The position numbers were made by a program, and so were the translations under genes. 64,000 bases of DNA from Sinohyriopsis cumingii. Its lineage: Eukaryota > Mollusca > Bivalvia > Unionida > Unionidae. The notes beneath the pieces are model-generated. The model did not search any database, was not told the DNA's origin, and saw nothing but the letters and a program-made list of their open reading frames with translations. Positions within the stretch are counted from its first letter, which is position 1. Every line of letters begins with the position of its first letter. Location: positions 131,478,725 to 131,542,724 of the forward strand of contig CM068829.1 of the NCBI GenBank assembly GCA_028554795.2, written 5' to 3'. Positions 1 to 64,000 of the stretch are shown in pieces.

Positions 1-976
1 TGTGACTCCTGAAGTGTATTAATATTTTTGTCACTTAAAATGTCGGTATTTTGTTTCAATGTGCTTGTTCCTTTGTTGCGTTCTTCATTTAATACTTGCT
101 CCGCTTTTGTCTTGTCTATAACCAAATTATTTTTTTCATTTATAACATTACTCACGGAGTTTAAGTTGTCGGCACTTTTATCAGGTGAAATGCTTCTACC
201 TATCATGCCACGACGTCGGGTAGATCCTAAATTGTCTATGATTTCTTTCAAGAGTTGCGCAGGCCCATTTATTTTACTGGCACTGCTTGGCTTTAAGGTG
301 TTGACCTCTTCTTGTTCTACACGTTTTGGATCGGTATTTGAATTAAGCATAGGAGAATTCTTGTGGTCACTAGTTTCGTTGACTTCAATATTCTGGTGTC
401 TCGATTCTGGAGACTTGTCTCCGTTTCTGTCCGTTTTAGTTGAATAGCCTCCTTCAGGCGACAAACGTTGGTCTTTAATTACCGAGCGTTGATCACTGAT
501 AGATACCTCGGGTGTGATCTTTCGTATAATGGGTCTCAGACTTTTCCGTTGATAATTTTTTCGTCTCCTTTCAAATTCAGGATCAAAGTAATCGCCCGCC
601 ACTTCAGTATTATCCTTGAGCCGTTTGGTAGGTTTAGACCTTTCTTCGACATTGATTTTCTCTGGATTTTGCTTCCTCTTTTCTTCCAGTAAAGTTGGTC
701 CTTGCTCCTTCTCCTCTGGGTCGAAATAATACTCTGAATATTTAACCACATACTCACACTGTAAAAGGAATCAATACTTTGTCTTTAATTATTTATTATA
801 TTTTGGAATATTAGTAACATATTTTATATTGTAAAGTAGTTGTGATTGATTGCTTTCAAACGGCCTCGAAATAATTAATATAATTAGCGCATGTGACATT
901 GCATATGTAACAGTGTTTAAATCTCAATTTAAAGTGTAGGCAGTGAGGACACCCTGTGGGTTTTCAACTTTCCGTC

Positions 977-1053
<77 letters not shown>

Positions 1054-2057
1054 GCCTCAGTTCATCGAAACTATGATTATAGTTTTGAATGGTATCGCAG
1101 AACTATTTTATTCATATTAAGATTTCACATTAGAATTCTTGCACACAATTGTACTAATTTATAATTTGTACTTGGTCTTAATTTATGCTGTTTTTGATGT
1201 GAGGTGGGTTGTATTTCCGTTGCTTCTTGGGTTTTTGTCTTTTTTCTCGTTGTTTATATGTAAGCAAACTCCTGGTCATTCTAGTAGACACACAATCATA
1301 TGATCTTTTCCATCTCTTTACAAAAATATAAATATTTTGTTTCATCTTTAATGTTTACTCATTGAACATTCATGTTTTTCTGCGTCAGTAAGTAAATGCA
1401 AGTCTGAAATTCATATAAATATTCAATTTACACACCATGGAAGATCTGTTATAACTTTCATTTCCACAGGAAGCTATTAAAGTTGGGTCAAACATTGACG
1501 AGAGAGTGATAATATCCGGTAGCTACAAAATTATAACATATAATGGGTTTTTCTTTTTGTACGATTTTATCGAGGTCTTAGAAAATTAATTTTCACAAGT
1601 TATAATAACCTCTGACCATCAAATTAGACCTGTATTGAAAATGAGTTGTCCGATAGTATCTTATGAAAAGATGTGATTTTGTATAAATAAACCTTACCCC
1701 TTCTTCAAGGTCATGTTCCTCCATCAGCATTATATAATTACGATCCTCTGCAATAGTCAATAATTCAAATAAGGCACGCTTACGGAACAATTCAGCAAGT
1801 TGCAAATTCCCCTCTCGTAAATAGGTCAGAAATATTTCAAGTGATGTCGCATCATATATTACCAGTTCTCTCAGTTTGGAATAAAGAATATTCATTTCTC
1901 TTGTAATCATATCTAGGTCTTCCTTCTTGAAATCTTTGAGGTCGCAGTTTTCAAAGCGTTCGATGAATCCAGGTGCTGGCGTCTGACTCATCTCTGTTGC
2001 CTTACCAGGGCTGATGCCTAAAACATACACGTGATCAGTCTGAGGAACGGTATACAT
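1..2057 (-). CDS. Gene C (partial): mitochondria-eating-protein-like paralogue, two exons visible
   Basis: Two minus-strand exons of a gene running off the left edge. The upstream exon ends at 1698 with donor GGG|GTAAGG; its acceptor is uncertain (a CTCAG lies near 2036, and an ATG at 2057 is also possible). It encodes a helical domain (PGFIER, then LEIFLTYLREGNLQLAELFRKRAL, acidic end EEHDLEEG) that aligns with exon 2 of gene A and ends in the same phase 0. The next exon runs from 758 (acceptor TTTTACAG) to the window edge as an uninterrupted 252-codon frame starting C-E-Y-V-V. It is charged and low in complexity, with YFDPE twice, matching the linker exon of gene A in position and phase. 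This frame has no start codon and is easily missed. The MIEAP C-terminal domain would lie beyond the window. Homology to gene A is seen directly; function is inferred. Confidence 0.72.
980..1050. repeat. (TA)n microsatellite in a gene C intron
   Basis: About 35 uninterrupted TA units between the two visible gene C exons. Apparent open frames of repeated Ile-Tyr here are artefacts. Confidence 0.97.
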
Positions 2058-2577
2058 ACGTATACGTGATATGGAATACCGAAAAAATAAACAGCGTAAT
2101 AGAAAGAAAAATTTAGGTCAATCAAATCATTGTCCTTATTTTGTCTTTTACTTACCTCTCACAATGCATATATTACATTATTGATTTTAAAGTAAGTCTC
2201 CGTGATCAATATTCTGTGCAGCCATATTCGACTCGTGCGTCTTTCACACACTACATTTCAAACTTGAAGATAGAAACTTTAGACGCTTTCAACAATAAAA
2301 AATTTCAAAACAATAGTGTTGACGATCTCTAGGTAAATACAACTTAGAAATTTGAAACGGATATTGGCGTTATCTGAAGGCTTTCACTGGAAATTCGTAT
2401 AGTTCATTTATTACGGTAATTCACCAATTTAGAATTCATAAATTATAATTGTCTCTAATCGACATTATTCGTATTATTATATGCAAGACATAAACATAGG
2501 CACTTACCCCTCCCGTTTCACATCTAAACATGTTTTGGCCCACATTTGGTAAAACATTATAGGTGACTACTAGTTGT

Positions 2578-2703
2578 TTGCCCCCCCCCCCCCCCCCAAT
2601 AATTATGCGGTTCACTGGAAAGAAAGGAAGACAAACGGGGAAAAAGATGTCAGTATTTGTATAGGTCTTTCTCCTTTGTGGAGTATTTCCTGTCTCTCAG
2701 AGT

Positions 2704-2744
<41 letters not shown>
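2578..2744. repeat. Poly-C and (GT)n tracts
   Basis: A run of 17 C (2581-2597) and about 21 GT units (2703-2744). The DNA from 2060 to 2580, upstream of gene C, shows no recognisable exon, although a 5' exon of gene C could lie there. Confidence 0.9.
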
Positions 2745-2747
<3 letters not shown>

Positions 2748-2987
2748 AATTAACTAGCTCTTAACTGCATACAAATCGTTTTAATAAACACATCACCAGC
2801 TGGGTTGATGACCTTTCTTTGTTTATTCGTTGTTATATCCCAAGAAGTATGTTTGCCAAGTGGGGAAATGCCTCATTTCTAATTTTGCCTATCACATAAT
2901 TAGAAGCAAAACGTTATAATAGGTATTGAAACAAATTGCTAAAAATGTTTATATAAACAACTCATAATGTATATGGAAACAAATCAT

Positions 2988-2990
<3 letters not shown>

Positions 2991-3067
<77 letters not shown>

Positions 3068-3310
3068 ACAAATCGCTATAATAAATATAGAAACAAATCG
3101 CAGTAATTTATAATCGCTATAATGGAGATAGAAACACATATTTATAATAGACATACAAACAAATCGCTATAATGGACATATAAAGAAATTGTTATAATGG
3201 CTATAGAAACGGTCTCTATAATGGATATAGAAACAAATCACTATAATGGATGTAGAAACAAATCGCTATAATGTGTATAGACCCAAATCATCATAATGGA
3301 TATATCACTA
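2991..3310. repeat. (TA)n followed by a 25-bp minisatellite
   Basis: A (TA)n tract (2991-3064) runs into about ten diverged copies of a roughly 25-bp unit of the form GAAACAAATCGCTATAATGG up to about 3306. Copies differ by substitutions and short indels, so the array is old. Confidence 0.88.
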
Positions 3311-3700
3311 AAGCATCTGAATTACACATAAAAAGACTGTCTGGCAAATTAGATTACATACATCCAGAAAGCAGACGAAGTTTTCTTCTGCTTTTTTTAT
3401 ATCGCTTCATTCTTTTAGGCTAATTTTAAACGTACACGTTTCCATGTATACTGATACATAGGTAGGTATTTAGGTAGAATGATATTGTGTTTAGGAAAGT
3501 CTCTGGATGGTAGTGTGTGTAGGCAAGGCGGTTGACCCATTTAAAGACACGTCTGCTTTTCCAATTTCTAAGGCAACCGCTTACAAATTGTAAAATGTAA
3601 GAAGAAGAAAAAACAAACAATAAGCATGACCGCCATCATAAATCTGGGTTTACTATTATAATATTGTATCTGTCAACTCAAAACGTCCATACGTATCGAC

Positions 3701-4101
<401 letters not shown>

Positions 4102-4980
4102 CTATGTATATCTATATGTATATACCAGATGCACAGTCTAGTAGTAGTTTCTGTGACGCCAGATAAATAGCTTTTTGTGGTAATCGGTCTTCCAAATGGT
4201 GATAACCTTTGTATGTTATTTTACAGGGAAATTCGTTTGCATGTTATATCAACTGTACCCGTCAAATACGTTGTGTAGGTAGGATTGCAAGGTAGTTGTA
4301 AGTGTGGAGAACCATCTCGGCTAACATATAGCAAGATCTTAACGGTTGACAGGGTGTTTTCATAGACTAAGTCGACCCATTTAGAAAGAGTTAAAACATG
4401 GAAACATAAACTATGTGCTTCAGTAAATATTTGAAAGAGAGCCAGCTTTAACTATGTAAACTGGTCTTACAAACTGAGATATGGATATCTTACAGTTTGT
4501 AACCAGTGACAAAAAGGCTTTCGGCTCTTTCGCAGTGGTTCAGTAAATATGTGTATGCGTCCGGATATTTTGGCACAGTGTTCATTTGAACATGTTAACA
4601 TAATCAATTAATGAACATTCGAGGCCGTTCAACGGAACAACCTATAATTGCTCCTTTTAAAACAAATGTAATATATTTCATATTAAAATCCTCTGTTTTC
4701 ATAAGGATGATGATGATGATGATGATGTCTACATCGACGATAATGACAGTGGTGGTGATGATGATAATAGTGAATATTATGTTTTCTGGCACTAGATACC
4801 AAAGTACCATAAAAAAAATATGAGTGATCCACTACATAACTAACTGTAAACTAATTATAAGCAACAACAACAACAAAAAAAAACCGCATGCTTTCCAAAA
4901 TGCGGCTTAATAGCGATTGCAAATGTTCTTTGGTCAGCCTGGAAGCATCAATCCACATTGTATGTTAACATCAACTGCTT

Positions 4981-5004
4981 TGTGTGTGTGCGTGTGTGTG
5001 TGTG

Positions 5005-5054
<50 letters not shown>

Positions 5055-5160
5055 ATACTGGTCAATATGATAGATAGATAGATAGATATATAGATAGATA
5101 GATAGACAAATATATAGATATACAGACAGACAAACAGATAGATAGATAGATAGATAGATA
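4981..5160. repeat. (TG)n and (GATA)n/(GACA)n microsatellites
   Basis: A TG/CG-TG tract (4981-5050) is followed by GATA and GACA repeats (5069-5160). From 4100 to 4980 I see only AT-rich intergenic sequence and a short ATG-repeat (about 4708-4727). Confidence 0.92.
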
Positions 5161-5639
5161 ATATCACAGGTCAAATAATATTTTAATTCAATCTATACCG
5201 AGACTCATCATCGTATCTGTATAATAATATTTTTTCTCAGCATATTATAATTTCACCCTATATTATCACTCATCCTCATGTCAGATCCAGGGACTGCACT
5301 TTCCGCTCTTTCTGGTGTATATTTGTAAATGTTCTGTATTAATGTCTATATGCCTTGATTTCTCTCATAGGAACCCGGTGTGACCGTATCAGATGAGAGT
5401 TAAATGCTGAGTCGTCATGTGCGTGTGTCTGCTACACATGAACGCTTATACCAGCGACTATGTCACATATTTTTGGTGGGTATCTGTGCATGGTCGATTG
5501 ATTTAGTGTGTGCAGGCAAGGCGATTGTTGCCGCAACCTGCGGTGCTGGGTTCGAGTCTCTGTAGTAAATCAATCAAAATAGTTTCTAACCTGCTTGATA
5601 ATTCTCTCTCTCTCTAGTCATGTCCGAAAAAATTACACA

Positions 5640-6012
5640 AAGTATGGGAGCGGCAGTTGCTCCGTTGGTGGAGAGAGCGTCGAACTCGTGTGTGTTTGTG
5701 TTATATTTGGATTTGTATCGCAGCTTTAACAATTTTTCACTCATATCGCCACGATGTTGGCAGTGTGCCAATTTTTAGTGATGTCTAGCAATGGGGCATC
5801 ATGACGCAGACATGTAGCATCATGTCCCACCCAGTCATATTATCCTGACACCAGGCCGACCAGTCCTAACGCTAACGTCTTAATGCTGAGCGCCAAGAGA
5901 GACAACTGCTAGTACCATTTTTATAAGTCTTTGGTATGACTCGGTCTGGGTTCTAACCCACGACCTCCCACATCCGAGGCGGATGTTCCAAGCACTTAGG
6001 CCACCGGATAGT
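5640..6012 (-). mobile_element. tRNA-derived SINE, copy 1
   Basis: On the minus strand it begins with a tRNA-like head. A CCGGTGGCCTAAGTG segment takes the A-box place and a degenerate GGTTAGAACC takes the B-box place. The body is shared with the copies near 20.2, 53.2 and 57.5 kb (CCAAAGACTTATAAAA, GCGCTCAGCATTAAGACG, CCTGGTGTCAGGATAAT, ATGTCTGCG). It ends in AATTGTTAAAGCTGCGATACAAATCC and a TG/TC-rich tail. No open frame is expected. Its boundaries are approximate. Confidence 0.8.
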
Positions 6013-6229
6013 TCGTCCAACTCGTAATCTCGGTGGCCAGTCGACTGTATATGTGGTCCTTTCTTGAAAAAAAAGCAAATAGCTCCGATTTCCTCGGTAT
6101 GCTACAGTCAATAATGCATTGAAAGTGCCGTTATAACAGTCAGCTAATACGTAAATGAGATTTAAAACGCACATACACAAACACGCGCACACACAAACAC
6201 ACGCACATCTACGCATTGTCATTCTCTTA

Positions 6230-7815
6230 AAAAATTATGTTTCCCCTGTATCAAATCACCAACCGAACCTTGCTTTTAACAATGGTCACAAATGATGCTA
6301 TTGATCCAGAATGTACGAAGAAAAGGAATTTTTATTCACGTTCTTGCAAATATCCAATTGCAGATATTTCACTAACAACTGTTCTTATTATGTGAACATA
6401 TTAACCAACCAATTTCCTTGTAATGAAAAACGGTAAAGCGGAAAAAGAAATCTACCTGGAAAAGCTATTCAGAGAATTCCAGCCATGAACGAAATCAGTA
6501 TACTATGAATATGTTCTGTGATTATCATGGATGTATAGAATTGCATTTTTATCGCTGTCATTATTTCTGTCTGAAGTTTATTCTATATGTAATACCGAAA
6601 CACTGCAATTTCATGTGTTTACATTGAATGTGAGCATTTAGGTGTGTGTATTTTTGAATATTGCGCGGGTCAACATTTGTCATTGCATCTTTCCAAGTCT
6701 AAATTTCCACTTTGCACTTGAAAGATTTTGTCTGATGACATATTTATGGATTTTACTGTATATTTACTGTCTGATATCGGGTGGACGAGTTACTCTGGCA
6801 AATGCCGACGAGCTTTCGTGACGGCTAAGCCAAAAACAACGATATATCAGACGGCAAGAATAAACGAGTATTGATATGCACGCTAATTTATAATAAGCAT
6901 CATTTTCCAGATATGCTTTTATTTCTCCAGGGAGTAAATTATGAATATTTAAATATATATGCTCTTGTTATTTTGTACTTATTCCTAATTTCAGTCCTGT
7001 AGCACATGAATATTGATTGAGTTGAATGACGTAAAATATTTTCTTATATGCTCTTTTTTCTCCGTTAATTTTACATTGTCAGATTCGTTTAGTATTTTTC
7101 CATATTGCACGGCTTCATATTGCACGACATGTGTGCCTAAAAAGAGTATAGTGCATTATGAACTACTTTGTAAGCAAACCACATACACTCATGTCGTAGA
7201 CGCTTTAGCTTTTGGTTGATTCGATTTGTTCGTGAATGGACTCAACATGCTGGTTCGTCCATTTGAAAGAAGAGATGATAACTTTAACGATGTAGACGAG
7301 TTCACTGAGTCACAAACGAAACTTTCAAACTAGCAAACAAATGAATGTAATATTCGCAATGTCAACAGCAAACATGGGAGATGCATTAATTAAAATACCA
7401 TTCTGATCACTGAAACAGTTGTTTAGGAGAAATATTCGTAACTTTAGCAAACATAATGGTTCAGACTATGACCAGTGCTCTGTAGGGTCTATGAAAATAG
7501 CATAGAAAAGCATATCGAGGCCATGGGCTATTGCTTGTCTATTAGAGACGTACCCCTTTACAAGTCAGTCAAAACACTAAATTCAATATTTAAAAAATGC
7601 TACTGAAGGTTTTCGTAGGAAATTAAGAACATCAGAACCAATAAGCCAAGACGATGAAAAACTATTATTTCCGCTGGTTAAATGGACTATCACACAATAG
7701 CTGCTTTCCAATTTTCCCCGTTTAACTATTTTGATAAAAAGTTAAGCTAGCGATACAGGCTGTATAGATCACAACTGGGGTCTTCTTTAGCTGGTAATAA
7801 GTATGGTAATAAATA
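6230..7815. other. Intergenic, no supported gene
   Basis: AT-rich DNA. Around 7500-7605 there is a short plus-strand frame (EKHIEAMGYCL..) too short to assign. The 68-codon frame at 7013-7219 shows no homology that I recognise. Confidence 0.5.
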
Positions 7816-7822
7816 TACTTAC

Positions 7823-7985
7823 ATTAATGCACCTTGAATCTCCTCAAAATGTTCTTTCTTACTTAATTCTGCAAATCCGGATGGCATGACCCATGTCATG
7901 GAATTATAGGTTACTGCATTTATATGGGAAAATATGAACGAGTTTTTTTCTTCTAATACTTCGCTTCCAAGGTCGTGCAGTATTA
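7823..7985 (-). CDS. Orphan internal exon of an unidentified host gene
   Basis: The frame is open over the whole interval and bounded by a consensus acceptor (pyrimidine-rich, TTTTTTCTGAG|TA) and a consensus donor (TTAAT|GTAAGT). It enters with two bases completing a codon, reads 53 codons and leaves two bases. The peptide (VILHDLGSEVLEEKNSF.., then INAVTYNSMTWVMPSGFAEL, ending HFEEIQGALM) looks like ordinary folded coding sequence rather than random translation. I do not recognise the family and could not find partner exons with confidence. It lies between gene C and the 3' end of gene A, so it may belong to a separate minus-strand gene or be a relic. Confidence 0.5.
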
Positions 7986-8192
7986 CTCAGAAAAAATCGT
8001 CCGTAGTTTCTCATACAAGTGAAGTAACCTATAAATATGATATCATAATGCCATGACGCGCGTTTTTAGTTTGACGACGTATACCGCTTGAAGGCTACTT
8101 ATACGGGAAAATGTTATTTAAGTACCGTTTACGTTAAGTCTGTGGGACAAACTTGAACATAATTTTCTGCGAGCTTTTTTCAAAAGTGGTAT

Positions 8193-8459
8193 ATGCAGAG
8201 TGTGAAGATATTAATTAGGACGGAGGAGGAAAATGTCAGGAATATTATTTACTTTCAAAAATGGAGCACAGGGCTGACGATGTTAGAACGTATCAAACGC
8301 GGCAGACATTACAATATACAGAGAACGACAGAACGAAGAGCATTAAAACTGCCTTGCACAGTCTGCGTGCTTATGCTTGGTTTTTTAATTTCTGTTATTG
8401 TATTTCAATATGTGATAATAGATATAGGGTGGGACCCAGTCAACGTGCTCGTGTATTAA
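8193..8459 (+). CDS. Possible short membrane-protein exon
   Basis: An 88-codon frame with a basic N-terminal part (ERIKRGRHYNIQRTTERRALK) followed by a hydrophobic stretch of about 25 residues (CTVCVLMLGFLISVIVFQYV). This resembles the cytoplasmic tail and signal-anchor of a type II membrane protein. The first Met is not certain, and no downstream partner exon was found. It could be chance in AT-rich DNA. Confidence 0.22.
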   Translation: MQSVKILIRTEEENVRNIIYFQKWSTGLTMLERIKRGRHYNIQRTTERRALKLPCTVCVLMLGFLISVIVFQYVIIDIGWDPVNVLVY

Positions 8460-8483
8460 TGGGCAAAGACGATGTACTATGGT

Positions 8484-8774
8484 TTAGATGACCGTCGGGT
8501 CAAAACAGCCTTCCGGTAGCGATTTATTCTGCAAGAGCATGAGCTGAGACGAGCGTGGTGTCGCAGTGGCATCCATTTTGAATTTGCTTAGATTCCGCTC
8601 TATCGTTATTACGTACTTCTGAAAGTTGAACAGGTGTACGGTGAACTTGTGTGCATTTGAAACAATGGAGATAATGTTGGAATACTCTATGCTAATTTCA
8701 TGTACTGTCACGGAAAATTCCTTATGTGTAGTGTTTGGAAACAACGCAATGCCTAAAGCAGATAGATGATTCAT
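8484..8774 (-). CDS. Possible terminal exon, unknown protein
   Basis: A minus-strand frame ending at a TAA at 8484. A potential acceptor (CTGCTTTAG|GC) lies near 8757. The peptide has a plausible composition (EFSVTVHEISIEYSNIIS.., KYVITIERNLSKFKMDATAT.., ending SLPEGCFDPTVI), but I do not recognise a domain. It may belong to the same gene as the exon at 7823-7985, although it would then lie upstream of it and yet carries a stop. A separate gene or relic is more likely. Confidence 0.25.
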   Translation of the reverse strand: MNHLSALGIALFPNTTHKEFSVTVHEISIEYSNIISIVSNAHKFTVHLFNFQKYVITIERNLSKFKMDATATPRSSQLMLLQNKSLPEGCFDPTVI

Positions 8775-8799
8775 ATGAATGTTCCCATGTGCTTAGGAA

Positions 8800-11100
8800 A
8801 TGTCCCTGAACTAGTCCAAGGCACATTCAATTTAGCAGTTATTATAATACGAAAAAAATCTTTGCCAAAATATACAAGACTAACTTCTGAAAACGCAATA
8901 AATTAATTATAAAATGTGCGCTAAAAATAACAAAAATGTTATCGAGAAGGATTTAAGCGGAGCTAGCAGTCTTTGAGAGATGCAGATCAGAAGTAAGACC
9001 AAGCTATTTACTCCGTAAACCAAATTACACCCTGAATCAAACAGCAAATAAAGGAAATAATTTAACAATGTATAAGATATGAAAGTTTATTTTTAAAATA
9101 ACCAGAATAACGAGTGAGGAAAACCTGGGCAAAATCCGAAACTAGAATGGAACCTTAATGAGACTGAACCTATCACGTGACCAGCAGTAATTCACCGTGA
9201 ATATGCAAACTAAAGTGCTGATTGATGATACAAATGTTTCTTTCTTCCAAAAGATTAATTTTTTAATTACACAGACGATATGAAAATTTTCCATCATCAC
9301 AATTCCTTGGCAATTCCAGGATAGCTGTATCTAAAATTTTCTTCTCTGTCAGTTTTTAGTCCATCTTGAAAACTGACGATCAAATTGCGAATTTGTTATA
9401 CAGGGAAATTGATAATAAACAAGATTGTTTTTTAAATCACACCCTTTAATGATAAACTAATGTGTTCTTTGTCTGTGTTTACAGATCGTGGGATTTTGAT
9501 ATTCTTTAATGTGAAGAGATACAAAGTTCAATTCATCCTTGAATGCCCCGCAGATGCACCTCTCAGAGCAGTCGAAACATATTAAGTACCACACCACCGG
9601 TTACTTAGAACTGGACGATCCACCGAGTGTAACGCGAGACAAATTCGAAATGCCGCAGCCAAGTGCACGTAACAGCCGTTTGTCCCCAATACACATTTTT
9701 TCCCTATAAGCACGTTTGTTTCTATAAACTGTTTGTCCCCGTATTGCCTTTCCAATGTTAAACCAATGGACAAATTTAACATAAGATTTACCGCATGTCC
9801 CCCAAGATTCTCCCACATTCTAATTTACATGTACTTTGTAATGTTACGTTTCGTACGTCCCACAGTCTCATCATAAAATTAATGGCTTTCATCCGATTGA
9901 CTTATATTTATTTCTGAATTAAATTTGACCAACCAGACTGCTTGAGACTAGAATGAACATTTAGAAATATGTTGGTGAATTTAGAGCCTAGTTTCAGTCC
10001 GTCATGTCCAGACTGTCTTTGCCCTGTACATCATTAATTCCTAATGAGAGAAAAGAAATCGTGTGCCTCGTGCAGTTTGATATTTTTTCTAAATGTGTTT
10101 TCCATCCATCATAACAATGTTAATTTTGACAGAATGGTTGTCTCTGTGATATAAGATGATCAATTCTTCGTCGGAGAAAGATCGCCTAGAGCCTCTCACA
10201 TTTGTTGTTACTTGTTTCGTATATCCCTCAAAAATATGTTCTTGTAATATGATAATTATCGCCATCAAAACTTTTATGCTTTCGAAGTAAATTTTTAAAA
10301 CAAGTGTCAAAATGTTTAGCTTTGATTGACAAAGTACTCAGTGTGTGTATTTTGTGCGTGTATGTATGCGTGTGTGTACGTGTATGTGCTTTTTCAGAAG
10401 ATTGTATCATTTATCACAGTGTTTCGTGCGAGTCGAAAGACGCTAACGTTGCAAACGAGTATTTTTGCCGATTAACAATATCCCGTATGAAGGGCAAGAA
10501 TTTTGTGACTCATTTACTAAATTGTTCTTTTAACTTGACTTGTGGTAAATATTTCATTTGTGAAATGCATTCACATCCAAATTTGTTAAAATACCTTCAT
10601 CTATTTTTATCCGGATTCAAATTTTCTCGTACGAATCACGTTAAACTATTTGGAACCGTAATTTGACTCCAACATTTGTTTTCGGTGAAACATAATCTTA
10701 TTAAGATCGTCACAACCGGAAGCGGAGAGGTGCGTGTTTTTCCTAATGATGTATTAAGTTTATTATCACACCTCGTTGCCGACAAGACTAAAAGTAATCC
10801 AACTCTTCTGTTTTGTTTCAAATACAACGACAGACCAGAAAAAGAGATACATTATCTTTAATCTCATAGATGAGTAACATCTAGGAAAACGCAGCTAAAA
10901 TGTGATAGATAAAGGGTTTTCAAACTGACATTAAGTGTGCTAGCACAGGATAAAACACGAAGCTTTACGTATTGGCATTCCGAAATGAACATCAATGGGC
11001 ATGTATTTAAGGTGACCGTTGATCCCCAAATTGTACCAGGTTTCCAGAAGCATGTTTATCAGCCATTTAGAATCTAAATGTCTAATAGGTGAAATTTCAA
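8800..11100. other. Intergenic; one copy of a dispersed repeat at about 10660-10760
   Basis: No supported gene. A frame at 10304-10666 crosses a TG-rich tract and is doubtful. The segment from about 10660 (TTGACTCCAACATTTG.., TCTTATTAAGATCGTCACAACC..) recurs in diverged form near 15922-16010 and is probably part of an interspersed repeat. Confidence 0.5.
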
Positions 11101-11125
11101 TATAGAGACAAATAGGGATGCATAC

Positions 11126-11245
<120 letters not shown>

Positions 11246-11269
11246 CCCAGCTAACACACAACGCTTTCA

Positions 11270-11780
11270 CAATGTTGCTGTTAGGTTGTGGTGATAAAAG
11301 GTACTCTTATATTGTCTGCGAGATTTGTGTACCTTCGTGCCCTATCTTCTTAAATCTACTTCTTCTATTACGCTCAAATAACTGGTGATGTTTATCCCAA
11401 ATCAAAATGGTGAAGACCTGACATCACATACAGTGACAATGGCAGCCTTCTTGAAAGTCCTGATATGTCTGCTCCTTTTAGCTGGATGGTAATGTTAACA
11501 TTTTTGTAATGGATAATTTAAGTTTTGGACTTTCGTGATAGCAGTGAGCCACATGGGTTTCAAAAACGCTAGCAGATTTCATTCTTCACTTGTCAAAATA
11601 GTTTTTGAATGTTGTCATAATGTTGTAGGAATGTTATTTTGTGACGTTAAACAGCAACGTTTTAGCAACATTCCAGCAAGTTCACCAAATTATGTTTCCA
11701 CAACGTTATCTGACAATGTTGGGACAACCTTAGTGCAATGTTGCTGCAACGTTTTTGCAACGTTGAATTGGTAGAGTGTA
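11270..11780. repeat. AACGTTGC-rich degenerate repeat
   Basis: Repeated variants of CAATGTTG, AACGTTGC and TGCAACGTT in both orientations, densest at 11590-11775. The pattern resembles a decayed short tandem or interspersed repeat. There is no coding signal. Confidence 0.5.
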
Positions 11781-11879
11781 ATAATCATCATCAATGATAT
11801 ACAAATGAAGGGGCAACATGGAAGAGAAAATCAGGATGATTTCATATCAATGACAAACAACTTCCATCCTTCACTAAAA

Positions 11880-12397
11880 TTCGCTTGAGATCGCCAACTC
11901 AAACCACGTTTTCCTGGACACAACAACCAGACTGGTAGAAAACAAACTCCATATGGACACCTACTCAAAACACCACTATCTTCTCCCAACCAGCTTTCAT
12001 CCTGTGGTGATAGAAGGTGCAAACCCTGTCAACATATGATAGAGATCAGCACATTTTCAATCACAGCGCTAGCAAAAAAAGAAAAAATGAACATGGTATA
12101 AACAAAACGTGCAAAACCGAGAATGTAATTTGTCTCATCACATGTAATATCTATAGTCTTCAGTATGTCGGAGAAACTGAAAAGCCACACAAAACGATCA
12201 ATCTCCATAAATCTGATTGGATGACGAACAAGCTGTACAGAAATCCAATTACAGAACACTTCTCTTCCCGTGGCAATACTTTCAGTGATATAACACTTAC
12301 TGCAATTGTTCGTAACCAAAACTGGAGTTCCGAAACCAGTAAAGAAAAGGAATCTTACTTAATTCGCCGCCTTAGAACATTGAAACCAAGCGGTTAA
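11880..12397 (+). pseudogene. Penelope-like retroelement 3' fragment with GIY-YIG endonuclease
   Basis: The frame at 12017-12397 shows the Penelope endonuclease layout: CKTENVICLITCNIYSLQYVGET (GIY-YIG equivalents LITC and QYVGET), later H-K-S-D-W, PITEHFSSRGNTFSDITL and C-terminal KESYLIRRLRTLKPSG. The family's cysteine cluster (SCGDRRCKPCQHM) is visible just upstream in another frame at about 12000-12035, so the copy is frameshifted. Reverse-transcriptase motifs are missing, so this is a truncated and probably dead copy. The GIY-YIG assignment rests on established features of Penelope-like elements. Confidence 0.8.
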
Positions 12398-12417
12398 AAC
12401 CAAGAGGACTAGAAAAA

Positions 12418-14464
12418 GACATCATCATCATCATTATCATCATCATCATCAGTCCCGTAGTCTGGAAGACCGTTGGGGCACCGCACAAGACCTAATAACC
12501 AGCTTCCTCCATTCCTCTCGATTTTCCGTCTTTCTCAGTGAGTCGCTCAGTGTCAAGTCTGTCCACTCTCGAATGTTATCTTCCCACCTCTTTCTTTGCC
12601 TCACTCTCTTTCTTTTTCCTTGTACAGTGCCTTGTAGGATTGTCTTGGCAAGTCCTGATAATCGTGAGACATGCCCATACCACTGCAGTTTCCGTTTTTT
12701 CACTATGATCAGGCGGTCATTGCGAGGCCAAATGACTTGCCTTATCTTTTGCCGTATTTCTTCATTTGTGATATGGTGTTTGTATGTGATGCCGAGGATC
12801 TTTCGGAAACATCTCATCTCCGTAGCCTGTATCCTTTTCTCCAAGTCCGCTGTTATGGTCCATGATTCGCAGGCATAGAGAAATATGGAGATCACCAGTG
12901 AGTGCATCAGTCTGACTTTTGAGCTGAGTGCGATGTTCTTGTCCTTCCAGATGGGCTTCAGTTTTGTCAGCGCTGCTGTTGTCTGTGCAGTATTTCAGGC
13001 TTCGATCCTTCATCTGTTACAGTTGCCCCCAAATACTTGAAGCTGTGGACTGTTTATAGCTTTGTGCCTTGGACTCTGATGTCAGTGCTGATGCCCTTGA
13101 TGCTCTTGGTCATCATTTGGTCTTCTCTGCACTAATTTCCATGTGATAGGCTGCAGAGGTTTTGTCAAGGCTCTCTACTAAGCTAGCTAATTCTTGCTCA
13201 TTTCCTGCTAGTTCATCAATGTCGTCAGCAAAACGTAAGTTGGTGATTGTTCTGCCTCCGATGCTGACTGTCCCGGTATGCTTATCAAGCGCGTCTGCCA
13301 TGATTCTCTCCAGAAAGATGTTGAATAGTGCGAGAGAGAGCAGACAGCCTTGTCAAACTCCGACCAGTCCCCTATGATTCAGTTGAAGTATACTGCACTG
13401 GTCGCCTTGTCATAGGGATGCTCTATTACGGCGATGAGGTTGGCATTGATGTTGTACAGTCTCATGGTCACCCACAAATCTGGATGCCCTACCCTGTCAA
13501 ATGCCTTCTGGAAATCCACGAAGACGCGGTACAGATCTTGCTGGTGTTGGAGGTACTTCTCACACAATATCCTAAAGTTGAAGACCTGCTCTTTTGTGCT
13601 GCGAACTGCTCTGAACCCCGCCTGATCCTCGGCAATGATCTTTTCAGCCTGTGTTTTAGTCTGTTCAGCATTATCCTTAACATGACTTTGCTTGGATGTC
13701 TTATAAGGCTAATTGTACGGTGGTTTTGACACTGTTGCAAGTTGCCTTTCTTGGGTATTGTGATGATCAGTGATTGGGTCCATGGCGATGACCATACTCC
13801 TTTATACCAGATCTTGTTGCAGATGTTTGTGAAAGAGCTAATCATTGCTTCTCCCCCAGCTTGGATTAGTTATGTTGGGATGTTGTCCACTCCTGCTGAC
13901 TTACACGTTTTCAGTGATCTCACTGCGGATTCTACTTCTTCGCGTATGATAGGGTGGTTGTCGTTGTTAGTTGCTGGAGGGACGTTCAGTACCTTTGGAT
14001 CTATTGTGGCTCGGTGGTTGTAAAGTTCTGCGCAGTACTCTGTCAATCTTTTCAGAATATCTATTTCTTCTGTGAGGCAGTTTCCGGCTTTGTCCTGTAA
14101 GGATGTAACCCGCCGTTGTTTTGTGCTTGTTAGAACATCAGATGGTATGCTTTCCTGCCGTTGTTCATTTTCAAGTTTCCCTCAATGTCTTTGGAGATTT
14201 CTTCTATCCAGTTCTCTTTTGCTTTTTTCAAGCTTTTCTTGACTTCCCAGTTGATTGCCTTGTACTGCTTTGCCCCTTTTGTATCGTTCTTTTCTTCTTC
14301 AGTTCCCTCCTCTTGTCACACAGGTTCAGAACCTCAGCTGTGACCCAGGGTTTCTTGACTGGGCGATGTCTACCGAGGATATCGCTGGATGTTTCGGTCG
14401 TTGTTGTATTGAAGGTGGTGATCAACGTGTCCATGTCGGTATTGTCAGCATCGAGGATAGATGA
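12418..14464 (-). pseudogene. RTE-like non-LTR retrotransposon, degenerate
   Basis: Reading the minus strand from 14464: a post-endonuclease segment (KKPWVTAEVLNLCDKRRELKKKR), RT fingers (IITIPKKGNLQQCQNHRTISL), palm (FVDFQKAFDRV), the catalytic motif region (RFADDIDELAGN, with FADD) and the C-terminal tail (LQWYGHVSRLSGLAKTIL.., GKRKRVRQRKRWEDNI..EW). Frames change several times, so the copy is dead. After the stop at 12449 the element ends in an (ATG)n tract (12421-12451 on the plus strand as CAT units), as is common for RTE-type 3' ends. The endonuclease is absent (5' truncation). The clade is inferred from the tail style. Confidence 0.82.
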
Positions 14465-14539
14465 TATCCTCGATGCTCGAGAAAAAGACAGCCACCCACA
14501 AATAAATCATCTTTTTTTCAGCCGACCCATTATCTTTTA

Positions 14540-17090
14540 AATAATTCTCTAAATTTGCATAGTAAGTTACCCAATAACCTATCATTACTACTATGACAAT
14601 GAAATATCTGCAATTTATTTGCTGTTACGCAAATTTACATAAAATAACAGATGGCGATATGGCTCATCGAATTCTAGATCAATATAAAATATTTTTCAGC
14701 ATCAGCATCTAGTTGAAACATACAAAATGTCAAGCTTTTATTCCTGTACAAATAGTAATGTAAACTTTTTAACCTCAAAGATTTTTCTGTTTTTTGTTTG
14801 TCTTGTCTCTGTTTTCTATTTGCCTTTGAAAAGGCTAATTTAGTGTCAACAGCACTAAGGCAAGCTGGAAACTAGTTTTGCACTGTTCGTTGTCAGTTTA
14901 ATGCAATATCAATTGATATGAAATAAAAATCATAAAAGAGTGGTTATTTATATTCCACATATTGAAACATTAGAGGAGAACTCAAGGTCCATACGATTTT
15001 TTTATGAAAGCGCCTATTATTTGCTCTCACAGAAAACTTATTGAATAGTTCTGCAACATACAGCACGTTAAATCAAGTTCTAAATTAAATTATATATAAA
15101 GAAGCTAATTCATGATTAAAGCAAAAGTATTTTTGGATATTTCAAGTGTATACAGACAATTATATGTCTTACAGATCAAATGAAGGTACTAACAAATATT
15201 CTGTATTATTAACTAAATTTGAAATTCTGATCCCAAAAACTCTCAACAAGGATGGACGTCTGTTTAAGTTACCATATTCTTCCTTATTGTTCAAAGTTAA
15301 TTCAAATTGTCTGTTTGGAACATTTTTGTTTGATTTTGAAGAGTGTAAGTTAATAATAATTAATTATACGGGTTTATTGCAATGTGATATCAATATACAA
15401 TGCTATACTCAGTCAATGTCTCTTACAAAATTAACCATAGAAAGGAAAGTATTTTTGTGTATGATTTACTTCATTTTGCTGTTATCCTTCATCCAAGTTA
15501 TTAAGACCAGTGGAAAATCTTCCTTTAGCATAAATTTCTTTCACATGTGTCAGTCTTTTGTACTTCAAAATTTCTTGGTGGAAAGACTGAGTGGGCTGTG
15601 GTATAGAGTTACATCTCCTTGCTCATATTAAGTAAACATGTAAGTATGTTTTTAAACAATTATTGCAAGCCTTATAAGCATATATGTGTTACTCATATAT
15701 CTCACTATCGTAAGAATATACATTAACTGCTTGGACCCATAATAAATAGTGTAATATTTCCCTGTATAATCCCTGCCATGTTTGTTAGTACAGAACTTCC
15801 AGTGTATCCAAATCCTTTAAAAAAAAAATCAAGTTTTATCCAAACGTGTCTTCAAAAATTACGAACTCACGGTGAAGTTCCAGAATTTTGTTTGTGATGC
15901 TTAAGTGTGAACAAAACAAGTTGACTCCAACATTTAAATGTTGTGATATAGAATCGTATTAAGACCACCACAACTGAAAACAGAGTGGCATATTTTTTCG
16001 TTAACCTTTGATATCAAGACTGTAATTTGTGTAATTTTATCACGTGTTTGCTTATTAATTTTATTATTTTTCCACGATGTCAAATTAACCTTTGCTCAGT
16101 GTCAGATTATCCTTTCATAGGTTTCAAATCACCCTGTTGCATTTTGCCACAGAAAATGAACTCACAGTTGGTTGCTACTTTTTAAAAAAAGAAAAGTTAA
16201 GTCTCTGATCGAGTAACTTCAGACATAATAAACCTTTGCTATATATGGAAACTCAGACTACATGTATTTCCTTTTCATTTGTATTATGCCAAAGCAGGCA
16301 TTTAACTCTAATATAACATAAGATATCGCAGTTGGTGTAGGTGTTATTCTAATCTGAATGATCACATGAAAGCTGAGAAAATCTTAAACTCCAACATTTC
16401 ACGTGCAAATAACCGTAATGTAAATTCTGATTTTGTTACATCTTCTGTTTCATTTCCTTCGAATTATATATTTGCAATATTACCATTTTATAATTAATAA
16501 TTAATTAGCTAAAAACCATCAAACGAAAATATAGTTCGTTGGTCCGTCCGCTCAACACTCAATTTACTTTGTAACATGAACTCTGTCTACAACGATTGAG
16601 AAATGGTTTGTCAAAGCTGACTTTGATCTTTGTGCAACCACTATGTACAGGGTGTGGCTAGAAGCATTGGTACTGGGGGTTGTTAGTGAATATTTATAAT
16701 AGTCTCCATCTCTACTTTATATTTCAATTTTTTTAAAGATGATAGTGTTACTCAAATGAACACAAGATTCGGCTAACAAAGTAAATTTAAAATGTAAAGA
16801 GGATCTATCTATCTATTCATATTTCTCCCGCCCCCCCTTTGTGAATGCGTGTGGTAATGTGAGTCTCTTCTGAATGCGTGTTGGGATGTGTCCAACGTAC
16901 ACGTATTTGTGTGTCTGTTGCATTTATGTAATGATTTTTATCAGTAAGTAAAGGAAAACCACATTAATATGAAATTTCCCTTAGTAGAAAATACAACCCG
17001 GCGTTGTATTGGTGTGGTCCGTCATTTAAATTATTTTCCGGTTAGAAAAGATAACAATAATCGTTCTTGATGGGGTCCAAAAAAGAAGGC
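14540..17090. other. Intergenic; a 161-codon orphan frame at 15146-15631 (+)
   Basis: AT-rich DNA. The longest frame (15146-15631, starting MYTDNYMSYRS) has no motif that I recognise apart from a hydrophobic stretch (FLCMIYFILLLSFIQVI). Its base composition matches the surroundings, so it may be a chance frame. A diverged copy of the 10.66-kb repeat lies at 15922-16010. Confidence 0.4.
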
Positions 17091-17096
17091 AAGTTT

Positions 17097-17097
17097 A

Positions 17098-17138
<41 letters not shown>
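17097..17138. repeat. (TG)n microsatellite
   Basis: About 21 TG units. Confidence 0.96.
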
Positions 17139-17141
<3 letters not shown>

Positions 17142-17399
17142 TTTGGATAACTTGGAGCCAAAGTTTTGGAAGAAAACAATAATCGGCAGTATTAGAACAT
17201 CAACGACAGGATCACAGACTCAGGAGGCAAAAGTAATAAACTATGGTATTGCCACTGCGCTATACTGGTTCAATTCGTATCTCTTATTAACCACTTTTTT
17301 CAACGTCAGATGTTTTGATATTCCCACACTTAAGCGAAGATGGAGAATATTGCTGTTGCCCAACCCCAACCTCTCTACCCCACCCCGAACGTAGAGATC

Positions 17400-18940
17400 C
17401 ATTTTCATATGCGAAGTAAAACCTCAGACAGACAATTAGCCAAACCATTCATAGACATCGTCTCTTCATAGACTGGATTCTACATAGACCTGATGATAAT
17501 ATTTTAAAGTCTTCATTGGTGTCCCACGAACGTATATCAGATAAACCTCTGCGTCATATGCCACGATGATCCATCAGCCCTTAATCTTCTTTCATTGTTT
17601 GCTACTAAGAGAAACCTACCGAACTAATGTACGACATCCAAGCAAACCTAAAACCTTTGAAGTATTGTCAGGGACCCGTTTCGCGTAAGACGGCAAGACT
17701 TTGTCTTTCATCCGGACCTGCTGTTCATAAACGAATGTATGAAGCCGCTAAGACGTATGTCACAATCAACCTACTTCATTAACAAGATCACCGAAAGCTC
17801 CAGCTTCAACGAGCTCTTCCGTATTAAGAACAAGCGAATGTCAATGAAAACAAAATGTACGGTACTTTCAAAGGCCTTCTCTCCAGTCAACCTTCCTGAC
17901 CTGTTTGCAATTTTTCCCGTGACGTAGTGCAAACCATTAGAGATCACATGACAACACAAATTTAAGCGACTCATTGTCATACACATTTGTGATACAGACT
18001 TTCAAAGGAAAATTTAACAGCATTTAAGCCTGTTTCTACGGATCTCTGATGGACGATCCTAATGAGGAGCTCCCCAAAGGCATGCTAATTTGATCCGATT
18101 CCAACATCAATGTTGAATTCACTAACCGATACTGTTGCTTCTCTCTCATCTAGGGTATCACCATCATTCCCTGAAACTGCCAATGAAAAGTATGCTGTTG
18201 AAGAAGAAAGAAAAAACGCTTGACCCTAATGATTTTAAAGACTGCCGATCGGTTTCTACCCTCCCCTTCATATAAAAGGTCTTAGAAAAAGCTTTACTGT
18301 CCCGACTAGTATCTCATCAAAATGTATATAGTCTCTTTTTTACTACTGTAAGTCTGCATACCGTCCTCTCCGCAGTAAAGAAGTTGCACTTCTGAAAATA
18401 GTTAAGGACTCTCTCTCTCTCCCTTCCTCCCTCCCTCTCCCCCTTCTCTCTCTGTTCTGGATGATGGAAAGATTAACGTCCTCACCCTCCTTGACTTACT
18501 TCAGCATTTGACACAATAGATCATGATGTTTTATTTCACCATCTCCAGCATGTTTTTGGCATTCGAAATACTGCCTTACTTGGTTCAAATCATGCTCTGT
18601 CGAAATTAACACAAATTGTAACTGGACGTAAATGGACATTTCAACCCAGTTGATTTATGTTTGTGCTTCTTCCGGGTTCTGTTTTTGAACCATTGTCTCC
18701 ATTCTATACACTCAACCCCTCTAAAGTCATTCGATGTCTCACCAGATATACGCTGATGACACCATAATGTACAAATCCAGTCATCCAAGTGAATGTTGAC
18801 GCTGCCATCGAAGGTGTACAGACGTGCGTTTCAGATGTGAAGTCATGGATGACGTCATGGATTAAGCTGCATATAGATGATGATAAAACTGAGAGCATTC
18901 CGATCACCAGATAGAAACAATCTAATTCCTATCACTTATC
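17400..18940 (+). pseudogene. CR1/L2-like LINE remnant
   Basis: Plus-strand translation in shifting frames gives a LINE pol order: NLPDLFAIF just after 17900, then LDPNDFKDCRSVSTLPF and VLEKALLSRLVSHQ at about 18220-18330 (the RT fingers segment typical of CR1/L2 elements), a palm region, and the catalytic box QIYADDTIMYKS at about 18745-18785. Many stops and frameshifts interrupt it, so it is an old dead copy. A TC-rich tract (18409-18453) lies inside it. Confidence 0.75.
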
Positions 18941-19429
18941 TTAAACAATAGATATTATAAAAAACACAAACACCGAATTTACACAATCAGTACGAAACCT
19001 AAGTGCCACTCTCGTCATTATTCTCTCATGACACCAACGCGTCATGAACATATGTAAGGGCGGCATATCTGGAACTGAGACCACCAGCTCCATTCGCAGA
19101 TTAACGTCTAAATGCAACTGAATGAACAGGGATGCGAGTGTTAATGCCGTTACAAGTTGCGCTGACTAGGGGAGACTACTCTTTCATCCTAGAACATGAA
19201 CCTATTCTCGAAGTATGTTGAATTTGTACCTGACGCCGAAGATTCAGTTATCAATTCGTTTTCCTTGAAATCAAGATTATCAAGTGTTTTACAAAGTTTC
19301 GAGGAGTACATGCACGCTTAAACCTATAAATTAGAGTCACTGGAGACTAACTGGAAAGTTATTAGAATTTGAAGATCATTTCAGAGAACGTTACTGTACT
19401 GGAAATAAACTAGATTAATTAGTTTCAAT

Positions 19430-19470
19430 ACATACATACATACATACATGCATACATACATACATACATA
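19430..19470. repeat. (ACAT)n microsatellite
   Basis: About ten CATA/ACAT units. Sequence from 18950 to 20050 otherwise shows only a weak tRNA-like segment near 19650-19715. Confidence 0.9.
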
Positions 19471-20054
19471 TAAATTGGTCGACGCTAGTTATATTCATTT
19501 TAGGCTTAATTCATATTTTCTGTCTGTCTGCTGGTTGTTTCAGTCGATGAGAGATTATGCATGAGTTATGAAATATATGGTTTGAGCTCCAATTAAAAGT
19601 TTCCCCAGAAACTGAATAATCTTTTTTTCCGCTACTGAAAGTTTAAGCCGATGTAGTTTACTTGGTAGAGAATCGGACTTGCAACGCAAGAATCCCCAGT
19701 TGGATACACGCGGATCTGCTTCCACTTTGAAAACGGCACTAAAACTCACATGTATTCGACATGATAACATGTAAATAAAGTGCCAAAATTGCCCTTACAA
19801 ATAGCTAAGGTATAGATGATTGGGCTATTTATAAAGATTTTAGAAATAAAGTTATTGTGAGAACTGGATATGCAAAAAGAGATTACTTACATGAATCTGC
19901 TTAACAATCATTAATTAAACCAAGAGAACTCTGAGAAAAAAGGAACGAGTTTCTACCTTCATCGTATCACATTCATGTACAAGCCTTCCTACTGTTGACT
20001 GAGGAATCGTTAAAGACTCTACCTAAACTGCAAATAGTAGCCATGATTTGTGTG

Positions 20055-20330
20055 TGCGCGCTCGCGTGTGTGTAAGATCTGGATTTGTAACGTAGCTTTA
20101 ACAATTTTTAGTCACATCGCTACGATGTCTCCAGTGTGGCAGTTTATAGTGATGTCTAGCACTGAGACATCTTGCCGCAGACATGTAGCATGATGTCTCA
20201 CCCGGTCACATTAACCTGACACAGTGCCGTCCAGTTCTAATGCTAGTACCATTTTTACAAGTCTTTGGTATGACTCAGCCAGGGTTCGAACCCGTGACCT
20301 CCCGCACCCGAGGTGGATTATTTTGCAGAA
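20055..20330 (-). mobile_element. tRNA-derived SINE, copy 2 (5'-truncated)
   Basis: It has the same body as the copies at 5.6, 53.1 and 57.4 kb on the minus strand. The B box GGTTCGAACCC is intact (near 20285). The A-box part is missing: similarity stops after CCACCTCGGGTGCGGGAGG. The 3' end carries a TG/GC-rich tail at 20040-20075. Confidence 0.82.
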
Positions 20331-20499
20331 AGCACGAAATGTTTCAGCTTGTAACAAATAATACCTCTACAAATATTTTCAAGAGCAATTCTGATTTTAT
20401 GACTGCATAACTTCTGTGTGTGGTAGCTCTGACACATAACTATGATAACAAAATGTCACCACTAATAATTTATATTAACTTCTGTTATATATGTTTTAT

Positions 20500-20950
20500 T
20501 TTATACAATGACTGTAATCAACAGACTCATACTTATTACTTCATTTATGGTCGATAACTGCAATCAATAGACGTCTACTTATTTTTTTCCATTATGGCCT
20601 GTAGCTGTAATTAATTGACGTCTACTTACTACATCCTTTATGCTCAATGACTGCAATCAACACACGTCTACGCATTACTTCCTGTATGGTCAATCACTGC
20701 AATCAATATACGTCTACTCATTACTTCCTTTATGGTCAATCACTGCAATCAATAGAAGTCTACTCATTACTTCCTTTATGGTCAATCACTGCAATCAATA
20801 GAAGTCTACTCATTACTTCCTTTATGATCATTAACTGTAATTAATTGACGTCTTTTTATCACTTCTGTTGTGGTCAATCACTGCAATCAATAGACGTCTA
20901 CTTATTACTTTATTTATGGTCAATCACTGCAATCAATAGACGTTTGCATA
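20500..20950. repeat. 46-bp minisatellite
   Basis: About nine copies of a 46-bp unit containing GTCAATCACTGCAATCAATA and GTCTACTCATTACTTCC. Adjacent copies at 20712, 20758 and 20804 are spaced exactly 46 bp; the outer copies are more diverged. Open frames across it are repeat translations. Confidence 0.93.
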
Positions 20951-22931
20951 TGGTCAATGCGACATTGCAGATATTATCAGACTGCAAAAGAAAGCGTCAA
21001 CAATCAATAAGTCAGGGGAGGTTTGTGATCTTTAGGAAAATAAAATTCGTAGCGAAACTGTTTGAGTCTTTTAATTATCCCGCGAAGTGTTCAGATAGAA
21101 GAAAAATTATTTGTATTACTCTTCTGTCACATCTCTAAGGACGTGGAATATGGGGTTAATTACAGAGTACAGTTAGAGTGAAAAAGACACTCAAACAGAC
21201 AAACAGAAGGGGACATTATACATGTACCTAAAGATAATTCTTGTGTAAGAGAAAAGAAATCGGTGTCTTAAATTTGACTCTACAAGTAATTCAAGCAATA
21301 ACCATTCCTAACAGAAACTTGACAAGTACAAAAGGTTTGCTGTACTGCAAATCTTATTACGTTATTATCTTGGAGATGGTTTGATTTTCTTCCATTAGAA
21401 GACATATTGAATGTGAGAAGAATTGTTTATATTCCGTTGTTTCTTCATTTCACTGTTCATCAGAATTGTGTGTCGCAATGCACATAAAAGTAGTATTTAA
21501 TGGTGGGAACTATAGCAAAGTCGAATATGTGAGCTGATACAGGTACATCATTCATTAGGCAACGTGTTAGCGTGAGAAATCAGCAGTTACTGTCAATGAT
21601 AAAGAAACTGTGTGCCATGTGAAACTTTAATTGCTTAGGTAGACACTATGATATTTTTTGCGTTAACACGTAGTTATAGCTAGAGCTAGAACTAATGTAT
21701 GGTTCGCCTTAACAAATCCTAACGCATTTTATTACATTTCCTCCACCCTGACCTTGAGCCAGTGGTTATATTTCCAAATCCGTTGCACACAGTGTATGGC
21801 CTCGTGTTGCATGTTTAAAGTTTGGTTTAAGACCGTAAGACACACAAAAAAATATCTTAAAATGTCACAGTTTCTGTAGCAAATTTCCACCCAGCAGTTT
21901 ATGAGGAGACAGAGTTACACACAGTCGGACAGATAGTCTGAGAGCAAGACAACCAATGACCAAAACGACTTACAATAGATTAAATCCATATGTCTGTAAA
22001 TCTACAAAACTATGTATCGATCCAAAGCTAACCCTGGCGTAGAAAACATTGTTTTCCCAATAATTTGATCGTCCTGTGTAATCGTACACATGGACTATGC
22101 AGAAGACTGTTGTTTCTTTTGGAACATTCTGGGCTTTGCCACATGACCTATTTGATTGAGATTTCTTTTCATGGACCTATTTGACTGAGGTTTCTTTTCA
22201 TGTTATGGCAATTTGGGGTTAAGCGGTGTGTCTCAAATTACAGCACAAACCAAAATTACCAACTGGAAATTTTAAATGTCAGGTTTACGCGCGTAAAATC
22301 GACGTTGCAAATCACTGGTATTTCCTCTCTGTTACTTGTTATGAAAGAAATTTATTTTGGTTGGATGGGTTATGGAAAATAATACTTTTTAAAATTACAA
22401 TCCAGCTAAAGAATGTAAGCAAACAATTTGAGTTCTACAAGACTGTTTCCTGACACAGTGATGAAAAAGACGTACAAGGCAACCTAGATATATATGTAAA
22501 CAGACTGCATGATGAGTACATCAATTCCAGCATAGGTTGTTGGACAAATAGGCAAAAAGACAGATAATCTGACAGACAGACAGACGGATAGATAGATAGA
22601 TAAAAAAAACTACGTTTGTGAGGAGCGACTAGGCAAAAAATGGACTGATCGAGTATCTGAGTGACTGAAATCAGCAGCCTATCTTGTGCTGAAAAATGGC
22701 GTTAAACAACACAACAACAACAACCGAAATCAGCAGGAAATAGGGACTGCAAGTTATAAATGGTCACATCATTGTTTATGTCGAAAATTCATTGTATTAT
22801 CGGAGTTAAAATGATAATAGAACATGGATATTTCTAGAATTTTCAGGGGGAAATAAAAAGATAGTTACTTCTTCTTAGTTTTCTCAACAATTATTTTGGC
22901 TCCGGAAATAAATTGAGCTGGCCTCTATCTC

Positions 22932-22970
<39 letters not shown>

Positions 22971-24650
22971 GTAGATTATAGACATTATTTTTAATTATTT
23001 TCTTTCAAAATGAATCATAATCTGTGACTTTATTGGTAGTAATATTCTTTTCTTTAGCTTCATACGTCTAGCTAGAGAAAAGAAAATTCAATCTGATGTC
23101 AAATGTGCAAAGATCTGCAGGTTATGTGTACAAGTCATTTTATTTATAAAAGGTTGAAATATTCAAACAATCCATCGTGAAGTGCCTCACAAAGGCGAGT
23201 TTCCCTTCTTTTTGTTGATCTTGGTTTGGTTTGTTTTGTTTCCTTTTTTTAAAGAGAGAAAGGTCAAAACAAACTTCAAATGAAGAAATATAAATCATGG
23301 ATAAAGAGAGCATTTAATGAAACAATAAATGATACAATTTCGTTTCAAATTCGAAAATATGCCTGCTAGCAACTATTCACACAGTATAGTGTGTACCATT
23401 GGACAACAATACATTCAGGTTGATATGATGATTCATGTCTGACAAGAAAGCACATGTGACCTATATTTCAAACTTACAAGAAAAAGTAGATGACCAAATT
23501 ACTCAATTATAATTATTTGGACTTTATACCTTTTTACACGCACAAACACACAGACAAACACAGGCAAACACAGATGAATAAAGGCACACATAGGTACATA
23601 GACACATACCCATACTAGACACCCACACTTATATATATGCATGTACACTCACAAGCACTAGCATGCACTAATATGATGTTTCTGTGTCATTTTAAATTGA
23701 GTTTCGTAAACATTATAGTAAAAGTATTTCGAAGAGACTATTTTCGAAACTGATCATGTTAGCATATACACAATCGTTGTTCAATCAGTTATGTTGAACA
23801 TCAGTCACTTTCAGTAAAACAACTTTGTACGATTTCTGTAATCGATCCTGGCCACAATTTAAACATGCATCATTTATGCTTTTTTAACTTGTTTGAAAAA
23901 AAAATAGTATAGGCTTTGACAAAACATCGTGTGGAAAAATCAATATATTATCGATCGATCATAGATCGTTCAGAAAAAATGTCAAACTTATTCCGATATC
24001 CAACACTATTCTTTAATGGTTCACATGAACCAATTCAATTCTGTAAGTGTATATGACGTACCAGTCTGAAGAATCGTTTTAATCTTGGTGTGTATATGAC
24101 ATACCAGTCTGAAGAATCGTTGTAATCTTGGTGTGTGTACGACATACCAGTCTGAAGAATCGTTGAGATATTGGTGTGTAAATGACATCATGCAGCGTTG
24201 TAATAATAGTAACAGTAATCCAAGTATATCCGCTTTTTTGCACAATAAATCATACTAAAAATTTAATATTTGTTCAAATAGTTGCCTGTAAGAAGAGTTT
24301 TTAGCGTAGCTTTACGTGGAAATGGGACAAGACAGTCACAAAATAGTATATCTGAACAGCACAGAAAGGATGCATTCCAATCTCAGTTCATCTTATAGAC
24401 TTCAAAGCTATTAAAGTCTAGGTCATTTCCAGAAATAAGATTTGGCATATAAATTGATAATGTGGTAAGGTGATTGTTTAAAACAAAGTTATGTAAACAG
24501 AACTTACACTGTCTAAAATAACATTTTGTTTAGTTATATTCCCTTAAACAAGAAGCACGTGTTGGTATTTCTTCACCGCTGAATATTTCCCAGAACATAC
24601 AAAACATAATAATAGAACACGCCTGGCACTTTACCCATGTGTTTGGTTAT
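20950..24650. other. Intergenic downstream of gene A; 43-bp tandem repeat at 24045-24190
   Basis: No supported gene. It contains an (AC)n tract (22938-22969) and about three copies of a 43-bp unit with ACCAGTCTGAAGAATCGTT (copies at about 24061, 24104 and 24147). Confidence 0.55.
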
Positions 24651-24652
24651 TG

Positions 24653-27600
24653 TCAAGTGATCATCTTTCCCTGAGCAATTCCTCTGCACAGAATCGGGCC
24701 ACCTTTTTGTAGATAGACAACGGGCCATACACAATAGTCCACGTGGGTTCCCGGTCTGGTATACGTTTTGAACTCTTCTTTATTGAATGCACAGTGTTCA
24801 TTATCCTGTATCCAGCTCAGATACATTGGCGGGTCCTGCACAGACATCCACCAAATGATGCTGGCACAGTTGTGGGCGAAAATGGACAAGGATACATTAT
24901 GCTCTTCAACACCGTCCAGCCCAATCAACATCTGTGGAAAATCTTCATGAAGAAATTCCTGGGGAACGACAAAAAAAGAAAAATATGAAGTTTCAGTTGA
25001 AAGTGAAAATATTAGTCTGCAGTTAAAGAGACAGAAACGTTTGATTATTGATGGTTTTGTTTATTTCTACCTATTTTGAATTAGTTCGTGTGTTGAAGGT
25101 TTTGGACGAATGCTTTGATTCCAAAATCAAGGCATTTGGCCATTCTACAAGCGTAATAGGATGGCAATGTGCGACAACATATTGTCGATAGCGAGAAGAT
25201 ATTGTACTCCAGAATCATCTTCTTCGTCTAGCACTATGTAGTCATGTTTAACTTCGTGTCTAAATTTTGGCATAAAACACTCCCAGTTATATTTTCCTGA
25301 ATGTCTTAAGATAGAAAAAGATGCAACAGCAACATTTTTACCGACAACAACAGCAACCACAAAACTATTAATATTTACTACATCTGTGTCTGTATTCCAA
25401 TTTATCATACACAAAACATAACAAGTGATATTGACATTCCATTAAAAAGCTCCATCTATATCAATCAGACTGATACCAACCGTGTATCTATATTACGCCA
25501 CGCTTTTTAATTGCAAACTAGTCTCTGTTGTGTGTTTTATGTCAGTGGCAGTGACCTCACCTTGCACACTCTGCGTTCAATTTTGACAGCATTCTGTTTT
25601 TGTCTCTTGGCTAGCACCTCCTGGAACGACGTGCCTTTCTTTGGAGACACGTGATCCTGAAGAATTCAAAAGGCATAATTTATACTCGAAATAAGATGGC
25701 AGTCGACAGGAGTGTTACGTGTTTAGGCTGGAATAAACAGTAACACAGAAAGAGTGAAAACAACAAGCTTTTCAAAATTTAACAAATAATTTATTTCCCT
25801 GGAAAAATTCTGTAAAAATGAAAAAAAAAAAAATACGAACTTACTGTTTCAAGAAACAAATCCAAAAATAATCCAAGAATAATCCACGAATTAAATTGCA
25901 AAAGTCCTAATAATAAAATGTTCTACTGAATTCAACTTCGAGCCCCGACGATGAATCCAACATGGAAGGCGATGACGTAAGCCGTATCCTATACAATGTT
26001 GTCGTTTACAGCTCCTTGTAAATAACACTCCTGTGTTGGAAATCAAAATAAAATTTGTAAGCAATGTCTTTCCAAAAATTCTATATGAGCACTCTTCAAA
26101 TATTTCCAGAGAATAAAGAATCCTTTTGAAATCCAAATGATCTGAAGATAATTAATTCAAAATCTGGCAACAACAAAGAAAACAACTTGATACCAAGAGT
26201 AAAAGCATGAAAACTGAGAAATCTCTCTCTACACATTTCAATTAAAAGTAACAAATGAGTAGTTACGGAAAAACCAGAATTGCGAAACTTGTTTATGTCA
26301 CGTACAGCAAAAATGACCCTGACCCTGACGAAAACCATTCATTTTCTCTAAGAAATAAAAAAAATAGTTGTTTACATCTTAAACCCAAAGCCCTATCATG
26401 ACCTGGACAACAACCAATAATTTTAATATAAAAATAGCACTTTGTTTACTAATTTTGAATCAAGGTCAGTATCCAGGCCAACACCTGGTGTTTATGAAAA
26501 TAATGATTCAGGTCAACCGATTTTCTGGAAAAATATCATCTACAGTGAATAAATTTACATTATAATAGCATATAATAGAATAAAAAGTTAAAACTGACAG
26601 ACAATTAAATTAAAATAAATATGAATTAAATCAGATATACGTAACAGGAGCGATAACTGATATGTGTGCTATGTTTCAGGGGCAGATCCGGAAATATCGT
26701 TTGGGGATGGATCTGTGGGATGGAACCACTGGTGAAGGTCAAGGGGGCGAAACTCGCTCCTGACAATTATGTTTCTGATGCATAATTTTATATCACATAA
26801 ATGTGAAGGAAAATCTCGGAGACGTTGATGCTCTTTCATGTTCATCTTTCTGTTTTTCCTTTTCAGGTAGAGTAGGTGGGTAGTCTGATCCTGATTTTGA
26901 CGAATATAAATAAATAATAATAATAATATGGATACCATGTCGTTGGAGAAATGATCGAATCGCATCCCCTACGTAGACCCCGTGAGTCGAAAGGATCGGT
27001 CTTTTGAAATATGTTGGAGCATTAAAATTATATTAACTTATATTGTTCCACAATTGTACATATCAGAATTTGAAATAAAAACATATTTAATGGTGGCTTT
27101 AACAAGAAAATACAAAAGTATTTCTCACAAACAGAGTCGCAATAAAAGTCCCGTCATGCTTTATAAAACGTATACCTAAAGATGAAAAATAAATAGTAAC
27201 ATTTTTAACAACCAAATGTATGGATTCCCGGGCATGTTATCAGCACAATTATATTAATATTGTCGGTATTTATGTCTTAAGAGTTTCAGCCTTTTAAAAA
27301 ATAATATATAGACCACACGATGTTGATATGGTTGGTTTTGGTGACAAAAGAGAGCACAACTTCAGATTTCAGGTGTTAAATTGTTAATTACAGAGAACTC
27401 ACGTGACTGTGTTCCCATCTGATTTCTTCTTTCAGTCTCTTCAACTCCACCACGGATATCTTTGAACAGTGGATGTAGGCATACTTCAGAAAGCATGAAA
27501 AGATTTTGAAAGCACATACATGCAAGCAAAAAAGGCAATATATGAAAATTACCGCGACTTTTTGATGAGGACAAATTTCCAGTATGTAGATTATTAAATC

Positions 27601-28808
27601 TGTATTATGAGCTTATAAATAATGTTACATTTATTTGGGGAATAAACATCTGAATAAGGTAGCTTATTTGCACCAGAATGTGAGAAAATAATGCCTCATG
27701 CAATGCCAGAACGAGCTATATAAAATAATAGCTACAGAAGATGTACACAAAAGATCTTGGGCGAGTTAAATCGCGTCTCATTAATTATAAAACCTTATTT
27801 TGTCAATCACGTTAATTGATTGATTAATTCTAATACTTTCAAACACTCACCCGAACAATGCGTAGCAGCGCATAAATTATGTCATTTTCAGGGATGTTAT
27901 GACTCTGTAACTCATCAAAAGCATCTCTGTATTCATTGTTGTAAAGATTAATAAAACATTCCGCTAAATACTTTGGTTGGTTTCTTGTAACAAGTTCAGC
28001 TAGGGTCATTGATCTCTGCGGAACTATTTTCTCAGCGGAAGGTTTTGAATTGTTATCAAGACCGTTAGATCGTTGACTCTGCGAATCTATTTCACTCTCT
28101 TTCTCCTCCGTCATACTTGAATGAGAAACCTTTGCTCTAATGGTGTCTTTTGATTTTAATTTAAACGATACACTTGAGTCCTTTGAAAGTTTTGTAGGAT
28201 TTGTAACATATTCCTTCGGCGGTTTAAGTGCATATGTGGCATTTTCTTTTGATTGTTTCTGTGATTTTTTAGCAAAGTTCTTGGACACTTTTTGGGGATT
28301 AGCAACAGCTGTTTGCTGGGAAATTTTGTTAGAAATTGTCCGTACAGTTCTCAAGCTGGTATCATTGGAAAACCCTGAAATAGTTGTACTTGGTGTCAAG
28401 GTGCCATTGGTTACTCCTTCAAATTCATCAGAAGCCTGGACAAAATCTAGACTCTCCTGCCGAACCATGGTGCCAATGTCTCTGCTGTCCACACTGTCTC
28501 GGCTTCGGCGGGAACCGAATCTTCCATAAAGCGGTGAGGTAAACGTTTTCGTCATCAATGATTTTCTTCGATTTGCTTTCCCTTCCTGCAAAAGTGACCT
28601 GAACTGAAAAGCAAAATGTGATACGGTAAAATGAGAAGACAAAACAGAGCTCTTGCTTCCAAACTTGTAATGTTTAAATTTGTCAACAACAAAGACACAG
28701 TTCTTCCACTGAAAAAAAGTTATTTGGTGAAACATAAAGTGTATTATATCTATTAATACCTTTTTATCCACAACCTTAGTCCCTTCTTTTTCTTCCACCA
28801 CCACGACG

Positions 28809-28844
<36 letters not shown>

Positions 28845-30121
28845 AGATGAAATGGCATTTTGATTGACGAGTAAATTTTAGTTATCTTTATTTATATTAA
28901 TTCCTCTCCAAGCCCTATGTCCCCCCCCCCCCCTTTGCAAACGATCACCTAAAGTTGCATAAACAATGCGAGTTTTCGTATACATACTTGTTCTTCTTGT
29001 TCGAACAGCCCTTCTATAATTTGGATGAGCGTTTTGATTTCTTGCAGCGCACCTCTCTGAATGTCTCTGGCGTCTGACCACTTCTTTGCACGGAGTAAAC
29101 GAAGGAATGAATCAAAATAATATGTAGTAAATGTGGTGTACTTGTTTGCTTTGACATATAGCTTATTAAATTCTGTCCATACGTCTTCCAAGTAACCTAA
29201 TCCAAATGTCTCCATCTCTGATAGCGTGCATCGCTTTAAGAAATCCGGGAGCACTAGAAGATCCCTTTCCATAATATCTGTAGCAGAGAAAATAAACACA
29301 CATATAAACTATGCATCATATACTGCGCAAATCTTTCTCATACATATGCAAAATACTCCGTGAATCTTGCAACATTGTTATTTTAAAGAATCGCATGGTT
29401 GGCTTAAACGGATGTGACGTCATAACATTCTATTTTCAGAAAGATATGAGATGAGGTATCTAAATACTAACTTTGAACAAATTTGATCTGTCTTCCAACA
29501 CAATCAAAAGTTCTTCCTTTCTTTAGTCCTTCTTTCTTTATTCGTTTTCTTCTTCTTGTGGTCAACACCTTAAAAGATATCATATTCTTCAATGACTGCT
29601 ATTAGAGACCGGTAAAATCTAATGTAGCTCTCATGTCAGTTTCACGCATATAATAGTTTAAGAATGTAAAGAACAGATAAATCTATCAATATTAGCTCAG
29701 CTAATAGTCATAACCCTCAGTGTAACCAATAACAATGTAACTTACCTTGAATGGTTGAAGTACATCCACTGAGCAAAGAAAAATATATATGTTTGATCCT
29801 ACCAGCTTCACTCTAATTAAAATAACAGGCAGAAGTAAATTCCAGATTTCACCTTCGACGACAAAAATTGTATCGTATGTGCAACTAAGAAGATCTACTT
29901 CAGTTTGAACTTATCGATAACCTTAATATTTATTGGTTTTCTTGTATAGTTTCTTGAGGTGGAATGGTATCATATTTCCGACTTTCGTTACGCCAGTCAG
30001 TGTAGAATATTTCATTCCAAAAAAGACTCTTGACCAATAATGCAAGTTTAATAGAAAGAGTTTCACCTGGGTGAAGTATGGCAGAAATGCCTGACACGGT
30101 TTTGTTTTCTACCCGTGACAT
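24653..30121 (-). CDS. Gene A: mitochondria-eating-protein (MIEAP/SPATA18)-like, complete six-exon model
   Basis: Proposed coding exons (minus strand): 30121-30067, 29277-28988, 28603-27851, 27483-27403, 25656-25561, 24958-24653. All junctions are GT-AG and all phases agree, giving 526 codons plus stop. Start: ATG at 30121 (MSRVENKTVSG). Exon 2 is an all-helical domain (LPDFLKRC.., FDSFLRLLRAKKWSDARDI) shared with gene C. Exon 3 is a Ser/Lys-rich disordered linker ending in LAECFINLYNNEYRDAFDEL. The last three exons form the MIEAP C-terminal domain: WWMSVQDPPMYLSW, then HVDYCVWPVVYLQKGGPILCRGIAQG. In vertebrates this family acts in mitochondrial quality control; the role here is inferred from family only. 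Intron 2 ends near a (TC)n tract (28811-28840). Confidence 0.83.
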
Positions 30122-30766
30122 GTAGAATAAGGTTAGTTCAATCTAAAACAATGTAGTCAATGACTCGATATCCGCTTGTGACATGGATCAGAAAATATTT
30201 GTCTCCATTAAAACAGCGATACTAGTATAATCGCATATTGTGAAACTATTGCTCAAAATGGCGTTCTAGCCAATCTATGTAAAACAAACTGATTATATAT
30301 CAAAATTGTAACTGGTCTCAACTTATTTAGACACGACTTAGAAGAGAGAGAGAGAGAGATCACCGCTGTTTCAATTTTGAAAATATTTTTCACTATTATT
30401 ATTATTATTAAAGAAAATAGGTACTTTTACAAAATATTCAAAACGAGCAGGAAAAAAATGTACGTGGATTTTTACATTCTAGTATTTGCCTAGTTCAGCA
30501 GTAAACCTCTTTTTGTTTTGCTTAGAGCCCGGACACATTTTGATTTCTAATTGGCACCCTTCAAGTTGCATGAACAATAATTTCAACAGATCTTTTTAAC
30601 ACTTGGCACTCACATGAACAAGAATTTCTAGAATGTCAAAGAGTGGTATGTCTAAAAATAAGTCAGATGTGTGTTTAAGCCAAGATTATCACCAACATTT
30701 CTGGAACAAAGACCGTACCAAACAGATCTGAACATTTATCTGGTTTATTTTATCTGTCCGGTCGGG

Positions 30767-30768
<2 letters not shown>

Positions 30769-30817
<49 letters not shown>

Positions 30818-30819
30818 TA

Positions 30820-30851
<32 letters not shown>

Positions 30852-30857
30852 TGTGTG
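30769..30857. repeat. (CA)n-(TA)n-(GT)n near-palindromic microsatellite
   Basis: CA units, a short ATATATATAGATATATG centre, then GT units: the two arms are reverse complements, so the tract could form a long cruciform. Confidence 0.9.
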
Positions 30858-33494
30858 GCCTGAAACTTGACCGGCATTTTGCTTGCCGCCATTGCACCTT
30901 AAACAACCGTGTTGGCGTCGTATTCAATCTACAATATGGATGACAAGAATGACCCACTAAATTTTAAACTCACTTCAGTTAAAAGTTTGAACATTTTCTT
31001 TAAAATGGTTTCAAGATGTTACTCATTTTCACAGAGTACATATTTTGTAGGTTAAGATGACGAAATGCAGTTTAAAGACTTCGTCTCTCCTTTACTCACC
31101 TCAAATGACGCACGCAGTATTTAGAGATTTCACTTTGCATAAATACCCATAATTTTATCAAGAAGCGATCTTGTGACTAGAAACTATGGTAAATATAAAT
31201 AGACCTATATACTGGAATCCAGGTCCAATGCTATTTTTCTAAAGATGTTTTGAGTTACTCCCCCATTACTTCAGCAGCGCTACTAGCATTCCATAAACCT
31301 CAAAACTGTGTCTGTTAAAGAGAGTATTCCCTTATATATAGGTCAAATATATAAGAAAGAAAATGGTGTAGTAATGTTTGTTCATTTTAGCAGTTTTCCT
31401 TTATAAATAAGTTCGATAAATATTTTATTACGATATGAAGAATATCTGTGCTACAAAAGACTCGAGAAATTCTAGTGAAATCTTTGTTCAAAACAAACAT
31501 TTGAAGTTATCGCCCATTTACATGCACTGATTTGTAAGGAATCCATATTACTCTATTCACAGTCTTAAGATTGGAAAATTGCAGTTTATATTTCTGGGTG
31601 GAAACGTTATAAGTAAAAGACAAAAGGAATGATGAAGAAAAACTAGAGAGACATTAACGACATCACGATTACAGGTATTGATTTTTGCTGCAAGTTCATT
31701 TGAAAATAGAAGGACACTCTAAATATAATTTAGACAATTTTCTACAATTTACCCAATACGTGTAAATCCTTTAGTTGATACTACAGCCATACATGTGCAA
31801 ATTAAATAAAGTACCGTTAGAATCAATTATAAATTAATCACATGTGCCAGGAGACAGAATAGGAAACTAAACATAGAATTCAATTCTACGAGTTCTTTCC
31901 CTTTATCATTAATTTTGCTTTGTACTCGGAGACACCAAAATCTAGCATATTTCATGAGTCATAAACAAACTTATCGAGCATCACCGGCAAGTTATGACCA
32001 TAGACATCATTGAGATCACAAACAATTCCATGAATAGTGTTAAATTTCCAACTTAATACCATTATGCGCGTATGTATGTACAGGCTAAACGTCGTCTTAA
32101 CCCGGCAGATGACGTCTTCATTTCGTCGCCTATATTCACAAAGCAGACAAAAGAATCGACCATGCAGAAGTAAATTGATGTTGCTGGTTTTTTTCTATCA
32201 GTGGATTATAATTAAAAGTGATAGATATGTGTGCACATTTGAGTAATCGAGTCCTTCTGGCGGTTCGTAATACCTGGCTAACGCCCTATACAAGCTCCAT
32301 GGTAGGAACTATAAGTACGTACACATGTTACCTGTTGTGGATGGAACCATTATTGTTCGTTACAAGTTCATCTCATCTGTAAATCCTTTGCCATTGTAAA
32401 CGTACGTGGTGACAAATCCAATAAAATCAATCAATACATATCGTCAACAAATTATATCAATGATGCTATGTAATCAGGGCCGGCGCTACCATATAGGCAA
32501 ACTAGGCAACCGCCTAGGGCGCTGATTTCAAGGGGCGCATTTCTCCGAATCAACAACAGTTTTGAAAAATAAATAAATAAATTTCAGTTTTATTGAGGGT
32601 CGTTTTTATCCTGGTTTATTTCATACAGGGACAAATAATCGGGTAGATTCAGTCTGACGGAAACACCAGGCTGACCGGAACAAGCAAAATGAGTGAGTGA
32701 AAATCGCGCGTATACGAAACTTTCAGGACGTAATTACGTTCGCGTGTTTTTATAGGCCACGAGTTTTTCCGTGGAATCATGCGTATACGAAACCTTCAGT
32801 TTGCCGCGGAAACCAAATTGAGGGGGGTAACTCCTTATTTTAATGGTATAAACAAGGAAAGAAATGGCCTGTGTGGGGTATTTAAATGTCCGTCTTTATG
32901 TTTGTTTATTCTTGTCTTAATTTTGCAAATAAAATAGTATCAAGTAGTGCTTTTTTGGGGTTGTGCGGACATTTGAGCACAGAGGGTATGTGGTATGTCT
33001 ACTAGGTTCTTAGCTCCGTTGTGTAACCAAAAGAATGCATTAGACTAACAATCAACTGCACCGCCTTTGAATTTACAATTATGATATCGACCCGATTGCA
33101 TTCAGTGATGTTTCTTAGAAAAACATGACGAGCAGAACTTTCACTATTAAAGTAGATCCCTGAAAAGCCGATATCACCTTATGGATATATTTTTTTACCT
33201 AGGTTTGGGATGGAAGTGGCCAAATCGCCTTTTACTCCACAACTAACACTGTAGCGGTTGCCACAAACAGGAACCATCATTTATCGGGAAATAACAAATT
33301 ACATTATGTATTGATAGATTATTGTATTGTTCTCATTTGCAATATGTACACAGTCTATACAGAATATTATACTAAATCTTGGTAACTGTGTTATATGTGT
33401 GCTACTTTTAAAGACTATTTAATACAATGTGAATATCCATTTTCGTAGGTTTTTTTTGCATCACATGATGGTCTGCCAATCGAAGAACTCGCGG

Positions 33495-33499
<5 letters not shown>

Positions 33500-33578
<79 letters not shown>

Positions 33579-33617
33579 ATGGATGCATGCATGCATGCAT
33601 GTATGTATGTATGTATC
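33500..33617. repeat. (TC)n, (TG)n, (TGCA)n, (TGTA)n compound microsatellite
   Basis: Four adjacent simple-repeat blocks in direct succession. Confidence 0.95.
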
Positions 33618-33957
33618 GGTTCTGTACGAAATGGACATATTACAACACTACGATTTCCTATTATGCGGTAAACGGTTCCTTATAACACGTAACAGGTCTA
33701 AGTTGAAAAGTGACCTCTTAGGACATTTAGTTGTTTAATATGTTCTCTATAATTTAGTCACCATGACTTGGAGAACGTGGCTACTAACGAAAATGACCTT
33801 TTGGTCAGATTATATCGTATGCGAGTAACCACTACGACAAGGTGAACGCAATACTGTTAAAGGAGTTTATAATTTGATCGATAATTGGATTCAGAATACG
33901 AGTAATGAGATGGTTATGTGCTCAGTGGTTTCCTGGAATTCTAGTAGCGAGATTCGA

Positions 33958-34146
33958 GTGAAGAAAATCTTGATATAGAGTATGATTGAAGAAAAGCGAG
34001 CATTGAGTTAAGAAAAGCTAGAATCGAGTTTAAAAAAAAAAAAAACAAGTATCGAGTTAATAAAAGCTAAATCGAGTTAAGAAAAGCAATTATCGAGTTA
34101 AGAAAACCTAGAATCGTGTTGAGAAAAGCTAGAATAAAGTTAGGAA
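33958..34146. repeat. Minisatellite of ATCGAGTTAAGAAAAGCTAG units
   Basis: About eight diverged copies of a 20-27 bp unit. The same motif in reverse complement (CTTGATACTCG..) recurs at 49390-49560, so one copy lies on each side of the Polinton-like element. Confidence 0.8.
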
Positions 34147-35409
34147 AATAGACTATTGACCTTAACAAGTGCGTCTAATAATTAGCCCAATATCGCTTTA
34201 ATAATTATACACATATAAAGAACAGAATAATGACTGCTCTAGGGTTGTATGTGTAGCTCTATAAGCCTCCACTCCCTCTCCCCATCTTAAGTGCCCCGTG
34301 GCCAGCAAAGCCTTAATCTGGCAATGGGAGAAAGTATTGAAAATGAAAATCTCGCTCTGATATTGTTTGTTAAACAAAATACACACTTATATTCTTTTAT
34401 ATAAATACAGAAACGTTAGGTAAGAAGGTATACTGAGAAAAAAGAAACAAAATATTCTGGTTAGAAAGAATGCTGCATCAGACGCACGTGTTTCACGCGT
34501 TCCAATTATTATATCTTGTGTTATTAGACTGATCGTCGATATAATATTAAAAATACCATTATTATACTTCACAACGTCAGATTAAAACGGTTTATAAACA
34601 ATCTTTCTTTCATTCTCTCTTATACGTTTATACACTTTGTGGGAGGTGTCAGTAGTGATGAAGCACAAAGTGAAGAAAGAATGAGAATTGTCTATATTCA
34701 TTAGCATTTTGTTGTTAAAAGTGCACGAGCATTGCCAATATATCACAGAATGGTTGCCGTACCTAACAGAAACACAAGTAGATATATTGTTGTTTACAAA
34801 GAAAGCATAAAAATGATTTAACGTTTTATATTCATTTCTGGCATGAGGCCTTACCCATCAATGTGGGTAAAATTAATGGTTTACAATAGAATTTCCTGTA
34901 CTGAGGTGCATTTATCTACACACACAGACACACACAGACAGACAGAGAGACGTACAAACATGCACAACATACAGATATTCACACACATACACGCACATAC
35001 ATACACATATACACATTTAGACATACACGCAGACACACACAGACACAGACAGACAAACAGATAAACACACACAGACAAACACACAAACACACAACTAGCT
35101 ATTGTATATACATATATATAGTGAGATAAAGTCAATATACAATTAACAACATTTATCTCAGCAAATTCAGATTTTAACAATATTAACTTAAAAAGGAATA
35201 CCATGAACGCACATTATAAACCGTCTCATGTTTAATAGTTCTCTATATAAATAATTGAAGATTTTGCGCAGAAACCATTTTTCTTCCTCTTAGAGTGACA
35301 TTGACCTTTGCCTTTTTAACTAGTGAATCTATATCCTTATTCCTTACCCCTTGGCAACGTCCTTCACAACATCTGGACCGGGGCTGAAGAGCTAACTGTA
35401 TTGTGCAGA

Positions 35410-35925
35410 AGAAATAGGTTTCTTCATTCAATCATGTAATTTTAAACTTTGACCTTTTGACCCCAACATCAATGGACCTCTTTCTTATTCCATATGAAAT
35501 CCATCCACTACGAATGGTTGAGATGTCATGTAAAAATAATGCTATTATGTGGAAACCATGTTTCCGTCGTTTACAGTGACCTTGACCTTTTACCACTTGA
35601 CTCCAAATTCAAGAGGATTCTTCCTTACCCACGTTCAAGCCATCCACAAAGTTTGGTAAACGTAGATGATGGAGAACTAATCTTGAAAGTGATATAGTTC
35701 TTTTTTTACTCCTTGTGCAAGCTGTCCATAATGTTTGATAATTGTGGATGGTGGAGAACTCGAAGTCCTTCTTTCAGTACCAGTGACTTTTTAGCCCGAA
35801 CTCGAAAACTTTTTCAAGTGCAACTATTCACAAAGTTTGGCAACTGTATATGGTGGACAGCTGAATATATTGCACTGAAACCAGATTCGCAACAGACAGA
35901 CGGACGGACAACATGATAACATACT
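35410..35925 (+). repeat. Interspersed element made of about 145-bp tandem modules with CAGACGGACGGACA tail
   Basis: Three to four diverged modules each contain a TGACCTTTGACC-like string, then ATCCACAAAGTTTGG and a TGGAGAACT-type segment. The last one ends in ACAGACAGACGGACGGACA. Modules of this general kind (tandem core plus GACGGACG tail) are common in mollusc genomes, as far as I know as non-autonomous mobile elements. There is no coding frame of interest. Confidence 0.6.
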
Positions 35926-36431
35926 ACGCTAAGAAAATGTTGAGTCCTCTTCTGTACTGTAATACCGTGGAGTGCTCAAGATAAGTTAATCGTCTACATA
36001 TGTACTATAAACTGTATACCGTTCCTGCTGAATAGAAAATTGTCTACTTCATTTTTTTTTTAAATAAAAGCTACCAACATTTTTAGAATATAAGGAAATA
36101 GCAATCAAACGTATTTTTTTAGCAGTAAGAAAACGTAAACTTCAAGCTGTGATAGCCAATCCCCACCTCTTTGTACCGTTAGCTGGTAGTTCATATGGCA
36201 GAACATCTACCTGTGACCCTAAAGACCCTGGTTCGATGTCAGAAAATTATATTTTTTCTTCAAATAAACCTTTCAGTGCTATAGATAACGCCAATCTCCG
36301 TCATTATCCATTTACAGGTTGTACTCCTTATTTCAATATCTGCTTACCCTTTGTCCAGAAGGTTCTGAAACAACCCTGGTTTCATTGTTTATATCAAATA
36401 TTTTGGATGTTTATTAAATGCCTGTGAGCGC

Positions 36432-36545
36432 TAGAGAGATAGACAGAAAGACAGATAGACAGAGATTGACAGACCAAAGAGACAGAGAAACAGACAAACA
36501 GAAACATACAGACAGAGACAGATAGACAGAAACACACAGGCAAGA
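36432..36545. repeat. (GACA)/(CAGA)-rich simple repeat
   Basis: Imperfect GACAGA units over about 110 bp. The rest of 35930-37110 holds no supported gene. Confidence 0.85.
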
Positions 36546-37292
36546 CAGAGAGGTGAATTTATTATGAAACTGAAGGAATACGTGAAAAAAAATATTTACT
36601 GTATAGACCACATGGGACATCCATCGGCCTTTTCCGTAACGTCTACATATAACATCGGCTGTAGTCGTTGGAATACATAGCAATTGTATGGCTTTCTTGC
36701 TTTGCCTCCAGCGAAATTTACTCAAATGTTGCGGCAGAAAAGGCCAATGATGTTTTTAATGTGCCATGTAAAGAAAAGTAGTTCCAAATATAGTTGTCAA
36801 TGATGGCGAATTATATCCGAGTCTTACTTCTACTTGGCGTAAAAGACCAACTATATTCCGATTGCAGCACAGACACGTTTACTTCAATCTTTCTCAGTCA
36901 ATGGTCTCCATATTATTGTATGTACTCCGAGTCCAGATGTTTGGAATCGCTTCTTCCGGGTGCGTCCACATTTCCATCTTTAATATCGGGTACCGTCTTC
37001 AACCTGGTGTATAAATGAAATAGTACACAGTCGATATAACATTTTTCTCGGCTGTGGTAGACGGGTAAGACATTTATGTTGGTTTAATGGCATTTTAATA
37101 CAGTATTGACTATAAGTAGTGAAGTGGGGTACCCTAGGGACAATGGGACTTACCATTAAAAACAGGGTCCCGGCACTCTGGGGACTATGTAAATTTAACA
37201 TGGGGAAAACTGGCCCGGCACTCTGGGGACAATGGGAATTTAACATGGGAATATAGTTTGGGCCTATCAAGGGACAAGGGGAAATGGAACAG

Positions 37293-37324
37293 GGTCGGGA
37301 CCCTATTTTAATAGGGTCCCGACC
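37293..37324. repeat. Perfect palindrome inside left TIR
   Basis: Two 15-bp arms (GGTCGGGACCCTATT and its complement) separated by TT. The right TIR has the equivalent with 13-bp arms (48929-48960). Conservation in both ends suggests a function such as binding of a replication or terminal protein, or a hairpin; this is inference. Confidence 0.85.
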
Positions 37325-37449
37325 TGATGGGTCTATGGAAATGGAACAGGCGAAAATTGAAACAGGGAGGATTCTCTATTTTTTTTTTTTTAAATAAAAT
37401 AAAAAAGGGGTAGGTAATGAAAGTCAAGGTCTTTTCCAGATATTGGAGT

Positions 37450-37465
37450 GGCCCTGAAAAGGGCC
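37450..37465 (-). terminator. Histone-type 3' stem-loop SL1 (left TIR)
   Basis: On the minus strand: CCAAA, then GGCCCT-TTTC-AGGGCC, then ACTCC, and 13 nt after the stem GAAAAGA. It lies 23 nt beyond the stop codon of the basic ORF at 37489-37719. The form equals the metazoan histone mRNA 3' processing signal (6-bp stem, UUUC loop, purine-rich downstream element). Confidence 0.85.
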
Positions 37466-37488
37466 TTTGGGTTTATGTTAATATGCCC

Positions 37489-37719
37489 TTAACATAAAGG
37501 GCATCTACGACATCTTCTTCTTCTTAAACTTCGTCTAACTGTAGGTCCATAGACTAAAACTCTTTTGAGGCATCCTTGCCTCTCCACGTAAATCCTACGT
37601 AGCCATAGGCTGGTGTCGGTCCTATGGACAACTGTCCACTTGGATCTGACATACATCGATATGTCCGTCCTGAACATCATCGTTGACACAAGTGTAGAAG
37701 ATTGAACGTCGGTCCACAT
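37489..37719 (-). CDS. Small basic Arg-rich protein of the Polinton-like element
   Basis: A 76-codon frame starting MWTDVQSSTL and ending in a strongly basic cluster (RRSLRRRRCRRCPLC). The frame stays open upstream to 37815, but a TATA-like TATAAATA at 37764-37771 places the mRNA start inside it, so the ATG at 37719 is preferred; an ATG at 37732 is out of frame. The stop is followed by stem-loop SL1. Small Arg-rich proteins in this class of element and in adenoviruses can be DNA-condensing core proteins (pX-like), but the family cannot be assigned from sequence alone. Confidence 0.6.
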   Translation of the reverse strand: MWTDVQSSTLVSTMMFRTDISMYVRSKWTVVHRTDTSLWLRRIYVERQGCLKRVLVYGPTVRRSLRRRRCRRCPLC

Positions 37720-37763
37720 GTTGAGGCGCCATGAACAGGTGAATGAATGCAGTGAACTGCGTT

Positions 37764-37771
37764 TATTTATA
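37764..37771 (-). promoter_or_regulatory. TATA box for the basic ORF
   Basis: TATAAATA on the minus strand, about 45 bp before the ATG at 37719. It is nearly back-to-back with the plus-strand TATA box at 37884, so the two ORFs are divergently transcribed. Confidence 0.6.
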
Positions 37772-37883
37772 GAGAGAGGAAGGATTGAAACGATTGAGTT
37801 CATTGACCAATCCAAACACGCGTTACAAAATTCAGTCAGCCCACATCCAATCCGAAGAGAGCAGTCTGTGATGTCACGTGGTC

Positions 37884-37889
37884 TATATA
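37884..37889 (+). promoter_or_regulatory. TATA box for the coiled-coil ORF
   Basis: TCTATATAG lies about 31-36 bp upstream of the ATG at 37920. Just before it is GATGTCACGTGG, which contains an E-box (CACGTG) overlapping a CRE-like TGTCACG string. Confidence 0.6.
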
Positions 37890-37919
37890 GATTCGCTATC
37901 GCCTGTGAGCAGTCAATCC

Positions 37920-38513
37920 ATGCGACAGTTTTTCAACCTGACGGAAACTCAGAAAACGATAAATTGGGGTGCACCAGCGGTGGAGACCGCCCAAGGGAAC
38001 CCGGATTTACTTTCAGAAGAGGTGAATTGGGATTTTGTGGATTTTCTTACCTCGCAAGAATTTTTTCCGGTACCTTCGCCACCTTCTCCTTCATTACCAC
38101 ACGTGGAGAATTTTAGACAGAGACAGAAAGAAGAATTGGAGAAATTTATACAACAGCAAAAGGAAGAGGAACAAGCTTTTCTCCTACAGCAACAAGAGCA
38201 AGAAGAAGAGGTAAGAAAAAAACAACAACAACAACAACAAGCAGCAGCAAAGAAACAAGGGTGTGAAAATCAAACGGTCACGGTACTGTTAGACATTTTA
38301 TCTGAGTTAAGAAGTCTGAAACAAATGTATCAGACTTCTTTATTACGACCGAAGAGAATACGACCTTCCCGAGCTAAACACTCCAACCCTGTGACTAAGC
38401 CTACTGTGCCACCCTTAGTGATTTCAACCAAATTATCATCATCAACAGTACGCAGTCCAGAAGTAGGCCTTGGCCGTGGCAAAGGCTTAAGACAGTTAAA
38501 GTTGATTGCTTAA
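37920..38513 (+). CDS. Gln/Glu-rich coiled-coil protein, unknown function
   Basis: 197 codons starting MRQFFNLTETQKT. This Met is chosen over an earlier non-ATG start because the TATA box at 37884 would lie within the longer frame. Layout: acidic N-terminus, a Pro-rich stretch (PVPSPPSPSLP), a long coiled coil rich in Gln and Glu (about residues 65-120, with the poly-Gln run QQQQQQQAAAKK), a leucine-heptad segment (VTVLLDILSELRSLKQMY) and a basic Pro-rich tail (RPKRIRPSRAKHS). It is followed 24 nt downstream by stem-loop SL2. It could be a minor virion or assembly protein; that is inference. Confidence 0.7.
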   Translation: MRQFFNLTETQKTINWGAPAVETAQGNPDLLSEEVNWDFVDFLTSQEFFPVPSPPSPSLPHVENFRQRQKEELEKFIQQQKEEEQAFLLQQQEQEEEVRKKQQQQQQAAAKKQGCENQTVTVLLDILSELRSLKQMYQTSLLRPKRIRPSRAKHSNPVTKPTVPPLVISTKLSSSTVRSPEVGLGRGKGLRQLKLIA

Positions 38514-38537
38514 ACTCACCCCTACACCAAGAAAAAA

Positions 38538-38553
38538 GGCCCTTGTCAGGGCC
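38538..38553 (+). terminator. Histone-type 3' stem-loop SL2
   Basis: AAAAAA, then GGCCCT-TGTC-AGGGCC, then ACCCA, with GAAAAGA starting 13 nt after the stem. The loop is TGTC instead of TTTC; stem, flanks and spacing match the other three. Confidence 0.82.
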
Positions 38554-38936
38554 ACCCAAGTTTCTCGAAAAGAGATAGACTTTTAATTGCCAACATCCAT
38601 TCAAACTAAAAAAAAAAACATGTTTTACCCCTATAGTACGTTTCTGTGTATGAGTGTGTGAGTGTACGTTCTTATTTTAAAATCAAAACCCAAAGACACT
38701 TACCTTTTTATAGTTAATTTATTCTTTTATAAATATTTACAATCCAATTCACAATTCACAACAGAGCACTTAAAAAAGTTCATACACTTCTTTTGTCTCA
38801 TTGTTCACTCCCTCTGTTTTTTCAATTTCTTCACCGTCACAGTCTTTTCCTCCTCTTCCTCCTCACTTTCTTCCCTTCTTCTTTTTTTTCTCCTTATTCT
38901 TTTCCTTCACCTGTCTATTTTCTTCCTCTTCTTCTT

Positions 38937-39263
38937 ATTCCTCTTCTTCTTTCTGTTCCTCTGAAGAATCCCCCTCTTCTGGCTCCTCTTGTTTCTTTTT
39001 TGGGCAATCTGGAGACCAGTGTCCTTTTTTTCTTGACAATGATAACAGGTATCTTGACTTTTGTCTCTTCTAACCCGTTTTTTGCTTTTTTGACGGTCTG
39101 GACACTCTGAAGACCAATGCCCTTTCTTCTGACAGATATAGTAAGTATCTTGACTTTTATCTCGAAAGGAAGGTGAGTAGTCCGACGACTGGTCTGAAGA
39201 AAATTTTGTAATGACCCCTCGCAACGCTCTGATGAAATGTTCGATTTGGTTAGTCTCTTCCAT
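38937..39263 (-). pseudogene. CCHC zinc-knuckle protein, frame-broken
   Basis: It starts at MEETNQIEHFIRAL (39263), about 55 bp after a TATA box. Two zinc-knuckle repeats follow the repeated lead RDKSQDT: the first (YYICQKKGHWSSEC) has Tyr where the first Cys should be; in the second the CYHC half is intact, but the reading frame changes in an A-run near 39035-39045 before the GHW half, whose codons continue in another frame. The downstream part is Glu-rich. CCHC knuckles bind single-stranded nucleic acid in many viruses and retroelements. The break may be real decay or a homopolymer sequencing error. Confidence 0.62.
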
Positions 39264-39314
39264 CGTTGTGCTCGGTTTGAGAGTGAAATGAATAGTGAAA
39301 GGACAAGACACACA

Positions 39315-39326
39315 CCCTTTTATATA
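39315..39326 (-). promoter_or_regulatory. TATA box for the zinc-knuckle ORF
   Basis: TATATAAAAGGG on the minus strand, about 55 bp upstream of the ATG at 39263. It is divergent from the polymerase gene that starts at 39398. Confidence 0.6.
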
Positions 39327-39397
39327 CGCTGGTCTGCCATGACTATAAAGTAACCCATGGTGATTAAATTTTAGTAATTTGACTTTTTACAGTCAAG

Positions 39398-42300
39398 ATG
39401 AAACGATCCATTTCATTCAAGAAGAAAGAAGAAGAAAGTAAGAGGCAGAAACGTGATCTATGGCCTCGTACCAGAGCTGAAGTCTTGGCACAGATTCATG
39501 CCAGTGATTTTGAAGAGGACATGAGTGAACCAGAATTTAAGCCCAGAGAGTCTTCCTCTAAACAAAGTTCACCGCCCTTAGTCAACCCTGAAAAGTACTA
39601 TTCCATTCGAGAGACGGAAAAGCGACCCTCTAGAAAGTTCAGAACCACGGCTTACAAATACACTGTGAAGTTTAAAGATTTCAAGTCCGAAGTACCGTTA
39701 GAGAAAGCAGAAGGGTTCATCACCGAGATGTGGGATTCTTTGCTCACCACACTCAAGCGACAATATCAACCCAAAGAAGATGATCGCTTAAGACTTTCCA
39801 TACAACACGACGGCTTGAAATCCCCTGTTTGGATCGAGTTTAGCACCCCTGCAGAATTGACCTCTTCCAAAGTCATGGACAAGATTCAATACGTGCAACA
39901 ATCTAATGACCAGTTTGACATCACCGATGGAAAAGCCACACTGGACATGACCCACGTCTCTCCTCCTCAAGGGACAGCACAGAAAGGTCTTATTGGTGAA
40001 CGGTCTTCGCAACACCAAAACAAGTCTCGTCCAAATTCACAATTCTCAAGACCAGATGTGTTTAGCCCGTGCCATCGTGGTGGCACGAACCTATGTCGAC
40101 AAAAACGACACGACAGAATGGAACAGGACCTGGGAGAACATTCGAAAATCGAACCGAGCCAAACAACGAAATGAAGCAAAACTCTTGTTACAACAAGCTG
40201 GCCTGTCCAAGGACACACCCTGTGGCATTCCTGAGATGCAAAAATTGCAAGATGCCCTAGCTCCACGCTACACCTTGAAAGTGCACCCTCAAGAAGTGCG
40301 CGGACCTCTCTTGTTTCGAGGCCAAGACTTTAAGGACGGAAAAATACATTCATCTCTATCATCACGACGACCATTTCGATACCATTACCGCCATCACCGG
40401 ATTCCTGGGATACAGTTATTACTGTGAGAAATGTGACTATGGCCATAATAATCGAGAACAACACAAACATTGTGGATCGAAATGCTCAGGATGTTTGGCC
40501 TCTCAACCCTGTCTGAGCGTAGGACAAGAACCAGTGCATTGTTCAACTTGTCTGCGCACGTTTGTCAGCCCTGCCTGTTACCAACAACATCTGAAGACGC
40601 AAGGTTCACAGAAGAAATGTGCTTGTCAACTGCTGAGATTGTGCCCCACGTGTGGACAAGGCATACTTACCAATAATACCAAGGCACACGTATGTCGAGG
40701 AAAGGAAAAAATGTCACATTTATCACCACATTATGGACTTGGAACATCAATGCTACGTGCAAAAATACCAACCCCAACCAGAGAAAGAGGACGGTCACAA
40801 GAAGAAAGGCAATTTCATCTTTTTCGATTTTGAATGCATGCAAGAGACCGGCATTCACATTCCTAATTTCTGCGTGGCTCATCGAGCGTGTGAGAAGTGC
40901 ATTCAAGAACCTATCTTCAGTCACTGCCCTCACTGCAGTAAGATTCCTGGAGGACGTGAAAAAATCTTTCGGGGACCGAACACGCTAGCCGATTTCGCCC
41001 GATGGGTCTTAGATCCCATCGACAAGACGTGGAGCCAAGAGGACATCGAACGTTACGGAGATTGTCATCGTCATGCCATGGTGATGGCTCACAATTTCTC
41101 CGGATACGATGGACAGTTTCTTTTGAGGTACTATACGGAACATGGCACTGAACGTCCTAAAGTCACTTTGAACGGAGCCAAAATCATTTTCATGGCTCAT
41201 GCCTCCGACCCTTTCGACTTTCAGGAAGAAATGTTAAAGTATTGTCGTTCCGACCTGGACATTTTACGGCGATGCTGTGGAAAATTTCGAGAACTGTTCA
41301 TGGAACACGGAGGGGTCGATCCTTTGAAAGAAGCTGGCACCATTGCCAAAGCGTGTTCCTTAGTGTACCGGCAACGATTCATGCCTGAAAACACCGTGGC
41401 TGTCATCAGTCCTCAAACGACCAACTATGTCAAACGTCAATACTCGGTCAAAGCCCTACGCTGGTTACATTACTTGTGTGACAAGGAAGACAAATAGATT
41501 CAGCATGCCCGCAACGGAGGAGGCGAAAAGACTATCGGAACGCATTCGGTCGATGGTTGGGACTTAGAAAACCCCAAGATCGTGTACGAGTTTAACGGTT
41601 GCTTATTTCACGGATGTCCCGTCTGTTACCCTGACCGTGGCACTAAAAATCAGTTTTTACAACGAACCATGGAGGACTTGTACCAGGCCACTTGTCAGCG
41701 ACGCCTAAAGTTAGAACAGGAAGGATACCAAGTGGTGGAAATGTGGGAACACGAATACGATCACCGTTTGAAAACCGATCCCGAGTTTAAACGCATCGTG
41801 GAACGTTACCAGTTCATGGACCCCCTGAACCCGAGGGATAGTTTGTACGGAGGAAGGACCAATGCCACCTGTTTGCTGTACCAAGCTGAGGAAGAGAAAG
41901 GAGAAGAAATCGAATACTTGGACGTGTGTTCGCTGTATCCCTACGTGTGCAAATATTGTCGCTTTCCTGCAGGGCACCCACAATTGTTGACGGAACACAT
42001 CGACCTGAAAAACATCCGACAATACGAAGGCTTGATCAAGTGCAAAGTTTTGCCTCCCACGAACCTATACCATCCCGTCTTACCTCACCATTGCCAAGGC
42101 AAACTGATGTTCCTTTGTGCCGTACTTGTGCCGAAACGTGCAACCAAGATCAGCCTTGTCATCACACCCAGGAAGAACGGGCCTTGACGGGGACGTGGGT
42201 CAGCGTAGAATTGTTCAAAGCTCTGGACATGGGATACCAACTGTTAGAAGTGTACGAAATTTGCCACTTTCCCAAGACACAACAATACCACAAGGGTGAC

Positions 42301-43224
42301 CCCACTCAGAAAGGCATTTTCGCAGACTACGTGGATGCCTTTTTGAAACTGAAGCAAGAAGCCAGTGGCTATCCTTCCTGGTGTCACACTCCCGAAGACC
42401 AAATAAAATTCAAAGAGAAATACCGGGAACAAGAAGGCATCACTTTAGATCACATCGAGAAAAACGAAGGCAGGCGATCGTTTGCCAAAGTCATGTTAAA
42501 TTGCTTGTGGGGCAAAATGGCACAACGACCGTGTTTACCCAAGACGGAATATTTGACCGAACCTTCCCGCTATTTCCAGATGATTCACGAGAAAATCAAA
42601 TTCATCAAACACGTGGACGTCGTTCGCGAAAATTTGATCTTAGTGAATTACGAAGAAGATCTGGACTTTGTACAAGACGACCCTTTTGGAAATGTCATCA
42701 TTGCGGCTTACTTGACAGCTTATGCTCGCTTAAAATTGTACGAAGTTTTAGAACTGTTAGGGGAACGTGTCGTGTACTTTGACACGGACAGTTGCATTTA
42801 CATCCATCACCCGAGTCAACATCACCCTGACATCAAAGGAGACCGTTTAGGAGCCTGGACAGACGAGCACCCCGACGACAAGATTTTAAGTTTCGTCAGT
42901 GGTGGTCCTAAAAATTACGGCTACGAATATCGGGACAAACAAGGAGAAGTGCACACGAAGTGTAAAGTGAAAGGATTGACTCTGAATTATCGCACCAGTC
43001 GAGTGGTCAACTTTGGGGTATTGAAAGAAGCCTTGCAATCTAGAGAGGATGAACACCTTAAAGTGACCACCTATCAGCCCAACAAGATTGTACGTTAACC
43101 CACTCACCACATCGTCAGTGGACCTTTGGAAAAAGTCTATCAAATCGTGTACCAGAAGCGAGTTCGACTTCCCAACCACTTTACTTTGCCGTATGGACAT
43201 GTCGGTATAAAACATTGGCTGTAA
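39398..43224 (+). pseudogene. polB: Protein-primed family B DNA polymerase (Polinton type), interrupted
   Basis: About 1270 codons in length, typical of Polinton polymerases. The N-terminal region carries RLSIQHDGLKSPVWIEF and MTHVSPPQG, then a Cys-rich zinc region (CEKCDYGH, CPTCGQ). Exonuclease motifs follow: FFDFEC (Exo I), AHNFSGYD (Exo II), YCRSDLDI (Exo III). Polymerase motifs: DVCSLYPYV (A), KVMLNCLWGKM (B), YFDTDS (C, catalytic DTD). The frame changes near 40.00, 40.35, 40.71 and 42.11 kb, mostly at short homopolymers. In-frame stops lie at 41495-41497 (TAG) and 43096-43098 (TAA), with homologous coding sequence continuing to 43224. As read, it cannot make a full polymerase. It would have served replication of the element. 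Confidence 0.93.
43206..43212 (+). promoter_or_regulatory. TATA box for the first BIR ORF
   Basis: TATAAAA lies 36-42 bp before the ATG at 43248, inside the last codons of the polymerase gene. Confidence 0.6.
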
Positions 43225-43247
43225 GAGGATAGCCACCCACCAGAAGT

Positions 43248-43679
43248 ATGACTTCACCACAGCAAGAATCGAGTGAGAAATCCAGTGAGAACTCCAAGTT
43301 CAAACCCTGCCATTTTCCGGTCTTCTTACCTAACTATTGTGATTGTTCCCGTCGATTGGAAACGTTTCAAGCATGGCCTACGGATAGGGAAGGATTACCT
43401 TCTTCGAATGTTTTAGCTAGAACAGGATTTGTCTACTTGGGACCTGAGTCTGGATTGGGATACGAAGTACAGTGTTTCGCTTGCGGACTGAAGTTACGAA
43501 TGGATCTATGTATCTATAAAGATTCAGCTATTTTGGAACACTGCCCTTGCCTTTCTATGGCCTTTCCACCCATTACACTACGGTACAATTATGACGGTAC
43601 CTTAGAGACGGTACCTTCCAAAACTCGACATAAAAAAGGAACGATGTACAAGCTTGAGACTGCATTGCGACTAGTATAA
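43248..43679 (+). CDS. BIR-domain (IAP-like) protein 1, degenerate zinc site
   Basis: 143 codons starting MTSPQQESSEKS. The BIR framework is clear at about residues 30-95: RRLETFQAWP, LARTGFVYLGP, VQCFACG. The first Cys pair (CFAC) is present. The Cys-to-His spacing is 18 residues instead of the usual 16, and no Cys occupies the usual place after the His, though two Cys follow it closely (EHCPCL). BIR domains of baculovirus and cellular IAPs bind caspases or IAP-binding motifs; whether this one folds or binds is unknown. No RING domain follows. Related to the ORF at 44065. Confidence 0.78.
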   Translation: MTSPQQESSEKSSENSKFKPCHFPVFLPNYCDCSRRLETFQAWPTDREGLPSSNVLARTGFVYLGPESGLGYEVQCFACGLKLRMDLCIYKDSAILEHCPCLSMAFPPITLRYNYDGTLETVPSKTRHKKGTMYKLETALRLV

Positions 43680-43685
43680 AAAGGG
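43675..43685 (+). promoter_or_regulatory. TATA box for the Cys-rich ORF
   Basis: TATAAAAAGGGG overlaps the stop codon region of the preceding BIR ORF and lies about 55-63 bp before the ATG at 43738. Confidence 0.6.
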
Positions 43686-43737
43686 GCTATGGTCAAGATC
43701 GATAGTTCATTGTGACTACCAAGACCAAGCGAACAAG

Positions 43738-44031
43738 ATGAATACTTTCAGAGAAACACAAAACAAGTTCAGACAGGCACAATTCAAGTTTGGTGCCTCT
43801 GAAGTGGAATGCGATTGTGAGCCTTGCGATGGGAACGATACTGTACGTTGTGACCTTAGCGATTCCGTAAAGCATCATGGGAACTTTGTTCTCACTACCT
43901 CTATCATGGAAAGTGACGCTGTGCGTGTCAAACCTGAGGGATGCGAAAGCGATGCCGCTCGTCCTGTTCGACACTTTACTGGGTTTCGTTTTAAAGGTGA
44001 ATGTCCACTTTCACGTCTACCTCCCTACTGA
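43738..44031 (+). CDS. Unknown small Cys-containing protein
   Basis: 97 codons starting MNTFRETQNKFRQ. A cluster of acidic residues and Cys (VECDCEPCDGNDTVRCD) at about residues 22-38 could bind metal. No known family recognised. It has its own TATA box and sits between two BIR ORFs, which suggests an accessory host-interaction role (inference). Confidence 0.5.
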   Translation: MNTFRETQNKFRQAQFKFGASEVECDCEPCDGNDTVRCDLSDSVKHHGNFVLTTSIMESDAVRVKPEGCESDAARPVRHFTGFRFKGECPLSRLPPY

Positions 44032-44064
44032 TGTCATCATCCAGCCCTGAGCAAACACCTGTCC

Positions 44065-44376
44065 ATGTCACCCAACCCTCATCGAAACGAACCTATGAAA
44101 GACGAATATTCGTTTCCTGTGCGTTTGTCGGAATACTGCGACTTTGAAAATCGTCTTCATTCGTTCAAAGGAAAATGGCCTAAGTCTCTGGGAGGACCGA
44201 GCCCCGAAGAATTAGCCAGAGCCGGATTTTTCTACTTGGGCGAAGGGGATAAAGTCAAGTGCTTCAGTTGCGGTGCGTCACTTCGCCACTGTGAACCACA
44301 AGATTCGGCCTACCTAGAACATGCTCGTTGGTCACCGAATTATCTTTACTTACCCTTAGTGGGACCGAGACATTGA
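44065..44376 (+). CDS. BIR-domain (IAP-like) protein 2, last zinc ligand missing
   Basis: 103 codons starting MSPNPHRNEPMKD. A near-canonical BIR: NRLHSFKGKWP, ELARAGFFYLGEGDKVKC, then CFSC, 16 residues, His in YLEHARWSP. The fourth ligand position (Cys in active BIRs) is Tyr in SPNYLYL, so the zinc site lacks one ligand. The gene encodes a single BIR and no RING. Known viral relatives act as apoptosis inhibitors; activity here is not shown. Confidence 0.8.
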   Translation: MSPNPHRNEPMKDEYSFPVRLSEYCDFENRLHSFKGKWPKSLGGPSPEELARAGFFYLGEGDKVKCFSCGASLRHCEPQDSAYLEHARWSPNYLYLPLVGPRH

Positions 44377-44387
44377 AATAACTTAAA

Positions 44388-44777
44388 ATGTCGTTGAAGA
44401 AGAAACCAAACTGGTTAGGAGTCAAATGTTGGACATCACTGAGGCCAGTATTTAAACTCCATTTCAAAAACGATATTGAATCATTACCTAAAGAACTGCA
44501 AGAGAAGATTTACAAGGAAGTTTGGCAGGGGCTTGCCAGAGTGAAATCTCAATGGGTAACTGTAGAACTTTTGTGTCGAGAAATTCACAAGAGGAAAGTG
44601 AAAAAAGTCAACCAGTGTGTTAGATTTCTCTGGGTCAAGGGTGCATTCATCCTATTATATCGCTTTAGACCGTTTACATCAAAAGAGTTCAGTGAGATTC
44701 TTGGACGTTACCCTGAATGGCAGTGGCCAGAAATTACTCACTATGTGGATTACTTTTGCTCTAGGAGAAGATTGTGA
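44388..44777 (+). CDS. LPxEL-helix (F-box-like) protein, family member 1
   Basis: 129 codons starting MSLKKKPNWLG, 12 nt after the previous stop. Residues about 32-46 read ESLPKELQEKIYKEV, which resembles the first helix of an F-box (LPxELxxxI). The rest is helical and Trp/Arg-rich (NQCVRFLWVKGAFILLYRF). The same LPxELxxxIYxE core occurs in the next two ORFs. Viral F-box-like proteins can bring targets to Skp1-cullin ligases, but the match is short and the function is a guess. Confidence 0.55.
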   Translation: MSLKKKPNWLGVKCWTSLRPVFKLHFKNDIESLPKELQEKIYKEVWQGLARVKSQWVTVELLCREIHKRKVKKVNQCVRFLWVKGAFILLYRFRPFTSKEFSEILGRYPEWQWPEITHYVDYFCSRRRL

Positions 44778-44798
44778 ATTGTACGGACTGACCTCTTC

Positions 44799-45250
44799 AT
44801 GGATACTTTGCAAGAGAACATTCGTGCTTTGCCTGTGGAGTTGAGAGAACGCATTTACCGAGAGCTGGTCAAAATACAAGTCAAACGTAAAGAACAGTTG
44901 CATCCGTTACGTCACCGGTGTTTGAACCACTGGTACCTGAATGCTATACAAGGACTGATTCAGTTGAAAGTGTTCCATTGGACAGACATTGATCAACGAT
45001 TCCCTAGTTTTAAAAAGGATTGGTTTGCTATTGATGATTCTATCTACTACATTGTAAACTTGCTGCATCAATTCCAGAGGAAGAGTTAACGAATTACCAA
45101 CATCTTTTATACAATGTCAACTTAGTGAAAAAGGAAACTTCTGAACGAATTGTAATGTGTAAATTAGTGATTAAACGATTTAGATTCGACAATGAATTAA
45201 AACCATGTCTGTGCAAACGGTACATTTATTGTGTCAGAAAGAGGATTTAG
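44799..45250 (+). pseudogene. LPxEL-helix protein, family member 2 (frame-broken)
   Basis: Starts MDTLQENIRALPVELRERIY. The first 40 codons are almost identical in DNA to the copy at 45263. The intact frame stops at 45089, but codons homologous to the later part of the 45263 copy continue in another frame (NYQHLLYNVNLVKKETSER.., then KRYIYCVRK) to a TAG at 45248. The frame changes near 45075. A single-base break, real or from sequencing, is the simplest reading. Confidence 0.6.
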
Positions 45251-45262
45251 TATGACCTATTC

Positions 45263-45754
45263 ATGGATACTTTACAAGAGAACATTCGTGCTTTGCCTGT
45301 GGAGTTGAGAGAACGCATTTACCGAGAGCTGGTCAAAATACAAGTCAAACGTAAAGAACAGTTGCATCCGTTACGTCACCAGATCTTTAACCACTGGTAC
45401 CTGAATGGTATAAGAGAACTGATTCGTCAGAAATTGTTTCAGTGGTCAGACCTTGTTCAATACTTCCAGGCCCCCGATGATCCACGTGTTCATCATTTTG
45501 GTTACTTCGAGATTCACCTAGTGCAACGCATTGAAGAAGACAAGTTAAAGGATTACAAAGGTCTATTACGTGGAATCTACTTAGCGGAAGAGGAAACTTC
45601 TAATCGAACTCTGAAGTTTAGGTTACAGTTTGGAGCATTTAGATTCCCCACTGGAGAACGAAGATCTCTGGCTAGAAAGTACGTGTATTGTTTCCGAAAC
45701 AAAGAGAGTATAAAAACAGGTTGCCATGCCACGACTTTTATCACAGGTGACTGA
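45263..45754 (+). CDS. LPxEL-helix protein, family member 3 (tandem copy)
   Basis: 163 codons, same start as the copy at 44799 (offset 464 bp). After the shared N-terminal 40 codons the sequence diverges (RHQIFNHWYLNGIRELIRQK against the first copy's LNHWYLNAIQGLIQLK), then HHFGYFEIHLVQRIEED and a basic end (KYVYCFRNKESIKTG). The last bases overlap the next ORF. This is the only apparently intact full-length member of the pair. Confidence 0.62.
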   Translation: MDTLQENIRALPVELRERIYRELVKIQVKRKEQLHPLRHQIFNHWYLNGIRELIRQKLFQWSDLVQYFQAPDDPRVHHFGYFEIHLVQRIEEDKLKDYKGLLRGIYLAEEETSNRTLKFRLQFGAFRFPTGERRSLARKYVYCFRNKESIKTGCHATTFITGD

Positions 45755-45950
45755 ACAGATTCCGTGGAAGGAACTCAATGACCATATTCAAACCGTGGAT
45801 CATTACCATCAATTATTACAAGAACTGTATCAAATCAATTTGGGACGACGCATAGTGTGTGTCTTAGTGGCTTGTTTTCTGGGATTTCGTTTACCAGCCG
45901 ATTCCTTGTGGACTCTTTACGAACAGTACTTACCACCCCAATGGCCTTAA
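45726..45950 (+). CDS. Unknown small protein
   Basis: 74 codons starting MPRLLSQVTEQIPW. It overlaps the end of the preceding ORF by 29 bp and the start of the next by 10 bp. Helical, with a hydrophobic stretch (RIVCVLVACFLGFRL). A TATAAAAA string at 45709-45716 is close upstream, but probably too close to serve this ATG. No family recognised. Confidence 0.45.
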   Translation: MPRLLSQVTEQIPWKELNDHIQTVDHYHQLLQELYQINLGRRIVCVLVACFLGFRLPADSLWTLYEQYLPPQWP

Positions 45951-46445
45951 ATGGTCACGAAAGACTCCTTTTGCTCAAAGCCTTGCGTTTTCATCTGGAT
46001 ACTTCTCGACCTCTACGGGAAAAAAAGATTCGTCAACTTTTAGCTACCGAAGACGTGTATGACGATGTGTGTGTAGCTTGTGACTTACACCCCCATTGGA
46101 CAGATGTCCGTACCTGGAAAAAAGGGGGTTTTGAGGCTTGGACCCAAGAAGTGGCCCAGTATGCACGAGAGTTGTTCAAGGAAAAAAGTCACTTTTCAAC
46201 CAGTGTTAGTGACGGTGCCAGAAGAACCCGTTACCCAGGACAGGACTGTCGTGGACATGCCTGAAAGAGCCTTTCGGAAGGACACTTGTGTGACCTTACC
46301 CCCTATAGAACTGGTCAGAACATTACCCAAAACATGTTGTACAGACACTTGTTTTTATTCCACGTTAATGATTTTCATGTGCCTTTTATCGTTGTACTTA
46401 AGCCTTTGGCTTTTATGTATTTTTGTCTTTCGTGTTCATGTTTAA
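45941..46445 (+). pseudogene. Unknown protein with C-terminal membrane segment, frame-broken
   Basis: Starts MALNGHERLLLLKALRFH at 45941, overlapping the previous stop. It reads to a stop at 46264; from about 46190 a second frame carries the more protein-like sequence (VPEEPVTQDRTVVDMPERAF, then a hydrophobic segment STLMIFMCLLSLYLSLWLLCIFVF) to 46445. The switch sits at a short A-run. It is either one interrupted gene or two overlapping ORFs. Confidence 0.45.
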
Positions 46446-46452
46446 AACATTC

Positions 46453-46458
46453 AATAAA
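46453..46458 (+). terminator. Poly(A) signal AATAAA closing the central gene cluster
   Basis: AATAAA follows the stop at 46445 within 10 bp and precedes the ATPase promoter. Genes from the polymerase to this point have no histone-type stem-loop after them. Confidence 0.6.
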
Positions 46459-46475
46459 CGTGTTCTGAAAAAAAG

Positions 46476-46483
46476 TATATAAA
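46476..46483 (+). promoter_or_regulatory. TATA box for the ATPase gene
   Basis: TATATAAA lies about 50 bp before the ATG at 46530 and just after the AATAAA signal. Confidence 0.6.
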
Positions 46484-46529
46484 CTCTTCTCTTGTTTGTT
46501 TTCGTGTCACAAGTGACATTCCTGACACT

Positions 46530-47021
46530 ATGGCTACCTCTGCCAGTTCGGAGGCTTTGTATCTTCGCCATCCCTTTAACATGCTCATTGCTGGACCTAG
46601 CGGTTCAGGCAAAACCGAATTCGTCAAACGTTTGATCGAACGTAAACATCATTTGATCGATCGGCCACCTCAACGCATCGTGTGGTGTTACAAAGAGTGG
46701 CAATTGGCGTACAGCCTCTTGCGAGAAAATCAAGGCGATTCCATCGTGTTTGTGGAAGGCATTCCTAAAGAAGACGATGGCATCGTCTCTGACTCCTGTC
46801 AAACCCATTTGGTCATTTTCGACGACATGTTAGGAGAAGACGAAGAAGAAATTAAACTGTGGTTCACGCGCAAAGGGCATCACCGTAATGCTTGGACCGT
46901 CAGGTCGAAGTACTTTTGTGTACATATCGATCTGATTGTAAGGCCTATATTTTTGTTTTTGTTTGAGTGGGATTGGACCCAGCACGCACTCTGTCATTCA
47001 TTTGCATTGATAAGCGACTAG
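46530..47021 (+). pseudogene. Packaging-type (FtsK/A32-like) ATPase, 3'-truncated
   Basis: The frame starts MATSASSEALYLRHPFNM. Walker A is GPSGSGKT (about residues 23-30), followed by the family's IVWCYKEWQ segment; Walker B is THLVIFDDML. The family signature FTxxGHHRN (here FTRKGHHRN) appears at about residues 112-120. After it, near 46895, similarity ends; the last 40 codons read into unrelated sequence. The genome-packaging ATPase of Polintons and adintoviruses is normally longer and followed by protease and capsid genes, none of which is present. The break probably marks one edge of a large internal deletion. Confidence 0.88.
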
Positions 47022-47112
47022 TGGGATTGGACACGGTCGTGTTAGTCCGTGAACCCACGAGACCCATCTGGCCGTCCCAGTTCCTAATTAACTGGTCTAT
47101 AGTTATAGATTT

Positions 47113-47428
47113 GATATTCATTTTATGTATGAATTTATTATTGTAGACTAATACATTTCGTTGCTTAGCTGGTTTCCGATTAGATTCTCTCGTCGATGGC
47201 ACTCGCAGTCTCATAAATGGAGACTTCAGGAGAACCGAATCCTAGTCCCTGTCATTGGTTTAAAAAGGGTGATATTCATTTCATGTATGAATTTATTATT
47301 GTAGACTAGTAAATTTCGTTGCTTAGCTGGTTTCCGATTAGATTCTCTCGTCGATGGAACTCACAGTCTCATAAATGGAGACTTCAGGAGAACCGAATCC
47401 TAGTCCCTGCCATTGGTCTAAAAAGGGT
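47113..47428 (+). repeat. Two-copy tandem duplication, 158-bp unit
   Basis: Units 47113-47270 and 47271-47428 are about 95% identical (both with TGTATGAATTTATTATTG, TTCGTTGCTTAGCTGG and GGAGACTTCAGGAGAACC). They lie just after the truncated ATPase. A shorter repeat, GTGGGATTGGAC, occurs at about 46967 and 47021. The origin is unknown. Confidence 0.92.
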
Positions 47429-47519
47429 ATATTGCTTAATTATTTATTTATGATTTGTTTTTTTTTTTAAATTTTTGTATATGTTTCAATATTTTTAAGG
47501 AAAGTTATGATGTTGTTGT

Positions 47520-47693
47520 ATGTGGTATTTAAATTGGGGTTTGTGCTATCAAGGAATTCTGGATATGTACTCGGCGATCCTATTTTATTCTGAAGCCACT
47601 CATTCCGCCTCCGCTCTCCCCCAAAAAAGAGTGAAAGGAGATTGGAGTAGGAGATGTGTGTGTGGTGCCAGGCCTGGAAGGTGCAACCATTAA
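47520..47693 (+). CDS. Small ORF ending in a Cys/Arg-rich tail, followed by SL3
   Basis: 57 codons starting MWYLNWGLCYQGILD and ending KGDWSRRCVCGARPGRCNH. It is too short to judge alone and may be the 3' remnant of a longer gene cut by the upstream deletion. Support comes from position: the stop is 27 nt before stem-loop SL3, the same arrangement as the other three SL-linked ORFs. Confidence 0.5.
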   Translation: MWYLNWGLCYQGILDMYSAILFYSEATHSASALPQKRVKGDWSRRCVCGARPGRCNH

Positions 47694-47720
47694 CCAGGTG
47701 CCCTGGAGTTCAAAACAAAC

Positions 47721-47736
47721 AGCCCTTTTCAGGGCT
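47721..47736 (+). terminator. Histone-type 3' stem-loop SL3
   Basis: CAAAC, then AGCCCT-TTTC-AGGGCT, then ACCCA, with GAAAAGA starting 13 nt after the stem. The stem differs from the others by a compensated pair (A-T in place of G-C at the base), so base pairing is kept while sequence changes. Confidence 0.85.
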
Positions 47737-47844
47737 ACCCAAACCTTTAGAAAAGAAATAACAATCGATTTGCCAATGTGTGTATGTAGAGTAGTGTGAA
47801 TATAAACACTGACTCTTTTTTTCCTAGTGTGAGTGTATGTGTTT

Positions 47845-48020
47845 GTGTTTGTAAGCACTCACGTATGTTTGTGTGGATAGTAGATTATTGGGCTTTGTAA
47901 GTGATCACGTATGTTTGTGTGGATAGTAGATTAGGGTTTCATTTTAATGCTTTGTGTGTGTGAATAATAGATTTTGGGTTTGTTTATTGATGCTTCACGT
48001 ATGTGGATAGTAGATAATAT
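47845..48020 (+). repeat. TCACGTATGTTTGTGTGGATAG tandem repeat
   Basis: About four copies of a roughly 45-50 bp unit with CACGTATG and GTGGATAGTAGAT, progressively diverged, between SL3 and the promoter region of the 48188 ORF. Confidence 0.8.
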
Positions 48021-48040
48021 GAAATGAGAAAAGTAGGGGA

Positions 48041-48123
48041 TGTTTTCCTTCACGTCCGCGCGTTTTAAGTGATGATCTAGGTAATATAAGTTTTGAGTCT
48101 GGGGGTGTTTTCCTTCACGTCCG
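48041..48123 (+). promoter_or_regulatory. Duplicated TGTTTTCCTTCACGTCCG motif and TATA-like box upstream of the 48188 ORF
   Basis: An exact 18-bp motif occurs at 48041-48058 and 48106-48123, 65 bp apart. It is followed by CGTATAAGAA (48131-48140), about 50 bp before the ATG. This is a plausible upstream activating repeat. Confidence 0.5.
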
Positions 48124-48187
48124 TGCTTTTCGTATAAGAATCCACAGTGTTCGTCGTTCGCACCATTCTAAGGAATAAACAAAGAAG

Positions 48188-48361
48188 ATGGAGGTGACAA
48201 AATTATTTAACGATTTGAGACATAGATATTTTTGGATCATGGATGGGACTTATGTAGTAGAAAGATTGAATAAGGAAGGAAGATTTGAAGGTAGCCTGAA
48301 CAATGTGAAGAGTCTTGGAGTAGCAAAAGATCTAATGGGGGAATGGTTGAGGAAGAAGTAG
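48188..48361 (+). CDS. Unknown 57-codon ORF (possibly the N-terminal part of a broken gene)
   Basis: Starts MEVTKLFNDLRHRYFW and ends MGEWLRKK. The following 75 bp read poorly in all frames, then an open frame continues from 48439. The two segments may be one decayed gene whose 3' end is marked by SL4. Confidence 0.45.
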   Translation: MEVTKLFNDLRHRYFWIMDGTYVVERLNKEGRFEGSLNNVKSLGVAKDLMGEWLRKK

Positions 48362-48438
48362 AAAGAATCAGATGATTCATTGACCCACCTTACGTGAGAG
48401 TATGTACTTTATAGGAAGCCTTGGATCATGTCATATAA

Positions 48439-48768
48439 GTCAGGAGCTTCCTAGAAAATAGCTTTCATTGGACTGACTGGTGGTACGTAAAGTGGGGTTG
48501 TAACCAGTTGATAAAAGCAGAAGAACTAATTAGAGAGGTAAAGAAAGTAGAAATGATGAAGATAAAAGAAAAATGGAGCAAAGATAGAAAGGAACAAGAG
48601 AATAAGAAGAAGAAATTAGAGTTTGAAAGATTGAATAACAACTGGATGAAGATCCAACAGAAATTCAGAGCGATGGGTCATCCTGACTGGATAACAGAAA
48701 CTGAAAAGAGGAATAAGAAAGGAATAATGGAAAAAGTGAGAAGATGGTGGAAGAAGTGGAGGTGTTAG
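48439..48768 (+). pseudogene. Lys/Glu-rich coiled-coil ORF ending at SL4
   Basis: Open from a stop at 48436-48438 to the TAG at 48766. It carries an HWTDWW segment recalling HWTD in the 44799 ORF, then a charged coiled coil (EELIREVKKVEMMKIKEKW) and a basic Trp-rich end (KVRRWWKKWRC). The first ATG in frame is at 48553, so the N-terminus may be missing. The stop lies 17 nt before SL4. Confidence 0.5.
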
Positions 48769-48785
48769 AAGAAGAAAGCCCCAAA

Positions 48786-48801
48786 GGCCCTTTTCAGGGC
48801 C
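48786..48801 (+). terminator. Histone-type 3' stem-loop SL4 (right TIR)
   Basis: CCAAA, then GGCCCT-TTTC-AGGGCC, then ACTCC, with GAAAAGA 13 nt after the stem. It is the TIR counterpart of SL1 and serves the plus-strand ORF that ends at 48768. Confidence 0.85.
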
Positions 48802-48928
48802 ACTCCAATATCTCGAAAAGACCTTGACTTTCATTGCCTACCCCTTTTTTATTTTTTTTATTTTTAAAAAAAAATAGAGACCCCTCCTTGTTTCAATTTT
48901 CGCCTGTTCCATTTCCATAGACCCATCA

Positions 48929-48960
48929 GGTCGGGACCCTACTAAAATAGGGTCCCGACC
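48929..48960. repeat. Palindrome inside right TIR
   Basis: 13-bp arms (GGTCGGGACCCTA and its complement) around CTAAAA; equivalent of 37293-37324. Confidence 0.85.
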
Positions 48961-49389
48961 CTGTTCCATTTCCCCTTGTCCCTTGATAGGCCCACACTAT
49001 ATTCCCATGTTCAATTCCCATTGTCCCTAGACAGGCCCAAACTATATTCCCATGTTAAATTCCCATTGTCCCCAGAGTGCCGGGCAAGTTTTCCCCATGT
49101 TAAATTTACATAGTCCCCAGAGTGCCGTGACCCTGTTTTTAATGGTAAGTCCCATTGTCCCTACTACTATATTATGCCAATCAAATGGGAACTAATGTGT
49201 TTTCCATTGATACAACGGGACAGGCAAACCGGGTTCGCCTGGGCAGGTATGGAATAACACTGAGATAAGTCCTTAATTATGTATAGTTTTCTGTCTGACT
49301 CCTGCGGTTATTATTTGTTGAAGTTACATGTATTATGTAAATTGATCCAGTGGCCTACATTATCTCAGTAAAGATCTTCTATTTCCTTT

Positions 49390-49560
49390 GTTCATTTTCT
49401 CCACTTGATATTTGCTTTTTTACACTTGATATATCACCTCTTTCAACTCTGTACTCGCTTCTCTCTGCTCGATACTCGCTATGGCGGACTTGATTCATTA
49501 GAACTCAATACTTTCTTTTTCAGCTTGATACTCGATTTTATCGTTTTGATTTAAGCTACA
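49390..49560. repeat. CTTGATACTCG-type minisatellite
   Basis: About seven loose copies of a 20-25 bp unit with TTGATACTCGCTTT, in reverse complement to the array at 33958-34146. From 49570 to 50800 there is only a G-run (49709-49726), an (ATGT)n tract (50250-50281) and no supported gene. Confidence 0.7.
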
Positions 49561-50834
49561 TACCACAACAAAAAAAAAAATGGGCAAAAATGTATGGAAA
49601 TCTGAAGAGTGAGAGAGAAAAAAGCTAAAGCTGCATGAAAACCTTGATTTATAGATGAAATACTTTCCACTCGTGCGATTCACAGATTTCCACATACTTG
49701 TGATCCTTGCGGGGGGGGGGGGGGGAGCGAATTCAAAGGCGGGTTTGATAAAATTGTGCGACATGTCTTATTAATTTAGAAAATGTAGATTAAACACAGA
49801 ATATGAATGTGTGTTTTTGTTTCTTTATTGGTATCATGTAGCACTAGAAAAAGTCCAAAGGAAAGTGAGGGGGTAACTGATATTTTCATTTGAGCCGTTG
49901 AAATTTTTTATTCTTTCTCTTATTTCACCTCAAGATAATGATGTTTTATTTTCAACTAATATACTTGAAATAATATTTATTTCTTTTCGCTATAAACCAG
50001 AACAAAAATACTTTTCCAATAGATTTGAGAGTCCTGTTGTTTTCCTCAAAAATGTCTCAAAACCAACCAGCCCCGCCTCGAAAAATTATTTGGTCAGTCC
50101 CTAACCGATAAAAGTCTTATTTTACTTCGCAGTTGGTGCCAATGTAGATAGGCTATTAATGATAAGAATTAACTATTGAAGGTCGAATGAACTGATGAAT
50201 TGAAAGAATGGGTGTATGGTGTATAGATGAATATGTAAATGGAAACATGTATGTATGTATGTATGTATGTATGTATGTATGTTTACGACTTTATAGTCTT
50301 AAAAAACTAAGAAACAGAAAAAGCGATAACAAAAAGTTTTATAAAATTCAGCAAATAATTTATTTCAATAGAAAACAGAGTGAACATTTAAATGGATCTT
50401 ACTTGTGAATTAAATCCCAAAAGCTCCTAAACGTTTTATCACAAATCCAAAAGTATGGAGTGGTCCAAATTAACTCCAGTGGTGTAACTATTGAAATCCA
50501 AAACATGAATGTGCTAAGGTGCCAATAATCTTAAATGTGCTGATGCGCCAACAGTACGGATGTATAACAATGATAAAATCCAAAATGTCCTTGAACGAAT
50601 TCACAATAATCCCCCCCCCCCCAATGATTTTTGTCAGAAAGTCAACAAACACTTTGTAATTACAATGAATAATTTAAATATGGCAAATCGGCACAGCACT
50701 GTACAAAATACATTGCAGACAATTGTAGACTGAACTTAGCACAACTTGAGAGTAAACGAGTATAAAAAATATTGTAAATCCATAGCGTTCTCTATGCGCT
50801 ATTCTTTGATCAGGTATAGTTCGTGTTTAGCTTC

Positions 50835-51262
50835 AGTTTCCTTCTATCTTTGCCTACACCTTGGCGCATCGAGCAGATATTTCTGTGCTTCGGGTCTGTG
50901 AATGTCACTGGATGCGGCCGCAAGCTAAGGCATCAACACAAAATTAAGTTGTTCAGATTTGAACACTGTTCCTACACGATCGAGACAAGGGAAGCACATA
51001 GCTTGAATGGACTCATAAATAAGCAGATAGACATGTAATAGCTTCTCTCTGGTATGTAGTGATAATTTCGTTGTTAAACTTACAAAGATCACTTTTGAAA
51101 TCATTTGCCTCCACAACTTTCGGCCAATATACAATGCACCGCTGTTACACGCTCTTGGTTTGTTGGCATTACATACTAAGGGAGGCAAGTTTTTAATAGA
51201 TGTCGCTAGGACAAAGCTCAAAAATATCTGCTCGTTCAGCCAAGGTGTAGATAGAGTTAACA
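50835..51262. repeat. Imperfect inverted repeat, possible foldback/MITE
   Basis: The segment at 50845-50885 (CTACACCTTGGCGCATCGAG then CAGATATTTCTG) matches the reverse complement of 51205-51250 (CTACACCTTGGCTGAACGAG then CAGATATTTTTG). The intervening arms also pair in part (AAGTTGTTCAGATTTGAAC region). No open frame of substance. Confidence 0.6.
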
Positions 51263-51575
51263 TGTCATAATCTTGGCTAGCGAAGATGAGTTTCATTCAT
51301 GGTTCTTCAAAACACAAGACACATGTTGATATGGGGATAGGTATTTTATCGTTCTTTACTCTGAACTCTCTTGCAATTAATTATCCTATATTCTGAGTTT
51401 TCTCAACATTTATCACAAGTGTTGGATACAAATTTTACCCGGAAATTATCGATAATAGATTTTATCTAGAACAATATTCCCTGACGTTATAAAACCAGAA
51501 GACACCGATGAGACCAATGCTAAACCGCTGGGAACTTCTTCTTTCCTTTCTTTGTAGATCATTTGAAACTTTGTT

Positions 51576-63520
<11,945 letters not shown>

Positions 63521-63529
63521 TTTACTTAG

Positions 63530-64000
63530 TTTCTATTCCACATTAATTTTCATGCGCCGGTACGTGAATGGCAAAGCGTTCATGTGAATGGCGTAGCTAT
63601 CCAAGTGTTTGCAGTGCTCTACTTGTATCATTAAAACCATCTTTCGTGTTTAAATCATAAGTGCGTATTATACTGATTCAATCAATGTGAAGAAAAATAT
63701 AAACTAAAAAAAGAAAACAATCAACTTATCAATATGCAAAGTGATTGTGAATAGTCACAAAAGGAATAGAACTACATTTTGTAGCGGACACACTCGGCGA
63801 TGTGAGGAGTTCATTCACTCGGTCAATACACAGTTGCCTGTAGTAAATCTTAACTCCATTCAAAGGACAAATATATGTATTTGTATGTGATATAAATAAA
63901 ATATATGTACAGTATATACGCTGTATCAATGATATATCACTCGTTGTATAAAGTTTTCATTAAAAGGAAACTCGGCAAGCCTCGTTTCCTTTTAATTAAA
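63530..64000. other. Upstream of the proposed gene B start; nothing recognised
   Basis: AT-rich sequence without a recognisable exon or CpG-rich promoter. If gene B has the N-terminal helical domain of its paralogues, its exons would lie beyond 64000. Confidence 0.4.

Follow-up and report, generated by a model that had tools for sequence, protein, structure and literature searches.

The window analysed here, a 64,000-nt stretch of Sinohyriopsis cumingii DNA (GCA_028554795.2, CM068829.1, positions 131,478,725-131,542,724, forward strand), contains an internally deleted Polinton/adintovirus that belongs to a hugely amplified family in this unionid mussel (Table 1). The two arms of its terminal inverted repeat (TIR) differ by 30 mismatches over 369 aligned columns, which include some non-homologous flank, and by an indel of ~45 nt. 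Matches to PF03175 are spread over three open reading frames, one of them slightly below its cut-off, and the best polymerase matches carrying a species name come from bivalves such as Ostrea, Mercenaria and Mya. The window copy is without integrase and capsid genes and has no space for an integrase. Another copy (L093) carries an integrase domain (rve, PF00665, E 1.1e-7, 32.5 bits, cut-off 32.6), the frame of which overlaps that of a chromodomain (PF00385, E 1e-7). Positions 6873-7913 of L093 encode a member of a protein family in which one of 12 aligned members, not that of L093 itself, matches PF21738 (double jelly-roll hexon), a candidate capsid homologue. Polintons and adintoviruses are flanked by 6-bp target-site duplications. 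None was seen at the window copy (flanks TACCCT and ACTACT), but because this copy is deleted and its arms are unequal, the missing duplication says little about the family as a whole.

Table 1. Features of the element, in window coordinates. A dot marks features without strand.
Feature	Position	Strand	Basis and remarks
Left terminal inverted repeat, SL1 and HDE at inner end	37136..37471	.	Inverted repeats I1-I3; arm alignment
HDE-like box GAAAAGA of SL1	37430..37436	-	Sequence; 13 nt past stem
SL1, histone-type stem-loop	37450..37465	-	RF00032 match 37425-37470, 34.1 bits, above gathering score
SL1 gene, short open frame, Arg-rich C terminus	37489..37815	-	ORF from TTG; stop 23 nt before stem
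SL2 gene, ~190-210 aa, Gln-rich middle, C-terminal end GRGKGLRQLKLIA	37878..38513	+	ORF; stop 24 nt before stem
SL2, histone-type stem-loop	38538..38553	+	RF00032 match 38533-38578, 31.9 bits, below gathering score 34
HDE-like box GAAAAGA of SL2	38567..38573	+	Sequence; 13 nt past stem
Zinc-knuckle gene, without stem-loop	38907..39311	-	PF00098; AATAAA downstream at 38723(-)
DNA polymerase B (DNA_pol_B_2), split over several frames	40652..43098	+	PF03175 in 3 ORFs
BIR-domain protein 1	43248..43679	+	PF00653, E 1.5e-9
BIR-domain protein 2	44065..44376	+	PF00653, E 6.6e-20
AATAAA, 77 nt before ATPase ATG	46453..46458	+	Sequence; 76 nt before ATG in copy L093
Packaging ATPase (Pox_A32 type), truncated, 163 aa	46530..47021	+	PF04665; 242 aa in L093
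SL3 gene, 3' remnant, 60 open codons, ends RRCVCGARPGRCNH	47511..47693	+	Stop 47691-47693
SL3, histone-type stem-loop, compensated pair 1 (A-U for G-C)	47721..47736	+	RF00032 match 47716-47760, 31.1 bits, below gathering score
HDE-like box GAAAAGA of SL3	47750..47756	+	Sequence; 13 nt past stem
SL4 gene, 3' part, Lys/Arg-rich, ends KVRRWWKKWRC	48553..48768	+	204 aa in copy L017
Right terminal inverted repeat, SL4 and HDE at inner end	48780..49162	.	Inverted repeats; arm alignment
SL4, histone-type stem-loop	48786..48801	+	RF00032 match 48781-48826, 35.1 bits, above gathering score
HDE-like box GAAAAGA of SL4	48815..48821	+	Sequence; 13 nt past stem

Four genes of the element are followed by a hairpin, and their products yielded no Pfam match at or above the cut-off and are not recognisable histones. 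The SL1 protein has a pI of 11.5 in the window copy and of 11.0-11.2 in two other copies, where it is 77 aa long. The SL2 protein had no Pfam match at 0.01 and a weak PHROG match to a single-strand DNA-binding family (E 0.0067). Endings similar to that of the SL3 gene occur in other copies.

The positions and strands that a preliminary description had assigned to the four hairpins are correct, and all six pairs form in each stem. Its range of 17-27 nt between stop codon and stem likewise agrees with the distances of 23 (SL1), 24 (SL2), 27 (SL3) and 17 nt (SL4), counted from the stop of the longest open frame upstream. The hairpins of the proposed histone-type layout are real, but the second half of the histone signal had been overlooked: a purine box, GAAAAGA, resembling the histone downstream element (HDE), lies exactly 13 nt 3' of the stem at all four sites. 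Of the two loops described, TTTC and TGTC, the latter was seen only in the window copy of SL2, and other SL2 copies found have TTTC. The compensated change of a G-C to an A-U pair in SL3 is genuine and defines an SL3 class across element copies, being carried by nine of 30 loci examined, the window copy and L093. SL1 and SL4 lie within the TIRs, as had been noted, at their inner ends. The view that the hairpins represent three independent examples is too strong, however, since the cassettes are homologous: over 49 nt, SL3 is 69% and SL4 84% identical to SL2. These similarities make the four signals look like copies of one cassette of ~50 nt rather than independent inventions.

Searches with the Rfam histone stem-loop family RF00032 recovered all four sites. 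E-values were 1.8e-6 for SL4 and 4.4e-6 for SL1 when the 64 kb window was searched with 4227 families, and 6.1e-6 for SL2 and 1.2e-5 for SL3 in a search of positions 36000-50000; no additional RF00032 match was found in either. The curated gathering score of 34 is reached by two of the four window sites (SL4 and SL1). In the genome, all 75 sites scored, out of 589,472 candidates, reach it; a match was found in one of 14 control genomes, with none above the cut-off. Folded one by one, the 51-nt pieces have only modest RNAfold z-scores (-1.3 to -3.4); what carries the case for these structures is the match to the Rfam family, together with the HDE and the comparison among copies.

Exact matches to the hairpin plus HDE are abundant in the mussel genome, with 17,185 carrying a G-C and 19,123 an A-U outer pair. 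Outer pairs that are not Watson-Crick are far rarer (238 A.C and 155 G.U), and reversed-pattern controls gave zero matches for each pair class. With spacers of 10-16 nt allowed, the spacer is 13 nt long in 100 of 100 G-C sites among the matches listed; among the 100 listed for the A-U class it is 13 nt in 87 and 14 nt in 13. Thirty genome stem-loop sites examined are element copies, as judged by their gene ends and flanks. In loci L001-L030, an open frame of at least 80 codons precedes 39 of 54 hairpins, with a median stop-to-stem distance of 24 nt and a distance of 12-36 nt in 37 of the 39. The check that had been proposed, for stem-loops soon after stop codons in related elements, is thus positive across copies inside this mussel genome. 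Among 12 copies anchored on the polymerase gene, SL2 is found in 11 and SL1 in 10; one copy (L105) is without both left-end hairpins and another (L097) without SL1, in a third (L102) one pair is broken and one HDE is altered, and in a fourth (L094) a spacer is 12 nt long.

Comparison of copies, with the window copy left out, reveals where sequence is retained. In the SL1 class, differences per site amount to.182 in the coding end,.025 in the stem-loop,.085 in the spacer and.000 in the HDE; the corresponding values for the SL2 class are.025,.000,.084 and.026. The spacer therefore shows at least three times as many differences per site as the hairpin and HDE on either side of it, and its length is nearly constant. 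In the SL2 class the coding end equals the HDE in conservation, so that conservation there holds against the spacer only.

The host's own histone genes carry the same type of hairpin and box at the same spacing. GAAAAG lies 13 nt after the stem in mussel H3, H4 and H2B and 14 nt after it in H2A and H1, and these stems lie 27-38 nt after the stop codons. A motif ~27 nt past the stem, common to the element and the host histones, was unconvincing gene by gene (p.04-.29, position free). It reached significance (Fisher p 1.7e-5) only at an offset and with an altered set of motif examples, both picked post hoc; that similarity to host histone 3' regions may reach beyond the HDE is therefore a lead only.

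Searches for the host factors that would read such signals were negative within their scope. The U7 family RF00066 had no genome match at 1e-3; at E<=10 the best hit scored 29.3 bits (E 0.27), a threshold that also lets through 12 of the 14 prokaryote controls. A U7 pattern (TCTTTTC plus Sm site) matched 22 times versus 16 for its reverse, and no convincing 3' hairpin was seen in the 20 matches inspected, the other two having long gaps. The SLBP domain PF15247 was absent from all 14 candidates in an exon-by-exon search in which the controls were silent. Because the host histone stem-loops are intact, a host SLBP is nonetheless to be expected.

It is strongly supported that genes of this Polinton-like element bear 3' end signals of the histone-mRNA type, a reading based on the family match, the HDE, the host-like spacing, the layout of the host histone genes and conservation across copies. 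The hairpin and its downstream signal suggest that the corresponding mRNAs are made without poly(A) tails, and such ends may tie them to host DNA replication. Several short genes near the two ends of the element carry the signal: the gene at the left end, the one divergent from it, one or two of the SL3 type and the gene at the right end. The 6-bp stem after each carries a loop of 4 nt, and the purine box follows 13-14 nt downstream. In the transcript, host SLBP would bind the hairpin and the U7 snRNP would pair with the box. Cleavage would then fall between hairpin and box, at a distance fixed by the spacer, and leave an mRNA that ends directly past the hairpin. These messages would persist and be translated efficiently chiefly while the host replicates its DNA, when element DNA could be copied too. 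AATAAA hexamers lie downstream of some hairpin-less element genes and are the basis on which we infer a second mRNA class with poly(A) tails. Such hexamers are not confined to genes without a hairpin: AATAAA or ATTAAA occurs from -60 to +96 of the stem at eight of 23 SL1/SL2 sites, and at six of these it precedes the stem, at -8, on the 3' side of the stop.

We consider it very probable that the hairpin-bearing genes end in a host-type histone signal and yield SLBP/U7-processed, tail-less and replication-timed mRNAs, with poly(A) tails on the others. For the more specific proposal, that the element took over a host histone cassette, so that its tip genes give tail-less, SLBP-bound, replication-coupled mRNAs and its polymerase and capsid genes polyadenylated ones, we see the chances as evenly balanced.

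SLBP and U7 might read the signals for a purpose other than S-phase coupling, such as short ends and clean termination near the element tips, or expression in oocytes and germ cells, where histone mRNAs are stored. The short stop-to-stem distance (median 24 nt) would suit this, as would the position of SL1 and SL4 at the inner edges of the TIRs, where read-through would reach host DNA, but SL2 and SL3 are internal, and we regard this alternative as unlikely. Considerably less probable is a passenger cassette, caught from a histone gene and spread unused with the element. Homology among the four cassettes, a copy number that mere transposition could produce and a likeness to host histone 3' regions that may continue past the HDE are what it would predict; it does not account for a stem-loop and HDE more conserved than a spacer of maintained length, for the compensated pair of the SL3 class, or for sense orientation after the stops of several different genes. 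That the hairpins act as DNA, for instance as sites of binding or folding that serve replication or integration close to the terminal repeats, fits the location of SL1 and SL4 in those repeats but is extremely improbable given that SL2 and SL3 are internal, that all four point along transcription right after stops and that flanks and HDE are as in histone pre-mRNA. Chance resemblance, which two window matches below the gathering score might suggest, is rejected: the E-values run from 4e-7 to 1e-5, every one of the four sites has its HDE at the spacing of the host genes, the signal is conserved among copies, and thousands of genomic copies stand against zero control matches.

To our knowledge, histone-type 3' ends are regarded as peculiar to replication-dependent histone genes. 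A mobile element with the whole signal would represent a new route by which a virus-like element links its expression with host replication. More than 36,000 exact signals stand beside 662 histone candidates (a first-look count) in this genome, and if the element's genes are processed in the histone manner, it could compete with histone mRNAs for SLBP and U7 and possibly place a load on the host's histone supply. Its signals would also be a natural system in which to define the minimal SLBP/U7 signal, and stem-loop plus HDE offers a simple search handle for further animal Polintons and adintoviruses. None of the titles listed by our literature searches, which covered few subscription papers, reports signals of this kind from Polintons, adintoviruses or any other virus. 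IMG/VR, believed to hold few animal viruses, contained no relatives detectable by a PolB fragment or a 17-sequence PolB alignment. A stem-loop pattern found five contigs there, none with an RF00032 match at E 0.05; three have a complete stem, and none of these a purine box 10-16 nt after it. None of the 19 contigs matching a stem-loop-plus-box pattern has a complete stem.

Measured against the adintovirus features listed in the main text of PMC11071296, where adintovirus PolB is described with an OTU-like N-terminal domain, the family resembles adintoviruses and Polintons (Mavericks) in its PolB, its terminal inverted repeats, an rve integrase with chromodomain, a Pox_A32-type ATPase and a putative capsid homologue. 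It differs in its histone-type 3' ends; neither main text, that of PMC11071296 or that of PMC8363768, contains the word 'stem-loop'. Mavericks are reported from every mollusc genome analysed in PMC10294476, the main text of which contains 'histone' zero times. For hairpin sites near an AATAAA, the H2A.X gene, reported in PMC7807067 to have dual 3' ends, is a precedent for both end types on one gene, although H2A.X is a histone gene of the host cell whereas the mussel signals sit on a mobile element. Like the 3' ends of animal replication-dependent histone mRNAs, those of the element combine a stem-loop, an ACCC-type 3' flank and a GAAAAG box at 13-14 nt, soon after the stop codons of short genes. 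This layout is that of the host's H1, H2A, H2B, H3 and H4, but the genes that carry it here are not recognisable histones and belong to a virus-like element.

Four histone-type 3' stem-loops had been placed by the preliminary description at 37.4-48.8 kb, within a Polinton-like element, and all four are present as described. Scored against RF00032, the Rfam family for the histone 3' stem-loop, they reach 35.1, 34.1, 31.9 and 31.1 bits, and the two best-scoring ones pass the curated cut-off of 34. A second component, absent from that description, is the purine box GAAAAGA, which lies exactly 13 nt 3' of the stem at each of the four sites. The same place in histone pre-mRNA is occupied by the histone downstream element (HDE), the site of the U7 snRNP. 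Stem-loop and box are together called the cassette here.

Coordinates and properties of features in the window, with the genes ended by stem-loops SL1 to SL4
Feature	Window position	Strand or direction	Properties
SL1	37450-37465	-	
SL2	38538-38553	+	
SL3	47721-47736	+	
SL4	48786-48801	+	
SL1 gene		leftward	77 aa in two copies, pI about 11, Arg-rich tail
SL2 gene	37878-38513	rightward	about 190 aa
SL3 gene			about 150 aa in L005, another copy of the element
SL4 gene			Lys/Arg-rich; up to 204 aa among copies read
BIR-domain genes (two)	43248-43679; 44065-44376		inhibitor-of-apoptosis type, within element
158-bp unit, twice	47112-47433		95-96% identity
Flanks compared for target-site duplication	37130-37135; 49163-49168		outside terminal repeats
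GC-rich segment	59001-60000		GC content 0.63; rest of window AT-rich

The genome searched (2.90 Gb) has a mitochondrial COX1 that reaches 99% identity to COX1 of Unionidae, which makes the host a unionid freshwater mussel. Its histone genes are arranged as tandemly repeated units, each about 8.3 kb long (150 of 662 candidates scored). In one such unit, an RF00032 stem-loop of 35.0-39.4 bits ends each of the H3, H4, H2B, H2A and H1 genes. These stems begin 27-38 nt after the stop codon, and GAAAAG follows 13 nt after the stem in H3, H4 and H2B and 14 nt after it in H2A and H1. Because hairpin, box and distance are shared with these genes, the element bears the host's kind of signal, in both halves and with the host's spacing. 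As a separate observation on this genome, three COX1 matches were obtained: C807 carries two that score equally (467 bits) and a second contig, C1106, a different one (423 bits), presumably as expected under the doubly uniparental mitochondrial inheritance of unionids.

The signal is a trait of the element family and not a local accident. A genome-wide RF00032 search yielded 589,472 candidates, of which the best 75 were scored, and all 75 pass the cut-off. Thirty loci read among these are element copies rather than histone genes, as judged by gene ends and flanks, and (A/G)AAAAG is found at 13 nt in 51 of their 54 complete stem-loops (none in 3). Because these 30 loci had been found through their stem-loop, 12 further loci were picked by polymerase, drawn from the best-scoring 75 polymerase loci and therefore biased to intact copies. 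SL2 is present in 11 of the 12 and SL1 in 10; L105 has neither and L097 is without SL1. When the two window sites are included, stems are fully paired at 22 of 23 SL1/SL2 sites, and GAAAAG lies at 13 nt in 21 of the 23 and at 12 nt in one, with the box altered in one.

Conservation was expressed as mean pairwise differences per site among the polymerase-picked copies, excluding the window copy. For the SL1 class (n=10), these values are.182 in the coding end,.025 in the stem-loop,.085 in the spacer,.000 in the HDE,.069 in the next 20 nt and.351 in the far flank. The corresponding values for the SL2 class (n=11) are.025,.000,.084,.026,.127 and.101, where the contrast is with the spacer because coding end and HDE are equally conserved. 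Stem-loop and HDE are thus held while the letters of the intervening spacer drift. Spacer length is preserved (a single gap among 130 cells, and none among 143). Genome-wide, with a pattern permitting 10-16 nt, the distance from stem to HDE is 13 nt in 100 of 100 matches listed for stems with an outermost G-C pair. For stems with an outermost A-U pair, as in SL3, it is 13 nt in 87 and 14 nt in 13 of the 100 matches listed. Both distances are common to element signals and host histone genes.

Stem-loop plus HDE is matched exactly at 17,185 sites with an outermost G-C pair, 19,123 with A-U, 238 with A.C and 155 with G.U, although these are not independent events because the matches are related copies. 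Reversed patterns, used as a control, gave 0 matches genome-wide for each of the four pair classes. The best reading of the A-U form is a single compensated and inherited change, which sets the SL3 class apart. Within the G-C-type listing of 100 matches, there are 11 divergent and 0 convergent neighbour pairs within 1.5 kb, and 10 of the 11 are 1,075-1,109 bp apart, like SL1 and SL2. In the copy L094, SL1 (421) and SL2 (1358) lie on the same strand rather than divergently, a layout that may result from local inversion or from an adjacent insertion. Neighbours on the same strand and no more than 1.5 kb apart occur 37 times among the 100 A-U-type matches listed, from contig C1, and in 36 of these cases the spacing is 768-886 bp, which suggests a duplicated SL3 gene. 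Because A-U-type sites are so often paired in tandem, many elements seemingly carry a pair of SL3-type genes, which brings their stem-loops to five.

By analogy with histone pre-mRNA, element mRNAs ending in the cassette are most likely processed by SLBP and the U7 snRNP. SLBP would attach to the hairpin and the U7 snRNP to the HDE, with CTCGAAAAGA and CTAGAAAAGA as candidate partners for the host U7 5' end. Cleavage between hairpin and HDE would then yield an end like that of histone mRNAs. The S-phase timing known for histone mRNAs might, on the same analogy, carry over to element mRNAs. Weak genome searches did not find host U7, with controls silent at the strict threshold and 12 of 14 giving a signal at the loose one, and a weak exon-by-exon search of the genome, its controls silent, did not find host SLBP. 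Both likely exist, since the host histone stem-loops are intact.

The element cassettes are homologous to each other. About 27 nt after the stem, beyond the HDE, a TTTCAATTTGCC-like motif may be common to element and host histone 3' regions, possibly as a third part of the signal or a trace of histone-gene capture. With its place left free, the motif is weak (gene-wise p.04-.29); at a fixed offset the combined p is 1.7e-5, the offset and the motif examples having been picked after looking. Because similarity past the HDE is weak in the one case and strong at the post hoc offset in the other, it is plausible that the cassette was captured from a host histone gene.

Genes ending in stem-loops are located near both element ends, and a Pfam search of them gave no match reaching its cut-off. 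The SL2 protein weakly matches a phage single-strand DNA-binding family (phrog_14578, E 0.0067). In the right part of the copy L093, the ATPase gene is followed by integrase frames, then by a penton-like gene, guessed to be such from its order and size, and further by a capsid homologue and small genes. SL3, at 9268 and 42 nt past the last stop, is the sole stem-loop within these 10 kb. AATAAA lies 76-77 nt upstream of the ATPase start in the two copies that were read, window and L093. It also occurs at position 8637 of L093, about 390 nt past the final capsid-group gene, and behind a leftward zinc-knuckle gene, on whose strand the hexamer is seen in 8 of 14 copies. This arrangement suggests that one element may produce two mRNA classes, with histone-type ends and with poly(A). 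However, AATAAA or ATTAAA within -60..+96 of the stem at 8 of 23 SL1/SL2 sites argues against a clean split.

Gene content places the element with Polintons/adintoviruses, because it comprises PolB, terminal inverted repeats, integrase frames carrying rve and chromodomain (found in L093), an ATPase of the Pox_A32 type and a capsid homologue from a protein family with one member matching the double jelly-roll. Adintovirus features for this comparison come from PMC11071296. The window copy is broken, with PolB fragmented and the ATPase truncated, and only 700 bp separate the latter from SL3, too little for integrase and capsid genes. The repeated 158-bp unit directly after the truncated ATPase, where these genes are missing, may mark an internal deletion. 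A 6-bp target-site duplication is not evident between the two flanks.

Among the matches listed, a literature search, with most subscription papers outside it, gave no report of a Polinton, adintovirus or other virus with histone-type 3' ends. The signal itself is of a known kind, that of histone genes, and its use by a virus-like element is new to the extent that this could be checked.
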